The position numbers were made by a program, and so were the translations under genes. A stretch of DNA of 59,063 nucleotides from a virus: positions 1 to 59,063 of IMG/VR virus record IMGVR_UViG_3300020401_000020, one strand, 5' to 3'. Positions 1 through 59,063 of the stretch are shown here, one piece after another. Within the stretch, counting starts at the first letter, position 1. The number at the start of each line of letters is the position of its first letter. The notes under the pieces were generated by a model. That model was not told the DNA's origin. It worked only from the letters and a program-made list of their open reading frames with translations, and did not search any database.

Positions 1-237
1 TTTAATACTTCCATACATCTTTGTTGGAACATTGAAAAGTTATGTAATTGTTTTGTTTCTAATACTATTGTTTGACCGTCCATATCTAAATGCCATAGTG
101 GTGGGTCAGTAAGATACTTTCTCAGACCACCAAACACAGGGTCTCTTTCAGAAGCATCAATACCAAACCTTCTTGTGACACAAATACCACTCTGACAGAA
201 GTCTACAAGTGGTGGTTGACTGCATTGATACTTGTAA
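1..237. repeat. Left copy of terminal direct repeat
   Basis: The first 237 bases recur at the right end (58827-59063) with six mismatches. Both copies lie inside the same reading frame of the primase gene, and every mismatch is at a third codon position and leaves the amino acid unchanged (Gly, Tyr, Leu, Phe, Asp, Ser). This means the contig closes into a circle, or is circularly permuted, and that the two ends come from slightly different members of one population. It does not by itself prove a physical terminal repeat in the virion. Confidence 0.95.
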
Positions 238-1136
238 TCTGACGTTTCTAAACTCTGTATTAATGCTGTGATTTCACTGTGAGAGAGCGGTCGAGAGCAC
301 ACTTTCTTGTTAGTTTCGTGTAGTTTGTCCTTCCATTCTTCACTCTCAGGATGCACTTTTTTGAAGAACACACCATACGAAAACAAAGCAACGTTACGAC
401 AACCCTCAGGCACACCATTTAGTTTCATATGCACTAAACAAGGTGGTGCTTGGGTCCAAATATCATCAGTATCTTTTGCAATTAGTTTTCTCCTAGACTT
501 TTTGACCGGGACTATCTCATCTAATTTTTTCTCTGTAATAGATTTCTTTTCTACTGCTTCTATAAACTCATCTACTGACAAAGAGTTGGCTTCTTTGTCC
601 AAACCATATCTAGTTGTATCTTCTCCTGCAAAGTATGGCATGTTCAACCAATTACCAGTTTGTCTTTCTTTTGGTAGTTGGTCTGACCATTGATACTGTT
701 TTGGAAAAATCTCATCTCCCGTTCTACCCATAGCTGCAGCTATCTCTTCTAACTTGCTTTGTATCTTTATTGCGGGTACGGGTTCTTTAGTAAATAGAAA
801 CAAGTGCACACCGCCTGACTTAGTTGAGCAAGGTATCAATGGTAAATTCATTTCTTCTACTTGTTTTATTATGTTCTTAATATCTATGGGGTACTCATCT
901 ATATCTATGCACCCCCACTTACAATTCTCATCATCTCTAAGAGGTATAACGCCAATGGACTTATTACCCTCTAAGTGTTGTTGCCACAAATCTACTGTCA
1001 TAGGCTCTTGCACAGTTCTACCTCTGCCGTCTTTCTTAACGCCTTTTGCTGTATTTTTGGACCCTGTAATCTCATATATTCCGTATGCTCTTTCTAATCC
1101 TAAAAATATTTGATGTAGCTTCTCTGCTTGTTCCAT
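1..1136 (-). CDS. Archaeo-eukaryotic-type primase/PrimPol, N-terminal part (continues at right end)
   Basis: The gene starts at ATG 1136 behind AAAGGAG and is open to the left edge, giving 378 codons here. After closing the circle the protein is 530 aa, with its C-terminus at 58370. The N-terminal domain has the AEP primase signatures: WGCIDIDEY with the paired metal-binding aspartates D78 and D80, and STKSGGVHLF with the conserved His at 111. Such enzymes make primers for DNA synthesis and can also polymerise DNA. The region after about residue 200 I recognise only as a phage primase C-terminal part. It sits in the minus-strand replication operon between the SSB-like gene and a zinc-ribbon/helicase/PolA run, which fits a replicative primase. 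The AEP call is firm; polymerase activity is inference. Confidence 0.85.
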   Translation of the reverse strand, partial: MEQAEKLHQIFLGLERAYGIYEITGSKNTAKGVKKDGRGRTVQEPMTVDLWQQHLEGNKSIGVIPLRDDENCKWGCIDIDEYPIDIKNIIKQVEEMNLPLIPCSTKSGGVHLFLFTKEPVPAIKIQSKLEEIAAAMGRTGDEIFPKQYQWSDQLPKERQTGNWLNMPYFAGEDTTRYGLDKEANSLSVDEFIEAVEKKSITEKKLDEIVPVKKSRRKLIAKDTDDIWTQAPPCLVHMKLNGVPEGCRNVALFSYGVFFKKVHPESEEWKDKLHETNKKVCSRPLSHSEITALIQSLETSDYKYQCSQPPLVDFCQSGICVTRRFGIDASERDPVFGGLRKYLTDPPLWHLDMDGQTIVLETKQLHNFSMFQQRCMEVL

Positions 1137-1155
1137 AACTCCTTTGATAAAGTGG

Positions 1156-1188
1156 TGCGAGAAGTTTAGATTGGCTAAACCTCTCGCA
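1156..1188 (-). terminator. Hairpin between SSB-like gene and primase
   Basis: TGCGAGA-a-GTTTAG is followed, after a 5-nt loop, by CTAAAC-c-TCTCGCA, giving a 13-bp stem with one A/C mismatch. No strong U-run follows on the minus strand, so this may be a partial terminator or an RNA processing/stability hairpin that lowers primase expression relative to the SSB-like gene. Confidence 0.5.
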
Positions 1189-1196
1189 CAGATTAA

Positions 1197-1997
1197 CTAG
1201 TAAAGACCGGTTTCTTCAGTCTTACTAGATTTATCTTCTATCGCAGCAGAACTCGAAGGACCACCAATCGAATTCATACCGCCACCTGCACAAAACTCCG
1301 CAAAGTCTTTTGCCTCATTAAACAGTTCCGCTTCTTTTTCATTCAACGGTCTGTCTTGAGAAATGTCGTAGGAATACCAAGACCCACGGTCATTAGACTC
1401 AGGTTGAGTTTTGAGACTGTACACGTGAGAGTAAGAAGGCGGGGTAAATAACCCTTTCGAACCCTCAATCTTTGTACCTTGTATCAAAGTATTAAAGTAC
1501 CTAGAGTGTTTTAACTGTGAACCAGTCATATTAATTACACACTTTGTAGGTACGCCATCAATAAGTGCAAACCCATAGTGATTAGCCGTAGTGGTAATCT
1601 GAGTTTCTCCCGAAGGAGTAATCAGTCTACCTTGACTATCACGCTGACAACGGTTGATGATGTCAGAGTTAGAGCCATGCACATTCACAAGACCACCACC
1701 TTTCTCACGTAGCTTCCATTCGACTAAGGTTTTGTCATACCATACTGGTATAAAACCAAGTCCTTCACTACCGTTTACCACGGTATTCGTACCTGAGAAA
1801 AATATATCTCCTTCCTCTGCGTCTGGCTGATACTCAGAGCTGTCTTTCTTCCTTTGTGGAGACAACGCCTGAATAATAGATATACGCGGAGTACGGAGGT
1901 CTTCGGCTTGAACTTCACCAAAACCAGTTTCAGCTACTTGTTCAAACATTGAAACAATGGAGGTACCATTGCCGTTACTTTCTTTCTTATTTGCCAT
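1197..1997 (-). CDS. Probable phage single-strand DNA-binding-type protein
   Basis: 266 aa, starting at ATG 1997 after GAGGAACG. The N-terminus (TSIVSMFEQVAETGFG) precedes a region beginning RTPRISIIQALSPQ, a pattern I associate with conserved phage proteins found beside replication genes. The C-terminus is low-complexity (Ser, Gly, acidic), like the acidic tails of phage SSBs that bind polymerase and helicase. It lies directly upstream of primase in the replication operon. There is no canonical bacterial SSB OB-fold signature, so the SSB role rests on context and shape; another replication accessory role is possible. Confidence 0.4.
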   Translation of the reverse strand: MANKKESNGNGTSIVSMFEQVAETGFGEVQAEDLRTPRISIIQALSPQRKKDSSEYQPDAEEGDIFFSGTNTVVNGSEGLGFIPVWYDKTLVEWKLREKGGGLVNVHGSNSDIINRCQRDSQGRLITPSGETQITTTANHYGFALIDGVPTKCVINMTGSQLKHSRYFNTLIQGTKIEGSKGLFTPPSYSHVYSLKTQPESNDRGSWYSYDISQDRPLNEKEAELFNEAKDFAEFCAGGGMNSIGGPSSSAAIEDKSSKTEETGLY

Positions 1998-2011
1998 TTT
2001 TTCGTTCCTCG

Positions 2012-2581
2012 TTATTTGACAATTTTAGTTCGTTTGCCCTCATAGATAGAGAACAATTCTCTAGCTTTTTGGTCAAACACCTGATTAGCACCTTCAATTT
2101 GCTCTCTTGCAAAAGCTTTCAAGGTACTAGGATGAACGCTCTCTTTTTGCTCAGCGTCTAAGCCTTGCTCAAATAGTTCGGTCATCACTTTTTTTGCACG
2201 GTCATCTTCACCGCGACCAAAAGAAACAGACACGACGTTCTTTATAATATCGCCGTGACCATTATCTCGTAGCCATTGGTGAGCATCATCAGTCTTCTCA
2301 GCTGTGATACGTGCGGCGTAAAAAGGTTCAGCGGATATACGAGAGCCGTCAGCAAGTTTGATGTCTAGGACACCAAACTCTTCCAATTTACTAGGTATTA
2401 TCTGTTCAGATAATTCTTTCTCTTTTTGCTTTAGAGTTTTTAACTCTTGCTCTTTGGAACCTATCTTGCCTTGCAAGACTAAAAGTTCCTGACATAAATT
2501 AGATATGTCTTTTACATTACCGTCAGTAAGACTTTCTACTTTTCTTTCTGACGCTTCTTCAAATAAAGTTTCTATGGACAT
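2012..2581 (-). CDS. Conserved phage hypothetical protein with coiled coil
   Basis: 189 aa. Residues ~25-65 are a Lys/Glu/Leu-rich coiled coil (KIGSKEQELKTLKQKEKEL). The second half is mixed alpha/beta and contains VHPSTLKAFAREQIE, a stretch I have seen in other phage replication-region proteins of unknown function. It is 14 bases from the SSB-like gene and 1 base from the upstream 94-aa gene, so it is co-expressed with the replication operon. I cannot assign a biochemical activity; a DNA-binding or replication accessory role is inferred from position. Confidence 0.7.
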   Translation of the reverse strand: MSIETLFEEASERKVESLTDGNVKDISNLCQELLVLQGKIGSKEQELKTLKQKEKELSEQIIPSKLEEFGVLDIKLADGSRISAEPFYAARITAEKTDDAHQWLRDNGHGDIIKNVVSVSFGRGEDDRAKKVMTELFEQGLDAEQKESVHPSTLKAFAREQIEGANQVFDQKARELFSIYEGKRTKIVK

Positions 2582-2582
2582 G

Positions 2583-2867
2583 TTATTTCCTCTTAAATGG
2601 TATTACGTTAGTCGGTTTATTATCATCAAGTTTCTTCTGTAGTTTTTCGTCAGGTTGAAAAACTACTTCTGTAGTGTCTTCGACACTGACAACTTGAATA
2701 GGATTGAAGAGAAACTTCTCGGGCATGTGGTAATACACATACTCAAGAGCATCATTTAAGGTTGGGAATCCGCCTACGATTTGTGTGACTCTGTTTAACT
2801 TGTAAAATACAATGTGTTCGTTATCGAGAGCTTCTACGTGGACCTGAATTATTTCTCCTTTCTTCAT
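2583..2867 (-). CDS. Small hypothetical protein, first gene of the replication operon
   Basis: 94 aa from ATG 2867 (MKKGEIIQVH). A GTG at 2876 would add three residues, but it abuts the predicted -10 TAGAAT (2877-2882), so it would not be transcribed. With a start site about 7 nt after the -10, the ATG lies 2-4 nt from the mRNA end and no Shine-Dalgarno is present, so this looks leaderless. The protein is mixed alpha/beta with a basic C-terminus. Function is unknown. Confidence 0.65.
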   Translation of the reverse strand: MKKGEIIQVHVEALDNEHIVFYKLNRVTQIVGGFPTLNDALEYVYYHMPEKFLFNPIQVVSVEDTTEVVFQPDEKLQKKLDDNKPTNVIPFKRK

Positions 2868-2876
2868 CTTGTGCAC

Positions 2877-2906
2877 ATTCTATTACTATTCTATAATATG
2901 AGTCAA
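2877..2906 (-). promoter_or_regulatory. Promoter of replication operon
   Basis: On the minus strand TTGACT is followed after 18 nt by TAGAAT, directly before the first gene of the replication operon. It lies in a 79-base divergent gap shared with the SNF2 helicase gene on the other strand. Confidence 0.6.
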
Positions 2907-2946
2907 GACAAATTATAAAATATTTTAACAACGAAGGAGAAATCTT

Positions 2947-4395
2947 ATGAATATCGAAGAATATAATTTTAAAACAGAACCTTACCAACATCAAATAGAC
3001 ACATTAAAGCTAAGTGCAAATGAAAATTTGTATGCTTTGTTTTTGGAGATGGGTTTAGGTAAGTCAAAAATACTACTTGATAATATTGCCATTCTTTTTA
3101 AAGAAGAAAAAATTTCTGGTGCCGTTATTGTAGCACCAAAAGGTGTATTAGATAACTGGGGACGTAATGAGATAGATAAACATTTACCTGATGACGTAGA
3201 AAGAGAGGTCCTAGTATGGCAACCGAACCACACACAACGGTGGACCAAGGACTTCAAAAGAATGGTAGAAGAAGATAGCACGGGTAAATTAAATATCTTT
3301 CTTATAAATGTAGAAGCACTAGCTACAGATAAAGGTTGCAAACATGTAGAACACTTTATGGTTACACATGACACCATGCTAGTTATAGATGAGTCCACAA
3401 CTATAAAAAATCCAAAAGCCAAACGTACTAAAAACTTAATTAAGTTGGCACCCCTAGCAGACTACAGAAGAATACTTACAGGTTTCCCAATAACAAAAGC
3501 ACCACTAGACCTTTACTCACAATGTTTTTTCTTAAGCCCAGAACTTTTGGGCTACAGTAGTTTCTATGCGTTTCAAGCAAGATATGCAATAACGCAAAGA
3601 AAAAGATTAGGCTCACATAGTTTTGACCATGTCATAGGTTATCAACGTCTAGATGAGCTACAAGACCAACTAAAAAACTTTTCTATTAGATTTAGGAAAG
3701 AAGACTGTCTTGATTTGCCAGAGAAGGTGTATACCAAAAGGTATGTAGATTTATCTGACGAACAACTAAAAGCTTACGTACAAATGAAACAAAGAGCTAT
3801 CATGGAGATAGAAGGTACAACTTTCTCTTCTGTTAATGCACTGACTCAACTGATGAGACTACAACAGGTTGTTGCTGGTAGTCTGAGAGATGATGATGGT
3901 CAGGTAATACATCTGAAAAATAATCGACTACAGGCGGTATTGGATATACTGGAAGAGACGGATGGTAAGGTTGTGATATTTGCAGTATTCCAGACAGACA
4001 TAGAAAGATTACAGGCAGAAATAGCAAGAAAACACGGAATAGAATCAGTAGCGACATATTATGGTCAAACTCCTCAAAATGAACGTCAAAATATAATTTC
4101 ACGCTTTCAGGACCCGGAAAGCGATTTAAAGTATTTTATATCAAATCCTCATACTGGTGGTAGAGGTATTACACTTACAGAAGCAAAAGTTCTAATCTTT
4201 TATTCAAACAGTTATGACTTAGAGTTAAGAATACAAGCAGAAGACAGAATACACCGTATAGGTCAAAACCACAGTTGTACTTACATAGATTTAGTATCTA
4301 AAAATACTGTTGATGAAAAAATACTTGACTCTCTTTTAAAAAAAGTAGACATCAGTAATCAAATACTCGGAGAAGTTCGCCAATGGTTTGAATAG
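2947..4395 (+). CDS. SNF2-family DEAD/H ATPase (helicase-like)
   Basis: 482 aa with a good ribosome site (GAAGGAG). Motifs in order: Walker A EMGLGKSK at ~34-41, motif II as DEST at ~148-151 (instead of DEAH), and motif VI DRIHRIGQ at ~434-440, the hallmark of the SNF2/Rad54 branch of superfamily 2. The protein is the bare ATPase core with no accessory domain. SNF2-type phage proteins translocate on double-stranded DNA and are thought to help replication, recombination or stripping of host proteins. It is divergent from the replication operon and leads the plus-strand genes. Confidence 0.9.
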   Translation: MNIEEYNFKTEPYQHQIDTLKLSANENLYALFLEMGLGKSKILLDNIAILFKEEKISGAVIVAPKGVLDNWGRNEIDKHLPDDVEREVLVWQPNHTQRWTKDFKRMVEEDSTGKLNIFLINVEALATDKGCKHVEHFMVTHDTMLVIDESTTIKNPKAKRTKNLIKLAPLADYRRILTGFPITKAPLDLYSQCFFLSPELLGYSSFYAFQARYAITQRKRLGSHSFDHVIGYQRLDELQDQLKNFSIRFRKEDCLDLPEKVYTKRYVDLSDEQLKAYVQMKQRAIMEIEGTTFSSVNALTQLMRLQQVVAGSLRDDDGQVIHLKNNRLQAVLDILEETDGKVVIFAVFQTDIERLQAEIARKHGIESVATYYGQTPQNERQNIISRFQDPESDLKYFISNPHTGGRGITLTEAKVLIFYSNSYDLELRIQAEDRIHRIGQNHSCTYIDLVSKNTVDEKILDSLLKKVDISNQILGEVRQWFE

Positions 4396-4410
4396 ATGTA
4401 TAATTAAATC

Positions 4411-4689
4411 ATGGCACTTAAACCAGATGAAATACTAGCTGAGTTTGGTGTGAATGATAAAGTTGCATCTGCCATAGAAAAGACCAAGCCTGTTCTAAAT
4501 GAAGTAAGAACTGAAACTGGAGCGGAAGCTTGGGATATGGTCACAGTATTACTTGTTCATTTAGCATCACTACACTCTTCGGAAAGACTAGACAAAGACG
4601 TTATTATTACTATGTTGTGGTACATGATGTTGCAGAACGAAGATATGCTAGATTCTTTTTTAGATAAAAAAGCAGAATTATTACACTAA
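4411..4689 (+). CDS. Small hypothetical protein
   Basis: 92 aa, mostly helical and acidic. It starts 6 nt after a TATAAT (4399-4404) and has no Shine-Dalgarno, so it may be made from a leaderless mRNA as well as by read-through from the SNF2 gene. It overlaps the next gene by one base (TAATG). No recognisable domain. Confidence 0.65.
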   Translation: MALKPDEILAEFGVNDKVASAIEKTKPVLNEVRTETGAEAWDMVTVLLVHLASLHSSERLDKDVIITMLWYMMLQNEDMLDSFLDKKAELLH

Positions 4690-7600
4690 TGGTAGATGAA
4701 GTAGAAGAAAAGTCGGCTATTGACAACGACGACATTTTAACTAGGTTTGGCAAAGCTTTACAGTTTGGTCTAGACCAACCGCTTGAAAGAATAGCAGATA
4801 CTTTCAAGTCATTTGGTTTTAACGACACCGAAAAATTTCTTAGAGATTTAACAGAAGAGCCCGAAAACTATATCTCCGCTGCAGAAAAATTTATGCAGGG
4901 TAATGGCATAAATTATGGTTGGGAGTATTTACCTAGAGCTGTTGTAGAACAGTTAGGAAGTTTAGCTGGAAATGTTGCTACCAGAGTAGCAGGAGCTGGT
5001 GTTGGAGCAGCTGTAGCTGGTCCTATTGGAGCAGGTGTAGGAGCTTTTGCCGCTCCAGTTTTATTTGAAGCATTGCAAATACTTGGACCAACTGCTTATG
5101 AAAGAGCTAGAAATGAAGGTAGAGAAGAGCCTACTTTAGAAGATTGGAAAGCAATAGCACCTACAACTGCTATTAGTTCTCTTTTAGGTTCTCTTGGTGC
5201 ACAAAACATTGCGAGACTAAACAGCGTATCTAAGTTTGGTATCCCCGGAAACATGAGCAGGACTACTAGAGGAGTTTTAGAAGAAGGTCTTACAGAGGGT
5301 GCTCAATCTCTTGTAGAACAAACAGGAACTACAGCATTTACTAAAAATGGTTTTGAGGTAAATTTAAGAGATGCTTTGGGTGAAGGTATTATTGGAGCAG
5401 GTACTGGTGGGGGTATTAATGCAGTTTTTGATGTTGCTGGGGGTTTAAGTAAATTTAAGAACTTCGAACCACAAGATGCTCAATTTAAAGATGAAAACAT
5501 AGATATTACTGGGATAAAGCTGATAAAAGGTCAACCAAAATATGAAGATTTGAAAAGACAGAAAAATGTTTTTAGAGGTAGTGGAGTAGATTATGATGTT
5601 AGTAGAACTGACACAGAGTCTCCAATAGATTATCTAAATAGGTTAGATAGAGAATTAGGTTTAGGGGGCGGTAACTTAACTAGAGAAGACCTAATCCCAA
5701 CCACCCCAGCACAACTAGCCTTTAACTTAGGTTTAATTACTAATGTAAATCCTTTTGAAAATCCATTAGAAAGTTTATCAAATGAACAACAAGAATCTCT
5801 TAACAATGCTCTTGATGAACAGTACGCTAATAATAAAGTTGTTAAAATTATTGATGCCATTGAAGACTTAAATTATTTACGCGGTTATCAACGAGCAACA
5901 ATTGCTACAGCAATACAAAGTGCTATTGAAGAAGCCCAAGAAATTGCTAGTCTTTATCCTAATTTAGATATAACTCAAGCTTTACCAACAGGAGCAAGAG
6001 CAGGTAAGGAAATTTTGTCAACGGGAGATATAAATGCTTTAAGAGACTTGCCCCCGGTAACAAACATAACTAACAGTGAAGAGTACCGTGAACTTCGAAG
6101 GACTCTAGATAAAAACGAAAATTTAACTCCAATAGAAACACAACTTATATTAGCAAAACAAACTTGGGCTAAAGACAAAAGTTATAGTGGTTTAGAGCTA
6201 GATTTAAATTTAACTTATTACGAAGATAAAACAGGACAGAGGTATCAAAGAACTCCAGATGAACAAGCAGTAGTTATTCAAGGACTTAATGATTATTTTA
6301 ATTACAGTTTTTTAACAGATAAGTATAGCCCAGAAACCGGAAGTCGAAATTTAGGTTTAGTTTTAAATTCAGAATATGATATGGATAATCCAGACAATCT
6401 TGATGTTGAAAGAAGACTTACGCCGGTAATGAATAAAGTTCTTAAAAAATACGTTGACAGAGGTACAGCAGAACTAGAGTTTAATAGAATAATAAACACT
6501 TTCCCGATAGCAACTACTTTTACAAATAACTATGCAGACCTAGATTTTAGAAGACAAGAATTAGGTTCTAAAGCAAAAGACTTTATAACGCAGTTAAATG
6601 ATTATTTTGGAAACTTGATTATAACTGAGAATATTGAAGATGCTGGATACGGCAGTGACGTAGAAACAGCGAGAGTCAAAAGACTAAGTGACTATCCTGA
6701 ATTTGAAAGTCTAGGAGGTTTTTTCAATAAGCCATTAGTAAAAAAACTAAGAAAAATTTTTAAAGATAATAAAGAAAACCAAGAACTTATAGCTCAAATT
6801 TATACAGAAACTTTTAATCCACTTGCTGACCAAACATTTATGCGTTACACAATGGACATGAAAACACTGCAAGGAGTATTTAATGATATGACTACAGGAA
6901 TTAATACTTATAAGTTTTTAAACGACAGAGTAAATTATTTTTCTCTTCCCTCTGAACCTGATGGCACATCTTTCAATAAGCTACAAGAAGCTCTAAGACA
7001 AGAAGTTATAGATGCTTTTGATAATTATGTTACTAATCCAGCTATAAGAGAATCTGCGGAAAAAATCATAACTGATAATTTTAGCAAAGCTAAATATTTT
7101 AGAACCAGAAAAGAAATTCAAAGAGACTTTGATGAGGCTTTTATCCGTAGTTATGTTGATGACCAAGAAATAGTGGATATTGTAAATACCGAACTTAACG
7201 AAATAATAGATAGTGCTCTACAAGAAGTAGGTACAACAAACCCCGGACTTGCTCAAGAACTACGAGATAAAACAAATCAAGTTTTAAATGATGAAGACCT
7301 TAATGTATTAGACGGAATAACGAATAGCGTAAAATACAACACTAAATCGTATATGGAAGAACACCCGGCTGAGTTTAGAGGTAGTGCAGAAGATGGTCCA
7401 GTGCCTCCAGACCAAGTTAAAGAAAGAATAGTAGCACAAGTGCAAAATAATGTTTCAAGTTCACGTGCTTTTACTCAAAACTTTGGCTTTTTAACCAACG
7501 CTATAAAACAATTAGCTTTAAAAGAAAGATATGAGCCCAATGCGGCAGTAAAAATAGGTAGAAACCAAGACGTATCTAAACCTGACTATTGGGAGTTTTT

Positions 7601-10349
7601 AGAAAGAACTTCTCCGGAACTATTTCAAGTAGTGGATAGATTAGGTCTTCAAGAATATGGTGATGTAATGGCAGAAGTTGCCATAAAAGAAGCTGGTAAT
7701 AGACCTTTTGCTACACCTGTCAATCCAGTATTTATGTCTACTTACTTTATAAATGAGAACATACAAAAGCTAGTTCCCGGTAGACCTTACGATTCTAAAG
7801 AGATGCTTAAATTTTTAGTAACTCCACACAAGCAAGAAAAACCAATCTACCCAACAGATTCAGGCGGTAAAGAAATTCCAATACTAGGAAGAGATGGACA
7901 ACCAATACTTGATGAACAAGGTCAACCAAGAACTAAAGTACAAAGAAAATCTGAAGATAGGTCATTGACTGCCAGAGAGTTATTTGGAGCTAATAACAAC
8001 CCAGACATTAACCAAGATTTTTATAACGAAGCAAGGAAAGAAATTGTAGACACAAACATAGCTAATCTTTTAATTCAAAGAGCTGCAGATAATAGACCAG
8101 TAACTAAAGAAGAGCTAGAGCTTCTTTTAAATAATGATGCAAATAAAACTTTAATGACAGTATCTAGAGCCTCAACAGGTCCACGTAATATTAGTGCGGG
8201 AATGTTATATGAAATAGGTCACAACGTAGACGGTGAATTAGCTGACTTAGCTGATGATTATTACACAATACATTTGTTTAACGATTACGCAAAAAGTAAA
8301 AATGAAACAATAAAACAAATGTCAATGAATGATAGTTATGACCTTGGCAGAATGAATGATAAATATGCTGATAAATCTCAAGATGGAGCCAATAGAAATC
8401 AGTACAAAATGGGAGGGCACCCTCCGGGTAGATTTTGGTCAAGGCATTATCAAATAGTAGCTAACGTTGGTGAGTTAATGTTAAGGGACTACCGAACTCA
8501 ACAACCAATAGATGATGTAACTGGTGTCAAAACTTTAAATGAATCTCAAAATGATTCTGAATATTTTAGAGGTGAAAACGTCACCAGACTAACAGAAGCC
8601 ACTTTTCCAATAATGATAGATAAAGTAAAAGAAAGTCTTAAAAAACTGTTGCCAAATGAATCTCCTGCAGACATAGACGAAATTGTTGATGGAATAAATT
8701 CACAACGAGCAGGGATAGAGGAATACAGAGATGCAGATGCTCAATTTGAAAGCTACGTAATTGAAAAGTTTCGAGAGAAACGTGGTATGGGAGCTTCTGC
8801 ACCAACACCAGAGCAGAAAATAGTTCTTAGAGAAATAGATACATTTTTAGATGATGTAATTGATGTCGCTCATCTGGGTCAAGTATATGGTGATGTCGAC
8901 CCAGATGGAATTAGAACTAATATGGATAAATTAAATAATTTCTTAGATTCTTCACAGATGTCTGCTTTTAATGGAGTTTTTCCAAATGCACATGAGCTTT
9001 CTGATGAAGCTATAAATAATAGGGTGGTAGGTTCCAGACCTTTAGGAAGCCCTGATAACTATACAGGTCAGACTGACCTAGGAGCGTCAAATCTTTTACA
9101 TACGCGTATTTCTAGAAGCAAGTCTATAAACGATTTAATGAATATGTATGGAGCAGCTTTAACTTTGTCTCCAGATAATTTAAAAGGATTAAGAGAAATA
9201 ATTGGTGCTGTGGCAGTTCTGGACACTACAGAAGATATTAGTTCGTCTAAATATATTGACTACAATTTTGTGGAAAATATTTATAGTTGGTTAACTAATG
9301 ACCTTAATTTTACGGGTAACAGTTTAAGTTTTGAAAAAACAAACAACTCAGCTATTAAAAACTTTTTCTTTCATGCAATGATTTTAGATACTATACAAGG
9401 CAATCGACCTTTATTAAGAGAAGATGCAGATGATTTTCTCAAAAGAATAAACAGAGAAAAAGATTTACCACCTTATAAATTTTTAAAATCTGTACTGCCT
9501 AGCCCAGAATTAAATAGAGACAATCCGAAAGAAGTGGCAAAAGAAGCAAAAAGAATATGGGGTAACTGGGTCAAAGCGGTTAAAGATTTTGAAAATTATA
9601 CTCCTGCAATACCATTAATAGCAGCTTTAAAAAACGACCCTTTTTACAAAGCTATAACTAAAGCAGATGAATTAGACCAAATGGACGAAACGTTTGATGA
9701 CGTTAAGGAAATTGTTAGTAACACGACAAAATCTACTTTTGAAACTCCTTACGTGGGTATTGGACAAAATGAATTTGGTTCAACACCAATGAGAGAAGGT
9801 TTGGGTCAGTCTTATACTAAAAAATCTGTGCGTATGATGTTAAAAGAAGCCATTGAACTTGGTGACCCGAATGTATCTCACATTTTAGTACCAACTAGAT
9901 ATGTAAATGAAAAGTATGGACAGAAACATGGAGCACATGAAAACTTTGACAGAGCTAGAAATGAGCTGCAAAACATAGCAGAGCAAAATGGCGTGGAGTT
10001 ACAAATAGTTAATTATGGTGAGGGTGTTCCTGACAATACAGCCAACCCTACTGAAAACCAGATTGAGTCAGTAGCTGAAAATTATCACCGTAGTATAAAA
10101 GAAGATTTAATAAATCGTTTTAAAGAGTCTAACTTAGAATATAACATAGCAAAAAACAATCTTGAAGGTATAAGAACTGCTTATCTCTTGCCTTTAGAAC
10201 CATTTAGAGTTAGAGATGACAGCACACCTTCTGGTTTTAAAATGAAAACTGTGTTTAGAGGAATGAAACTCGGTGGTTTCGTAGGTAAAGGTATAGTAGG
10301 ATTAAGAGATGAAATATACAACTCGCCACTATCAAAATATGTTACGTAA
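4689..10349 (+). CDS. Giant internal virion/ejection-type protein (1886 aa)
   Basis: After an acidic N-terminus, residues ~75-130 contain a Gly/Ala zipper membrane-like segment (VAGAGVGAAVAGPIGAGVGA) followed by alanine/glycine-rich helices up to ~250. The rest is a long, charged, mostly helical polypeptide with no enzyme motif I can identify. Size, N-terminal glycine zipper and absence of cysteines resemble large proteins that podoviruses inject with their DNA to span the cell envelope. It has the same design as the 1802-aa protein at 48546 but lies 38 kb away, outside the late virion block and next to replication genes. An alternative is a polyvalent protein delivered into the host to act early. 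The virion role is inference. Confidence 0.6.
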   Translation: MVDEVEEKSAIDNDDILTRFGKALQFGLDQPLERIADTFKSFGFNDTEKFLRDLTEEPENYISAAEKFMQGNGINYGWEYLPRAVVEQLGSLAGNVATRVAGAGVGAAVAGPIGAGVGAFAAPVLFEALQILGPTAYERARNEGREEPTLEDWKAIAPTTAISSLLGSLGAQNIARLNSVSKFGIPGNMSRTTRGVLEEGLTEGAQSLVEQTGTTAFTKNGFEVNLRDALGEGIIGAGTGGGINAVFDVAGGLSKFKNFEPQDAQFKDENIDITGIKLIKGQPKYEDLKRQKNVFRGSGVDYDVSRTDTESPIDYLNRLDRELGLGGGNLTREDLIPTTPAQLAFNLGLITNVNPFENPLESLSNEQQESLNNALDEQYANNKVVKIIDAIEDLNYLRGYQRATIATAIQSAIEEAQEIASLYPNLDITQALPTGARAGKEILSTGDINALRDLPPVTNITNSEEYRELRRTLDKNENLTPIETQLILAKQTWAKDKSYSGLELDLNLTYYEDKTGQRYQRTPDEQAVVIQGLNDYFNYSFLTDKYSPETGSRNLGLVLNSEYDMDNPDNLDVERRLTPVMNKVLKKYVDRGTAELEFNRIINTFPIATTFTNNYADLDFRRQELGSKAKDFITQLNDYFGNLIITENIEDAGYGSDVETARVKRLSDYPEFESLGGFFNKPLVKKLRKIFKDNKENQELIAQIYTETFNPLADQTFMRYTMDMKTLQGVFNDMTTGINTYKFLNDRVNYFSLPSEPDGTSFNKLQEALRQEVIDAFDNYVTNPAIRESAEKIITDNFSKAKYFRTRKEIQRDFDEAFIRSYVDDQEIVDIVNTELNEIIDSALQEVGTTNPGLAQELRDKTNQVLNDEDLNVLDGITNSVKYNTKSYMEEHPAEFRGSAEDGPVPPDQVKERIVAQVQNNVSSSRAFTQNFGFLTNAIKQLALKERYEPNAAVKIGRNQDVSKPDYWEFLERTSPELFQVVDRLGLQEYGDVMAEVAIKEAGNRPFATPVNPVFMSTYFINENIQKLVPGRPYDSKEMLKFLVTPHKQEKPIYPTDSGGKEIPILGRDGQPILDEQGQPRTKVQRKSEDRSLTARELFGANNNPDINQDFYNEARKEIVDTNIANLLIQRAADNRPVTKEELELLLNNDANKTLMTVSRASTGPRNISAGMLYEIGHNVDGELADLADDYYTIHLFNDYAKSKNETIKQMSMNDSYDLGRMNDKYADKSQDGANRNQYKMGGHPPGRFWSRHYQIVANVGELMLRDYRTQQPIDDVTGVKTLNESQNDSEYFRGENVTRLTEATFPIMIDKVKESLKKLLPNESPADIDEIVDGINSQRAGIEEYRDADAQFESYVIEKFREKRGMGASAPTPEQKIVLREIDTFLDDVIDVAHLGQVYGDVDPDGIRTNMDKLNNFLDSSQMSAFNGVFPNAHELSDEAINNRVVGSRPLGSPDNYTGQTDLGASNLLHTRISRSKSINDLMNMYGAALTLSPDNLKGLREIIGAVAVLDTTEDISSSKYIDYNFVENIYSWLTNDLNFTGNSLSFEKTNNSAIKNFFFHAMILDTIQGNRPLLREDADDFLKRINREKDLPPYKFLKSVLPSPELNRDNPKEVAKEAKRIWGNWVKAVKDFENYTPAIPLIAALKNDPFYKAITKADELDQMDETFDDVKEIVSNTTKSTFETPYVGIGQNEFGSTPMREGLGQSYTKKSVRMMLKEAIELGDPNVSHILVPTRYVNEKYGQKHGAHENFDRARNELQNIAEQNGVELQIVNYGEGVPDNTANPTENQIESVAENYHRSIKEDLINRFKESNLEYNIAKNNLEGIRTAYLLPLEPFRVRDDSTPSGFKMKTVFRGMKLGGFVGKGIVGLRDEIYNSPLSKYVT

Positions 10350-10524
10350 AGTCAATGAGTTTGACGTAGAAGTCTACTGCACAGAGAACCCGGAAGAAGA
10401 TGTAGTAGAAATGCGTAATGCCAAAAAAAGAGCAATCTTGCAATTATCTGCTACAATAAACGCTAAACGAATAATAAATAAACTGGTACAGACATGGCAC
10501 AAACCGCAGACCAAACAGGCATAG
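10309..10524 (+). CDS. Small basic hypothetical protein
   Basis: 71 aa, overlapping the end of the giant gene by 41 bases. Its ATG follows AGGATTAAGAG, a plausible ribosome site. It is rich in Lys/Arg and aromatic residues at the N-terminus. No domain recognised; it is likely translationally coupled. Confidence 0.55.
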   Translation: MKYTTRHYQNMLRKVNEFDVEVYCTENPEEDVVEMRNAKKRAILQLSATINAKRIINKLVQTWHKPQTKQA

Positions 10525-11015
10525 CTTCCTTAGGCATGTTGGACAGAATGATGGGTCCACTCAAAGCAGAAAAAGCTAGAAATGTAATTACAACTATAGG
10601 CGACATGACTCCTATGGCTCCCGAAGTACGTAGAATGATGGGCAAAGAACCTATGGGCATGGGAGATATGCTCATGGCTGGTACAGGTTTGATAGTCGGC
10701 TTACCTATGAAGGTAGGTGCAGCCCTAGCCAAAGGCACTGATGCTTTAGATGATGCTTTTGACTTACTCAAAGGTTTTAAAAGCACTGAGGATGTTGAAG
10801 CCACTCTTATGAGTATGTTTAAAGAAGGCATGAAAAAAAGAGCAGCGGCTAGTGCAGATGATGTAGCTAGTCCAGACTTTATAGAAGGTACTAATCTAAC
10901 CAACAACGCTCAAAGATTACTTAAAAAAGCACAAGAAGAAGGACTCGTAAACCGTAACTTTAGTTTGCAAGTACCGGAAAATTTAAAAGCCGGAGGCTAC
11001 GTCTACAAAGACTAA
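10494..11015 (+). CDS. Hypothetical protein, Met/Gly/Ala-rich, possible virion protein
   Basis: 173 aa. Residues ~55-85 form a hydrophobic Gly/Met-rich segment (MLMAGTGLIVGLPMKVGAAL) that could insert in a membrane. The remainder is helical and charged. It overlaps the upstream gene by 31 bases and the next small gene by one base (TAATG). Composition resembles the internal virion proteins at 44-48 kb, so an accessory ejection role is possible but unproven. Confidence 0.6.
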   Translation: MAQTADQTGIASLGMLDRMMGPLKAEKARNVITTIGDMTPMAPEVRRMMGKEPMGMGDMLMAGTGLIVGLPMKVGAALAKGTDALDDAFDLLKGFKSTEDVEATLMSMFKEGMKKRAAASADDVASPDFIEGTNLTNNAQRLLKKAQEEGLVNRNFSLQVPENLKAGGYVYKD

Positions 11016-11143
11016 TGGCTGTCCGCAAAGAGCAGAAGCTCCACATCTCCCGAGCTAAATACAAAAAGACTTCACAGGGCAAACGCAATGTGAAGTTTAG
11101 CACTATGAATAAACATAAAAGACGTATGTATTATGGTTATTAG
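11015..11143 (+). CDS. Small basic peptide (42 aa)
   Basis: ATG overlaps the previous stop (TAATG). The peptide is strongly basic (Lys/Arg about one third; ends MYYGY) and resembles in style the tiny basic proteins at 42.7-44.0 kb. It may bind nucleic acid. There is no known family. Confidence 0.55.
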   Translation: MAVRKEQKLHISRAKYKKTSQGKRNVKFSTMNKHKRRMYYGY

Positions 11144-11171
11144 TTAGATGGGGCAAAGCCGAGGGAGAAAT

Positions 11172-11216
11172 ATGAAAAAAATCAGCTCTGCCCCTAGGGG
11201 AGTATTTATCAATTAA
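11172..11216 (+). CDS. Possible 14-residue leader-type peptide
   Basis: MKKISSAPRGVFIN is preceded by an excellent ribosome site (GAGGGAGAAAT). The frame contains the 10-base palindrome CCCCTAGGGG, so translation and RNA folding could interact. It lies in a 134-base gap with no other gene. It may be a regulatory leader peptide or chance. Confidence 0.3.
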   Translation: MKKISSAPRGVFIN

Positions 11217-11241
11217 CCCTGCAATTCTATAACAAATATTA

Positions 11242-11270
11242 TAGACAATACAACACTTTTCGTAGATAAT
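11242..11270 (+). promoter_or_regulatory. Promoter of DUF1289 gene, leaderless geometry
   Basis: TAGACA (11242-11247), a 17-nt spacer and GATAAT (11265-11270) are followed by seven bases and the ATG at 11278. Transcription would begin at or next to the start codon. Confidence 0.5.
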
Positions 11271-11277
11271 CTGACAC

Positions 11278-11496
11278 ATGACATTGAGATTAGATGGGTC
11301 AGTGTCTAATTTGGCTGATAGCCCTTGTACTGGAGTGTGTTCGACGACACAATTTGGACACAAAAGGTGTAAAGGTTGCGGCAGATACGACTTTGAGATA
11401 GTTTCTTCTTATTGGAGTGAACTCACAGAGTTAGAACGTAAACTAATAAACCTAAGAAATGCAGCTCAAGGTTTCAAAATTAGACATTTACGCTAA
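11278..11496 (+). CDS. DUF1289-family protein
   Basis: 72 aa. The pattern SPCTGVCS, then CKGCGR, then an acidic/aromatic stretch ending in ELERKLIN is the DUF1289 signature: four conserved cysteines (CxxxC and CxxC) in a very short protein. The family is common in proteobacteria and probably binds a metal; its function is unknown. No Shine-Dalgarno precedes the ATG, matching the leaderless promoter above. In a phage this is probably an acquired host gene. Confidence 0.8.
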   Translation: MTLRLDGSVSNLADSPCTGVCSTTQFGHKRCKGCGRYDFEIVSSYWSELTELERKLINLRNAAQGFKIRHLR

Positions 11497-11740
11497 AAAC
11501 GACCCTCAAAATCTTTTGGCTTATCATAAGTCTAGGTATCCTGTGCACTTTTTAGATGTTGAATACGAAGCAGAAATAGAACTTGATGGCAAAATAATTA
11601 CCCGTCGAGTACACAACTGCTTATCATTTGAAGACGCTTATAGAAAGACAAAAAGGTCTGAGCCGCATGGCACTGTCCGCAAAATAACCAACGTTGAAGA
11701 CCAATCTTTTACAATTTATCATTATAAATCAAAGGTTTAG
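11459..11740 (+). CDS. Hypothetical protein
   Basis: 93 aa, mixed alpha/beta. It overlaps the DUF1289 gene by 38 bases and has only a weak ribosome site, so it may be coupled or start slightly further in. It is the last gene before the long non-coding region. No family recognised. Confidence 0.5.
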   Translation: MQLKVSKLDIYAKNDPQNLLAYHKSRYPVHFLDVEYEAEIELDGKIITRRVHNCLSFEDAYRKTKRSEPHGTVRKITNVEDQSFTIYHYKSKV

Positions 11741-12081
11741 GGACGAAGGACCACGGACCAAGGACCTAAGGTCAAAAAACTGCAGAAATTAGGTAGAAAT
11801 TAGGTAAAAAAGCCTTAAAAACCCTTTCCTATATAGACATAAATAGTATAAAACCTAATTCCTAAGGTGAGAATTTACAAAAAATACAAAAGAACTATCA
11901 AAATTTTGCAAGAAAATGACCTTATGACCTTAGGTTAAGCTGTAGACCCTGTCCTTAAAGGGTTTTTACCTCATTTCTGTGACCTTAGGTAGACCTTAGG
12001 CGAATTATGTAGATTTTTATATGAAAAGTCTTATAATTACAGTATCAATCTTTCCTAAAATTTCTCCTTTGGTGATTGAGG
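11741..12081. other. Non-coding AT-rich region with repeated CCTNAGG sites (candidate origin/pac/operator)
   Basis: No gene is visible in about 385 bases before the small terminase. The stretch carries CCTAAGG or CCTTAGG cores at about 11764, 11861, 11928, 11981 and 11992, mostly inside GACCTTAGGT or its complement. It also has two tandem AAATTAGGTA copies near 11787 and an inverted pair CCCTTT/AAAGGG near 11822 and 11958. Iterated palindromic sites in AT-rich DNA are typical of replication origins or regulator binding arrays; position before the small terminase also suggests a packaging site. Which of these it is cannot be told from sequence. Confidence 0.5.
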
Positions 12082-12109
12082 CTAGGCAGTAGCAATACTG
12101 CCTAGTTTT
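12032..12109 (+). ncRNA. Candidate small RNA ending in the 12082-12109 terminator
   Basis: TATAAT at 12032-12037 would start a transcript near 12044 that runs only about 65 nt to a perfect terminator. The RNA could form TCAATC/GATTGA (12045-12050 with 12074-12079), leaving a loop containing UUUCUCCUUU. That loop is complementary to the AAAGGAGAAA ribosome sites used across the early genes. The -35 element is poor, so this is tentative. Confidence 0.3.
12082..12109 (+). terminator. Intrinsic terminator before small terminase
   Basis: CTAGGCAGTA, loop GCAA (a GNRA tetraloop), TACTGCCTAG, then TTTT. The stem is a perfect 10 bp. It should end plus-strand transcription from the 2947-11740 genes. 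Confidence 0.85.
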
Positions 12110-12125
12110 AGGGTATCATTCCCAC

Positions 12126-12617
12126 ATGGCAAAACAACTAACTGCTAGTCAAAAGAAGTTTGCTGAAGAATTCGTAATGAATGACGGTAGCAAAACTAAA
12201 GAAGAGTGTGCCTTGTCGGCTGGTTACTCCAAGTCTTCTGCTCGGGTCAGAGCCTCTGAACTAACTAATCCACAAAAATATCCTGAAGTTTGTAAATACA
12301 TAGAAGAATTACAGACTCAAGTAAATCAAAAATACAACGTGACTTTTGGTAGGCATGTCAAGAAACTTGCTGAGATACGCGACGCTGCGTTAGAAAAAGG
12401 CAACTACACGGCTGCCGTCGCAGCTGAGACACAAAGAGGTCGTGCAGCAGGACTGTATGTAGAAAGAAAAGAAGTTAGAACCGGGTCTTTGGAGTCGTTG
12501 AGTGAAGTAGAACTTAAAAAGAAAATGAGAGAACTAGTATTAGATTACAAACCTATGCTCGAAATCGAGAACGCACAACTGGTTGAGCCACCTTCTTCGG
12601 ATATTCTCGACCCATAA
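12126..12617 (+). CDS. terS: Terminase small subunit
   Basis: 163 aa. The N-terminal region is a helix-turn-helix of the terminase small-subunit type (LTASQKKFAEEFVMNDG, then SALSAGYSKSSARVRAS-like spacing and PEVCKYIEEL), followed by a coiled central part for oligomerisation. It recognises phage DNA and hands it to the large subunit encoded 9 kb downstream at 21693; the early block lies between, an unusual separation. There is no clear Shine-Dalgarno: TATCAT lies six bases before the ATG, and the gene begins 16 bases after a terminator. Its 3' end overlaps a converging minus-strand gene by 65 bases. Confidence 0.85.
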   Translation: MAKQLTASQKKFAEEFVMNDGSKTKEECALSAGYSKSSARVRASELTNPQKYPEVCKYIEELQTQVNQKYNVTFGRHVKKLAEIRDAALEKGNYTAAVAAETQRGRAAGLYVERKEVRTGSLESLSEVELKKKMRELVLDYKPMLEIENAQLVEPPSSDILDP

Positions 12618-12801
12618 TATCTTCGTATATTTCTTTTTGAGCTTGTCGCTCGTCCTCTTTAGAAAGCTTGTCAAGTATCCCAACATCTTGTAGCTGGGGC
12701 TTGTAGGTTTTCCATATATTTGCCTTGTCGTTTTTCCAATACCAACTTACCATCCCAAGCGAGTCGCTGGTATGTCCGAATATGTAGCGTGGGGTTTTCA
12801 A
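12553..12801 (-). CDS. Hypothetical small protein, end of early operon
   Basis: 82 aa with a TTG start immediately after the previous stop (TAG-TTG), no obvious ribosome site; an internal ATG at residue 17 is an alternative. It is rich in Lys, Trp and Tyr. The 3' end overlaps the small terminase gene on the other strand. No family recognised. Confidence 0.5.
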   Translation of the reverse strand: MKTPRYIFGHTSDSLGMVSWYWKNDKANIWKTYKPQLQDVGILDKLSKEDERQAQKEIYEDIMGREYPKKVAQPVVRSRFRA

Positions 12802-13047
12802 CTATTGAAGAACAGAAGGTATGGCAATGTCGCCATCAATGTCATTTAGAAGGGTTATGAAATGTCTATAACCATTGTCTTGAACGAACAAGCTGTCGGT
12901 TATAGGTACATCAGATATTTGATTTTGTAATTTTATGGGTAAGCTGTCGATAAAAAGCTCTGCTGTAGCTAAGCTGTCAAAAGTTTGTACATAGCTCAAC
13001 TCTCCTTCTATGAAAACTGCAATAACGTGAATAAATCTTTCTTTCAC
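12802..13047 (-). CDS. Hypothetical small protein, GTG start
   Basis: 81 aa. GTG 13047 overlaps the preceding TGA in a GTGA arrangement, so it is translationally coupled to the 45-aa gene upstream. Mixed alpha/beta; no family recognised. Confidence 0.6.
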   Translation of the reverse strand: MKERFIHVIAVFIEGELSYVQTFDSLATAELFIDSLPIKLQNQISDVPITDSLFVQDNGYRHFITLLNDIDGDIAIPSVLQ

Positions 13048-13181
13048 TTTACTAAAATTCCTTCTTTTTCGTACTGTAGAATAATTTTACTTCTTGATAC
13101 AGGGCAACTTATGTAAAGAAGTGATACTAGCTTGTCGCCTTCATAACCTTCTATACAAGTTTCGTTTATTTTGTAGTTCAT
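13044..13181 (-). CDS. Small hypothetical protein (45 aa)
   Basis: The strong ribosome site AAAAAGGAGAGG precedes ATG 13181, which overlaps the upstream stop by ATGA. The peptide (MNYKINETCIEGYEGDKL...) may be a short helix-turn-helix-like fold (ISCPVSRSKIILQYEKEG), but this is only an impression. Confidence 0.6.
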   Translation of the reverse strand: MNYKINETCIEGYEGDKLVSLLYISCPVSRSKIILQYEKEGILVK

Positions 13182-13264
13182 AACTTACCTCTCCTTTTTA
13201 AAGCGTTCCTTATTTTCTGTAGCTGTTCTGGAGTAAGTTTCCCGTTGTGCTTTGATATGGTCAT
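13178..13264 (-). CDS. Very small basic protein (28 aa)
   Basis: ATG 13264 overlaps the previous TGA and the TGA at 13178 overlaps the next ATG, with GAGGTGG as ribosome site. It contains KLTPEQLQKIRNALKRR, an amphipathic helix. Coupling on both sides argues that it is translated. Confidence 0.5.
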   Translation of the reverse strand: MTISKHNGKLTPEQLQKIRNALKRRGKL

Positions 13265-13488
13265 CTTACCACCTCAACTTCTCCTTCTGTTTCTATTACT
13301 ACTCTAGCCCCACAATTTAAAAGGGGCTTGTCGTTGCCACCGTACTTTACTGTTGCAGATGAAAGTATCTTGACCTCATGGCAATAAGTATTTGTTTTTC
13401 CTTTCTTAATAGTGATGACGGGCTCGTCCGTGCCGTGTTTCTTGTTGGCTCGTATCTTGTGTTGATTTACATGAATATAAGTTTTCAT
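13261..13488 (-). CDS. Conserved phage hypothetical protein (HVNQH family)
   Basis: 75 aa. The start MKTYIHVNQHKIRANKK and the stretch KTNTYCHEVKI followed by CGARVVIETEGEVEV resemble a small protein repeatedly found in cyanophages and other marine phages. Function is unknown; the fold looks like a compact beta protein. Confidence 0.75.
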   Translation of the reverse strand: MKTYIHVNQHKIRANKKHGTDEPVITIKKGKTNTYCHEVKILSSATVKYGGNDKPLLNCGARVVIETEGEVEVVR

Positions 13489-13565
13489 ACTAAATAGATT
13501 TCTAAATTATATACGAAAAGCAAAAGGATTATTCCCATAACAAAGATGATTACATTTTTTATCAT
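13485..13565 (-). CDS. Single-pass membrane peptide (26 aa)
   Basis: MIKNVIIFVMGIILLLFVYN followed by LEIYLV is nearly all hydrophobic, one transmembrane segment. Both ends overlap neighbouring genes by ATGA, so translational coupling supports it. It could modify the host membrane or act as a small toxin-like peptide; no evidence for either. Confidence 0.5.
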   Translation of the reverse strand: MIKNVIIFVMGIILLLFVYNLEIYLV

Positions 13566-14047
13566 GTAGTCCACCATTTTGGCTTGTCCCTTCCTTTTTC
13601 CCACTTTGCATAAGTTTTCTCGTGGATACAGTATCTGCGATAAGCAACGATAGGGTCTTTATGTTTGTACTTGTCGGGCATGGCTTGTGCAACTGTTGTC
13701 ATACTACCTACTTTTATATTTCTAGGTCTTACACATAAAGGTTTTTGAAGTTTTAGATAACTAGCATGTTCTCTACCATATCTATATTTATATTCGTCGC
13801 TCAATGCTAAGAAATGGTATACCAACCACCAATAATTAGAACTTGACTCTCTTGCCCAAATGGTACAAGGATGATTTTTGTATGCAGTTTTGTAGAGTCC
13901 AACTCTATCTGCGTATTCGTCGCCGTCTAATTCTCTGTGTGCTGTGCATAACATCTGTGCTGTTTCTAAGGGCATCTTCACTAGCATTTTATCGGGTTGT
14001 GCTTCTGCTGATAAAACGGGACAATCATCAAAGTAAAAAATGTTCAT
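13562..14047 (-). CDS. Conserved phage protein of unknown function
   Basis: 161 aa, ribosome site AAGGAG. It contains the conserved pattern of a widespread phage family: an N-terminal MNIFYFDDCPVLSAEA, then MLVKMPLETAQMLCTAHR, HPCTIWARESSSNYWWL and QAMPDKYK near the C-terminus. I know this pattern from many phages but no activity is established; relation to DNA glycosylases is sometimes suggested and not visible here. Confidence 0.75.
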   Translation of the reverse strand: MNIFYFDDCPVLSAEAQPDKMLVKMPLETAQMLCTAHRELDGDEYADRVGLYKTAYKNHPCTIWARESSSNYWWLVYHFLALSDEYKYRYGREHASYLKLQKPLCVRPRNIKVGSMTTVAQAMPDKYKHKDPIVAYRRYCIHEKTYAKWEKGRDKPKWWTT

Positions 14048-14056
14048 TCTTTCTCC

Positions 14057-14347
14057 TTAAATTAATTCTTTGTTGTAGTCGTATTGACCTTCGTTCATGC
14101 TTTCTATCCATGTCCACTTGCCTTCTATTTTATAAAGAATATCTTTACAACAAGACATACCGTGAACAACTAAAGCAATATCTCCTGACCAAGCTGGACA
14201 ATCAGGCGTGTAGCTTTTTAAGATAGCGACATTGTATAAGTTATCTTCGCAAAAATACTCTCCATGATTATCTCTTGTAGAGAAGCCATAAATGTCGTTT
14301 AGTTCCTCTGCTATTTCTCTTAAATCTTCTTCTGTTGCTGACCTCAT
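14057..14347 (-). CDS. Small hypothetical early protein
   Basis: 96 aa, acidic, with four cysteines including CC at ~69-70. The ribosome site is a GGAGAAA-type sequence as in the rest of this operon. No family recognised. Confidence 0.65.
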   Translation of the reverse strand: MRSATEEDLREIAEELNDIYGFSTRDNHGEYFCEDNLYNVAILKSYTPDCPAWSGDIALVVHGMSCCKDILYKIEGKWTWIESMNEGQYDYNKELI

Positions 14348-14360
14348 TTATTTTCTCCAT

Positions 14361-14627
14361 TTATAAATTATTATCATAAAATTCCCTGCCGTCTATAATA
14401 AAAGGCAGTTCTCTTAAATACTTTTCGTCATCAAAGAACATGGCTTGTCCTTGTTCATCTGTGAAACAAGCATCATCACTACCACCGATATAGACTCCAC
14501 CTTCTTCATCTCTATAACAATCTCTTTCTATGCACGTTGCTAGTTTTTCTTCATCAGTTAAGTTATCAAAGTCGTGAAACTTTTCATCACAAGTATTTAT
14601 CTTGTCTATCTTATTCCAATCTATCAT
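14361..14627 (-). CDS. Small acidic hypothetical early protein
   Basis: 88 aa from ATG 14627 (MIDWNKIDKI), chosen because ATAGGAGAAAACAA lies directly upstream; an upstream in-frame ATG lacks a ribosome site. Strongly acidic (Asp/Glu rich), as expected of DNA-mimic or inhibitor proteins, but no family is recognised. Confidence 0.65.
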   Translation of the reverse strand: MIDWNKIDKINTCDEKFHDFDNLTDEEKLATCIERDCYRDEEGGVYIGGSDDACFTDEQGQAMFFDDEKYLRELPFIIDGREFYDNNL

Positions 14628-14640
14628 TTGTTTTCTCCTA

Positions 14641-14859
14641 TTATAATTGGTTCCAATTTTCATCATAAAACTCATACTCTACTTCTGTGCCGTCTGGTAA
14701 ATACATGCAACGAGTCCTTAAATCAACTTTTAATGGTGTTGATTGTGAAACCTCTCCATTTATAATCTTTTCAACTCCTTTTTCGTAAGTATCACATTCA
14801 ACTTCGTAAGTGTGATACACCTTTTCAATCATTGTTATTTGTTTTTTAGTTTTAGCCAT
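14641..14859 (-). CDS. Small hypothetical early protein
   Basis: 72 aa with ribosome site GGAGAAAACA. It reads like a small beta-alpha-beta protein (KVYHTYEVECDTYEKGVEKI), similar in plan to the 66-aa protein at 16431. Function unknown. Confidence 0.65.
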   Translation of the reverse strand: MAKTKKQITMIEKVYHTYEVECDTYEKGVEKIINGEVSQSTPLKVDLRTRCMYLPDGTEVEYEFYDENWNQL

Positions 14860-15076
14860 TGTTTTCTCCTATTATGATTATGTAGCCGTCTTCTTTTTGA
14901 AACTGATACGTTGTACTGCCGTCTACTAAGCCGTCGCATTCCTGACAAATTTGTTGTACTTCAATACCACTATCTCGTTGCATAGTTTCCCAACCTTCTT
15001 TGCAGTTATCACATTCATCAATAACTTCAAAGACTTGGTCTTCTAATCTAACTTTCATACCTGCTTTGTATTTCAT
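14852..15076 (-). CDS. Small zinc-binding protein
   Basis: 74 aa. CDNCKEGW and CQECDG provide a CxxC plus CxxC zinc-ribbon site at ~23-26 and ~44-47. It overlaps the next gene by eight bases and the previous by four. Possibly binds RNA polymerase or DNA; not a known family to me. Confidence 0.65.
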   Translation of the reverse strand: MKYKAGMKVRLEDQVFEVIDECDNCKEGWETMQRDSGIEVQQICQECDGLVDGSTTYQFQKEDGYIIIIGENNG

Positions 15077-15258
15077 GCTTCCTCTAAATCTTCAATAGTC
15101 ATATCTTCACAAAGATATTCCAAAGGTTTTAATCTGCCTTTAAAATAAAACTCTTTAATAGTTCCATCTTTGTTTTTTAATATATTTCCTTCATCATCAG
15201 ACAAATGAAATGTAATATTAGAAACACTTACATATTGATAATCTTTTTCTTTACTCAT
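15073..15258 (-). CDS. Small hypothetical early protein
   Basis: 61 aa, acidic C-terminus. ATG 15258 follows AAAGGAGAAAGC. It overlaps the next gene by ATGA. No family recognised. Confidence 0.6.
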   Translation of the reverse strand: MSKEKDYQYVSVSNITFHLSDDEGNILKNKDGTIKEFYFKGRLKPLEYLCEDMTIEDLEEA

Positions 15259-15268
15259 GCTTTCTCCT

Positions 15269-15466
15269 TTAATCTTCGTAATAAAAATCTTCTGAACATT
15301 CCATTAAAAATTCTACTTCTAATAAGTTATCCAATTCTTCTTGCCACCTTTCTTCTTCTGGCTCTGATTTAATTTGATTATTAGCAACTCCAATTAGACA
15401 TTTAACAACTGCTAAAGCTGTTTCTAATTCCTTACTTGTTCTTTTGTGTGTTAGCTTTATACTCAT
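15269..15466 (-). CDS. Small hypothetical early protein, helical
   Basis: 65 aa from ATG 15466 (MSIKLTHKRT), chosen because AAAGGAGAACGC precedes it and it overlaps the upstream stop by ATGA. A longer frame starting at 15535 lacks a ribosome site. Helical with an acidic C-terminus. Confidence 0.6.
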   Translation of the reverse strand: MSIKLTHKRTSKELETALAVVKCLIGVANNQIKSEPEEERWQEELDNLLEVEFLMECSEDFYYED

Positions 15467-15699
15467 GCGTTCTCCTTTATCCATTTCTGATATTTCCAAA
15501 AGACAAAATCTCTTTCCCATAAAGTCGAAAACCATTCTGTATCTTCAATAGACTCCAAATTATCTTTCCCTATTTTAATAGTGCGAATACCAAATGGCAG
15601 ACCTTCGTTGTACCAAATTTTTTTGCCAATACCATTTACTCTATAATATTTGTCAGGTTGTTTGGTTTCCCTATCTACTTTTATCTGTTTGTATTTCAT
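15463..15699 (-). CDS. Small hypothetical early protein
   Basis: 78 aa, rich in Lys, Trp and aromatic residues. Its start overlaps the stop of the 55-aa gene upstream (ATGA) behind GAGGAAGC. No family recognised. Confidence 0.6.
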   Translation of the reverse strand: MKYKQIKVDRETKQPDKYYRVNGIGKKIWYNEGLPFGIRTIKIGKDNLESIEDTEWFSTLWERDFVFWKYQKWIKENA

Positions 15700-15863
15700 G
15701 CTTCCTCTTCTTTTTGCACAGTAAGTTCACAACCTATTTCTGTATCTAAAATGCTTTCTATGTTTGCGTGTACTAAATCTCCACCATTTTCTAAAACGTA
15801 GATTTGTACATCACTATCCTTGTCAAAAGTTTTTAACATTCTAATAAGTTTCTTTACTTTCAT
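15696..15863 (-). CDS. Small hypothetical early protein (55 aa)
   Basis: MKVKKLIRMLKTFDKDSDVQ begins a pattern common among small phage proteins of unknown function (short helix followed by beta strands). Ribosome site CAAGGAGAACTT; ATGA overlaps on both sides. Confidence 0.65.
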   Translation of the reverse strand: MKVKKLIRMLKTFDKDSDVQIYVLENGGDLVHANIESILDTEIGCELTVQKEEEA

Positions 15864-16051
15864 AAGTTCTCCTTGTTATAAAGCCATAAATCTACTTCAA
15901 AAATTTGAAAGTCATCTAGTTCTTCTGGCTCTTCTCCGTCCCCAATCCTTTGTTCATTATTTTCTTTTAACCATTCGTCAGGATTATCTGTAAGAGCAAC
16001 AAATTCTGTTTCGCCATAAGAATTTATATAATCAATTTGGTATAGTTTCAT
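15860..16051 (-). CDS. Small acidic hypothetical early protein
   Basis: 63 aa, Asp/Glu-rich (GDGEEPEELDDFQIFEVDLW). It overlaps the neighbouring genes by four bases on each side. Function unknown. Confidence 0.65.
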   Translation of the reverse strand: MKLYQIDYINSYGETEFVALTDNPDEWLKENNEQRIGDGEEPEELDDFQIFEVDLWLYNKENL

Positions 16052-16323
16052 ATCTCCCCCAATTCATTCATGTTTTCGTCATAGACATAACTTTTGTCGG
16101 GGTGTTTCCAATCTATGTCAAACTCATGGTAGCCCTCAACTTTAATTTCTTGACCGTCTTTAAGATAGATATACAAAGTCGCATACTTGACATACATCTG
16201 CTCTACATCATCATAATCTATCCCCAACTCGTCCCAATCCACTTTAAACTCAAGGCATTGAGAATAGTATGTTTGCACATACATAGGTTTTTCTTTTGTT
16301 TTCCATTTTGCTTCAATCGTCAT
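16048..16323 (-). CDS. Small hypothetical early protein
   Basis: 91 aa, beta-rich, many Tyr/Trp/Asp. ATG 16323 follows GAGGAAAAA and lies inside the 3' end of the 41-aa gene. No family recognised. Confidence 0.65.
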   Translation of the reverse strand: MTIEAKWKTKEKPMYVQTYYSQCLEFKVDWDELGIDYDDVEQMYVKYATLYIYLKDGQEIKVEGYHEFDIDWKHPDKSYVYDENMNELGEI

Positions 16324-16438
16324 TTTTTTCCTCTGTTCTGATTTCTCTTTGTTCTACAAAAGTTTGAATAATTTTGATTAGCACATCATCAAAATCATCT
16401 ACATTGTATTTATCTAATATCTCTACTATTTCAGGCAT
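16313..16438 (-). CDS. Small acidic hypothetical protein (41 aa)
   Basis: MPEIVEILDKYNVDDFDDVL continues as a helical acidic peptide. GGGGAAGAG precedes ATG 16438, which overlaps the preceding gene by eight bases. Confidence 0.55.
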   Translation of the reverse strand: MPEIVEILDKYNVDDFDDVLIKIIQTFVEQREIRTEEKNDD

Positions 16439-16631
16439 TGTTCTCTTCCCCTAAGTTTTCAGGCATTTTTATACATTTAAAATCCCATTCGTATTTATCT
16501 TCGTTTAGGACTTCTCCTTCGCCTTCTTCTATTTTTACTTCTGCTTCTTCATAGTTATTTGCTTCAACAACTATTTCTTCAACTACTTCGTAAGTTATTT
16601 CAAAAACATATTTCTTCATTACTTTACTCAT
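16431..16631 (-). CDS. Small hypothetical early protein, strongly acidic
   Basis: 66 aa. YVFEITYEVVEEIVVEANNY followed by EEAEVKIEEGEGEV is a beta-strand-rich pattern seen in many small phage proteins. Net charge is highly negative. Role unknown. Confidence 0.65.
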   Translation of the reverse strand: MSKVMKKYVFEITYEVVEEIVVEANNYEEAEVKIEEGEGEVLNEDKYEWDFKCIKMPENLGEENNA

Positions 16632-16764
16632 CTTCGTTCTCCAACTTAGTTAAAAACTCATCTACTACAGAAGCACACCAATCAGGAATATCAGTAATAT
16701 TCTCCTCAGTATTATCTTCTCTATGTATGCGTAGACTCCAACTTATTATTTGTTTATCAGACAT
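16624..16764 (-). CDS. Small hypothetical protein (46 aa)
   Basis: ATG 16764 follows AAGGAGAAAAT. The frame (MSDKQIISWSLRIHRE...) ends by overlapping the next start. It contains IPDWCASVVDEF. No family recognised. Confidence 0.6.
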   Translation of the reverse strand: MSDKQIISWSLRIHREDNTEENITDIPDWCASVVDEFLTKLENEDE

Positions 16765-16773
16765 ATTTTCTCC

Positions 16774-16935
16774 TTATATATTTAATCTGTTTTTTATTAT
16801 ATTCAAAGCGTGGTATCTCTTTTCAGATGATTTCTCATACTCTAAGCTAGACTCCACTAAGAATGCTTGGTTATCTGCTTTATCTACTGCTTCTTTCACA
16901 ATTTCAAATGCTTCTGATATTGTTGAAATGGTCAT
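16774..16935 (-). CDS. Small helical hypothetical protein (53 aa)
   Basis: ATG 16935 overlaps the preceding TGA (ATGA) behind AAAGGAGTTTGCCC. The predicted structure is two amphipathic helices. No family recognised. Confidence 0.6.
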   Translation of the reverse strand: MTISTISEAFEIVKEAVDKADNQAFLVESSLEYEKSSEKRYHALNIIKNRLNI

Positions 16936-17192
16936 AGGGCAAACTCCTTTAAAACAACCTTGTGTAATTCCCTTATCATTTCATCAGATAATTGGCGTAA
17001 AACATCTTCCAGATAGCAGTCGTTTATAAATTTATTGGTTTTGTAGTTCATAAAAATCCATTCACTAGATTTTTGAACATAGACAAGTCTTGCATCAATG
17101 CCTACATTTTCAATTTCTACATTATCTCCAAAAGTATGCTCTTCTAGTATTTCAACTATGTAATTTATTTCTCCTTGTAATGCGTGGCTCAT
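16932..17192 (-). CDS. Small hypothetical early protein
   Basis: 86 aa, mixed alpha/beta, joined to both neighbours by ATGA overlaps. No family recognised. Confidence 0.65.
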   Translation of the reverse strand: MSHALQGEINYIVEILEEHTFGDNVEIENVGIDARLVYVQKSSEWIFMNYKTNKFINDCYLEDVLRQLSDEMIRELHKVVLKEFAL

Positions 17193-17437
17193 AATTCTAT
17201 CTCCCCACTTAAGATGTCTTCGATACTAGCAAACTCACTTCCCCACCAATTTATTGTGAATGTACCATTCCTCATTGGGTGTATTTCGTAATTGAGTTTT
17301 AGTTCGTAAAGAGCAGTCATGTTTTCGTAAATCCAATCTTGGAAAGTTTCTGCTTCCTTTTGATTTACTATTAGTGTTTCGTACTCATTTGTGTAGAATT
17401 CATTACCTTCTACTATTGTTTTACTCCTTGCTGTCAT
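17189..17437 (-). CDS. First gene of early operon, hypothetical
   Basis: 82 aa; ribosome site AAAGGAGAAGAT. It heads the tiled minus-strand operon that continues to 12553. Contains NGTFTINWWGSEFASIEDIL. No family recognised. Confidence 0.65.
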   Translation of the reverse strand: MTARSKTIVEGNEFYTNEYETLIVNQKEAETFQDWIYENMTALYELKLNYEIHPMRNGTFTINWWGSEFASIEDILSGEIEL

Positions 17438-17466
17438 ATCTTCTCCTTTGATAGCGTTAATTAATA

Positions 17467-17495
17467 TGTATAAAGTACCAAAAATATCTCATAAA
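17467..17495 (-). promoter_or_regulatory. Candidate promoter of early operon
   Basis: On the minus strand TTTATG, a 17-nt spacer and TATACA precede the first early gene. The same TTTATGAGATAT and TATACATATT words recur upstream of the 63-aa gene near 20905-20950, which supports a shared control region. Confidence 0.35.
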
Positions 17496-17535
17496 AGCAA
17501 CTTTATTTTTAACAGTAATATATACTTCTTATTAC

Positions 17536-17928
17536 ATGGCAAAAAGTGAGAGTAATTTTTGGCAACAAGTCAAGAAAAATCTTAAAGAATTTCAATGGCT
17601 ACGCCTTGAGTCTTGGGCATCTCAGGGTGTTCCCGATTTGTTAGGCACAACTAAAAATGGGCAACTCTTTACTGTTGAATTGAAAGTAATAAAAAGTAAT
17701 AAACCGAACATCTCTCCACACCAAATTGCTTTCCATTTACAGCGTAAAAACTCGCCGTGTTTTATCCTGATTTCGTCCCTCGTCCAATCAAGCTCCAAAA
17801 AATCTCAGCTCTATCTAGTTCCTTCGTCCGAGCTAGAAAATCTTTTGGACGAAGGTCTTTCGTCCAAGTATCTCTGTACTTCGTTTGCTGACGTTGGTCA
17901 AAGGATTAAAAATTATTGGGGGGATTGA
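17536..17928 (+). CDS. VRR-NUC-type nuclease (PD-(D/E)XK, Holliday-junction resolvase-like)
   Basis: 130 aa. QGVPDLLG followed by FTVELKV gives the PD...(D/E)xK core (GVPD at ~31-34, ELK at ~48-50) and SPHQIAFH is the conserved Q/H element of the family. Such small nucleases cut branched DNA such as replication or recombination intermediates before packaging. There is no Shine-Dalgarno; a TAATAT at 17515-17520 would give a leader of only about 8 nt. It is the only plus-strand gene between the early operon and the late block. Confidence 0.75.
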   Translation: MAKSESNFWQQVKKNLKEFQWLRLESWASQGVPDLLGTTKNGQLFTVELKVIKSNKPNISPHQIAFHLQRKNSPCFILISSLVQSSSKKSQLYLVPSSELENLLDEGLSSKYLCTSFADVGQRIKNYWGD

Positions 17929-18004
17929 CGGGGGGTTGGCTTGTCGCTTCACTGTTGATTGTTCAGGGGGGTGGGAGAAGATGGGTTGTCAAGTCGCTGA
18001 ACGC
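17929..18004. other. Non-coding stretch with a half copy of the palindrome
   Basis: GGCTTGTCGCTT near 17938 differs by one base from the right arm (GGCTCGTCGCTT) of the palindromes at 18.3-21.1 kb, and G-runs lie on both sides. No left arm is present, so this looks like a decayed or partial sixth copy. Confidence 0.4.
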
Positions 18005-18039
18005 AAAAAAGCCCGAACAGTCGAAACCATTCGGGCTTT
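18005..18039 (-). terminator. Intrinsic terminator of the 56-aa gene (module A)
   Basis: AAAGCCCGAA and TTCGGGCTTT form a perfect 10-bp stem around a 12-nt loop. On the minus strand the stem is followed by a run of T, so it ends the minus-strand gene; it may also stop the converging nuclease transcript. Confidence 0.85.
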
Positions 18040-18057
18040 ATGATTAACAAGCTCGGT

Positions 18058-18228
18058 TTATTCGCGTGAATTTTTAGCAATGTGGTCTGCAAATCTTTCT
18101 CTATTAAATCTCGGGTTATCCGTCTTTAATAGATTTTCGAAATCATTTCGAAACTCTGCAGAAACACCTCTATTGTGTTCAGCAAATAAATCGGCGAACT
18201 TTATATAATACTTTCTTGATAAGGGCAT
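18058..18228 (-). CDS. Small conserved-type hypothetical protein (56 aa)
   Basis: ATG 18228 follows AGGAGAATATA. The sequence (SAEFRNDFENLLKTDNPRFN then RERFADHI) resembles short phage proteins seen in cyanophages and pelagiphages. It is the sole gene of module A: promoter upstream, terminator downstream. Confidence 0.65.
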   Translation of the reverse strand: MPLSRKYYIKFADLFAEHNRGVSAEFRNDFENLLKTDNPRFNRERFADHIAKNSRE

Positions 18229-18255
18229 TATATTCTCCTATTTATTTGATAATAA

Positions 18256-18284
18256 ATTATGGCATATATCTTATAAAAAAGCAA
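18256..18284 (-). promoter_or_regulatory. Module A promoter
   Basis: Minus strand TTGCTT, 17-nt spacer, CATAAT. The spacer contains TTATAAGAT, shared at the same place in module C. CCCC-AAAA-CCCC lies directly upstream of the -35. Confidence 0.7.
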
Positions 18285-18299
18285 GGGGTTTTGGGGTTG

Positions 18300-18358
18300 A
18301 TAAAAGCGACGAGCCATGCCTGGCAAATGAGGAACGAGTGTTGGCTCGTCGCTTTTAT
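18300..18358. repeat. Module A palindrome (copy 1 of 5)
   Basis: A 17-bp perfect inverted repeat: ATAAAAGCGACGAGCCA at 18300-18316 and its complement at 18342-18358, separated by 25 bases. The flank on one side is always TTATGAT. It lies between the terminator of the neighbouring module and the module A promoter. Confidence 0.9.
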
Positions 18359-18403
18359 TATGATATTTGGGAGCAGGGAAGCGTGGGGAAAAACGCTGGG
18401 CAT

Positions 18404-18440
18404 AAAAAAAGGGCGACAGCATTTCTGTTGTCGCCCTTTA
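18404..18440 (-). terminator. Intrinsic terminator of the 98-aa gene (module B)
   Basis: On the minus strand a stem built on GGGCGACA/TGTCGCCC is followed by seven T. It lies 13 bases past the gene stop. Confidence 0.85.
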
Positions 18441-18452
18441 GTTTGGGACCAA

Positions 18453-18749
18453 TTACGCTAAATCTTTTATCTCTCCGTTTTCGTCTTTGATTAAAAGATA
18501 TTCAAAACCACATCCACCAGCTAATGTTTGTTTGTAGTTGTCAATTTCTTTTTCAAAGTCGCCTTCAATTTCATTCTTGTAATCTGCTGAAGGTAATCCA
18601 AGAGCTTGAACTTCAGGGATAAACTTACAAATCATACTTTTTGCTTCAGTCCCATATTCATCATCTTCAGAAGAAATTACTGCAACAGTAATTCTCTTTC
18701 CAATTATTACATCACAAAACTCGTAAGTTTTTCCTTTGATTTTTTTCAT
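18453..18749 (-). CDS. Hypothetical protein of module B
   Basis: 98 aa, ribosome site CGAGG. Mixed alpha/beta, acidic, with a CxxGGCG-like stretch (LAGGCGFEYLL). Single gene between its own promoter and terminator, like a moron. No family recognised. Confidence 0.65.
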   Translation of the reverse strand: MKKIKGKTYEFCDVIIGKRITVAVISSEDDEYGTEAKSMICKFIPEVQALGLPSADYKNEIEGDFEKEIDNYKQTLAGGCGFEYLLIKDENGEIKDLA

Positions 18750-18780
18750 ATTTACCTCGTTGTTTGTTAATCAATAATGA

Positions 18781-18810
18781 ATTATGGCATAGGTCCCATA
18801 AAAAAGTCAA
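18781..18810 (-). promoter_or_regulatory. Module B promoter
   Basis: Minus strand TTGACT, 18-nt spacer, CATAAT; CCCC-TTTTT-CCCC lies directly upstream of the -35. Confidence 0.7.
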
Positions 18811-18826
18811 GGGGAAAAAGGGGTTG

Positions 18827-18882
18827 ATAAAAGCGACGAGCCAAGATATAACGAGGTACGAGTGTTGGCTCGTCGCTTTTAT
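18827..18882. repeat. Module B palindrome (copy 2 of 5)
   Basis: The same 17-bp perfect inverted repeat as in module A (arms 18827-18843 and 18866-18882). The 22-base loop differs from module A except for its end ACGAGTGT, which the two share. Confidence 0.9.
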
Positions 18883-18930
18883 TATGATTTTTTCGGTGCA
18901 CGAAGCTACGGAGAAAAAAATGATGGGCAT

Positions 18931-18970
18931 AAAAAAAGGGGTTGGCTCACTTTTCGAACGCCAACCCCTT
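18931..18970 (-). terminator. Intrinsic terminator of the 90-aa gene (module C)
   Basis: AAGGGGTTGGC and GCCAACCCCTT form an 11-bp perfect stem followed on the minus strand by T7. It is about 60 bases past the stop of the 90-aa gene; the interval (18971-19028) contains two CCTAGG boxes and no gene. Confidence 0.85.
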
Positions 18971-19028
18971 TGCCTAGGGTTAAAGGTTAAGAACCTAGGA
19001 CTTATTTGGGAGAATTACTTCCTCAAAA

Positions 19029-19301
19029 TCATGATACCACCTCTCCTAAGTTTTGTTGTTGTACTCCTTCGGCGTAATCGTCGAAGCCCATATCCAGAAC
19101 TACATGACCAATGCCATAAGATAATCTGACTCTCATTTCACAATCGTTGTGGACCATTTCGAATGTGACTGGGAACAAAGTATCTTCGGGAAAGTCCTCA
19201 AAGAACTCATCAGTTATTGTTCTGTTCCTACCTTCGTCAATGGACCTTTGATTAATCCTCTTAACATCTTGGTAGGTCATAAAGCTAACTGTGTTATTCA
19301 T
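19029..19301 (-). CDS. Hypothetical protein of module C, leaderless
   Basis: 90 aa. The ATG lies six bases after the -10 TAATAT, so the mRNA should begin at or next to the start codon; there is no Shine-Dalgarno. The protein is acidic with FFEDFPEDTLFPVTFEMVHN. No family recognised. Confidence 0.65.
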   Translation of the reverse strand: MNNTVSFMTYQDVKRINQRSIDEGRNRTITDEFFEDFPEDTLFPVTFEMVHNDCEMRVRLSYGIGHVVLDMGFDDYAEGVQQQNLGEVVS

Positions 19302-19307
19302 ATGTAA

Positions 19308-19336
19308 ATATTAGGATAAATCTTATAATATGTCAA
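19308..19336 (-). promoter_or_regulatory. Module C promoter (consensus -35)
   Basis: Minus strand TTGACA, exactly 17 nt, TAATAT. The spacer holds TTATAAGAT, as in module A. Paired C-runs (CCCCC-N6-CCCCC) sit directly upstream of the -35. This is the strongest promoter seen in the window. Confidence 0.8.
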
Positions 19337-19352
19337 GGGGGATTTGTGGGGG

Positions 19353-19523
19353 TAAAAGCGACGAGACAACTCCAAGACCAGCAACGCCAATTTATAAGCA
19401 AAAGGTCCAACACTATTGAACGAGGATATGTTATCCAACATATCATTCGGGCAATAGTGTATTGAAGACCTTTTGCTTATAAAAAAATTAGTGAATGGAC
19501 TAGGATTTGGCTCGTCGCTTTTA
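19353..19523. repeat. Module C compound palindrome (copy 3 of 5) with nested inverted repeats
   Basis: Outer arms TAAAAGCGACGAG (19353-19365) and complement (19511-19523). Inside them lies a 16-bp perfect repeat TTATAAGCAAAAGGTC (19392-19407 with 19467-19482). It continues as CAACACTATTG paired with CAATAGTGTATTG (19408-19418 with 19452-19464). At the centre is a perfect hairpin GATATGTT-ATCC-AACATATC (19425-19444). A fourth hairpin, TTCTGGGCT/AGCCCAGAA, follows at 19533-19569. The inner block looks like a separate cruciform inserted into the standard palindrome. Confidence 0.85.
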
Positions 19524-19584
19524 TTATGATTTTTCTGGGCTTCGGGATGTTTTGCTTCGTAGCCCAGAAGAAAAAATAGATATG

Positions 19585-19610
19585 AAAAAGGGAGACCGAA
19601 GTCTCCCTTT
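19585..19610 (-). terminator. Intrinsic terminator of the 128-aa gene (module D)
   Basis: AAAGGGAGAC-loop-GTCTCCCTTT, perfect 10-bp stem. On the minus strand the loop is the stable C(UUCG)G tetraloop, followed by T5. Confidence 0.9.
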
Positions 19611-19635
19611 CCATGATTGACAACAACATCATTCT

Positions 19636-20022
19636 TTAATCAAGAGGCACAAATACAGGGGGGTGGTAAAAGTCCTCTGTCTTAATCACACCTTTCGGTA
19701 GGCGAATACTTTTCATGTAGTATTCAATCGGCATGATTGGGGAAGTGCTATTCCCTTTGTCATCATTACCAAGAACAATACCTCTACCAAAATAGGCGTT
19801 ATCGTTAAAACTAAAAGCGTAGTTCTCGTCAATCAGTAAACCTTCATCATCAATGTAAATGATGTCGGTGTTGTCAGGATTTGAGTAATCTCTAACTGCA
19901 TCTATCGTTCTGACTTGTTTAACATCAGTTGATAAAAGCTGGTAGAGTTTATCTAAATCCATACTGTCTGTAGTTAGTTGAGCAATGCTCATACAGTCAG
20001 GTTGGATAATGTAAGCGTACAT
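19636..20022 (-). CDS. DUF3846-like protein
   Basis: 128 aa; ribosome site AAGGAGAATATAT. The N-terminus MYAYIIQPDC, then DIIYIDDEGLLIDENYAF and FGRGIVLGNDD match the layout of DUF3846 proteins (a beta-rich domain with a conserved yvdEeG and a GxxxvxG near the end), common in phages and plasmids. No function is established. It is the first gene of module D. Confidence 0.6.
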   Translation of the reverse strand: MYAYIIQPDCMSIAQLTTDSMDLDKLYQLLSTDVKQVRTIDAVRDYSNPDNTDIIYIDDEGLLIDENYAFSFNDNAYFGRGIVLGNDDKGNSTSPIMPIEYYMKSIRLPKGVIKTEDFYHPPVFVPLD

Positions 20023-20055
20023 ATATATTCTCCTTATGTTGTTAATCGAATTTAG

Positions 20056-20084
20056 ATTATAAGATATTTTTTATAAAAATGGAA
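20056..20084 (-). promoter_or_regulatory. Module D promoter
   Basis: Minus strand TTCCAT, 17-nt spacer, consensus TATAAT. Paired C-runs CCCC-TTTTT-CCCC lie directly upstream of the -35, identical to module B. Confidence 0.65.
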
Positions 20085-20102
20085 GGGGAAAAAGGGGTTG
20101 AC

Positions 20103-20163
20103 ATAAAAGCGACGAGCCGACAGTTATTTTCTAATGTGTCCTTTGTCGGCTCGTCGCTTTTAT
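20103..20163. repeat. Module D palindrome (copy 4 of 5)
   Basis: 20-bp perfect inverted repeat: ATAAAAGCGACGAGCCGACA (20103-20122) with its complement at 20144-20163. The stop codon of the 75-aa gene abuts its base, so on the minus strand the hairpin followed by TTTTAT-like sequence can act as that gene's terminator. Confidence 0.9.
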
Positions 20164-20390
20164 TATGATTGGACCTTAGGTTCTTTGTACCAAACTCTGA
20201 CTTTGCCATTCGGCTGAATTTTTAAAGCAGGTAGTTTGTTAAGACTTCTAAGAGCATTTGCCAAAGACACTGCCCTTGGATAACTTTCCATAAGTACGCT
20301 ATCGCCAACCTTCATACACTCGGCAGTAAATTTAATCTTGCCTTGTTTACTCTCGATTGGGATGCCCTTTTCTATTTTGTAAGTTTCCAT
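20163..20390 (-). CDS. Hypothetical protein (75 aa)
   Basis: Starts at ATG 20390 (METYKIEKGI) after GGTGGAAATA; a longer start at 20402 would lack a ribosome site. The ATG overlaps the preceding stop as TAATG. The second half (YPRAVSLANALRSLNKLPAL) suggests a small alpha/beta fold. Its stop lies in the flank of the module D palindrome. Confidence 0.6.
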   Translation of the reverse strand: METYKIEKGIPIESKQGKIKFTAECMKVGDSVLMESYPRAVSLANALRSLNKLPALKIQPNGKVRVWYKEPKVQS

Positions 20391-20524
20391 TATTTCCACC
20401 ATTTAAGTAAGTTTTCATTAATCATCTCGCGTCGAAGTTCTTGCAATCTATGTATCTCTTTGCTAATCGCTCGTCGCTCTGCCTTCTTCTCTTCAATTAA
20501 ATCTATAATTTCTAATTGGGTCAT
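20390..20524 (-). CDS. Small helical basic protein (44 aa)
   Basis: MTQLEIIDLIEEKKAERRAI and following residues form one amphipathic, probably coiled-coil helix. It begins just after a terminator hairpin (20526-20552) and is coupled to the next gene by TAATG. No strong ribosome site. Confidence 0.55.
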   Translation of the reverse strand: MTQLEIIDLIEEKKAERRAISKEIHRLQELRREMINENLLKWWK

Positions 20525-20525
20525 A

Positions 20526-20552
20526 ATAAAAAAAGGGGAGTCCTAAGACTCC
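20526..20552 (-). terminator. Intrinsic terminator inside module E
   Basis: Minus strand GGAGTC-TTAG-GACTCC followed by CC and T7. The hairpin loop contains the stop codon of the 47-aa gene, so a ribosome finishing that gene would cover the hairpin. This could let translation control read-through to the next two genes. Confidence 0.75.
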
Positions 20553-20686
20553 TCCTTTTCCTCCTCCATAATTTTAAGTTGATTATCAAGAAACACTTTG
20601 ACAAGTCTTAGGTTTCTCTCGTTAAGTTGGGCAATGCTACCTAAAGCACTACCCACCATTGCGTCTTGAAAAGATTTACTGTCCAT
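20543..20686 (-). CDS. Small helical protein (47 aa)
   Basis: MDSKSFQDAMVGSALGSIAQ continues as a charged helix ending EEEKEES. Its ATG overlaps the upstream stop (TAATG), and its TAG lies in the loop of the terminator. No family recognised. Confidence 0.55.
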   Translation of the reverse strand: MDSKSFQDAMVGSALGSIAQLNERNLRLVKVFLDNQLKIMEEEKEES

Positions 20687-20877
20687 TAATTTAAATCTCC
20701 ATTTGGCAATTGAAGATTGTCCATGCCTCTAAGAGCCATGACTTCTTCAAGTGCAGTTGTATTTACATTGCCATTGGATACAACGACAACACCATTTATA
20801 ACTAACTCAGTTAAGTTAGTCTCGACTCCAGCGAGTTCTCCACCTTGGTCAAGTTTTAAAACAAAAGTAAATTTCAT
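20686..20877 (-). CDS. Small hypothetical protein (63 aa), first gene of module E
   Basis: Beta-rich (MKFTFVLKLDQGGELAGVET...) with ribosome site CGAGG. Coupled to the 47-aa gene. Similar small beta proteins occur in other marine phages but no family name is known to me. Confidence 0.6.
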   Translation of the reverse strand: MKFTFVLKLDQGGELAGVETNLTELVINGVVVVSNGNVNTTALEEVMALRGMDNLQLPNGDLN

Positions 20878-20962
20878 ATTTCCTCGTTTAGTTGTTAATC
20901 AATATGTATAAGATACAGTAATATGTAAAATATGCAAGTATATCTCATAAAGTTTTTAGATT

Positions 20963-20992
20963 ATTTTATCATATAAGATTGCTCTTATATAA
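20963..20992 (-). promoter_or_regulatory. Module E promoter and inverted-repeat operator
   Basis: Minus strand TTATAT, 18-nt spacer, TAAAAT, placed after paired C6 runs as in the other modules. The spacer region carries ATATAAGA-TTGC-TCTTATAT (20971-20990), a perfect 8-bp inverted repeat that could be an operator; its half TATAAGAT/ATCTTATA recurs in the promoters of A, C and D. A second -10 (TATACA) lies at 20905-20910. Confidence 0.45.
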
Positions 20993-21011
20993 CTGGGGGG
21001 AATAAGGGGGG

Positions 21012-21075
21012 TAATCAAAGCGACGAGCCGACAATAAAAGGAAGCGAAGCGACTGTCGGCTCGTCGCTTTGATTA
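21012..21075. repeat. Module E palindrome (copy 5 of 5)
   Basis: 22-bp perfect inverted repeat, arms 21012-21033 and 21054-21075, around GCGACGAGCCGACA. Where the other copies have AAAAGCG this one has CAAAGCG, and the opposite arm carries the matching change, so pairing is conserved. A G6/C7 hairpin follows at 21089-21103. Confidence 0.9.
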
Positions 21076-21173
21076 TGATAGGAGCAGAGGGGGGAGCCCC
21101 CCCAAACAGAATAACATCCATATACAGACATATATAAGTAAAGATATACACAAAAACTCTGGTATCAAAAACT

Positions 21174-21202
21174 TTGCATATGGGACCCCCCTTATGTAAT
21201 AT
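21174..21202 (+). promoter_or_regulatory. Late-operon promoter
   Basis: TTGCAT (21174-21179), 17-nt spacer, TAATAT (21197-21202). The start site would be near 21209, just before the AGGAG ribosome site of the HNH gene, giving a leader of about 12 nt. The preceding 21104-21173 contains no gene. Confidence 0.6.
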
Positions 21203-21220
21203 AAACCCTAGGAGTCCCAG

Positions 21221-21700
21221 ATGGAGAAAAAAATTTCTACTTCCAAAAAATGTACGCATTGTAAAAAAGAAATTTCTCTGGAAAAGTTCACATCCCAAAG
21301 TACGAAATGCAAAGCTTGTGTTGATGTAGTAAGACGAAAGGCTGCTAGTGCAACTCCACAAAAATTTCTGACCCGCTCTTTCGGTCAACTCAAACATGCA
21401 AGAATAAAAAAAGAAAAAACAAAGAAAGGTTGGGACATAACACTAGAAGATGTTTTGGAACTATGGGAAGTACAAAAAGGTAGGTGTGCTTTGACAGGAT
21501 TATTTATGACCTTTCATAAAGATGGCAGTGGCAGAAGAGACTTAAATGTTTCTATTGATAGAATAGACCCAGATACTGACTATTTAGTAACGAACATTCA
21601 ACTAGTTTGTCTTAGAGTAAACACAATGAAACACACACTAAAAGAAGACGAGCTTTATTGGTGGGCTAAAAATATAGTAGAATGCAAAGAGAATGAGTAA
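21221..21700 (+). CDS. HNH endonuclease, terminase-associated type
   Basis: 159 aa. An N-terminal zinc ribbon (C11, C14, C30, C33) is followed by a C-terminal HNH-type fold: GRCALTG, SIDRIDP, then TNIQLVCLRVNTMK. Phages of the HK97 and related types often encode an HNH nuclease next to the large terminase, where it is needed for DNA cleavage during packaging. Here it overlaps the large terminase gene by eight bases, supporting that role. A free-standing homing nuclease is the alternative. Confidence 0.8.
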   Translation: MEKKISTSKKCTHCKKEISLEKFTSQSTKCKACVDVVRRKAASATPQKFLTRSFGQLKHARIKKEKTKKGWDITLEDVLELWEVQKGRCALTGLFMTFHKDGSGRRDLNVSIDRIDPDTDYLVTNIQLVCLRVNTMKHTLKEDELYWWAKNIVECKENE

Positions 21701-23186
21701 AGACTTAGACATAGACCTAGAAACTCTAGCCGAACAATATCCTGACGCAGCTAAAAAGTTTCTTGCTTTGAAAGAAGCACTAGATTCCAAAACACTACAA
21801 CGAGAAGGCAAAGATAACTTCATTCGTTATGTCAAACACATGTGGTCTGATTTTATTGAAGGTGAACACCACAAGATATTTGCTCAAAAACTAGAAGATG
21901 TAGCCAATGGCAAGATAAAAAGACTGATAGTCAACATGCCACCAAGGCATACAAAGTCAGAATTTGCTTCTACTTTCTTTCCTAGTTGGTTGCTTGGCAG
22001 AAATCCAAAGCTAAAGCTTATGCAAATCACCCACACCGCAGAACTAGCCTTTCGTTTTGGTAGAAAAGTGCGTGACATTATTGACTCGGAAGAATACAAA
22101 CAGGTTTTTCCTGATGTTTCTCTGAAACAAGACAGTAAATCAGCAGGAAGGTGGGAAACCAACAAAGGCGGAGAGGCATTTTACTCTGGTATTGGTGGTG
22201 CAGTAACTGGACGTGGTGCGGATTTGCTAGTTTTAGACGACATTCACTCGGAACAAGACGCACTTTCACCAAAAGCACTAGACAATGCTTGGGATTATTA
22301 CAGTTCTGGACCAAGACAACGTCTACAACCGGGTGGTTCTATTGTCGTAGTGATGACTAGATGGTCGACCAAGGACTTAACAGGTAGATTATTGGCTGCA
22401 CAAAGCGACCCAAAAGCAGATAAGTGGGAAGTAGTAGAGTTTCCAGCCATTTTTCCAGAGACAGGCAACCCATTATGGAAAGAATTCTGGAGTATTGAGG
22501 AATTAGAGAGTATTAAAGCGTCTTTACCTGTCTCAAAGTGGTCAGCACAGTGGTTACAGAACCCAACTTCCGAAGAAGGAGCGATTTTAAAGCGTGAATG
22601 GTGGCAAAAGTGGGATAAAGACCAGATTCCTAACATGCAATACGTAATTCAAAGCTATGATACGGCATTTTCTAAGAATGAAACCGCAGATTACTCGGCA
22701 ATCACTACTTGGTGCGTGTTTTATCCAGAAGAAACCCTAAGTGCTCCAGCAATTTTGCTACTGGACGTGAAAAAAGGACGGTGGGACTTCCCAGAACTCA
22801 AAGAAGAAGCATTAAAACAGTATAAATACTGGGAACCAGACACAGTTATCATAGAAGCCAAGGCATCTGGTATGCCACTAACACATGAACTACGTCAAAT
22901 GGGAATTCCTGTTGTAAATTACACACCGAGCAGAGGACAAGACAAAGTTGCTAGAGTAAATGCAGTATCACCAATACTAGAATCAGGTATGGTGTACGCT
23001 CCTGAGGAACGTTGGGCAGAAGAATTGATAGAAGAGTGTGCTGCTTTTCCATTTGGCGACCATGATGATTTAGTAGACTCGACCACACAAGCTTTGTTAA
23101 GATATAGGCAAGGTGGTTTCATAGGTCTCCATAATGACGAGAAACTAGAGGAACGTGAACCAAGATTAATAAAAAGTTATTACTAG
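21693..23186 (+). CDS. terL: Terminase large subunit
   Basis: 497 aa. N-terminal ATPase: Walker A-like MPPRHTKSE at ~82-90, Walker B LLVLDD at ~178-183. C-terminal RNase H-like nuclease: SYDTAFSKN with catalytic Asp ~323 and the late DDLVDS motif near 455-460. It pumps DNA into the prohead and cuts it. The gene is at the head of the structural operon, upstream of portal by three bases. Confidence 0.95.
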   Translation: MSKDLDIDLETLAEQYPDAAKKFLALKEALDSKTLQREGKDNFIRYVKHMWSDFIEGEHHKIFAQKLEDVANGKIKRLIVNMPPRHTKSEFASTFFPSWLLGRNPKLKLMQITHTAELAFRFGRKVRDIIDSEEYKQVFPDVSLKQDSKSAGRWETNKGGEAFYSGIGGAVTGRGADLLVLDDIHSEQDALSPKALDNAWDYYSSGPRQRLQPGGSIVVVMTRWSTKDLTGRLLAAQSDPKADKWEVVEFPAIFPETGNPLWKEFWSIEELESIKASLPVSKWSAQWLQNPTSEEGAILKREWWQKWDKDQIPNMQYVIQSYDTAFSKNETADYSAITTWCVFYPEETLSAPAILLLDVKKGRWDFPELKEEALKQYKYWEPDTVIIEAKASGMPLTHELRQMGIPVVNYTPSRGQDKVARVNAVSPILESGMVYAPEERWAEELIEECAAFPFGDHDDLVDSTTQALLRYRQGGFIGLHNDEKLEEREPRLIKSYY

Positions 23187-23189
23187 ATT

Positions 23190-25580
23190 ATGGTAGACGA
23201 AATAAAAACTCCCACTAATATTGAGAACATTTCTCAACTTTATGACAAAGACCCAACGACACAAAATGTCGCAGACGAGTTTGTTGAAATAGACTCTCCA
23301 CTTACAGGCGACGAAGAAGTAAATGTCGAATTTGCCCCAGACGGCTCTGCAGAAGTAGACTACTTCCCAGAAGACATACCACAAGAACCAGCAATTCCTT
23401 TTGACGCAAACTTAGCTGAGTTTATTGAGGACCAAGATTTAGATATGTTAAGTAGCGACTTGATTAGTGGCTATGAAGATGACAAAGCCAGTAGACAAGA
23501 GTGGGAAGATACTTACATTCAAGGACTAGACTTACTTGGTTTTAAAATAGAAGACAGAGAAACTCCGTTTCCCGGAGCATCAGGTGTCACTCACCCATTA
23601 CTATCAGAAGCAGTAACGCAATTCCAAGCACAAGCTTTCAAAGAACTACTACCAGCAAAAGGTCCAGTCAAAGCACAAGTTATGGGAGCAGCAACTCCTG
23701 ACGTACAGCAACAAGCTGCAAGAGTGCAGGACTTTATGAACTATCAGATAACTTCTGTTATGGAAGAGTACACACCAGAGATGGACCAACTACTTTTCTA
23801 TTTACCACTTGCTGGTTCTGCATTTAAAAAAGTTTACTACGACCCAATGACGCAAAGACCTTGCAGTCACTTTATCCCTGTAGAAGATTTACTAATACCA
23901 TACGAAGCTAGTGACCTAGAAACTTGTTCTAGAATTACTCAAGTTGTAAAAATGAGTCACAACGAAATACGTAGTCAACAACTAGCAGGTGCTTATAGAG
24001 ATATAGATGTAAAACCTGCTTACGTAAATGAAGGTTCTGATGTAAAAGAAAAAGTAGATGAGCTAGAGGGCATTGCTTCTTCTGGTAATGACATGATGTA
24101 TGACTTACTAGAAGTACATGCAACTTTAGACCTAGCAGGATTCGAAGACCCAGACGGTATGCACCTACCGTATGTTATAACCATTGACCAAACTTCTGGC
24201 GAAGTATTATCTATTCGTAGAAACTACAGAGAAGGCGACCCCCTCAAAAGAAAAATAAACTATTTTGTACACTACAAGTTTTTACCGGGTCTTGGTTTCT
24301 ATGGCTTTGGTCTAATCCACATGATTGGTGGTTTATCTAAAACTGCTACCGCAGCATTAAGACAACTAATTGACGCAGGTACTTTATCTAACTTACCAGC
24401 AGGTTTTAAAGCTAGAGGATTAAGAATCAGGGACGACGAGACTCCACTAGAGCCGGGAGAATGGCGTGATGTAGACGCACCGGGCGGAGCACTTAGAGAA
24501 TCACTAGTACCACTACCATACAAAGAACCATCAGGCACATTACTACAACTAATGGGTATTTGTGTTGATGCTGGTAGAAGGTTTGCTTCAATTACTAATC
24601 TAAACATTGGTGAAGGTAATCAAGAACTACCAGTAGGTACAACCATGGCTTTACTAGAACAAGGAACTAGAGTCATGTCAGCTGTGCACAAAAGATTACA
24701 CTATGCACAGAAAACAGAATTTAAAATATTAGCTAGACTTTTTGCAGAATATCTTCCGCCTGAGTACCCTTACTTGGTGGCGGGGGCTGATGCCACAGTA
24801 AAACAAACAGATTTTGATGAGAGAGTAGATGTCCTTCCTGTAAGTGACCCTAACTTCTTCTCTATGTCCCAAAGAATATCACTGGCTCAACAAGAGCTTC
24901 AGTTAGTACAAAGCAATCCAGAGATACACAATATCAAAGAAGCATACCGAAGAATGTATGAAGCTTTGGGTACAGAAAATGTTGAACAATTATTTATGCC
25001 AGACCCACCACCACCAAGTCCAGTAGACCCAGTGATGGAAAACGCAAACGCTTTAGCAGGTGTACCTCTTGTCGCATTCCCTGACCAAGACCACCAAACA
25101 CACATAGAGGTGCACCTGACTTTCTTAGATAATGATTTTGTGAAGTCTAATCCTGTAGCAGTGCAAAGTTTAGTTAGCCACATCTTGCAACACGTTTCCT
25201 TAATGGCACAAAACGAAGCACAAGAAATGGCTATGCAAGACCCAGCCATGATGCAACAGTTGCAACAAGAACAAATGATGATGGACCAAGGACAACCAGT
25301 ACCACCTAATCCTGCTATGGCAAACTATGTAGCTACTGCAGAACTAGGAGCACTACAAGAGATTATGCCAAGACTAGAAGAAATACTAGATGTTGAAGAT
25401 GGCGTAGTAGCACTGAAGAATAAAGAACTAGATATACGTGAACAAGAAAATGAAGATGATAAAGAAATAGCTGAAAGAAAATTAGAATTAGAAGAAGAGA
25501 AGATAAAATCTCAAGAAGATATTGCCGCCCTAAGAGCTGGTGTCGACAGAGACCGCAATAGACGTGGAGGCAAATCATAG
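23190..25580 (+). CDS. Portal protein
   Basis: 796 aa. FPGASGVTHPLLSEAVTQFQ and the following FKELLPAKGPVKAQ are characteristic of portal proteins of marine podoviruses. GNQELPVGTTMALLEQGTRV lies in the conserved core. A long acidic, Gln-rich coiled tail (after ~690) is larger than in compact portals. It forms the dodecameric ring that connects capsid and tail and binds terminase. Position between TerL and scaffold agrees. Confidence 0.9.
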   Translation: MVDEIKTPTNIENISQLYDKDPTTQNVADEFVEIDSPLTGDEEVNVEFAPDGSAEVDYFPEDIPQEPAIPFDANLAEFIEDQDLDMLSSDLISGYEDDKASRQEWEDTYIQGLDLLGFKIEDRETPFPGASGVTHPLLSEAVTQFQAQAFKELLPAKGPVKAQVMGAATPDVQQQAARVQDFMNYQITSVMEEYTPEMDQLLFYLPLAGSAFKKVYYDPMTQRPCSHFIPVEDLLIPYEASDLETCSRITQVVKMSHNEIRSQQLAGAYRDIDVKPAYVNEGSDVKEKVDELEGIASSGNDMMYDLLEVHATLDLAGFEDPDGMHLPYVITIDQTSGEVLSIRRNYREGDPLKRKINYFVHYKFLPGLGFYGFGLIHMIGGLSKTATAALRQLIDAGTLSNLPAGFKARGLRIRDDETPLEPGEWRDVDAPGGALRESLVPLPYKEPSGTLLQLMGICVDAGRRFASITNLNIGEGNQELPVGTTMALLEQGTRVMSAVHKRLHYAQKTEFKILARLFAEYLPPEYPYLVAGADATVKQTDFDERVDVLPVSDPNFFSMSQRISLAQQELQLVQSNPEIHNIKEAYRRMYEALGTENVEQLFMPDPPPPSPVDPVMENANALAGVPLVAFPDQDHQTHIEVHLTFLDNDFVKSNPVAVQSLVSHILQHVSLMAQNEAQEMAMQDPAMMQQLQQEQMMMDQGQPVPPNPAMANYVATAELGALQEIMPRLEEILDVEDGVVALKNKELDIREQENEDDKEIAERKLELEEEKIKSQEDIAALRAGVDRDRNRRGGKS

Positions 25581-25774
25581 ACGAACTTAATTTCACGTAC
25601 TTAGTTCAACGTGCTATCTCTAATAAAGAGGAACAAATAAAAGAAATAATGGCTAGTGGCGGTGTAGAAAACCACGAGCATTATCAGAACTTAGTTGGTC
25701 AAATCCAAGCACTAAACTTCTTGCGTGAAGAAATTAAATCTTTATTAGATAGGATGGAGCAAGAAGATGAGTAA
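25577..25774 (+). CDS. Small protein (65 aa) with apparent ATA start
   Basis: Open frame with DELNFTYLVQRAISNKEEQI and VENHEHYQNLVGQIQALNFL, a pattern seen between portal and scaffold in other marine phages, so the gene is very probably real. No ATG, GTG or TTG lies upstream in frame; GGAGG is six bases before an ATA that overlaps the portal stop as ATAG. ATA is the best-placed initiator; the neighbouring ATC is an alternative. The 3' end overlaps the GroES-like gene. Confidence 0.65.
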   Translation: MDELNFTYLVQRAISNKEEQIKEIMASGGVENHEHYQNLVGQIQALNFLREEIKSLLDRMEQEDE

Positions 25775-26234
25775 ATCAGCTTTAGAAGAAAAGTGGGAAG
25801 CTAAGTCAGAAGACGAAGGCATTCTAGATAAAGCCTATGTTGGTGGCAAAAAGAAAGGCGACCCCAAATCATTGGACCCAGAGAAACTAGAAGAAAGTGT
25901 TATAGACCAACTTCCAGAACCTACTGGGTGGCGTATATTAGTTTTACCGTATAAGGCTAAACAAAAAACCAAAGGTGGTATCTTGTTAGCAAACGAAACT
26001 TTAGACAGACAACAAGCAGCGACTACGCTGGGATATGTTTTAAAAGTAGGAAGTTTAGCGTATACTGGAGACAGATTTTCCACAGGTCCGTGGTGTAAGA
26101 AGGGCGATTGGATATTGTTCGCACGATATGCAGGGTCAAGAATCGACATAGACGGTGGAGAAATAAAGATACTGAATGACGACGAGATTATAGCCGTAGT
26201 GCCAGAACCCGAGTCCATTCTGCATAACTTTTAA
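25767..26234 (+). CDS. GroES-like co-chaperonin
   Basis: 155 aa. After a 50-residue charged extension the protein follows the Cpn10 fold: PTGWRILVLPYKAKQKTKGG, the mobile loop region ILLANETLDRQQAATT, then GYVLKVGSLAY, KKGDWILFARYAGSRI and DDEIIAVV at the end. Phage co-chaperonins such as T4 gp31 replace host GroES so that GroEL can fold the capsid protein. Its place between portal and scaffold/capsid supports this. Confidence 0.9.
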   Translation: MSKSALEEKWEAKSEDEGILDKAYVGGKKKGDPKSLDPEKLEESVIDQLPEPTGWRILVLPYKAKQKTKGGILLANETLDRQQAATTLGYVLKVGSLAYTGDRFSTGPWCKKGDWILFARYAGSRIDIDGGEIKILNDDEIIAVVPEPESILHNF

Positions 26235-26251
26235 CTACATGGAGAGGTACC

Positions 26252-27157
26252 ATGCAAAATGAAATGACCACAGACCGAGCTGAAGAGCTAGTGCCATTAG
26301 ACACAGACGGCAATGAAGTAGAGGTCGAACTAGAAGAATCTAAAGTTACGGAAGTGATTGAAGAGGAAGCTACCCCAGAACCAGAAGCTGTAGAGGAAGA
26401 GGATTCTTCCGAACATGAAGAATACAGTAAGAAGGTTGAAACCCGCATAAATAAACTTACTGCAAAACTAAGAGAAGCTGAACGTAGAGAAGAAGCTGCT
26501 ACTACTTTTGCTAAGTCTATGCAGGAAGAAAATAAATCATTAAAAACAAGAACGACGGACTTAAATACAAACTATCTAACTGCAGAAGCTCAAAGGATTA
26601 CTGCAGAAACCGAAAGAGCAAAGAACGAGCTAAGACTAGCTAACGAATCAAGCGATACAGAAAAACAAACAGAAGCCCAATCTAAGATTGCGGCATTGGC
26701 AGTGGAAGCTCAAAGAATTACTGAGTTAACTAAAGCCGTTCCTGAAACAGCAGAAACAGAAGTTGAAGTGCCAGAAGCACCTCAACAGCAACAAGAGTAC
26801 GCTGCTCCTACACCTGACCCTAAAGCTCAAGAATGGGCTGACAGCAATGACTGGTTTGGTTCAGATAGAGCAATGACTATGACTGCTTTTGCAATTCACG
26901 AGGACTTAGTTAATGAAGGAATTGACCCTACTACAGATGACTATTATACTGAAGTAGATAACAGAATTCGTAACGAGTTTCCTCATAAATTTAATGATGA
27001 GGACTCTTCGCAGAAAAGCCGACCCGTTCAAGCGGTAGCACCAGTTAAAAGAGGTGCGAAAACTGGACGCAAATCTGTGAAACTCACACCTTCACAGGTA
27101 GCAATAGCTAAAAAATTGGGTGTGCCACTTGAAGAGTACGCGAAATATGTTAAATAA
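26252..27157 (+). CDS. Capsid scaffold protein
   Basis: 301 aa, ribosome site GGAGAGG. The N-terminus is very acidic (EEATPEPEAVEEEDSSEHEE), the middle is a long Lys/Glu coiled coil (~70-170) and the C-terminus is basic, a typical scaffold layout in which the basic end binds the capsid protein. It lies just before the decoration and capsid genes. Confidence 0.8.
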   Translation: MQNEMTTDRAEELVPLDTDGNEVEVELEESKVTEVIEEEATPEPEAVEEEDSSEHEEYSKKVETRINKLTAKLREAERREEAATTFAKSMQEENKSLKTRTTDLNTNYLTAEAQRITAETERAKNELRLANESSDTEKQTEAQSKIAALAVEAQRITELTKAVPETAETEVEVPEAPQQQQEYAAPTPDPKAQEWADSNDWFGSDRAMTMTAFAIHEDLVNEGIDPTTDDYYTEVDNRIRNEFPHKFNDEDSSQKSRPVQAVAPVKRGAKTGRKSVKLTPSQVAIAKKLGVPLEEYAKYVK

Positions 27158-27171
27158 CGTGGAGGTAACAT

Positions 27172-27648
27172 ATGGCAGATAACAGAAAAAAAGACGCAAA
27201 CCGTCAACCACGCGAAGCCCAGAGTAGAGAGCTTAGCTCTGAAAGAAAACCTTGGGCACCCCCGTCCGCTTTGGATGCACCTAATCCCCCTGAAGGATAT
27301 ATTCACAGATGGGTGAGAACAGAGGTTAGAGGATATGATGACCGTAAGAACATGTCAGCCAGACTTAGAGAAGGCTGGGAACCTGTTCGAGCAGACGAAT
27401 ATCCTGACTTTGAATCTCCCTCACTTGATGAAGGTAGATATGCAGGAGTGATTGGCGTAGGTGGACTAATTCTTTGCAGAATTCCTAAGGAAACTGTGGA
27501 TGAAAGAAGTGAATACTTCAAAGCAAAGACAAGGGACCAAATGTTGTCAGTAGACAACGATTTGATGAAAGAAGAGCATCAAGCCATGCCTATTAATAAA
27601 AATAGACAGAGTCGCGTAACATTTGGCGGAACTCAATCGAAAGATTAA
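27172..27648 (+). CDS. Conserved phage head-region protein
   Basis: 158 aa; ribosome site GGAGG. A basic disordered N-terminus is followed by YIHRWVRTEVRGYDDRKNMS and WEPVRADEYPDFE, a pattern common in head modules of marine phages. Probably a virion or head-assembly protein; exact role unknown. Confidence 0.7.
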   Translation: MADNRKKDANRQPREAQSRELSSERKPWAPPSALDAPNPPEGYIHRWVRTEVRGYDDRKNMSARLREGWEPVRADEYPDFESPSLDEGRYAGVIGVGGLILCRIPKETVDERSEYFKAKTRDQMLSVDNDLMKEEHQAMPINKNRQSRVTFGGTQSKD

Positions 27649-27687
27649 GTTCTATAATTTTAATTTGTTTGAATTTAGGATAATTTT

Positions 27688-28269
27688 ATGGCAAATGTAG
27701 ATTCAGCTTTTGGACTAAAACCTTACGAGGGTTTATCTCCATCAGGTGCTATTCCACAAGCTAGGAAATACCTTATCAACCCATCAGGCTACGGCTCTAA
27801 CATCTATCAAGGTGACTTAGTTAAATTTAACGGCGGTTACATTGAACAAGCTGGTGTTAGTGACGCTAACATTGTTGGTGTTTTTAATGGTGTCCACTAT
27901 CAAAGTTCTGACGGTCCTGTATGGAGCAATTTCTACACAGCTAGTACAACTGCTAGTTCTGGAGACATTGAGGTCTACATTTATGACGACCCCAACACGT
28001 TGTTCACTATACAAGGTGATTCTGACACAGCATCTACTCAAGCTGCTGTAGGAAGAAACGCTGATACTGTCGGTACAGGCGGAAGCACTACAACTGGTTT
28101 ATCATCCAGAGAATTAGACGTAAGCACACTAGCAACTACTCAAGGTTTACAGCTTAAAGTAGTTGGTGTTGTGGACAATGAAAACAACGGAACTATTGCA
28201 GGTACACACGCTAATTTGATTGTTCAAATTAACGAACACGCCTACAAAGGTCCAGTAGCAGGTACATAA
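27688..28269 (+). CDS. Head decoration-type structural protein
   Basis: 193 aa, beta-rich, opening ANVDSAFGLKPYEGLSPSGA and rich in Thr/Ser/Gly. Proteins of this type precede the major capsid gene in many marine podoviruses and are thought to decorate the capsid. Confidence 0.65.
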   Translation: MANVDSAFGLKPYEGLSPSGAIPQARKYLINPSGYGSNIYQGDLVKFNGGYIEQAGVSDANIVGVFNGVHYQSSDGPVWSNFYTASTTASSGDIEVYIYDDPNTLFTIQGDSDTASTQAAVGRNADTVGTGGSTTTGLSSRELDVSTLATTQGLQLKVVGVVDNENNGTIAGTHANLIVQINEHAYKGPVAGT

Positions 28270-28272
28270 TCA

Positions 28273-29181
28273 ATGGCTATATCAAGAGCACAATTAGTTA
28301 AGGAGTTAGAACCCGGACTAAATGCACTTTTTGGACTCGAATATGACAAGTATGAAAACGAACACGCCGAAATTTTCGACGCTGAGTCTTCAGACAGAGC
28401 ATTCGAAGAAGAAGTGATGCTTTCAGGCTTTGACGCTGCACCGGTAAAATCTGAAGGTTCAGGAGTAGCGTTTGACTCTGCTCAAGAATCCTTCACTGCT
28501 AGATACACACACGAAACTGTGGCATTAGCTTTCTCTATTACAGAAGAAGCTATTGAAGATAACTTGTATGACAAGTTATCTGCTCGTTACACTCGTGCGT
28601 TAGCTAGAAGTATGTCTACAACTAAGCAAATTAAAGCAGCCTCAGTTTTAAACAATGCGTTCAACAGCAGTTTTGCTGGAGGCGACGGTAAAGAGCTTTG
28701 TGCTACTGACCACCCAACTATCGGTGGCGGTAACTTTAGAAATGAGCTTTCTACTGCTGCTGACTTAAACGAAACTTCTTTAGAACAAGCATTGATTGAC
28801 ATTGCGGCGTTCATTGACGAACGTGGATTAAAAATAGCTGTACAAGGAACTAAGTTAATTATTCCAAAAGAGCTACAATTCACTGCTGACAGATTGCTTG
28901 AAACTAACTTAAGAGTGGGCACTTCTGATAACGATATTAACGCTATCAGAAACATGGGCATGATTCCTCAGGGATACGTGGTCAACCACTACTTAACAGA
29001 CACTGATGCTTTCTTTATTAAGACTGACGCACCTAACGGATTTAAAATGTTCGAAAGGTCACCTGTCAGAACTTCTATGGAAGCAGACTTTGATACTGGT
29101 AATGTGCGTTACAAAGCTAGAGAAAGATACTCATTTGGGTTCTCTGACCCAAGATGTGTCTTCGGTTCTCCGGGAGCGTAA
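28273..29181 (+). CDS. Major capsid protein (HK97 fold)
   Basis: 302 aa. The protein carries the expected order of the HK97 fold: N-terminal arm, FTARYTHETVALAFSITEEA spine region, KAASVLNNAFNSSFAG, an A-domain part with KLIIPKELQFTADRLL, and the C-terminal MFERSPVRTS...VRYKARERYSFGFSDPR. Terminator hairpin directly downstream fits a highly expressed gene. Confidence 0.9.
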   Translation: MAISRAQLVKELEPGLNALFGLEYDKYENEHAEIFDAESSDRAFEEEVMLSGFDAAPVKSEGSGVAFDSAQESFTARYTHETVALAFSITEEAIEDNLYDKLSARYTRALARSMSTTKQIKAASVLNNAFNSSFAGGDGKELCATDHPTIGGGNFRNELSTAADLNETSLEQALIDIAAFIDERGLKIAVQGTKLIIPKELQFTADRLLETNLRVGTSDNDINAIRNMGMIPQGYVVNHYLTDTDAFFIKTDAPNGFKMFERSPVRTSMEADFDTGNVRYKARERYSFGFSDPRCVFGSPGA

Positions 29182-29207
29182 CCAAGTCGTTTAACTTAAG
29201 GAACCTC

Positions 29208-29240
29208 TGGCGGGGGTTTCTCACTCAACCCGCCAACTTT
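29208..29240 (+). terminator. Terminator after major capsid gene
   Basis: TGGCGGG (29208-29214) and CCCGCCA (29229-29235) form a 7-bp GC-rich stem followed by ACTTTTA. Likely partial, allowing read-through to tail genes at lower level. Confidence 0.65.
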
Positions 29241-29244
29241 TACT

Positions 29245-29451
29245 ATGGACAAAATAAACCCTAAACACTACAAAGATGGCTCAATAGAATGTATTGACGC
29301 TATTCAATCAGCTATGTCTGAGAAAGCTTTCTCTGGCTACTTAAAAGGCAACATACTTAAATACATGTGGCGATACGAAAAGAAAAACGGTAGAGAAGAC
29401 CTAGAAAAAGCTAGGTGGTATTTAAATAAGTTACTTGATACAATAAAATAA
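29245..29451 (+). CDS. DUF3310 protein
   Basis: 68 aa. PKHYKDGSIECIDAIQSAM, GYLKGNILKYMWRYEKKNG and EDLEKARWYLNKLL cover essentially the full DUF3310 domain, a small phage domain sometimes annotated as nucleotide-kinase related, though its biochemical role is unsettled. It is placed oddly between capsid and tail genes and has no ribosome site, just the capsid terminator upstream. Confidence 0.85.
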   Translation: MDKINPKHYKDGSIECIDAIQSAMSEKAFSGYLKGNILKYMWRYEKKNGREDLEKARWYLNKLLDTIK

Positions 29452-29527
29452 TATTCCGAGCATTCGAATAACACTGTATGACTGGCTCGGCAGACTTAAT
29501 CGACATGCAGTAATTTAAGGAGCTAAT

Positions 29528-30007
29528 ATGGCAACTTCAACATTCAATGGTCCAATTCGTTCAGAAAATGGATTTAAAACTATAATTAAAAATAGTTCAG
29601 GCGGTCTCACTAATGAGATGACTCTTTCAACTTACAGCACTTCTATCACTATTGCTGCTTCAGGTACTGACCACAAGGAAAGTTCAATAGGTATACCATC
29701 AAACTTTATACCTATGGGTGTAGCGATTACTGTAACTAGTGCCGCTGCTAACAACGTAAATTTAGTAGACATTGGTACTGATGCAGATACTGATGGTTTT
29801 GTAGATGGTATCTCCGTAGCTATTAACTCAACTGGTTTCAAAGGATTTTTCCCTTGCAACGGAGTTTTAGGTATGTCTGGTGGTACTACAACTGCAGCTA
29901 CTGAAACAGCTGATGAAGTAGAAGTAGTTATTTCTGGAACAGCAGGAGCTGGTGGAGTAGTAGCGTTAAAATTCTTTGGAATTGCGTCTGACTCACCAAC
30001 TGCATAA
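29528..30007 (+). CDS. Virion structural protein
   Basis: 159 aa, beta-rich, Thr/Ser/Gly/Ala-rich, ribosome site AAGGAG. No enzymatic motif. Position after the capsid gene suggests a head or neck decoration protein. The 76-base gap upstream contains a weak CCGAGC/GCTCGG hairpin. Confidence 0.6.
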   Translation: MATSTFNGPIRSENGFKTIIKNSSGGLTNEMTLSTYSTSITIAASGTDHKESSIGIPSNFIPMGVAITVTSAAANNVNLVDIGTDADTDGFVDGISVAINSTGFKGFFPCNGVLGMSGGTTTAATETADEVEVVISGTAGAGGVVALKFFGIASDSPTA

Positions 30008-30019
30008 TAGGAGCTAACT

Positions 30020-30307
30020 ATGGCAGGACGAATGACAGGTTCTGATGTTGTAACAGCATCCGTAACTTCAACTGGCGACATGACTACTAAGCGTTCAAGG
30101 CTTCGTGGTTTTGTAGTGTCAGGTGGGTCTTCAGATGGCACAGTTACTTTTAAAAATACTAGTTCAGGTTCAACACTATTAGTGTTACCTGTAAACGCTG
30201 ATACTACCGAAACATTAAATATTCCAGACAATGGGATACTATTTGTAGATGGTATACATGCAACACTATCTAACATAGATAGAGTAACTATATTTTTTAC
30301 AGGGTAA
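30020..30307 (+). CDS. Small virion structural protein
   Basis: 95 aa, all-beta composition, ribosome site AGGAG. Thr/Ser/Gly-rich like the upstream gene. Probably a head or head-tail connector decoration protein. Confidence 0.6.
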   Translation: MAGRMTGSDVVTASVTSTGDMTTKRSRLRGFVVSGGSSDGTVTFKNTSSGSTLLVLPVNADTTETLNIPDNGILFVDGIHATLSNIDRVTIFFTG

Positions 30308-30310
30308 TTA

Positions 30311-30958
30311 GTGGCAACTTCAGGTACTACAGCCTTTGACTTGAGCGTTGATGAGCTTATAGAAGAAGCTTATGAGCGTTGTGGAGTTGAATTAAGAACA
30401 GGGTACGATTTAGAAAGTGCAAGAAGGTCATTAAATATTATGATGGCTGATTGGGCTAACCGTGGACTTAATCAATGGACAATAGAACAACGCTCAGTCA
30501 CAGTTACTTCAGGAACTAACTACATAGACATTGGCACTGATGTAGTTGACATTACTGAAGCTGTAATTAGAAGAAGTGGTACCGATATACAACTAAGTAG
30601 AATTAGTCGTTCTGACTATTTATATACACCGTCTAAAGATAGTACAGGTAGACCAAACCAATATTTCTTAGATAGGCAAACAACACCTAGAATTTATTTG
30701 TTTCCAACACCAGAAAATTCTACTGACACATTAATCTACAATGCGTTGACTAGAATACAAGATGCAGGAGACTACACAAACAACATGGAAATAGTATTTA
30801 GATTTATACCTTGCATGGTAGCAGGACTAGCATATTACCTAGCTATGAAAAGAAACCCTGCAGCATTAGCAAATCTAAAAACAGTTTATGACGAAGAATT
30901 TAATAGAGCAGCATTCATGGATAGAGAAGGAGGTAGCTCTAAATTTGTAGGTTCTTAA
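30311..30958 (+). CDS. Head-tail adaptor, P22 gp4-like
   Basis: 215 aa with GTG start four bases after the previous stop. DLSVDELIEEAYERCGVE, SARRSLNIMMADWANRGLN, and a C-terminal helix with RNPAALANLKTVYDEEFNRA match the P22 gp4 / tail accessory factor family, which extends the portal ring and begins the short tail. Confidence 0.8.
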   Translation: MATSGTTAFDLSVDELIEEAYERCGVELRTGYDLESARRSLNIMMADWANRGLNQWTIEQRSVTVTSGTNYIDIGTDVVDITEAVIRRSGTDIQLSRISRSDYLYTPSKDSTGRPNQYFLDRQTTPRIYLFPTPENSTDTLIYNALTRIQDAGDYTNNMEIVFRFIPCMVAGLAYYLAMKRNPAALANLKTVYDEEFNRAAFMDREGGSSKFVGS

Positions 30959-30959
30959 C

Positions 30960-31688
30960 ATGAGTTTCGCTACGGCAAAATACGCATATGGTCTGTGTGA
31001 CCAATGTGGTCAAAGATATAAATTAAAAAGACTTAAAAAACAATGGGACGGCATAAAGTCTTGTCCACAATGTTTTGATACAAAACATCCACAACTGCAA
31101 CCTAAGAATAGACCAGCTGACCCAGAAGCTTTACGTGACCCTAGACCAAACACAGATGTAGAAATATTTAGTGGTAAAGTAATTAGTGATGATGTTATTG
31201 GTAGTAATATCAATGGTTTTAGAATAGTAAGCACTCTAGGAAGTGTAGAAGCGGGAGCAGATGTAGTACCTAATCCAGATACTTCAAGTGTTACAACAGC
31301 TTTGACAGGGCAAAGTTCAACAAGTTCATTAGGTACGCCAACTCTTTCTACAAACGTAACTACATATGCAGTCACTGTAGCATCTTACTCAGGAGCAAAC
31401 AGATACTACATAGATGGAGTTGTATACCCTACTTTAAATTTGTCTGAAGGTAGTATATACAGATTTGACCAATCTGATTCTAGTAACTCTGGACATCCAT
31501 TAAGATTTTCAACAACATCTGATGGTACACATAACAGCGGTTCAGAATATACTACAGGGGTAACAACTAGCGGTACTCCGGGCAGTGCTGGAGCATACAC
31601 ACAAATAACTGTAGCAGGTGGAGCACCAACACTTTATTATTACTGCACTAACCACTCTGGTATGGGCGGACAAGCGAATACACCATAA
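30960..31688 (+). CDS. Zinc-ribbon plus cupredoxin-like structural protein
   Basis: 242 aa. The N-terminus is a zinc ribbon (C13, C16, C35, C38). The C-terminal ~110 residues are a beta sandwich ending in YYYCTNHSGMGG. His179, Cys229, His232 and Met235 are placed like type 1 copper ligands; the C-x2-H-x2-M loop is the one known from amicyanin. Related domains appear in other marine phage virion proteins. Whether copper is bound is not known; a virion role is inferred from position in the neck region. Confidence 0.6.
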   Translation: MSFATAKYAYGLCDQCGQRYKLKRLKKQWDGIKSCPQCFDTKHPQLQPKNRPADPEALRDPRPNTDVEIFSGKVISDDVIGSNINGFRIVSTLGSVEAGADVVPNPDTSSVTTALTGQSSTSSLGTPTLSTNVTTYAVTVASYSGANRYYIDGVVYPTLNLSEGSIYRFDQSDSSNSGHPLRFSTTSDGTHNSGSEYTTGVTTSGTPGSAGAYTQITVAGGAPTLYYYCTNHSGMGGQANTP

Positions 31689-31708
31689 ATTTAATGATAT
31701 AATTAACT

Positions 31709-32371
31709 ATGAGTTTTACTTACGGCACACTAAAAACAACTGTACAAAATTATTTAGATACAGAAGAAACTGCTTTTGTAGCCACTTTACCTACTTTCAT
31801 AACTACAGCAGAAGAAAGAATACTAAAAGGTGTGAACTTAAATGTATTTAGAAAAAATGTAACAGGTACTTTGACAGCAGGTAATACATATTTATCTATG
31901 CCTAGCGATTATTTAAAAAGTTTTAGCTTAGCCACAGTAGACAGCGGAGTGTACGATTACTTATTACTTAAGCATGTTAGTTTTATGAGAGAGCATCAAC
32001 CTGACTCAACTTCGTCTAGTAAAAGAGGAAAACCTAAATACTATGCTCAGTTTGATGAAGATAGCTTTATCGTAAGTCCTGTACCTGATGCAGCATACAC
32101 CGTAGAACTGCATTATTTTTATGAACCAGCATCTTTAACAGCAGGTAGTGATAGTGGCACAACATGGCTTTCTGAAAATGCCAGAGATGCTTTATTGTAT
32201 GGCACACTTATAGAAGGAGCGTTGTTCCAAAAACTGCCTTTAAATGAAGTACAAGCATACGAAAGTAGATTTCAAGAAGCTTTACTTAAATTAAAATTAG
32301 AGCAAGAGGCTCTTGGCACCAGAGAAGAATACAGATATGACAGACCAAGGGGCGTACCTACTAACACATGA
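31709..32371 (+). CDS. Tail/neck adaptor-type protein
   Basis: 220 aa. FTYGTLKTTVQNYLDTEE at the N-terminus and MPSDYLKSFSLATVDSG are typical of phage adaptor or tail completion proteins of podoviruses. An extended -10 TGATATAAT (31695-31703) lies five bases before the ATG and no Shine-Dalgarno is visible, so start-site context is unusual. Confidence 0.65.
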   Translation: MSFTYGTLKTTVQNYLDTEETAFVATLPTFITTAEERILKGVNLNVFRKNVTGTLTAGNTYLSMPSDYLKSFSLATVDSGVYDYLLLKHVSFMREHQPDSTSSSKRGKPKYYAQFDEDSFIVSPVPDAAYTVELHYFYEPASLTAGSDSGTTWLSENARDALLYGTLIEGALFQKLPLNEVQAYESRFQEALLKLKLEQEALGTREEYRYDRPRGVPTNT

Positions 32372-32661
32372 GTTTTGAGATAAAAGTTACCTCTAATTTA
32401 GGGGAAATTTCAGTAGCTACAGAAAACGAAAAAGGACATTCTGTGGAGTACCTAGCACAAAGATGTGCAGATAAAATTTGTGGTATTTCTGAAAATAGTA
32501 CACCTGAGGTCAGGCAACAGGCAGAAGCTTTTAAGGTAGCTATTTACAATACAATCCTTTATTATATGAAACAAGCTATCACTAGTGATAGGACAACAGT
32601 GACAGGGCTTCTTAAGAGGCAAGGTCATAATGATTTAGCTAAAATTTTAACGGAGCTTTAA
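32368..32661 (+). CDS. Hypothetical late protein
   Basis: 97 aa, overlapping the adaptor gene by ATGA. Helical second half. No family recognised; conserved placement between adaptor and fibre genes suggests a virion or assembly role. Confidence 0.6.
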   Translation: MSFEIKVTSNLGEISVATENEKGHSVEYLAQRCADKICGISENSTPEVRQQAEAFKVAIYNTILYYMKQAITSDRTTVTGLLKRQGHNDLAKILTEL

Positions 32662-32662
32662 C

Positions 32663-33091
32663 ATGGCAATAACTTCAACTTTGACAACCAGTTTTAAAAC
32701 TCAATTACTAACTGGTGACCATAACTTCACTAACAGTAGTGGAGATACTTATAAACTAGCACTTTTTACAAGTTCTGCTACTTTAGGAGCGGCTACTACA
32801 GCTTATGCTACTAGTAATGAAGTTTCAGGTAGTGGATATAGTGCAGGTGGAGGAACTCTTACTAACGTTACTCCGTCAGCTGATGGAACTACTGCAATTA
32901 CAGATTTCGCAGATTTAACTTTTAGTAGTGCCACAATAACTGCTAGAGGTTGTTTAATTTATAACAGTTCTGATTCTAATAAATCAGTAGCTAGTATAGA
33001 TTTTGGTGGAGATAAAACTTCTACCAATGGCGACTTTACTATTCAGTTTCCAGCAGCAGCAGCTAGTACAGCTATTATCAGAATAGCATAG
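32663..33091 (+). CDS. Structural protein, fibre/collar-associated type
   Basis: 142 aa, beta-rich (FKTQLLTGDHNFTNSSGDTY, KLALFTSSATLG). This domain is frequent in marine phages beside tail fibre genes. No catalytic residues. Confidence 0.65.
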   Translation: MAITSTLTTSFKTQLLTGDHNFTNSSGDTYKLALFTSSATLGAATTAYATSNEVSGSGYSAGGGTLTNVTPSADGTTAITDFADLTFSSATITARGCLIYNSSDSNKSVASIDFGGDKTSTNGDFTIQFPAAAASTAIIRIA

Positions 33092-33100
33092 GAGGAGAGC

Positions 33101-34453
33101 ATGGCTCTTGTCCTAAACGATAGGGTAAAAGAAACTACCACTTCTACTGGCACAGGCACCATAAATTTAGCAGGTGCTGAAACTGGTTTTGAAACTTTTG
33201 TAGCAGGTGTTGGAAACTCTAATACTTGTTACTATTGTATTGCTCATCAATCGGCAAATGAATTTGAAGTTGGTTTAGGCACAGTTACTGACGCTACTCC
33301 CGATACATTAGCAAGAACTACAATTATTAGTAGTTCTAACTCTGACTCTGCAGTTGATTTTTCTGCAGGAACTAAAGATGTATTTTGTACATTACCTGCA
33401 AGTAAAGCTGTATTTCTTAATGGCTCTGGGGATATAAACCTTGCGGATAACAGTAAAATTTTATTAGGAGCAGGAGATGATTTACGAATTTACCATGACG
33501 GTAATAATAGTATTATTTCTGATGAAGGAACGGGTGGTTTATTTCTGAGAGGAACTGACACAGTAGATATACAAAGTGCATTAGGACACAACTACTTAAA
33601 ATCTACTATAAGTGCAGGAACTCAAATTTATTACGATAATGCAGAAAAGTTTGCAACTGTATCAGGGGGAATAAAAGTCACAGGAGGCATTGAAAACGCT
33701 TCTGGAAATATGAGAATAGATGTTGCTGGAGTATTATTTCTTGATGGAGATACTAGAATAGATTTAGAAGATGGTGGCTCAACTTATGGAAGATTCCAAA
33801 TGAACAGCACCAGTTCTAAGGACTTTATTATCCAATCAATACAAGATGACAAAGATATGTTATTCAAGGGTAGTGATGGTGGCTCAACTATAACTGCTCT
33901 TACTCTTGATATGTCTGATGCAGGTGCTGCAATATTTAATAATTCTGTCCGAATTGGACAAAGCTCAGCTGCTAATCTATTAGTAGCAAACAATAGTAAT
34001 GTCGTAGAACTAAAAGCTGGAAAGGATGGAACAGACGCTGTTGATTTAGGTTTTTATACTCAGGCTTCTGGTGGCACTTTAGCAGAAAGGATGAGGCTTG
34101 ATAGTGGGGGTAATCTTGTTGCATCTGGAAATATCACAGCTTATGGCTCTCCTTCTGATATAAAGCTAAAAGAAAATATAGAAGTCATAGATAATGCTTT
34201 AGATAAAGTAAAACAACTTAAAGGTATTACTTATGATTTAAAATCTGATGGTAATAGACTTACAGGTTTAATAGCACAAGATTTAGAAAAAGTCTTACCA
34301 GAGGCAGTTTATACAGCAAAAGATTTAGAAGATGAGGAACATTTAGCAATTCGTTATGGCAACACAGTAGGTTTATTAGTAGAAGCTATTAAAGAACAAC
34401 AAGAACAAATAGAGACTCTTACAGCTAAAGTAAAAGAACTAGAGAATAAGTAA
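33101..34453 (+). CDS. Tail fibre/spike with peptidase S74 chaperone domain
   Basis: 450 aa. A repetitive beta region (~1-340) is followed by the S74 intramolecular chaperone: SPSDIKLKENIEVIDNALDK, GLIAQDLEKVLPEAV, then AIRYGNTVGLLVEAIKEQQE and a coiled coil. The Ser before DIKLKEN and the Lys within it form the self-cleavage site known in endosialidase-type fibres; the domain trimerises the fibre and is then cut off. A receptor-binding role follows. Confidence 0.85.
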   Translation: MALVLNDRVKETTTSTGTGTINLAGAETGFETFVAGVGNSNTCYYCIAHQSANEFEVGLGTVTDATPDTLARTTIISSSNSDSAVDFSAGTKDVFCTLPASKAVFLNGSGDINLADNSKILLGAGDDLRIYHDGNNSIISDEGTGGLFLRGTDTVDIQSALGHNYLKSTISAGTQIYYDNAEKFATVSGGIKVTGGIENASGNMRIDVAGVLFLDGDTRIDLEDGGSTYGRFQMNSTSSKDFIIQSIQDDKDMLFKGSDGGSTITALTLDMSDAGAAIFNNSVRIGQSSAANLLVANNSNVVELKAGKDGTDAVDLGFYTQASGGTLAERMRLDSGGNLVASGNITAYGSPSDIKLKENIEVIDNALDKVKQLKGITYDLKSDGNRLTGLIAQDLEKVLPEAVYTAKDLEDEEHLAIRYGNTVGLLVEAIKEQQEQIETLTAKVKELENK

Positions 34454-35178
34454 TGGCAATATCTTCAAGTGGCTCAGTAGCTTTTAGTCAAATACAAAGT
34501 GAGTGGGGTGGTAGTAATCCTATTAGCATGAGTGAATACTATTCAGGAAGTTTAACTAGTAATACAACCTCTGTCACTGTTAATCCAACAGTACAAAGTA
34601 CTGGAACTAGTTATACTTCAGGTAAAAGTACTTACCAAATATACGCAGATGGTTGGGGTCATACTTCGGTGACACCACAAAATCTTTCTTCGTCTACTCA
34701 ATCTTTAACTCTTAATTATCGAACAGGAGTTGATAAGACAGGAAATGCAGGAGCAATACCTTCATCTGGAGCTATACAGGCAAATCATTTCAGAGGAACT
34801 TCTATTGGCACAAATAATTCTGTTACTTGTTATGGGGTCTATCATTATAGAGACACAGGAGCAACTTTTACAAATCTTGTCTATGTATGGTTTAGTGGTC
34901 ATTGGGGAACTCAAGGTTCTACATTTGTGACTAATCCACCACCTGCTTATGGTGTTCCATTCGCTTATGTTAATACTGCTGCTGAATCTAATACTCCTGC
35001 TACAACAATTCGTATGAATCAAAGTAGTAATGCCTCTAATGGTTTTTTTAATGGAAGATATGCACTTACTCATAAGAATAATTCTACAATAGGAAACTAC
35101 ACTGAATTTTTGGCTTTTGGTGGAAGTCACACTATCGGGGGTTTTAGCGGAACTTGGACTAATACTTTTTATCTCTAA
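34453..35178 (+). CDS. Tail fibre-type protein
   Basis: 241 aa. SSSGSVAFSQIQSEWGGSNP followed by ISMSEYY is a start module shared by many marine phage fibre proteins. The rest is Ser/Thr/Asn/aromatic-rich beta structure, probably a receptor-binding tip. Overlaps the S74 fibre gene by one base. Confidence 0.7.
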   Translation: MAISSSGSVAFSQIQSEWGGSNPISMSEYYSGSLTSNTTSVTVNPTVQSTGTSYTSGKSTYQIYADGWGHTSVTPQNLSSSTQSLTLNYRTGVDKTGNAGAIPSSGAIQANHFRGTSIGTNNSVTCYGVYHYRDTGATFTNLVYVWFSGHWGTQGSTFVTNPPPAYGVPFAYVNTAAESNTPATTIRMNQSSNASNGFFNGRYALTHKNNSTIGNYTEFLAFGGSHTIGGFSGTWTNTFYL

Positions 35179-35179
35179 A

Positions 35180-35437
35180 ATGGATATTACATATACAACA
35201 ATTAATGGAGTTAAGTATGCTTTTGCAACTTATAGAGAAGAAACTTTTCAAACGATTGCAGATAATGTGTCAGAGGAAGAAATACAAAGTATGTTTGCAA
35301 ACTTAAAACGAATAATAGATGAACAATATGAAACTTTAAATAGTAAAGACAAAGAAATTGAAGAAGCAAGAAATCAACAACAACATATAGTTCTAGTTGA
35401 TTTAAAACAACAAACACAACCTATAGGAGACATATAA
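35180..35437 (+). CDS. Hypothetical protein after fibre gene
   Basis: 85 aa from ATG 35180, one base after the previous stop; an upstream in-frame ATG at 35117 lies inside the fibre gene and is rejected. C-terminal half is coiled coil. Possibly a fibre assembly helper. Confidence 0.6.
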   Translation: MDITYTTINGVKYAFATYREETFQTIADNVSEEEIQSMFANLKRIIDEQYETLNSKDKEIEEARNQQQHIVLVDLKQQTQPIGDI

Positions 35438-36120
35438 TGGCTATTATAATTACTTTTGAAGCTATTCCTGAGTCGCATTGTAAACCAGAAGACGATTTAG
35501 AATTCGTTATCTTGAAAGGCAATAAAGGAGATATTTTATTAAGAGAAACCATGGAAGATAATTTAGAAGGTTATCCAGAAATAGTTTATGACACAGAAAG
35601 CTCTAAAGTCTTTAGACGACCTAATAGACTTTCATTATTACAAGGAGCATTAAAAGGAACAATATCTTGGACTGGAGACGAAATAGAAGCATCAGATATA
35701 GAACGATTTAAAACTCTAAATAAAAATTCTGTATTTAAAGAATCAACTACAAGTGAAGCAATAGCTAATAAAGAATATATATTCACTTACACTTATGGAG
35801 TAGATTATCCAACATTATATGATGCAAGAGGAAAGTGGGCATTAGCAGCAAAAGCATGTATGGAAGCAACAGTTGATGATACAAGATTTTTATGTACTAG
35901 GTCAGCATCAGATTACAATAGTAAACATATAGATATTGATGTAGGTGATACAAAAACCATAACAAAACAAAAAGGAACTAATTATGTATATTTCCCGCAA
36001 AGATGTTTAATAGGCGAAATAGACATTCCACAGTTTAGTGTAAACAAATTAACAAGTGATTCGATTGATGTGACTAATAATGGAGAGGCACCTGCAAGAG
36101 TGGTAGTTGTATCTAAATAA
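35437..36120 (+). CDS. Hypothetical protein next to COQ4-like gene
   Basis: 227 aa, mixed alpha/beta with a beta-rich C-terminus. One-base overlaps with both neighbours. No family recognised; could be part of the fibre set or belong with the COQ4-like gene. Confidence 0.6.
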   Translation: MAIIITFEAIPESHCKPEDDLEFVILKGNKGDILLRETMEDNLEGYPEIVYDTESSKVFRRPNRLSLLQGALKGTISWTGDEIEASDIERFKTLNKNSVFKESTTSEAIANKEYIFTYTYGVDYPTLYDARGKWALAAKACMEATVDDTRFLCTRSASDYNSKHIDIDVGDTKTITKQKGTNYVYFPQRCLIGEIDIPQFSVNKLTSDSIDVTNNGEAPARVVVVSK

Positions 36121-36878
36121 TGTTAAATCCAATAAAAATAGCGAAAGCCATAAAATGTATATTAACTGATTATGGAGAAAAATTAGACTTAAGACCTGAC
36201 GAAAAAGACAACAATGGAGAGCTTAGAATTAATTATCAATTAGTTTTGTACAGAGAATTAGGTCCTTTAGCACTGCCATTTATTATAAATCTTAGAAAAA
36301 GTAGAAAAGGTAGAGATGTTTTATGGGGTCGAGAAGCTAATAATGTTGACTATGTAGAAAACAAGGTTTTACCAAAATTAATGGACTTTGAATATTTAAA
36401 ATCTTTGCCTAAAAATACTATAGGATATGCTTACTATGAACAGGTAAAAGATGTAGGAATCGAAAAACTCTATAATCAAAGATTTAAAGAAGAAGAAATA
36501 CAAAATGATTTAACAGTACATGATGTTCGAAATAATGTTTCAAGGCATTTTTTACTAACTCATGACTTTCATCATGTTTTATTTGGCTATGATACTAAAG
36601 CATTAGGAGAAGCTATGATTCAAGTAGTTTTGAGCAAAGTATTTAAAAATAAAATCGGTAGTGTACTTGCATTTTTTGGCACAATAAAAGCTTGTAGAGA
36701 TGCAAATAGTTTAAAACCTTTTAAAGCATTTTTTGAGTGTAGAAGAAACTGTAAACATGTAGATGATAGTTTTGGGTTTATGTCACCTTTAGAGTATTTA
36801 GAACAAGACCTTGAATTATTTAGAGAAGAATTTTTAATTAAAAAGCCAGAAATATATAATGAAATTATTCAACAATAA
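36120..36878 (+). CDS. COQ4-like protein (ubiquinone biosynthesis family)
   Basis: 252 aa. The sequence LPKNTIGYAYYEQVK (97-111) is followed by the COQ4 metal motif HDxxH-x11-E, exact here: H148, D149, H152, E164 (LTHDFHHVLFGYDTKALGE). A later MSPLEYLEQDLELFREEF fits the conserved end of the family. COQ4 proteins bind a divalent metal, sit at membranes and act in ubiquinone ring modification (C1 decarboxylation). In a phage this would be an auxiliary metabolic gene for host respiration, or a re-used fold. It lies among tail fibre genes and is more AT-rich than its neighbours, which suggests transfer. The fold call is strong; activity is inference. Confidence 0.75.
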   Translation: MLNPIKIAKAIKCILTDYGEKLDLRPDEKDNNGELRINYQLVLYRELGPLALPFIINLRKSRKGRDVLWGREANNVDYVENKVLPKLMDFEYLKSLPKNTIGYAYYEQVKDVGIEKLYNQRFKEEEIQNDLTVHDVRNNVSRHFLLTHDFHHVLFGYDTKALGEAMIQVVLSKVFKNKIGSVLAFFGTIKACRDANSLKPFKAFFECRRNCKHVDDSFGFMSPLEYLEQDLELFREEFLIKKPEIYNEIIQQ

Positions 36879-37101
36879 AACACTTTGGAACTTTCCTATA
36901 GCCAAAGCACAAATTCAAAAAGTAAAAGAAGTCTACAAAAACAAAGGTTTGCCAATGGCTATACTGTATGTAATTCTTATATTAATTGGTTTTAAAATTT
37001 TTGTTATAAACGGCATAATATTTATTTTGAATTTTTTATTTAATTTAAATATAGAGTATGCACCTTTCACTTATTATGTTCTTGGAATTGAGTTAATTTA
37101 A
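36859..37101 (+). CDS. Small membrane protein after COQ4-like gene
   Basis: 80 aa. Residues ~33-65 (MAILYVILILIGFKIFVINGI...) are strongly hydrophobic, one or two membrane passes. It overlaps the COQ4-like gene by 20 bases. Possibly a membrane anchor or partner for it; no family recognised. Confidence 0.6.
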   Translation: MKLFNNKTLWNFPIAKAQIQKVKEVYKNKGLPMAILYVILILIGFKIFVINGIIFILNFLFNLNIEYAPFTYYVLGIELI

Positions 37102-37797
37102 ATGTTTGGTATAAGTGCATTTTCAGAAACTTCTTTTGCTGGTCTTGCTGGACCCGGTGCTAATGTTATTGTAAATCTTACAGGTCAAGCAGCTACTGGT
37201 GGAGTAGGAACGGTAGCTTTACCTGAAACAGTCACTATTACAGGGCAATCAAGCACAGGTGCAGTAGGAGCAACAACGCTTAGTGGACTTGCGAATATAG
37301 TACCTACAGGTCAACAAACTTCAGCTTTAATATCAGGTCTCGCAGTAGGTGGTAGTGTAATAGCTATTCTTCCTAGTTTATCAAGCACTGTAGGTGCTGT
37401 TAGTGTAAGTATAGACGGAGAAGCGAATGTATCCATACCGTTAGAGGATGAGGGAGAAGGACAAGTAGGTTCTCCAGTAATTCAAGCAAACTCAGATGTT
37501 GCACTTACAGGTCAAGCTGCAACAAGTGCGTTAGGGACAGCTACAACAGTAACCTTTAACACGATAGCTGTATCAGGATTTAGTGCAACTACGGCTGTAG
37601 GCGAATTTACTATTGCAGGTAAAGCTACTGTGGTACCTGATTCAGTATCAGCAACCACTGGCACCGGGGTTGTAAATATTTGGTCATTAGCTGATGATGC
37701 ACAAAATGCTAATTACAGTGGCGTAGACAGTTCTCAAACACCTAATTATTCAAATGTTAACGATAGCCAAACTCCTGATTGGCAAGATGTAGCATAG
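37102..37797 (+). CDS. Repetitive beta structural protein
   Basis: 231 aa. A repeat of about 20-30 residues built on LTGQAATxxxG-V (LTGQAATGGVGTVAL, ITGQSSTGAVGATTL, LTGQAATSALGTATT) and a tail with repeated SQTPxYxxV/SQTPDW motifs. Common in marine phage virions near fibres; likely a fibre or collar protein. Confidence 0.7.
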   Translation: MFGISAFSETSFAGLAGPGANVIVNLTGQAATGGVGTVALPETVTITGQSSTGAVGATTLSGLANIVPTGQQTSALISGLAVGGSVIAILPSLSSTVGAVSVSIDGEANVSIPLEDEGEGQVGSPVIQANSDVALTGQAATSALGTATTVTFNTIAVSGFSATTAVGEFTIAGKATVVPDSVSATTGTGVVNIWSLADDAQNANYSGVDSSQTPNYSNVNDSQTPDWQDVA

Positions 37798-37813
37798 GAG
37801 ATATAATCAACAA

Positions 37814-38920
37814 ATGTCCACAGTATATACAAATGATTTAAGACTGAAAGAGATAGGTACCGGACTAGAATCCGGAACGTGGGGAACATCCACAAATACC
37901 AATTTAAGTCTGATAGCAGAAGCTTTTTCTTATCAAACAGAAGCTACTTTTAGTTCTGACGCAAATGTTACAGCCACTATAGCAGATGGTAGTACAGACA
38001 AATATCGAGCCATGTATGTCAAAGTTACATCTGGAGTTTCACTAACAGCTACAAGAACTTTAACAATAGGACCGAATACTTGTTCAAAAGCTATATTTAT
38101 TGAAAACGCAACATCAGGGGGACAAGCAATAACTGTCAAACAAGGCTCTGGAGCTACAGTTAATGTAACTAACGGTAAAGCTAAATTATTATTACTAGAA
38201 GGAACAGGTGCTTCTGCAGCAGTTATAGACGGTTTAGATAAAATAGAAATAGGTTCGAATGCAACTATAGGTGGAGTCACTCCTATAAGTGCAGATAGCA
38301 CAACTACATTTACTAATAAAACCTTTGATGCAAATGGCACAGGTAATAGCATATCTAATATAGAAAATGCAGATATAAGTGCATCTGCTGCTATTGCTTT
38401 TAGTAAGATGGCTAATCTAACTATCAACAGGGCTTTAATTTCAGATAGTAATGGAGATGTTGTAGTAAGTAATGTTTTAGCAGATGAGATTAATCACCTT
38501 GACGGAGTTAGCTCTAATATACAACAACAACTAAATGACAGAATCACTGCTGGTGGCTCTGCAACTTTTACCAACAAAAGTGGAAATATATCTCAATGGA
38601 CAAATAATTCTGGATATTTAACTTCTTCGACTCAAGTTAGTAATTCTTCGTATAGTAATAATACTACTAATGGAGGATATATTGAACTTGCAAACGGATT
38701 TCAAATATGTTGGTGCACTAAATCTCATACATATTATGGCAGCACTTGGACTTTTCCTAGAGCCTTTGATAACGCATTTACTGCAGGGTCTGTATCAGAT
38801 AACAGGTCCAGCAACGCAGGTGGAGGAACAGGTTTTATATATAATGCTAGTACATCAGGATTTACTTACACTTCGAGTGTATCGTCTGGAACTACTTATT
38901 TAATTGCGGTTGGTTACTAA
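37814..38920 (+). CDS. Tail fibre protein
   Basis: 368 aa. N-terminal attachment part (YTNDLRLKEIGTGLESGTWG) common to marine phage fibres, a repetitive shaft with FTNKTFDANGTGN, and a C-terminal tip GGYIELANGFQICWCTKSH...WTFPRAF resembling gp53-like fibre tips. A receptor-binding role follows. Confidence 0.8.
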   Translation: MSTVYTNDLRLKEIGTGLESGTWGTSTNTNLSLIAEAFSYQTEATFSSDANVTATIADGSTDKYRAMYVKVTSGVSLTATRTLTIGPNTCSKAIFIENATSGGQAITVKQGSGATVNVTNGKAKLLLLEGTGASAAVIDGLDKIEIGSNATIGGVTPISADSTTTFTNKTFDANGTGNSISNIENADISASAAIAFSKMANLTINRALISDSNGDVVVSNVLADEINHLDGVSSNIQQQLNDRITAGGSATFTNKSGNISQWTNNSGYLTSSTQVSNSSYSNNTTNGGYIELANGFQICWCTKSHTYYGSTWTFPRAFDNAFTAGSVSDNRSSNAGGGTGFIYNASTSGFTYTSSVSSGTTYLIAVGY

Positions 38921-38921
38921 T

Positions 38922-39254
38922 ATGAATAGATACGCTCAGATAGATAAAAACAATATTATTAAAGGTTGGTATGATGATGGTCATTCTTCCATTCCCACAC
39001 CAAATATAAAAGTAACAGAAGAACAATATAAAAATGCTATAGAAAAAGAACACAATCATATAGCTAATGACGGCACTACTAGCAAAGTAGATGTTGAAAT
39101 AACAAAAGAACAAAAGATGTTAGTGGCTCAAAATTATTTATTTGAAACAGATTGGTATGTAATTAGACAAGCTGATTCAGGTAAAGAAATGCCTAGTGAT
39201 ATAAAAACAAAAAGAGCAGAAGCTCGAGAAACTATAAGTAACTTAGAGGAATAA
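38922..39254 (+). CDS. Tail fibre assembly/chaperone-like protein
   Basis: 110 aa from ATG 38922 (MNRYAQIDKNNIIKG). Position right after the fibre and a C-terminus DSGKEMPSDIKTKRAEARET resemble phage tail fibre assembly proteins. Upstream in-frame ATG 38904 lies in the fibre gene and is rejected. Confidence 0.55.
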   Translation: MNRYAQIDKNNIIKGWYDDGHSSIPTPNIKVTEEQYKNAIEKEHNHIANDGTTSKVDVEITKEQKMLVAQNYLFETDWYVIRQADSGKEMPSDIKTKRAEARETISNLEE

Positions 39255-39389
39255 ATGGAAACTTTATTGTGGATAATATTCATAACAGTAATTAGTAAAG
39301 CACTACTAAAAGCTGTAGCTCCCTACAAAAATAAAGCTCTAGACGATAAACTCAAAGAGTATTGGCATAATTTAAGAGATTATTTTTAA
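39255..39389 (+). CDS. Small membrane protein (44 aa)
   Basis: METLLWIIFITVISKALLKA is an N-terminal membrane segment, followed by a charged helix. It begins right after the previous stop and overlaps the next gene by TAATG. Perhaps a lysis accessory protein. Confidence 0.55.
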   Translation: METLLWIIFITVISKALLKAVAPYKNKALDDKLKEYWHNLRDYF

Positions 39390-39598
39390 TGGCTAGAGCG
39401 ACTGTTGCAGAATTAGATAAACGATTAAGTGCTCACGAGGCTGCTTGTGAACAACGTTGGAAAGAAAATTACAGGCGTTTAGAAGCTATTGAAAACGGTA
39501 TTCTTTCTATAAACAAAACAATTAGAAACAGTCTAATATTTACGATTACAGTATTTCTAGGAATTACTGGATTTTTCATTCAACAAAACTTGTTTTAA
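39389..39598 (+). CDS. Small coiled-coil membrane protein, holin-accessory-like
   Basis: 69 aa. Helical, charged N-terminal two thirds (ELDKRLSAHEAACEQRWKEN...) and a C-terminal transmembrane segment (LIFTITVFLGITGFFI). This layout resembles XhlA-type lysis accessory proteins; no direct evidence of that role. Confidence 0.55.
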   Translation: MARATVAELDKRLSAHEAACEQRWKENYRRLEAIENGILSINKTIRNSLIFTITVFLGITGFFIQQNLF

Positions 39599-39612
39599 TA
39601 TAAAATGCTTAA

Positions 39613-41478
39613 ATGGCTATTGTTAAATACGAATTCAAACCCGGAGTCAATAAAGACAATACTAACTACTCAAATGAATTTGGGTGGTTTGATTCTAATT
39701 TAGTCAGATTTAAAAAAGGTCTTCCAGAAAAAATTGGTGGCTGGGCAAAATATATTACAACAGCTTTTCTAGGTAAATGTAGAGCACTGCATCAGTGGGT
39801 TAATTTAAATGGTACTTCTATAATAGGACTTGGTACTACTTTTAAATACTACATAGCTCGAGGAAACGCTTTTGTAGATATAACACCTATAAGAAAGACC
39901 AATACCAACACAATTACTTTTGCTGCCAGTAATGGTTCTTCTACCATAACTGTCACGGATAGTGGTAATCATGACGCACAAGTAAACGATTTTGTTACTT
40001 TTAGTAGTGCAGTTAGTTTAGGTGGAAATATTACAGCAGACGTATTAAATCAAAACTATCAAATAGCTTCGATTACATCTACTACAGTATATACCATAAC
40101 CGCAAAAGACACTTCAGGTAATACAGTAACAGCAAACTCTTCTGACTCAGGAAACGGTGGCTCGGGTACTGATGGAGCATATGAAGTTAATGTAGGTCTA
40201 GACACTACTGTTACTGGAACTGGTTGGAGTACAGATGCTTGGGGGTCTGGTGCATGGGGGTCAAGTTCTCCTTTATCAGCTATTAACCAGTTAAGATTAT
40301 GGACACACGATAACTTTGGAGAAGATTTAATAATAAGCCCTAGAGCTGGAAGCATTTATTACTATGATGAAAGTAATACAGACCAAAGAGCTGTAGAACT
40401 AGCAGGAAAAGCAGGAGCAAACAAAGTACCTACTAAAGCACTTCAAGTTATAGTTTCAGAAAAAGACAGGCACTTAATTGTTTTAGGTGCGGACCCATTA
40501 GACACCACTGGGGCTAGAACAGGAATTATTGACCCAATGTTAGTAGCATTCTCTGACCAAGAAAATGCCTTAGAGTTTGAAGCGTTATCAACTAATACCG
40601 CAGGGTCATTAAGAATATCTTCGGGAGCTGTGATTATTGGTGGCATAAGAGCAAGAGAAGAAACTCTAATATTTACTGACAATGCTATGTTTTCCATGCA
40701 GTTTATCGGTCCACCGTTTACTTTCGGTGTAAATATGATTAACGAGGGTATTGGCTGTATTGGTCCAAAAGCTATGACTAACGTTGCGGGAGGAGTGTAT
40801 TGGATGGACTATACAGGATTTTACTTCTACAACGGTACGGTACAACCCATACAGTGCAGTGTGCAGGACTATGTTTTTGATGATTTTAACTCTGCTGAGC
40901 CGTACAAAACTTTTGCTTTTAGTAATCAAGAGTTTAATGAAGTAGGTTGGTTTTACTGTTCCGAAGGTAGTGCCGAGATAGATAGGTATGTTGTTTATAA
41001 CTATTTTGAAAGAGCATGGGTAGTAGGACAACTAGAAAGACACGCTTGGTTAGACGCTGGAATAAATCAAAAACCTTTAGCTACTGGTACAAATACCAGT
41101 AATTACTTATATGAACATGAAGTAGGAAATGATGATGATGGTTCTGCTATGACTAATGTGTTTATAGAAAGTAGTGATTTTGATATTGCAGATGGTGAAG
41201 AGTTTTCTTTTTTAAGAAGAATTATTCCTGACATAAAATTTACTGGTACTGCAGGTACTGGGCAGGGAGTTAATTATGTTTTAAAAAACAGAGACTTCAA
41301 TGCCAGTTCTTTGACAACATCTGAGACAAAAGCAGTTTTAGATAGCACAACAAAAATAGACGTAAGAGTTAGAGCAAGACAACTAGCATTTAGAATAGAA
41401 GGAGACGATTCAGCAACTGGTGTAGGTTGGCGATTAGGAGCAACACGTTTTGATTTAAATAAAAGTGGTAAAAGGTAA
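39613..41478 (+). CDS. Tail stabilisation/hub protein, P22 gp10-like
   Basis: 621 aa. The opening VKYEFKPGVNKDNTNYSNEF, GWFDSNLVRFKKGLPEKIGG and long beta-rich body with GACWMDYTGFYFYNGTVQ-like WMDYTGFYFYNG element match packaged-DNA stabilisation/tail hub proteins of short-tailed phages. A beta insertion (~100-180) is Ser/Thr/Asn-rich. It closes the adaptor end of the tail. Confidence 0.7.
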   Translation: MAIVKYEFKPGVNKDNTNYSNEFGWFDSNLVRFKKGLPEKIGGWAKYITTAFLGKCRALHQWVNLNGTSIIGLGTTFKYYIARGNAFVDITPIRKTNTNTITFAASNGSSTITVTDSGNHDAQVNDFVTFSSAVSLGGNITADVLNQNYQIASITSTTVYTITAKDTSGNTVTANSSDSGNGGSGTDGAYEVNVGLDTTVTGTGWSTDAWGSGAWGSSSPLSAINQLRLWTHDNFGEDLIISPRAGSIYYYDESNTDQRAVELAGKAGANKVPTKALQVIVSEKDRHLIVLGADPLDTTGARTGIIDPMLVAFSDQENALEFEALSTNTAGSLRISSGAVIIGGIRAREETLIFTDNAMFSMQFIGPPFTFGVNMINEGIGCIGPKAMTNVAGGVYWMDYTGFYFYNGTVQPIQCSVQDYVFDDFNSAEPYKTFAFSNQEFNEVGWFYCSEGSAEIDRYVVYNYFERAWVVGQLERHAWLDAGINQKPLATGTNTSNYLYEHEVGNDDDGSAMTNVFIESSDFDIADGEEFSFLRRIIPDIKFTGTAGTGQGVNYVLKNRDFNASSLTTSETKAVLDSTTKIDVRVRARQLAFRIEGDDSATGVGWRLGATRFDLNKSGKR

Positions 41479-41825
41479 TGTCTAAATTAATAGAAACCAG
41501 ATTACCTATCTGCGGAACTCCCGACGTAGCTCCTTCAGATTTTAATAGATTAGTAAGAGTCTTAGAAATAAATCTTAATAGATTTGACCCAGACGCTACT
41601 TTACAAATTTCAACAGTTACGCGTGATGAAGGTAATTTTGAAGAAGGCTCTATTATTTGGAATACAACCGAAGGTCAACTTCAAGCATATACAGGAAACG
41701 AATGGGTTGGTTTAACACCAGCATCTACTCCAACAAGAGAGTCTACAGGAGGACTACAAGCTACAAGTTCTTTAGGAGAAGTGACAGTAGGAACAAACGG
41801 AAACATAGTTTTTGTGGTAACATGA
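41478..41825 (+). CDS. Hypothetical late protein
   Basis: 115 aa. FEEGSIIWNTTEGQLQAYTG followed by NEWVGLTP is a short beta element common in phage fibre/neck proteins. Overlaps neighbours by one and four bases. Role unknown. Confidence 0.6.
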   Translation: MSKLIETRLPICGTPDVAPSDFNRLVRVLEINLNRFDPDATLQISTVTRDEGNFEEGSIIWNTTEGQLQAYTGNEWVGLTPASTPTRESTGGLQATSSLGEVTVGTNGNIVFVVT

Positions 41826-42298
41826 GTTGGGATAATGACACAAAATTAAGTAAAAACTTTTCTTTAAGAGAGTTTACTAAAAGTCAAACAGCTGCCAGAC
41901 ATGGCATAGATAATTCTGTTTATGATGAAGAAACATTTAAAAATCTACAAAGCCTTTGCGAAGAAGTTGTGCAACCGGTTCGGGACTACTACAACGTTCC
42001 TTTTAGCCCTAATAGCGGTTTTCGCTCTCTCGCTCTTAACAGACTTCTTGGCTCTAAAGATACTAGTCAGCATGTACTAGGTCAGGCAGTAGACATAGAA
42101 GTACCTACTGTAAATAACTTTGAGTTGATGCAGTTTATTTCTAGTAATTTAAACTTTGACCAAGTAATATTAGAATTCTATAACGAAGATGACCCCAAGA
42201 GTGGTTGGGTGCATGTTAGTTATGATAGAGATAAAGACAACAACAGATACCGTGTACTAGCTTATGACGGCAAAAAGTATACGGTGCTACAAGAATAA
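41822..42298 (+). CDS. Endolysin, peptidase M15-like
   Basis: 158 aa from ATG 41822 (ATGA overlap). SGFRSLALNRLLGS then SQHVLGQAVDIEV and GWVHVSY give the M15 zinc-peptidase triad H84, D91, H131. Such enzymes cut peptide cross-links of peptidoglycan. The gene lies just before an MscS-like membrane protein and 1.7 kb before the holin, consistent with lysis. Confidence 0.85.
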   Translation: MSWDNDTKLSKNFSLREFTKSQTAARHGIDNSVYDEETFKNLQSLCEEVVQPVRDYYNVPFSPNSGFRSLALNRLLGSKDTSQHVLGQAVDIEVPTVNNFELMQFISSNLNFDQVILEFYNEDDPKSGWVHVSYDRDKDNNRYRVLAYDGKKYTVLQE

Positions 42299-42726
42299 TG
42301 CCCGAACTAAACTTAGAAAACTATTCAGATTTAATTATAGGACTACTAACACTTTTGGTAGGTCTATCTATTAGAGATTGGGCAACATCTTTTGTAAAAG
42401 GAGCAAGATTTAGATTTGACCCTTCATTTGCAGAAGGCGACAAAGTTATTCTAGATGACCAACAAGCTATGATTATTAAAATAGGTCTAAACACTACTGT
42501 TTTTGGTGTCTATGGAGATGACGGCTACACATGGCGTTTTGTACCAAACGAGCGTATTGCTATGCTAAAATTAGAGAAGATTGTAGACCCAGAGCTACAC
42601 GCAGATACAAAACAAGAAAAGGCACAAAAAATTATTGATGCCATACAAAGTTCAGATATTTCTAGCAATAAGTTAGAAATAGATAAACTAAAAGGATATA
42701 CCAGCGTAAAAGATGAAAAGAAATAA
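42298..42726 (+). CDS. MscS-like minimal membrane protein
   Basis: 142 aa. Residues ~8-35 (GLLTLLVGLSIRDWATSFVKG) look like the pore helix TM3 of MscS channels. They are followed by the beta domain pattern FAEGDKVILDDQQAMIIKIG, TT, and FVPNERI, corresponding to the GD-V...G-V--I---TT...PN element of MscS. TM1 and TM2 are absent and the C-terminus is a short charged tail. Placed between endolysin and holin it may form pores for lysis, or gate osmotic stress. I have no precedent for such a phage protein. Confidence 0.55.
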   Translation: MPELNLENYSDLIIGLLTLLVGLSIRDWATSFVKGARFRFDPSFAEGDKVILDDQQAMIIKIGLNTTVFGVYGDDGYTWRFVPNERIAMLKLEKIVDPELHADTKQEKAQKIIDAIQSSDISSNKLEIDKLKGYTSVKDEKK

Positions 42727-42802
42727 AAAATTAAAAAAACGTTTCCACAAAGGCTGCGGTGCTGTAGCTAGTGGTAAAAGAAAGAAGACTACTTATGCCT
42801 AG
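42713..42802 (+). CDS. Tiny Lys-rich peptide (29 aa)
   Basis: MKRNKKLKKRFHKGCGAVAS followed by GKRKKTTYA; nearly half Lys/Arg. It overlaps the end of the MscS-like gene and the start of the next gene. First of seven adjacent basic genes. Confidence 0.5.
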   Translation: MKRNKKLKKRFHKGCGAVASGKRKKTTYA

Positions 42803-43082
42803 TAAAAGAAAAGGCAAAATGCCACCTAGAAACAAAAAGAACTACCGTTCTACAAAGTCTGGTGCGGGTATGACAAAAGCTGGAGTAAAAGCTTACAGAA
42901 GATTAAATCCCGGTTCTAAATTAAAAACGGCTGTTACAGGTAAAGTTAAAAAAGGTAGTAAAGCTGCTAAAAGAAGAAAGTCATATTGTGCACGTTCTGC
43001 TGGACAAATGAAAAAATTTCCAAAAGCAGCTAAAAATCCTAACTCTAGATTGCGACAAGCACGTAGAAGGTGGAAGTGTTAA
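42795..43082 (+). CDS. Conserved basic virion-associated-type protein
   Basis: 95 aa from ATG 42795; an upstream in-frame ATG at 42771 lies in the preceding gene. SGAGMTKAGVKAYRRLNPGS, KTAVTGKVKKGSKAAKRRKS and YCARSAGQMK form a domain seen in many marine phages. Strongly basic, probably nucleic-acid binding and possibly packaged. Confidence 0.7.
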   Translation: MPSKRKGKMPPRNKKNYRSTKSGAGMTKAGVKAYRRLNPGSKLKTAVTGKVKKGSKAAKRRKSYCARSAGQMKKFPKAAKNPNSRLRQARRRWKC

Positions 43083-43310
43083 ATGGCTAGAAAATTTAAG
43101 AAAGTCCCTAAAACTAAAGGAGGTGTACCTAAAAAGTATGTAAAAGGTGCAAAAAATCCTAAAGCTAGGGAGAAAGAAATAAAAAGAACTGCTAAACTAT
43201 ACAAACAAGGAAAGCTTACTCCAGCAATGATGGATAGGATTTCTAAACTTAGGAGCAAAAGTGGCAACAAAAAAACTAGGAAAAAGAAAACCACCCGCAA
43301 GAAAAAGTAG
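43083..43310 (+). CDS. Basic Lys-rich protein (75 aa)
   Basis: MARKFKKVPKTKGGVPKKYV with a C-terminal KKTRKKKTTRKKK tail. It overlaps the next gene by 50 bases. Histone-like in composition only. Confidence 0.6.
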   Translation: MARKFKKVPKTKGGVPKKYVKGAKNPKAREKEIKRTAKLYKQGKLTPAMMDRISKLRSKSGNKKTRKKKTTRKKK

Positions 43311-43584
43311 TGCTGGTAGCGGTAAAGCCGCAACTATAGCTAAATACTCTAAATCAAGCGGAATATCAAAAAGCACTTTGAGTAAAGTGTACTCTCGTGG
43401 TTTGGGTGCATATTACTCAAGTGGGTCTAGACCTAACACTTCAGCACATGCTTGGGCTGCAGGACGCGTAAGAAGTTTTGCTACAGGCAAGGGCGGAGCT
43501 AGAAAAGCTGATAAAGATTTGTTAGGTGGTAAAAAGAAAACTAAGAAAAAAACTGCACCAACAAAAAGGCGTAGGAGGAAATAG
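43261..43584 (+). CDS. DUF5824-like basic protein, GTG start
   Basis: 107 aa; GTG 43261 follows TTAGGAGCAAAA. The core GLGAYYSSGSRPNTSAHAWA with following AGRVRSFATGKGGARKAD matches a small phage domain I know as DUF5824, here with a Lys/Arg tail KKKTAPTKRRRRK. The last Arg codons contain CGTAGGAGG, which doubles as the ribosome site of the next gene. Confidence 0.65.
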   Translation: MATKKLGKRKPPARKSSAGSGKAATIAKYSKSSGISKSTLSKVYSRGLGAYYSSGSRPNTSAHAWAAGRVRSFATGKGGARKADKDLLGGKKKTKKKTAPTKRRRRK

Positions 43585-43585
43585 C

Positions 43586-43771
43586 ATGGGTAGAGGACTC
43601 TATTACAACATCAATAAAAAACGTAAAGAAGGTAGGAAAATGCGTAAGAAAGGAGCTAAAGGTGCACCTAAAGCTTCTGACTTTAAAAAAGCAGCCAAGA
43701 CTGCTAGAAAACCTATGAAGAAAACTGCCCCAACAAAAAGAAGACGTAGGAGGTCTTATGCCAAAAAGTAA
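43586..43771 (+). CDS. Basic protein (61 aa) sharing KKTAPTKRRRR motif
   Basis: Start at ATG 43586 after GGAGGAAATAGC; an upstream in-frame ATG lies in the previous gene. The tail KKTAPTKRRRRRSYAKK repeats that of the preceding gene, pointing to duplication of a basic tail. Again the Arg codons CGTAGGAGG form the ribosome site of the following gene. Confidence 0.6.
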   Translation: MGRGLYYNINKKRKEGRKMRKKGAKGAPKASDFKKAAKTARKPMKKTAPTKRRRRRSYAKK

Positions 43772-43892
43772 ATACTCAGCAAAACAAAAGAAGTTAGCTA
43801 GAGTCGCACCACCAAGAGATAAGATTACTGGTGCTGATTTTAAAAAACTTAGAAAAAAGAAAAAGAAACCTACTAAGAGGAAAAAGAAATGA
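43758..43892 (+). CDS. Lys-rich peptide (44 aa)
   Basis: MPKSKYSAKQKKLARVAPPR then DKITGADFKKLRKKKKKPTK and RKKK. About half basic. ATG lies in the tail of the preceding gene; the stop overlaps the next start (ATGA). Confidence 0.6.
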   Translation: MPKSKYSAKQKKLARVAPPRDKITGADFKKLRKKKKKPTKRKKK

Positions 43893-44035
43893 AAGTAGCA
43901 GCACCAAAAGGCTACCACTGGATGAAGTCTGGTAAGTCCTACAAACTTATGAAAGACCCCAAAGGTGGCTACAAAGCACATAAAGGTTCAAGTAAATCTG
44001 CAAACTTTGCAGTTCAGAAGGTACATAAAAAATGA
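43889..44035 (+). CDS. Basic peptide (48 aa)
   Basis: MKVAAPKGYHWMKSGKSYKL, continuing GGYKAHKGSSKSANFAVQKV. This pattern occurs as a small protein in other marine phage genomes. ATGA overlaps on both sides tie it to the neighbours. Confidence 0.6.
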   Translation: MKVAAPKGYHWMKSGKSYKLMKDPKGGYKAHKGSSKSANFAVQKVHKK

Positions 44036-44454
44036 TAGATAAATTTTTTAAACCAATTAGCGATTTAATAGGCAAAGCCATACCTGATAAAAATAAACGT
44101 ATGGAACTTGAAGCTAGTATTAAGTCTCAAATGATTGACTTACAAAAAGCACAAGCAGACATAAATTTAGAACAGGCTAAACATCCCAGTCTTTTCGTTT
44201 CGGGAAGCCGCCCCGCAATCTTGTGGATTTGTGCATTGTCCCTTTTTTACCAATTCTTCTTAGCTCCTATGTTGAACTGGATAGTAGTTATATCAGGAAC
44301 ATCTATCCAACCACCAGTATTAAATACTGAAGGACTAATGACCTTAACACTTTCACTTTTAGGACTAGGTTCAATGCGTAGTTTTGAGAAATTCAAAGGC
44401 GTAGCTAGAAGTAATATGCGAGAAGAAAACGTAAAAGATTCTTTTAAACCATAG
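44032..44454 (+). CDS. Holin, GTA-type 3-TM family
   Basis: 140 aa. A charged N-terminal helix is followed by SRPAILWICALSLFYQFFLA, a second hydrophobic segment (MLNWIVVISG) and LMTLTLSLLGLGSMRSFEKF then KG. The RPxxLW...LLGLGxxRSFEKxKG pattern defines the GTA_holin_3TM family. It makes holes for endolysin release. Confidence 0.85.
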   Translation: MIDKFFKPISDLIGKAIPDKNKRMELEASIKSQMIDLQKAQADINLEQAKHPSLFVSGSRPAILWICALSLFYQFFLAPMLNWIVVISGTSIQPPVLNTEGLMTLTLSLLGLGSMRSFEKFKGVARSNMREENVKDSFKP

Positions 44455-44481
44455 CTTTAAAGGTTAAAATCGACAGATACA

Positions 44482-45852
44482 ATGAACAGAATAGACTATT
44501 CAAATTCAGGCTTAGCTGCTTTAGGTAGAAACGAAGATAGCTTTCTTGCCCACGTCGCTCCCGGCGAAATGGTCGTACCCCCTGTTATATCTGACAAAAC
44601 TAAAAGAAGAATAGATACAGAACTACGTTATGCTGGATTAGACCCACGTAACTATCATGTTGGCGAATACATGACAATCAATCCCATAACAGGTATGCCA
44701 GAGTTTGGGTTCTTAAGTAAAGTATTTAAGGGAGTAAAAAAAGTTGCAACAGCTCCTTTTAAAGTTACTAAAAAAATTGTAAAAAGTGATTTATTTAAAA
44801 AGTTAGCTCCGATTGCAGCTAACTTTATACCTATCCCCGGAGTAGGACCTCTTGCAGCTATGGCGATAAGAGGAGCCATTGGTGGTGTCGCAGGGGGCGG
44901 TGGCATAAAAGGGGGTCTGTTAGGTGCTGCTATGGCAGCAGCTGGTGGTGCAGCAGCTGGATTAAAACCCGGCATGGCTCCAGCGTTAGCAGCAGGGACA
45001 AAAATTACTCCCGCTAATTACTTTAAGGCAACTGCATTTGGTAGCAATCCATTTACAAAAATAAAAGATGCTTTTACTTCTATGAGAGGCGGAGGTCTTG
45101 GAGGCTTCATGGGTGGTATGAAAGATTTAAGAGCAGGGTTATCAGGACTAGGAATTGGTGGACAACAAGGAGGTCTGCCTTCTATGGTACAAGCAAGTAT
45201 GCCTTCTATGATGCAAACGTCTTATGGCGGTGGTAATCCTATGTTAATGCAAACTTCATTAGCAGATTTTAAAGTAAGAGAAATGAACAAACTTATAGAA
45301 CAAGGAATGGACCCTAACACAGCAGCTGCAATGGCAGACCAATTAACAGGAATGGACAGGTTTAATTATGGTATGGATAGATTTAAACAGTTTGGGCAAG
45401 GATTAGGTGGTATTTTAGATAGCGTGTATCAAGGCATACGTTTGAAAAATTTATTAAAACAAAGAAAGACAGATAAATCCCCTGCAGAATTAGTACCAAC
45501 TGGATTAAAAGGTTTTGATACCTATTCTAACGTTGGGGACTTTGGTATAGGCAACCTAAGTCCTATGTTAGTTGAAGGGGCAAAATATGTTAATCAAAGT
45601 CCTGATATGGCAGGAAAAGGCAACAAAGTAATAACCGCTGAATATGGCGGCATGGTAGATAAATACATGGGTGGTGGCATAATTGACCAATACCAGCATG
45701 GCGGCATTTATGATGAAGATGACGGACCGGGTGACATAGCACCTGCTATGCTAGAACCGGGTGAGTTTGTGCTTACTCGTGATGCAGTAAAAGGAGCAGG
45801 TGGACCTGAAGTTTTATATCCACTAATGGCACAACTAGAGAGTAGAGCATAA
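44482..45852 (+). CDS. Internal virion/ejection-type protein
   Basis: 456 aa. AHVAPGEMVVPPVIS near the N-terminus and LEPGEFVLTRDAVKGAGG near the C-terminus are paired motifs typical of marine phage internal proteins. A Gly/Ala-rich, membrane-like middle (~110-200) suggests insertion in the cell envelope during ejection. Confidence 0.65.
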   Translation: MNRIDYSNSGLAALGRNEDSFLAHVAPGEMVVPPVISDKTKRRIDTELRYAGLDPRNYHVGEYMTINPITGMPEFGFLSKVFKGVKKVATAPFKVTKKIVKSDLFKKLAPIAANFIPIPGVGPLAAMAIRGAIGGVAGGGGIKGGLLGAAMAAAGGAAAGLKPGMAPALAAGTKITPANYFKATAFGSNPFTKIKDAFTSMRGGGLGGFMGGMKDLRAGLSGLGIGGQQGGLPSMVQASMPSMMQTSYGGGNPMLMQTSLADFKVREMNKLIEQGMDPNTAAAMADQLTGMDRFNYGMDRFKQFGQGLGGILDSVYQGIRLKNLLKQRKTDKSPAELVPTGLKGFDTYSNVGDFGIGNLSPMLVEGAKYVNQSPDMAGKGNKVITAEYGGMVDKYMGGGIIDQYQHGGIYDEDDGPGDIAPAMLEPGEFVLTRDAVKGAGGPEVLYPLMAQLESRA

Positions 45853-46820
45853 TGGCAGCATACCTTGACCCAGTAACCAGAGTAGTACAAGAAGACCCGT
45901 TAGCACGGGATTTAAGAACTGATTTTTTAGCTAGTGCTAGAGAACTAGCAGGTACACGAAGACCTGTTGCACAACTAGGTATAGCTGGAATAGACCCATT
46001 ACAGCAACAAGCAATAGACTTGACTGGTGGTTTAGGTGATTTTAGAAACTACTTAACTAGTGCACAAGACATGTTTAGTCCAACTGCTTTTCAACAGTTT
46101 CAAAACCCTTACGAAGATGCAGTAGTGCAAAGAACTATTTCAGATGCTATGGACGCAGATGCTATGAGAAACATAGCAGACAGAGCTAGACAGGTTTCTT
46201 CTGGAGCATTTGGTAGTGAACGTGGACGTTTGATGGAAGGCGAAAGAACTAGACAGTTTGCTAGAGGTCTTGGTGAATCATTAGCAGGTATTAGGTCTAG
46301 AGGTTTTAATCAAGCTAATTTACTTGCTCAACAAGCAGGTACTAATTTCTTAAATATAGGTAATCAACTGCAAAGACAACAGTTAGCACAATTAGGTAGT
46401 TTGCAAGGACTAGGTAATTTAAGAAGAGGTATTGAGCAACAAAGACAAGCAAGTATTTTTGATGCAGCAAACAGAGCATCTTTAGAACCACAACAAAGAC
46501 TAACAAGCTATGGAAACATGTTGGCTGCTCTTATGCCTAAAAACGTATCTACTACACAATACCAAACAGGAGCAGGTCCATCAGCGGCAGAAGGTATTTT
46601 ACAAATGAGCTCTGGTATGGGTCCAAGATTGTTTGGAGCACAGCAAGGTGGCTTTGGACAAACTCTTAGTAATCTTACATCAGGTATAGGAAGTATATTT
46701 AATATGTTCAATCCCGGAAGAACGCCAATAGTCCCGCAGACAGGCGGTGGGTATACTCCTCAAACAGTCCCAGAGTATTCTCCACCTGCAGTCAATAACA
46801 CACCAATGGTAATGGCATAA
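45852..46820 (+). CDS. Internal virion protein, helical
   Basis: 322 aa. FQQFQNPYEDAVVQRTISDA followed by SSGAFGSERGRLMEG is a recurrent signature of virion proteins in marine phages. Gln/Arg/Ala-rich helices and a Pro/Gly-rich tail. Overlaps its neighbours by one base or two. Confidence 0.65.
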   Translation: MAAYLDPVTRVVQEDPLARDLRTDFLASARELAGTRRPVAQLGIAGIDPLQQQAIDLTGGLGDFRNYLTSAQDMFSPTAFQQFQNPYEDAVVQRTISDAMDADAMRNIADRARQVSSGAFGSERGRLMEGERTRQFARGLGESLAGIRSRGFNQANLLAQQAGTNFLNIGNQLQRQQLAQLGSLQGLGNLRRGIEQQRQASIFDAANRASLEPQQRLTSYGNMLAALMPKNVSTTQYQTGAGPSAAEGILQMSSGMGPRLFGAQQGGFGQTLSNLTSGIGSIFNMFNPGRTPIVPQTGGGYTPQTVPEYSPPAVNNTPMVMA

Positions 46821-46821
46821 C

Positions 46822-48537
46822 ATGACTTGGCGTAATAGAAATTTATTTAGAAATAAAGCAGTCCCTGTACAAAAGTTTAATATGGGTGGCTCTGTTAGAG
46901 GTGTTGAGGCATTAAAAAATGTTGCTCCAACACTGAGCACTTTTGATTATGACAATGCCGTCAACATGATGGGCGGTGGTATGGTTGATATGCCTGTACC
47001 ACAAATGGACTTAGGTGGTATTGCTCCTAAGATGTTCGAATCTGGAGATTCTGCACTTAACGAAGCATTAAATACTCAAGCAGCTGTTGACACAATGAAT
47101 CAATCACTTATGACAGGTGGTGGTGACGCTGTTCCACAAAGCATGATGGCAGCAACACCTATGGCAGAAGAAACACCTATGACGAACGAAGGACCAAGGA
47201 CTTCTAATGGTGGTGCAGAAGAGTTTACCGCTCAAGCTTTAGAAGAAGCAAAACAAAGTTCACAAGATACTATTGCTGTAGCTATGTCTGAAATAGAAAA
47301 AGAAATAGACAGTATGGAAGAAGTATCTGTAGATGAAATGAAAAACTTAGCAGAACTTATAGTAAGACAACAACAAAGATTAGATGATGCAGCAGTTCAA
47401 CTTACAAAAACTATGGGACTAGGAGAACAGCCAGATATTACATTATTTGATAATGAGTTTGAAAGAGAAATAGAGAAGAAATATCCTTTAGTTGCTGCAG
47501 CTTTGGCAAAAACTTTACCTAATGTAATGGACACAGACAAACTTGTAGCTACAGCTATGCCTTCTGGCGATACTCCTGTAGCAACAATGCAAGAAGGTGG
47601 AGACCCTGCAGATGCAACAGGAAAAACAGATGAACAAATTAAAATAGAAGCTCTCGAAAAAGCAAGACAACTTGGAAGAGAAATAGAGGCTCATAAACAA
47701 GAAGCCATTAGGCTTAGAGGTCTACCTACTCCTCAAGAAGAAAAAGCTAAACTAGAAGATGAAGCAGCAGCAAAGAAACAAAAACAACTTGACATACTAG
47801 ACCAACAAATTGCAGGTGGCATAGTGGTGCAAAGAGAAAAAGAAGTAACGACTCCTCAAACCGGAAAAGAATATGTTGAACGAGATATTGCAGGTCGAGT
47901 AATGGGCAATCAAAGAACCTTTGAAGACGTTGTAGAACAACCAGCTGTACAACAAATATTCAGCGACTTAGATGATATGGCTAAAAAAATGGGCTTTGGT
48001 AATATAAAAGACACCAAGGTAACTGGTACTGGGGCAATGACTCAAGCTATTAGAGATAAAGCCAAAGGTGAAGCAGCAGGTGACGCAATTAAGCTACAGG
48101 CAAAAACAAAACTATTAGGCGACATAGAAGGTGACCCTTTTAACACTAAAGGTGGAGCACTAACTACAGCGAAACTAGACCAACTTCTTGAAGGTGACCT
48201 TACATCTGACGCAGCATTTAAAAATGCTAATATAGCAATATATGACTGGTTAGCATCAGGACAACAAATGCCGCCAAGACTTAGAGATAGAATAGGCGTT
48301 GCTACTAGTTTTGACAAGAAAGTTATTAGTGGAACAAGTATGAATTTTATGGATTTATTTGATATGGCTATAGCAGACCCACAAGTTTCAACTTTTATAA
48401 ATAAGCAAGGTAGTGATGAGAAAAAAGTGGTAAAAAGAAAATTAATAGATACTTTAGTAAACGCATGGAATAGCGGTCAGTTTAATATAAGACAATTATA
48501 TTTAGCTTTGGGTATTGCAAAGAAAACAGAAGAATAA
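46822..48537 (+). CDS. Internal virion protein, acidic helical
   Basis: 571 aa. Met/Gly-rich N-terminus (MMGGGMVDMPVPQMDLGGIA), an acidic helical middle with long coiled-coil stretch (~265-340) and an alpha-helical C-terminus. No enzyme motif. Between two other internal proteins, so a component of the ejection apparatus is likely. Confidence 0.6.
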   Translation: MTWRNRNLFRNKAVPVQKFNMGGSVRGVEALKNVAPTLSTFDYDNAVNMMGGGMVDMPVPQMDLGGIAPKMFESGDSALNEALNTQAAVDTMNQSLMTGGGDAVPQSMMAATPMAEETPMTNEGPRTSNGGAEEFTAQALEEAKQSSQDTIAVAMSEIEKEIDSMEEVSVDEMKNLAELIVRQQQRLDDAAVQLTKTMGLGEQPDITLFDNEFEREIEKKYPLVAAALAKTLPNVMDTDKLVATAMPSGDTPVATMQEGGDPADATGKTDEQIKIEALEKARQLGREIEAHKQEAIRLRGLPTPQEEKAKLEDEAAAKKQKQLDILDQQIAGGIVVQREKEVTTPQTGKEYVERDIAGRVMGNQRTFEDVVEQPAVQQIFSDLDDMAKKMGFGNIKDTKVTGTGAMTQAIRDKAKGEAAGDAIKLQAKTKLLGDIEGDPFNTKGGALTTAKLDQLLEGDLTSDAAFKNANIAIYDWLASGQQMPPRLRDRIGVATSFDKKVISGTSMNFMDLFDMAIADPQVSTFINKQGSDEKKVVKRKLIDTLVNAWNSGQFNIRQLYLALGIAKKTEE

Positions 48538-48545
48538 AATGAATC

Positions 48546-51500
48546 ATGTCCACAGAGTTAGATAGATTAAATGAGCTAGAAAAGAAACTTAATAGTTCAA
48601 ATTTATTAACAACTGAAGAACAACAAGAATACAATAATCTTTTTGATAAACTTTATTTAGTAGGTGACGAACAAGACTCTGAAGAGGGCACCGCAAATTT
48701 TTTCGAAGCAATCCAAAAAACTGCACAAAATTTATTCTCTAGTGCTTCTGCTGGGGTAGAAGCTGTTGGTGAATATACTGGTTCAGAAAGCTTAGATAAA
48801 GCTGGAGAACGTGGGCAACAACTTGTACAACCTGCCTTAGAGTCAGGCAAACGACTAAAAACTTTTGATGATATAACAGATGTAGGAGATGCTGCAGATT
48901 GGTTATTTAGCAGTGCTTTTCCACAAGTAGCTACTAGTATTGTAGCTACTTTGCCAACAGCCATAGCCGGAGCAAAAATAGGTGGAGCAGGTGGAGCAGC
49001 TTTACTTGGTCCTGTTGGAGCAGCTGTAGGTGGTATTGGTGGAGGTATATTAGGAGCTTTTTTACCATCAATGTTGATGGGTGCGGGAGAAATATCTAAA
49101 GAAATAAAAGACAGAGGAGGAGATGCTCCCGGAGCAGCTATCGCTGGTGGTGCATTTATGGGTGCATTAGACACACTTTCTATGGCAGTCGGTTTAAGAG
49201 GTATTGCTCCTAAATTATTTAAAAATACCACCATGTTTAGAAGTAACATAGACAGGCTAGTAAATGAAGCAGTAAAAAGAGGAGCACCTCCAGCTAAATT
49301 TAAAACTGCACTAACTCACGCTTTACAAGGAGCAATACTTGAAGGGGGAGTAGAGGTTTCGCAAGAAGCTTTTGCTGACTGGGTAGCAGAAAATCAAACT
49401 GATATTGCAAGTCCTGAAGGAGAACTAGCAGGTAGGTTATATGAAACCTTTACTTTAGGTGCTTTGGGTGGAGGAGCTTTTGGTTACGCTGGTGGTGCAA
49501 GTCAAGCAAAAAATATACAACAAAACTTTGATGCTTTAAAAGAAGTAGAAAGTATTGAACAAGCTGCTGAAGCAAAAGCAAATCAATTTATGGCAGATGA
49601 AAAAATAGATGACATGATTGAAGAACAGTTTAGAACGCATCTATTAAGAAATAATAAAACGGACATATTAGTTTCTTTAAATAAAAGAGGACTAGACGCA
49701 GCTAAAGAACAATACAAGCAAGAATATATTGCTGAAACAAAAGCGAGTGAACTGGCTAAATATGCAATAGACGGTTTACCAGAAGCGACGTTAGGTAAAA
49801 AAACTGAAGAAAAAATAAACGAAATGAGAGCTTTTACTAATCAGCAAATAAATGATATGTATGATGTTCTTAAAAGAGACGTATTAACAAAAGGTTTAGC
49901 ACAAGGTCTTGATAGATATAGTATCAATACTCCTAAAGATGATGTAGATATTGAATCAAAAAGATTTCAATTAGCTCGTAATGAAGTTATGAACGAATAC
50001 ATACAGTTAGCTGATATTGGTATCGCAGATGAAAATAGACTTTTAAGTAGTCCTGCTTTATTTCAACAATACTTAAGAGAAGGTGAAAGTAAAGATATTA
50101 GGCAGTTAATTGAAGAGCACAAAGTTCTGTTTCCTACAGGAGTGGGCACTGAAGCTGGAGTACAAGAACAAAACAGAAACAAAATGTCTAAAGCTGATTT
50201 AAATAAACAAATAGCTGAAAAAAGATTTAAGTTAGCCAACACATTTGAAAATTTACAAATAGGTAAAGAAGAAAGTTTTTTTGCTCCAGAAAGCTATCAA
50301 GCACTGCAAAACATTTGGGTAAATGAAATAGGCAGAAGCAGAGAGCGTATAGTTGACCCATTGTCAGGAAAAGTTACAGCATTTACTGTTCAGCTTAAAA
50401 ACTCACAAAACGCTAGTCCAATTAATCTAACTTTTCAAAAAAGAGTAGATACTAGAACTACTTCAAAAGGAGAAAAAATTCCAACTTCAGTTGAGTACAT
50501 AGCAACTGCAGCAGACGGTGCTGCTAATCCTGAAGTTTATATAGGAAAAACTTTTGAAGATATGATAAATACTGCTGAGTTAAAAAGATATGGAAGTGAG
50601 TTTGACTATAGACTAGACCCAAAAAACGCAGAACAACTTTACGGACCTACTTTAGAGCTAGTTAGTTATGTAGGTAAAGTTAATCAAAATATTAATTACG
50701 ACTCTGGTCCTCAACGTGTACTTCAATTTTTAAATTATTTGTTCAGACCTAGAGGAGCAAAAAAGTCAGAGGCATTTTTTGAACTAGAAAGGAAAAAAAT
50801 AGGTAGGTTAAGAGCTATTGGACACCGCATGGCACAACTTGCCCATGCTTATGATACCGCTGTAGTAAATGAAGTTTTGACAGGGGACAAAACTTACCAA
50901 GAAATAAATAAAATAGGTATGGACTTCTTAACTAACACTCAACAAAAAATGTTTATTCCTTCGGAGTATCAACAGCAGTTAATAAAAGATATACAGGATA
51001 TGGATACAGATACTACTTTTACTGATAAACAAAAAGCAGAAGTTTTAAAGAAAATTAGAAGTGGTAAAGATGAGATAGTCGGACCAAGAACTAACATATT
51101 AGATTTACCTGAAAATATTAGAGCACCTCTTGTTGCTATGAGAACAAACATTGACATATTGACACAAAGAATAAAAGACGAAATACCAAAAAGTATTTTG
51201 CAACAAGAACTTAATGTAGCTGAAATTGTGCCATCTATGTCAGGAGAACCAAGATTGCAAGAAACTACAATGACTATAGATGAAATTATGTCAAAAAGAC
51301 TTGGTTCTTATGTAACTGACCAATACAAAATGTTTGATACTGGCTATAACCCATTTAGTTTCTGGGAAAAATGGTGGGGAACAAAAAAAATAAATGATGT
51401 AAAAGCTAGAGCTATTAAGGCTATAAAACAAAAACCAAAAATAATGGCTGGGCTAAAAGCAGAAGCAGATAGAAAGAAAACAGACGTAGATACTGAGGCA

Positions 51501-53954
51501 ATGTTGTTTTTAGAAGACTTAACTAAAGGGCATTTCAACAGTGATATGGCTGAAATATATGACCCGGGAGGTTTTGTAGTTGCACAAGCAAAACAAGAAG
51601 GAGTAGATAGCCCTGTAGGAAAACTTTTAGAAACAAAAGGTTCGCAAATGATACCTGAAGTTCGAGAACTGTTTGGTTTGTATGATAATCCAGCTCAACT
51701 AGCTGGGATAACTGTAGGTAAGTTATCTAACTTGGTAGAAAACTACGCTTTCTTTAACAGACTATTAGAAACTGATGCTATAAGTGGTCAAAAAATATTT
51801 AGCCCTGTTGCGTCAGAAACATTCGATACAAAAGTACCTTTAATGAATACTCCGTTAGATGGATTTTATACTACAAAAGAAATGGCAGATGCTTTAAACA
51901 CAGCAGCTAAAGATAGAAATGCTTGGCTAGATATTTACAGGTCAACTGTTTTATTTCCAAAAGCACTAGCACAAGCAGGTAAAACAGTATTTAGTCCAAT
52001 GGCACAAATGCGTAATGTTGCTACTGCGAGTTTCTTTTACATGGCTAACGGACATTACTTTGGTAATCCAAGAGAATGGAAACAAGCTTTAGATATAGTA
52101 ATGTCAGAGCTTGGTGCTAAAGGTGTTACTCGAAGCGGTAGAATAACTTTTGATGGGAAACAAGCACAAAAAATTTACGCCAGAATGCAAGAACTTGGCG
52201 TTGTAAATACTAATACAGTGTTAGGTGAGTTGTTAGCAAACATGGAAGACTCGGTTAGATTAGGCATAGATAGTTCTAATGTTGCTGAGCTTTTATATTG
52301 GTTAGGTGATAAAAAAAGAGCAATGTTACCACTTACAGGTAAAGATATAAGTATGGGTAATGTTAGAGGTAATGTTTTAATTAAAGGACCACAAAGAGCT
52401 TATCAAGCAGCAGATGATTATTGGAAAGTCTTAAGTTTTATTGCGGAAAAAAGAAAACTAGAAAACATGTGGTCTAAAAATGAACTAACAGAACTAGGAA
52501 ACTTTGCAAAAGAATATAAAGGCTATCAAACTGGAAGTAATAAATACGAAGACATTATTGAACATATTGCTGCATACAATGTAAGACACACAATACCTAA
52601 CTACGATTACATAGGTAGAGCGGGTAATATTATTAGACAAACGCCTTTAGGTAATTTTATAGCTTTTCCAATAGAAATTATGAGAACTTCTCTTAACATA
52701 ATCAGTATGGGTAAGAGAGAAGCATTTGCTGGTCTTAAATACAATAAGCCTGAACTAACAAGAAGAGGATTAGCAAGAATGATTTCTTACGGGACCATGA
52801 TGTATGGCATACCTGCAACAGCAGTTAGTATGGCAACAGCTATGGCAGAAAATGACACAAGTGATGAAGACGGAATCAGTGACGAACAAATGTTACAGCT
52901 ACGTAGATTAGTTCCTGAATATGCTAAATATAATTATATTGCACCTCTTTCTTTAAAAGACGGTAAGTTTAGGTATATGGATTTAAGTCATTTAGCAGTC
53001 TATGACATGGTGGCACAGATGGTAGATGCTGCAATAGCAACTTATCCAAATGACGATAGAATGCCCGGAGAAGCAACTGAAAGAGTTGTGGAACAACTTT
53101 TTGGATTGTTTGAGCCATTTGGAGAGCCAAGTATTTATACTCAAACTTTGTTGGACATAATTAACAATCAAAAAAATACTTTTAGAGCCAACAGAGGTGG
53201 GGACATAACTAAAGAAAGAGAGTTTGGTGAGAAATTTTTTGATTATGCAGATTATTTTTGGAAAAATGTACAGCCGGGAATTTGGACACAGCTTACAAAT
53301 TTAAGTCTAGCTTTACCTGAGTCTGAAATAAGTTTTAATAAGTATGGTAGAAAGCAAGACTTTGCTGCAGCACTACAAGCATTAAGCGGAGTAAAGGTTT
53401 CTGAAACAGATATTAGAACTACTATACCTTTTAAATTTAGACAGTATCAAAGAGAAGAAAATAACGCTAAAAACATTTTTGATAGTATCTATCAATCAGG
53501 TGCAATACCAGAACAAGAATTAAAAGAAGAATTTATTAGGTCTAATAAAGCTTTATTTAATGCTCAAAAAGAATTGTTTTTAGATGTTAGAGCAGCACTA
53601 GACCTTGGTGTAGACGCAGGATATATTGAAAAACAAAATAAAGATAGAACTGTGTTTGGAACAAAAACAGAAGAACTTGTTTATGAAGGAATGTTTGAAG
53701 ATAGATTAGACTCTAAATATGAAAGATTTATGAACTCACAGTTCACACCTTACAAAGTCCCAGAAGGTCGTAAAAAAACCTATCAAAAAAACACTGAAGA
53801 AATGGCAAGAACCGGTAACTTAACCGGCATAAGAAATGTTAACTGGAGTAAATTCGAAGACTTCTATAATCAACTTGCTGTTAGCACACTCAATTTACAG
53901 AAAGATTGGGACAGTCAAACAGAAGAATTAGTTTCTAAATTTTTAGCAGAGTGA
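48546..53954 (+). CDS. Giant internal virion/ejection protein (1802 aa)
   Basis: A glycine-zipper membrane segment at ~140-180 (GAKIGGAGGAALLGPVGAAV and following) is followed by long charged helices. The middle (~1130-1250) has FPKALAQAGKTVFSPMAQMR and WKVLSFIAEKRKLENMW elements typical of very large phage-injected proteins. No lysozyme or polymerase motif was seen. It ends the late operon and converges with the exonuclease gene, overlapping it by 40 bases with no visible terminator between. Confidence 0.65.
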   Translation: MSTELDRLNELEKKLNSSNLLTTEEQQEYNNLFDKLYLVGDEQDSEEGTANFFEAIQKTAQNLFSSASAGVEAVGEYTGSESLDKAGERGQQLVQPALESGKRLKTFDDITDVGDAADWLFSSAFPQVATSIVATLPTAIAGAKIGGAGGAALLGPVGAAVGGIGGGILGAFLPSMLMGAGEISKEIKDRGGDAPGAAIAGGAFMGALDTLSMAVGLRGIAPKLFKNTTMFRSNIDRLVNEAVKRGAPPAKFKTALTHALQGAILEGGVEVSQEAFADWVAENQTDIASPEGELAGRLYETFTLGALGGGAFGYAGGASQAKNIQQNFDALKEVESIEQAAEAKANQFMADEKIDDMIEEQFRTHLLRNNKTDILVSLNKRGLDAAKEQYKQEYIAETKASELAKYAIDGLPEATLGKKTEEKINEMRAFTNQQINDMYDVLKRDVLTKGLAQGLDRYSINTPKDDVDIESKRFQLARNEVMNEYIQLADIGIADENRLLSSPALFQQYLREGESKDIRQLIEEHKVLFPTGVGTEAGVQEQNRNKMSKADLNKQIAEKRFKLANTFENLQIGKEESFFAPESYQALQNIWVNEIGRSRERIVDPLSGKVTAFTVQLKNSQNASPINLTFQKRVDTRTTSKGEKIPTSVEYIATAADGAANPEVYIGKTFEDMINTAELKRYGSEFDYRLDPKNAEQLYGPTLELVSYVGKVNQNINYDSGPQRVLQFLNYLFRPRGAKKSEAFFELERKKIGRLRAIGHRMAQLAHAYDTAVVNEVLTGDKTYQEINKIGMDFLTNTQQKMFIPSEYQQQLIKDIQDMDTDTTFTDKQKAEVLKKIRSGKDEIVGPRTNILDLPENIRAPLVAMRTNIDILTQRIKDEIPKSILQQELNVAEIVPSMSGEPRLQETTMTIDEIMSKRLGSYVTDQYKMFDTGYNPFSFWEKWWGTKKINDVKARAIKAIKQKPKIMAGLKAEADRKKTDVDTEAMLFLEDLTKGHFNSDMAEIYDPGGFVVAQAKQEGVDSPVGKLLETKGSQMIPEVRELFGLYDNPAQLAGITVGKLSNLVENYAFFNRLLETDAISGQKIFSPVASETFDTKVPLMNTPLDGFYTTKEMADALNTAAKDRNAWLDIYRSTVLFPKALAQAGKTVFSPMAQMRNVATASFFYMANGHYFGNPREWKQALDIVMSELGAKGVTRSGRITFDGKQAQKIYARMQELGVVNTNTVLGELLANMEDSVRLGIDSSNVAELLYWLGDKKRAMLPLTGKDISMGNVRGNVLIKGPQRAYQAADDYWKVLSFIAEKRKLENMWSKNELTELGNFAKEYKGYQTGSNKYEDIIEHIAAYNVRHTIPNYDYIGRAGNIIRQTPLGNFIAFPIEIMRTSLNIISMGKREAFAGLKYNKPELTRRGLARMISYGTMMYGIPATAVSMATAMAENDTSDEDGISDEQMLQLRRLVPEYAKYNYIAPLSLKDGKFRYMDLSHLAVYDMVAQMVDAAIATYPNDDRMPGEATERVVEQLFGLFEPFGEPSIYTQTLLDIINNQKNTFRANRGGDITKEREFGEKFFDYADYFWKNVQPGIWTQLTNLSLALPESEISFNKYGRKQDFAAALQALSGVKVSETDIRTTIPFKFRQYQREENNAKNIFDSIYQSGAIPEQELKEEFIRSNKALFNAQKELFLDVRAALDLGVDAGYIEKQNKDRTVFGTKTEELVYEGMFEDRLDSKYERFMNSQFTPYKVPEGRKKTYQKNTEEMARTGNLTGIRNVNWSKFEDFYNQLAVSTLNLQKDWDSQTEELVSKFLAE

Positions 53955-54628
53955 TACTTTTCTACTCTGTTTAGCCATAGTTTTGCATACGCTTCAAACT
54001 CTTCTTTCTCTACAATAAACTCTTGATAAATCATGTCGACAGAGCACATGAGAACAACACCTTTCTTAATATCTGTGCCATATAGCTCGTTATGTGCAAG
54101 AGCATACGCAGATAATTGACAGAAATAATCTCCTACCCATTCTCTTCTTTTAGGTTTGTTGGTCTGCTTAAAATCCATAATGGCAGGTTCTCCTTCGAAT
54201 ACACCAATAACATCTGCTCTACCTGCATACTTTTCTGGATAGTACAAAGGTATCTCCAAGCCATATACTTCTTGTATTCTTGGAAACGCTTTTAGTTTTA
54301 TAGTGTTAGCCATTTTAAAAGCTATCTTTTCCTCCGCCGTTGTTGGCGTATACTGCCAAGCGTCGCCATGCCCTATGATATTCTCTAATATATAGTGCAT
54401 GTGCGACCCTCTACTTGCTGCTTCGTTTCTAATTCTATTTGCTTCTTCTTCGCCTACTCGTTTTATCCAATTATCTAAGGTTTTTTGTTTATCTTCGTCT
54501 TTAGTTCCAGACAATACTGTTGTGACAGAAGGTAGCTTCTGCCCATTACAGTCATAGAATCGACCATTAGCGGTGTCTTCACTGCTGAATTCACCGTATT
54601 GGTAGGGGCATTCTTTCAGTAGTTTCAT
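53915..54628 (-). CDS. PD-(D/E)XK exonuclease (RecB/Cas4/MGME1-like)
   Basis: 237 aa. GRADVIGVFEGEPAIMDFKQ (136-155) has the catalytic pattern D139 ... D152-x-K154; QTNKPKRREWVGDYFCQLSA and YALAHNELYGT complete the conserved end of the family. Such enzymes degrade single strands or recombination ends in replication. Last gene of the replication operon, coupled to the RHH-like gene by ATGA. Confidence 0.85.
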   Translation of the reverse strand: MKLLKECPYQYGEFSSEDTANGRFYDCNGQKLPSVTTVLSGTKDEDKQKTLDNWIKRVGEEEANRIRNEAASRGSHMHYILENIIGHGDAWQYTPTTAEEKIAFKMANTIKLKAFPRIQEVYGLEIPLYYPEKYAGRADVIGVFEGEPAIMDFKQTNKPKRREWVGDYFCQLSAYALAHNELYGTDIKKGVVLMCSVDMIYQEFIVEKEEFEAYAKLWLNRVEKYHSAKNLETNSSV

Positions 54629-54795
54629 GTCTTAACTACGTCCTTCACAACACCGTTTTCTATGTCTTCTTCTAAACGTTTCACAGCAAATGCAATAACA
54701 TTGCTTGTTGGACGTTCAGTCATTTTGCCTATTTTTTCTGCAATACCTACAATATCTCTACGTATTGCAACACTTTTCCATCTATTAGTATCCAT
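54625..54795 (-). CDS. Small RHH-like protein (56 aa)
   Basis: WKSVAIRRDIVGIAEKIGK followed by a second helix (TSNVIAFAVKRLEEDI) matches the strand-helix-helix layout of ribbon-helix-helix DNA binders. Start ATG 54795 follows TAGGAGCCAAT. It may regulate or assist the replication genes. Confidence 0.6.
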   Translation of the reverse strand: MDTNRWKSVAIRRDIVGIAEKIGKMTERPTSNVIAFAVKRLEEDIENGVVKDVVKT

Positions 54796-54803
54796 ATTGG
54801 CTC

Positions 54804-56669
54804 CTAGTTATCGGACGACTGCATAGAGTCGCCCCAGTTTTTTCCTAACTCAACGTCTACCTTATTTGGAATAGATAAAGGTACAGCGTTTTCCATTAGG
54901 GTTTTTATTTCAGGTACTGCTTCTTCATTAGGTACAGAAAATACTAATTCATCATGTACCTGTAGAAGTGGCATATACCCACCATTATAGCAGTCAATCA
55001 TGGCTTTCTTAGTCATGTCTGCTGCTGAGCCTTGAATTAATTTATTCAAAGCTTTATACACAAAAGCTCTTTTTATTTCGCCATTGTATTCGTGTACTGC
55101 CTCTCTGTATTTCATGGGTCTGCCCATGCCATACTTAAGAGGTTCCCACATATCAAAGTGACAACGTCTGCCTAACAGAGTTTTGATGTATCCTTTTTGG
55201 TTTGCACTACGCATAACCGAATCTGCTAACTCCCTAACAAAAGGAGCGTATGTATTAAATTTACTTAGTATGTCTGATGCTTCGTCTACTGTAACGGCAA
55301 GTTGGTCTGCTAATTTACCTTTGCCCATACCGTACATAATCCCAAGACCAATAGTCTTTGCTGTCTTTCTATCAATATCCACTAGGTTAGCAACCTCTTG
55401 ATGAAAGTCTGCGTCGCCTTCTAGGTACGCTTCTGCAATATTAGATGCTCCGTCATACTTAGATAAGTGTGAATAGTGTGTAAGTATTCTTGGCTCTTGC
55501 TGACTAAAGTCTGCTGAACACCACGTATGATTTTCTTCCGGGAGAAACAAAGAACGTATAAGTGGTCCTATGTTTTTATTACGTGCAGGTACTTGTTGTA
55601 AGTTTGGATTGCTCATGGACAACCGACCAGTGACTGTACCACCAGACTCACCTTTTAGTTGTCTAATCTCTGCATGTATTCTGCCGTTGTGTTGGTGCTT
55701 TAGTATAGAGTCTATAAACGTGCTGTGTGACTTGTTTAGTTCTCTAGCTTCTCTTATCAAACTAGCTACAGGGTGTGTATGATTTTCTAAGAATGCTTTG
55801 GTAAAGCTAGGCTGACCTGTAGGTGTTCTTAAATAACTTAGCTTAAGTGCATCAAACACTTGAGCCAAAGAACGAGCCGCCCATAGCTGTAAATCTTTTA
55901 CACCAGACTGGTCTTGTATAGACTTAATTAAGTTTTTTTCCTTTGTAATTAGTTCTTTCTTTATCTTCTCTGCTCTTTCTAAATCTACTCTTACACCTAC
56001 TCTTTTCATTTCTATAATGATAGGTAGCAGTTCCATTTCTAAATCAAATACGTTCCACAGGTTTTGTTTTTCTAGTTCTACCTTAAAGTAGTCCCAAAGT
56101 TTTAACGTCAATACTGCATCTTGTGTTGCATACGTTCCTACATATGCAGAAGGTAAACGCCACATCTCTGCTTTAGGGTCTAAACCCCACTCTGCTGCAG
56201 CAGCATTTAGCTCTGCTTCTGTCTTACCTTCATTTAGATACTCTCTGCCTAAACCATTTAGCGAGTAGTAGAACTGGTTTTCGTCTATCAAAGGTGCAAC
56301 TATCATAGTGTCAACAATCTTACCTTTTACTTCTATACCTAAAGTTCTAAGCCAACCTATATCATAAGGTGCATTGTGAAACACTTTAGTATTATCACTA
56401 GCACAGACTTTCTTGAAAAAATCTACGACTTTGTTTTTAGGAAAGTTAAATCCTGTTTCATGACCAAACGGAAAATAACCTTCAAAACCATCACAAGCTA
56501 CAGATATACCTACGACTTCTCCGTCGCCTCTTATATAACCCGGACCAATACTAGTTAGGTTAGGGTCTCTGGTTTCTGTATCTATTGCTATCTGTTTAGC
56601 ATTTACTAATAGTTCTGTTGGAAACACATCTGGTGCTATCCATTCTGTTGCTGGTTTAAATGTACTCAT
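54804..56669 (-). CDS. polA: Family A DNA polymerase with 3'-5' exonuclease
   Basis: 621 aa. Exonuclease: AIDTETRD (D30, E32) at the N-terminus and HNAPYDIGWL. Polymerase: motif A SADFSQQEPR with D387, motif B RKTAKTIGLGIMYG with Leu442 at the position equal to Phe762 of E. coli Pol I, and motif C VHDE (H572-D573-E574). No 5'-3' exonuclease domain, as expected of a phage replicative enzyme. The Leu variant is known from marine phages and has been linked to slower or temperate-type replication. It overlaps the helicase gene by four bases. Confidence 0.95.
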   Translation of the reverse strand: MSTFKPATEWIAPDVFPTELLVNAKQIAIDTETRDPNLTSIGPGYIRGDGEVVGISVACDGFEGYFPFGHETGFNFPKNKVVDFFKKVCASDNTKVFHNAPYDIGWLRTLGIEVKGKIVDTMIVAPLIDENQFYYSLNGLGREYLNEGKTEAELNAAAAEWGLDPKAEMWRLPSAYVGTYATQDAVLTLKLWDYFKVELEKQNLWNVFDLEMELLPIIIEMKRVGVRVDLERAEKIKKELITKEKNLIKSIQDQSGVKDLQLWAARSLAQVFDALKLSYLRTPTGQPSFTKAFLENHTHPVASLIREARELNKSHSTFIDSILKHQHNGRIHAEIRQLKGESGGTVTGRLSMSNPNLQQVPARNKNIGPLIRSLFLPEENHTWCSADFSQQEPRILTHYSHLSKYDGASNIAEAYLEGDADFHQEVANLVDIDRKTAKTIGLGIMYGMGKGKLADQLAVTVDEASDILSKFNTYAPFVRELADSVMRSANQKGYIKTLLGRRCHFDMWEPLKYGMGRPMKYREAVHEYNGEIKRAFVYKALNKLIQGSAADMTKKAMIDCYNGGYMPLLQVHDELVFSVPNEEAVPEIKTLMENAVPLSIPNKVDVELGKNWGDSMQSSDN

Positions 56670-58225
56670 ATGTTGTACCTATACTTATCATTTCTAGATT
56701 GCACTAAATACAGACTATCTAGTGCTCTGGTTACGGCTACATAAAATTGTCTGTGTAGCCCGTCAGGATGAAGCATAGAGTGATTTTTCTGTGCAGGAGA
56801 TAAATCTAATAACACTGCAACGTTCTCTGCTTCTCCACCTTTTGCTTGATGTATGGTAGATATTGCTACTCTTGGTTCTGAGTATAAGTCTTCGCCGTTA
56901 GCGATAGCTTTCTCTATAAAAGACCTTCTAGCTACATCTATTGTCCTAGTGAATACATCTTTCCATTCTTTCTCTAAACACTCTTCCATTAGTCCATAGT
57001 TATCTATTGCTTCTTGTCTGGTTATTTTTTGTGCTTTGTTTGGGTCATTTATTACTTTAGTTATAAATCCTCTTTTTATCTCTGTCTTACCTAAGTAGTT
57101 GTAAAGGTCTGCAAGTTCTGACATGGTCAACACGCTTTCTGTACTTTTTGTCAGTTTGTTCCATACATCTACTGCTGCAATCATCTTCAAAGGTATATAT
57201 CTGTAGTGATTGTGTGAGAATGGAATACCTTTCTTTATTAAGTCATGACGTATGCCGTAACCTTTAGAAGAGTCCTGCAACATGTAATCACATGACGCTA
57301 ATATCAGCCATTGCCCTCTATCTATAGGCAACATGTCAGTATGAGATACTCTCTCTACCAAACCTTCTTTATCTCTAGGTTCATAATCTTTCTCTTGCCT
57401 GTTTTTTATACGTTTAGATATTTTCTCTGCTAATGTATGTACTTTCTTAGGAATTCGAAACGATTGGTCAAGGACCACGGACTCGCCAGAGAAACTTACA
57501 AACCTCTCTGGTTTTGCTCCGTTCCATTCGTAAATGGCTTGGTCATCATCTCCTGCAATATATATGGTAGGTATATCTCTGGCTAACTTCTCTACAAGTC
57601 TCCAGTTTAGCTCTGCTAAATCTTGTGCTTCATCTACAACTAATACATCTAACGGAGGTGTCTTACCTTTCTCTATAAATACCTCAATCATATCTGCAAA
57701 AGAATGTATCTCTGGCAGTGTATCTTTTCTAAATATCTCCCACGCCTCTGCAATAGCCATAAGTATTGTAGGGTTTACACCATCTCTTTCATTCAAAGGA
57801 GTTTGTAATCGCTCTTCTTCAACTGTTCTACAGTTTATTTTTGCGTTCTCGATAATCTTAAAGTATGGGTCGTCTTGTAATGAAGCGATAGAACCTCTAC
57901 TAGTCATCAGATAGTTTTTAGTTAGTGTAAAACTATATTTCTCTAGAAAGTCCTTTATGTCTGCACCAATCATAACACGCCCAATATTCATAGCTCTCTT
58001 ACAGAAAGCATGACTGGTGCAGAAGTATGGCATTTCGTCCATACCTAAACCTAATTTAATCTGTGCTCTAGTCTTAGCTTCATTTGCAGCTTTGACTGAG
58101 TAACTAATAAATGCAACTCTATCTGGTTGCACACCTTCTTCCAAGTGTTTCTCTACTAAATTAAGTAGCTTAGTAGTTTTTCCTGTACCCGGAGGACCAA
58201 AAAATTTCTTTGTACTATTCATCAT
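56666..58225 (-). CDS. UvrD/Rep-like superfamily 1 helicase
   Basis: About 519 aa. Walker A FFGPPGTGKTTKLL, motif II VDEAQDL, motif III/Q GDDDQAIYEWNGA, motif V TIHQAKGGEAENV and motif VI FYVAVTRALDSLYL. It unwinds DNA 3'-5' with this family. Start placed at ATG 58225 because a longer start at 58252 lacks a ribosome site and lies deeper in the preceding gene; ATG 58222 is also possible. Confidence 0.9.
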   Translation of the reverse strand: MMNSTKKFFGPPGTGKTTKLLNLVEKHLEEGVQPDRVAFISYSVKAANEAKTRAQIKLGLGMDEMPYFCTSHAFCKRAMNIGRVMIGADIKDFLEKYSFTLTKNYLMTSRGSIASLQDDPYFKIIENAKINCRTVEEERLQTPLNERDGVNPTILMAIAEAWEIFRKDTLPEIHSFADMIEVFIEKGKTPPLDVLVVDEAQDLAELNWRLVEKLARDIPTIYIAGDDDQAIYEWNGAKPERFVSFSGESVVLDQSFRIPKKVHTLAEKISKRIKNRQEKDYEPRDKEGLVERVSHTDMLPIDRGQWLILASCDYMLQDSSKGYGIRHDLIKKGIPFSHNHYRYIPLKMIAAVDVWNKLTKSTESVLTMSELADLYNYLGKTEIKRGFITKVINDPNKAQKITRQEAIDNYGLMEECLEKEWKDVFTRTIDVARRSFIEKAIANGEDLYSEPRVAISTIHQAKGGEAENVAVLLDLSPAQKNHSMLHPDGLHRQFYVAVTRALDSLYLVQSRNDKYRYNI

Positions 58226-58373
58226 TTTCTTTTGGATAATAAACCTCGACATAAGATTTGCAGTTAGGGCACGACAAGTTAGTCACCATTGAATACTCTT
58301 CTTCTACGCCGTAGTCTTCGCCATTAAAATCACCGCCCCAAATAAGTTGTGTACCACAATGCCAACAGTTCAT
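58215..58373 (-). CDS. Small zinc-ribbon protein (52 aa)
   Basis: CWHC (3-6) and CPNC (35-38) give four zinc ligands; MNCWHCGTQLIWGGD and the end SYVEVYYPKEN match a short protein conserved in cyanophages and other marine phages. Start overlaps the primase stop (ATGA). Possibly binds replication proteins or DNA. Confidence 0.7.
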   Translation of the reverse strand: MNCWHCGTQLIWGGDFNGEDYGVEEEYSMVTNLSCPNCKSYVEVYYPKENDE

Positions 58374-59063
58374 TCCCACTCCTTTGTCTCTTCTTGTTTT
58401 CTAAAATCATCTGCAGTTACATGAGAGTTATCAATCTCAATAACATTCAGACACCAAATACTTTTATTACCAATGGACTTGTCAATCCATTTGACCATAT
58501 TGTTTGCACCCATTTTTTTAAGTTCATCAAAAATCTCTGCCTCTTTTACATTCTTCATGCCTTTGTAGTTTTGTATGTAAGTAACAACATCTTTACCTCT
58601 AAACCACCACTCGTCCTTTTCATTTTCTATTTCGTTTCTAAACACACCGTTAGATAGTATGTTTAATCTAGATGTAGACTCACTACTTACACAAAAATCT
58701 AATATAGCTTCTTCTACTAGACCACTCTTAGTCATATCAGAAGGCATATCTACTTCTTGTACGTCTTGTAATAAATTATTTAATCTTGCTACCCAATCAA
58801 TCTTCTTCATATCAGGGGGACAAACATTTAATACTTCCATACATCTTTGTTGGAACATTGAAAAGTTATGTAATTGTTTTGTTTCTAATACTATTGTTTG
58901 CCCGTCCATATCTAAATGCCATAGTGGTGGGTCAGTAAGGTACTTTCTTAGACCACCGAACACAGGGTCTCTTTCAGAAGCGTCAATACCAAACCTTCTT
59001 GTGACACAAATACCGCTCTGACAGAAGTCTACAAGTGGTGGTTGACTGCATTGATACTTGTAA
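58370..59063 (-). CDS. Archaeo-eukaryotic-type primase, C-terminal part (continues from left end)
   Basis: The frame is open at the right edge, in phase with the gene starting at 1136, and the first 237 bases duplicate bases 1-237. The unique part encodes the last ~150 residues and ends with TGA at 58370-58372, overlapping the ATG of the next gene in an ATGA arrangement. This C-terminal part has no motif I can name; it is probably the helical domain following the AEP catalytic core. An internal ATG at 58963 could be mistaken for a start but lies in the middle of the protein. Confidence 0.85.
   Translation of the reverse strand, partial: YKYQCSQPPLVDFCQSGICVTRRFGIDASERDPVFGGLRKYLTDPPLWHLDMDGQTIVLETKQLHNFSMFQQRCMEVLNVCPPDMKKIDWVARLNNLLQDVQEVDMPSDMTKSGLVEEAILDFCVSSESTSRLNILSNGVFRNEIENEKDEWWFRGKDVVTYIQNYKGMKNVKEAEIFDELKKMGANNMVKWIDKSIGNKSIWCLNVIEIDNSHVTADDFRKQEETKEWE
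58827..59063. repeat. Right copy of terminal direct repeat
   Basis: This is the same 237-base sequence as bases 1-237, with six synonymous differences. Joining the copies restores one uninterrupted 530-codon primase frame, so the overlap is genuine and not a chance repeat. Confidence 0.95.

Follow-up and report, generated by a model that had tools for sequence, protein, structure and literature searches.

Repeated perfect palindromes upstream of small operons in a marine phage of the HTVC023P type: a candidate promoter-upstream recognition element

The window (the whole stretch of DNA analysed, 59,063 nucleotides) comes from a marine phage whose relatives include viruses that infect the ocean bacterium SAR11, and its DNA matches the HTVC023P-type pelagiphages, a widespread ocean phage group (PMC9599517). 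No tRNA was found in the window. Between the small and large terminase genes, in the interval running from a Holliday-junction-resolvase-like gene to the large terminase, lies an array of five perfect inverted repeats with a common stem. Behind each come a paired C-run, a sigma70-like promoter and one to four small genes. Two plus-strand genes flank the array, one (17536..17928) encoding a PD-(D/E)XK nuclease like the archaeal Hjc and VRR-Nuc Holliday junction resolvases and the other (21221..21700) an endonuclease VII/HNH-like protein, for which structure prediction failed (pLDDT 46).

The elements and their cassettes all lie on the minus strand. Element E (21012..21075; 22 bp arms, 20 nt loop) is followed by its C-run pair, CCCCCC-TTATT-CCCCCC (20995..21011), and by F2 (20686..20877, 63 aa), which is the first gene of the cassette in every compared relative of the window's own group (g1) that has cassette E. 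F6 (47 aa; 20543..20686, coordinates taken from the sequence), which varies among relatives, a 44 aa ORF (20390..20524, likewise read from the sequence) and F5 (20163..20390) complete the set, and a terminator-like hairpin is found inside it at 20537..20552. Element D (20103..20163; 20 bp arms, 21 nt loop) has its C-run pair at 20085..20097, then TTCCAT-N17-TATAAT, a 128 aa gene with a weak DUF3846 match under the gathering score (19636..20022) and an intrinsic terminator (19585..19612). Element C (19353..19523) combines 13 bp perfect arms with a 145 nt loop that itself folds as a long imperfect hairpin; behind it come a C-run pair (19337..19352), TTGACA-N17-TAATAT, the 90 aa gene F3 (19029..19301) and a terminator (18935..18971). 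Element B (18827..18882; 18 bp arms, 20 nt loop) precedes a C-run pair (18811..18823), TTGACT-N18-CATAAT, the 98 aa gene F7 (18453..18749) and a terminator (18408..18439), and element A (18300..18358; 17 bp arms, 25 nt loop) precedes a C-run pair (18285..18296), TTGCTT-N17-CATAAT, the 56 aa gene F1 (18058..18228) and a terminator (18008..18039). In addition to the five full palindromes, a half copy of the stem occurs near 17940 as terminal element F (17918..17950), which consists of the half-site GAAGCGACAAGCC and a C-run pair, overlaps the 3' end of the resolvase-like gene and has no gene behind it. The initial annotation had given the arms as 17, 17, 13, 20 and 22 bp; the five repeats are real, but the arms of element B measure 18 bp and not 17. 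Its description of the terminators was accurate, as four of the five gene sets end in a canonical one and set E runs into palindrome D, though with the internal hairpin at 20552-20537. Defence or another known function of the cassette genes was considered and set aside, only weak matches having been obtained.

In a scan of all 59 kb for inverted repeats with arms of at least 13 bp and loops of up to 160 nt, these five were the only ones returned, and the control of 60 dinucleotide shuffles gave a mean of 0.1 and a maximum of one. The pattern CCCC-N3-7-CCCC occurs at six places only, namely the five elements and the half copy, all on the minus strand and against 0.73 expected, which bears out the paired C-runs previously reported behind each palindrome. 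Folding energies of the five repeats, treated as DNA, run from -19 to -49 kcal/mol (z -7.7 to -11.5). Matches to the sigma70 consensus over the whole region are not above chance (30 found, 36 expected); the promoter calls thus depend on conservation and on a constant position behind the element.

Two sister groups and 12 near relatives have the same array in the same place, from the resolvase-like gene to the terminase, and the core AGCGACRAGC is common to the three phage groups at this locus. Among the matches listed from 2.9 million viral contigs, more than one such palindrome is seen only in these groups, and among the matches listed from a genome scan such palindromes appear only as scattered single copies. 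Stem pairing stays Watson-Crick despite sequence change, and these compensated changes agree with the earlier suggestion that the arms are kept for pairing. Loop length ranges from 2 to 157 nt across the groups, and rigid dimer binding on duplex DNA was rejected on account of half-sites so variably spaced. The half copy had been taken for a leftover; it is present, but it is not a random remnant, since near relatives keep it and a full palindrome takes its place in a sister group. A shared regulator reading the C-runs or the hairpin had likewise been proposed, of which the shared, readable element stands, while the C-runs prove lineage-specific and the conserved part is AAGCGAC/CAAGC, which has a non-palindromic form in relatives.

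Outer-stem cells are free of G.U pairs in 720 of 720 cases, variable columns included, as against 12 G.U in 295 terminator cells. This would suit the extrusion of a cruciform, which the adjacent resolvase-like or endonuclease VII-like enzyme would cut, creating a recombination hot spot, as would the presence of both nucleases beside the array, VRR-Nuc proteins being able to cut four-way junctions (PMC4103454). Such a role is nevertheless quite improbable, as the resolvase-like gene is also carried by many relatives without long palindromes, including HTVC027P, group g3 shows no endonuclease VII-like gene between TerL and the array, and the junctions seen are not at palindrome tips. The resolvase-like gene was also rejected as an enzyme dedicated to the array, being more widespread than the array itself.

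The comparison of gene content among relatives that the initial annotation had proposed gives a mixed picture: near relatives all keep the cassette order E-D-C-B-A, but genes are lost or replaced within it. Cassette B holds F7, F10 in its stead or both, cassette D is missing in three relatives, cassette A is lost in one, and the tail of cassette E varies. For cassettes B and D, frame identity is mostly 94-100%, whereas the genes that follow either show 77-89% identity or have been replaced. Where a junction is visible, it falls at the start codon, inside a terminator or within a -10-like stretch and not at a palindrome; of the claim that cassettes are gained, lost or swapped at the palindromes, what holds is the change of gene content under constant frames. 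The sequence also favours the view of separate expression cassettes, each with a predicted promoter and usually a terminator of its own.

Constant frames over variable genes would also be expected of the promoter-early stem-loop (PeSL) cassettes of T4-type phages, reportedly treated by Arbiol in 2010 and Comeau in 2014. Under a PeSL-type explanation the hairpins would be terminators joined to promoters, insulating the cassettes and providing homology for shuffling, which fits the promoter and stem-loop units ahead of small variable genes, the entry of set E into hairpin D, and the weak U-tract of the window's group, whose U-rich tail TTTTATTATGAT lies on the strand opposite the cassettes. The explanation is considered unlikely because a separate canonical terminator is usually present some 50-60 nt upstream, loops reach 157 nt, the visible junctions are away from the palindromes, and the palindromes of the two sister groups show no U-tract on the strand of the cassettes (3.0 T in 8), the opposite strand having a weak one. 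Intrinsic termination as the conserved function was rejected on the same loop lengths and the same lack of a cassette-strand U-tract.

In distant relatives, the cultured HTVC027P among them, the same interval carries tandem CAAGC-N2 units flush with the -35 or short GCGACA palindromes, and at one locus (L195) a single element combines a GCGACA palindrome with CAAGC units and TTGACA. The 120 heptad contigs selected by the motif itself, 115 of which belong to this phage group, contain 371 runs of three or more CAAGC-NN units; 61 of the 371 are flush with TTGAC, where 0.46 would be expected, and all 328 orientable runs have the opposite strand orientation to the resolvase-like gene. NN is unconstrained, with each of the 16 dinucleotides represented. 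At distant loci retrieved through terminase or DNA similarity and not through the motif, 11 of the 42 promoter-like sites of the cassette strand have the element, as against none of 22 on the other. The sister-group stem CAAGC-GA-CAAGC amounts to two units, with its tandem half-site 21 bp away (3 x 7). The tandem forms of HTVC027P and of locus L205 have no comparable hairpin (z +0.7 to -2.3), indicating that folding is not required across the family.

These tandem units bear on two further explanations. Binding sites for the small terminase subunit, marking a packaging start beside the terminase genes, would account for elements lying between those genes, and a ring-shaped multimer would suit tandem units, but a position flush with the -35 and repetition at every small operon would be unexpected, making this very unlikely. 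CAAGC units at 2 or 3 nt spacing resemble multi-subunit RNA-binding sites, and the long, stable hairpins could act as RNA in read-through transcripts, for processing or antitermination; with the elements placed ahead of the promoter (in relatives, directly abutting the -35), no G.U pairs in their stems and no RNA family for them in Rfam, this role is highly improbable.

In HTVC027P, paired in the laboratory with the host HTCC1062, two minus-strand CAAGC runs near 17,685 and 17,360 of the record are flush with TTGACA, ahead of gp34 and gp33, and in the published transcriptome exactly these two genes form 'extra cluster 2', high at 6-9 h (PMC12753301). As the only two tagged genes share a private expression time, the tag probably marks a separately controlled gene group; gp33 and gp34 adjoin, so other causes of their shared timing are possible.

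The closest known kinds of arrangement are the T4-type PeSL cassettes, the HGTV-1 motifs and the ESAS of cluster K mycobacteriophages, and in view of these (PMC4503421, PMC3950731, PMC3203893) the initial statement that no phage with such an arrangement was described is too strong. PeSLs (PMC4503421) are repeated promoter and stem-loop units before small variable genes, with exchange under constant frames, much like the sigma70-like promoters and stem-loops predicted here from sequence. They are described in T4-like myoviruses, whereas the present phage is HTVC023P-type by DNA match, its palindrome is separate from the terminator, keeps one conserved stem sequence and has no U-tract in the sister groups, and its relatives carry the element unfolded. 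The haloarchaeal virus HGTV-1 also has a conserved inverted repeat and promoter box upstream of many ORFs, but unlike in the window the promoter is of the archaeal TATA type (PMC3950731). ESAS are conserved inverted repeats with a variable spacer upstream of gene sets, and their consensus differs between subclusters; the repeats are imperfect, 17 bp long, with departures that speak against hairpins, and are tied to translation starts (PMC3203893), whereas the window's arms are perfect, with compensated changes, and its element is linked to, and upstream of, the -35. HTVC027P has its CAAGC-based element in the same interval and on the same strand, both at two promoters of the minus strand and at the resolvase-like gene's 3' end, but as tandem units rather than palindromes and with other genes behind the promoters. 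Unlike integron cassettes, each cassette here would have its own promoter. N4-type promoter hairpins were rejected as a model, the stems here being far longer than what is generally reported of those, and the two giant ORFs having no PHROG match.

The reading favoured here, with some confidence, is that HTVC023P-type phages use a recognition element upstream of the promoters of separately timed operons, and that the palindromes are the form it takes in this lineage. Its basis is the observed element, its position, conservation and pairing, the gene turnover and the coincidence with the published HTVC027P timing. The element would be composed of AAGC/GCGAC units, precede the -35 of every small operon on the minus strand and recur once at the 3' terminus of the resolvase-like gene; the window's elements have this composition, place and strand. 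Letters, spacing, place and the one mixed case suggest that tandem CAAGC-N2 (or N3) units, short GCGACA palindromes and long perfect palindromes are forms of a single element. Most likely it is read by a putative phage or host protein that binds DNA sequence-specifically and would give the operons their own expression time in the window's lineage as well, and the small genes would be gained, lost and exchanged under constant frames through ordinary recombination. Two observations count against this recognition element: the long stems are perfectly paired despite letter variation, for which binding to unfolded DNA alone is insufficient, and the C-run and TCGCGCGA motifs that separate the palindrome from the -35 are not accounted for.

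In the literature searched, no description of the element or of a regulator for it was found, and nothing on the promoter logic of HTVC023P-type pelagiphages. There is about an even chance that these phages possess a regulon in which CAAGC-N2/3 tags or their palindromic derivatives, read by a putative and probably multi-subunit DNA-binding protein, confer a private expression window, with small genes traded under the tag. A single phage group would then hold one cis element in the form of tandem units, of a short palindrome and of a long perfect one, and with a recognisable tag predicting a separate time class, RNA-seq data already published would serve as a test in a cultured phage and its host.

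The window, a virus record of 59,063 bases, has terminase-portal DNA that aligns at 66-67% with that of HTVC023P, HTVC027P and phage 023Pt_psg01, a group named HTVC023P-type (PMC9599517; PMC12753301), and from these isolates we infer that the window lineage probably infects SAR11. On one side of the palindrome array is a plus-strand nuclease gene (17536-17928), on the other the large terminase together with an endonuclease VII-like gene. The nuclease holds the residues E25...PD33-34...E48xK50 and gives a good AlphaFold model (pLDDT 84), whose best fold matches include archaeal Hjc resolvases and a VRR-Nuc domain. Elsewhere in the window are a gene like pyrimidine dimer DNA glycosylase (13562-14047; Pyr_excise, 8.4e-08) and two giant ORFs (4689-10349 and 48546-53954; 1886 and 1802 aa) for which no PHROG match was found.

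As the initial annotation had claimed, five perfect inverted repeats with one stem, (A)AAGCGACGAGCC, are found on the minus strand: A (18300-18358), B (18827-18882), C (19353-19523), D (20103-20163) and E (21012-21075), with a half copy, half-site F, at 17940; the arms of B are 18 bp, not the 17 given there. No further arms of at least 13 bp were found at the same loop limit in the 59 kb window, and shuffled sequence holds 0.1 such inverted repeats on average against the five seen. Paired C-runs are confined to the six element sites (0.73 expected), and the proposed order of C-runs, -35/-10 and one to four small genes behind each repeat is present, as are terminators closing four of the five gene sets. 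Sigma70 consensus matches across the array region are not above chance; the predicted promoters are credible from their position and conservation. The loop of element C contains its own nested hairpin (19391-19483) with a 17 bp stem, and measures 4 to 55 nt in other relatives. The stem of E reads GACGAG in the window, perhaps through conversion from adjacent copies, and GACAAG or GACACG in other near relatives with a sequenced E. The next operon downstream has a promoter region (17456-17495) that resembles that of cassette E (20894-20951) at 87-88% over short stretches.

The array occurs at the same locus in three groups: g1, comprising 12 contigs plus the window (terminase at least 97% identical), and the sister groups g2 (terminase 83-85%) and g3, identities being given where the terminase region is available. 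The g2 stem is ACAAGCGACAAGC, with a tandem half-site 21 bp upstream, and TTTTCGCGCGA replaces the C-runs; the g3 motif is GTCGCGCGCGG. Half-site F of g1 corresponds in g2 to a full palindrome that ends at the nuclease gene stop codon. Among the matches listed from 2.9 million viral contigs, more than one such palindrome was seen only in g1 and g2, and the genome scan otherwise gave scattered single palindromes among the matches listed.

Termination was rejected as the conserved function of the palindrome, as most copies have a separate canonical terminator about 50-60 nt upstream and T residues per 8 nt after the stem are low on the cassette strand (4.5, 3.0 and 3.0 in g1, g2 and g3). The opposite strand has 5.5, 5.0 and 5.0, and the g1 palindrome is a possible weak terminator of antisense transcripts. 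The promoter-early stem-loop (PeSL) cassettes of T4-type phages, as cited in PMC4503421, would in part work alike; however, the sister-group stem here does not appear to be a terminator, and the array is therefore not classed as PeSL.

Across 72 distinct copies, a few of which are g2 tandem half-sites matched to the same right arm, every one of the 720 cells in the ten outer stem pairs is Watson-Crick and none is G.U; the copies are related, so the count is not one of independent events. More than one pair type occurs in five of the ten columns (e.g., G-C 32, A-T 40), and the inner stems vary freely in sequence with pairing kept, around loops of 2 to 157 nt. Adjacent terminators, counted similarly but with hairpins picked as the best before a T-run, show G.U in 12 of 295 cells. 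This pattern favours pairing that is maintained or copied in the DNA itself, for example by hairpin-templated repair, and also sequence constraint on the core.

Gene content turns over, as was proposed, although the order E-D-C-B-A is constant within g1. Cassette D is missing from L135, L202 and L134; cassette B holds gene F7, F10 or both; L059 has lost cassette A with its palindrome remaining; and the tail of cassette E differs between relatives. The terminase tree has mostly weak inner branches; on it, cassettes B and D must each have changed at least three times, and both differ between L081 and L135, a well-supported pair. As L135 carries F7 and F10 together in one cassette, part of the apparent swap at B may be differential loss. 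The B and D frames are mostly 94-100% identical around genes that are 77-89% identical or replaced. Recombination at the palindromes, also proposed, is not supported by the readable junctions, which fall at the start codon, within terminators and in a -10-like stretch rather than at palindromes. In two contigs (L224, 2120-2290; L208, 2060-2240) an element, a promoter and a terminator make up a cassette in which no gene is evident; it may encode a small RNA or have been emptied.

In more distant relatives (HTVC027P, L184, L194, L199, L204 and L205), the same interval carries tandem (CAAGCNN)n runs flush with or near TTGACA. The g2 stem CAAGC-GA-CAAGC is itself two such units, with its tandem copy three unit lengths off. 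Short palindromes, TGCGACA-N3-TGTCGCA, precede TTGACTT in L173-L176 and L193, and in L195 a GCGACA palindrome and TTGACA occur together with CAAGC units that recur every 8 bp. Folding of the tandem forms is weak in HTVC027P and L205, so the family as a whole can do without a hairpin. Searching for the tandem form yielded at least 120 contigs, selected by the motif itself; among the matches listed, 115 of 120 have the nuclease or terminase of the HTVC023P-type group, and of 371 runs with three or more units 61 end flush with TTGAC (0.46 expected). All 328 orientable runs listed lie on the strand opposite the nuclease gene, and 212 of them are no more than 250 nt from its 3' end, the place occupied by half-site F in the window. 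At distant loci not selected by motif, 11 of the 42 promoter-like sites that lie on the cassette strand carry the element, versus 0 of 22 on the other. No CAAGC-type units were found in the corresponding HTVC023P interval, where all annotated genes are on the plus strand. Phage 023Pt_psg01 (L132, 5260-5390 and 6090-6165) has GAGC/CAAGC-like tandem repeats with G-runs in the same two kinds of place, probably a further variant of the element.

In the complete HTVC027P genome, 16 of 17 CAAGC-NN-CAAGC matches fall at 16506-17726 on the minus strand, with two runs flush with TTGACA ahead of gp34 and gp33 and a third set at the nuclease gene 3' end. Genes gp33 and gp34 alone make up 'extra cluster 2', with high expression at 6-9 h, in an infection transcriptome (PMC12753301) whose main text makes no mention of promoters, palindromes or terminators; as the two genes are neighbours, this timing is support rather than proof. 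The best-supported mechanism is a recognition element upstream of the promoter, which would be read by a putative DNA-binding protein and would thereby give several small operons a private expression time. In the window lineage this element would take the form of long perfect palindromes, ahead of operons whose genes turn over.
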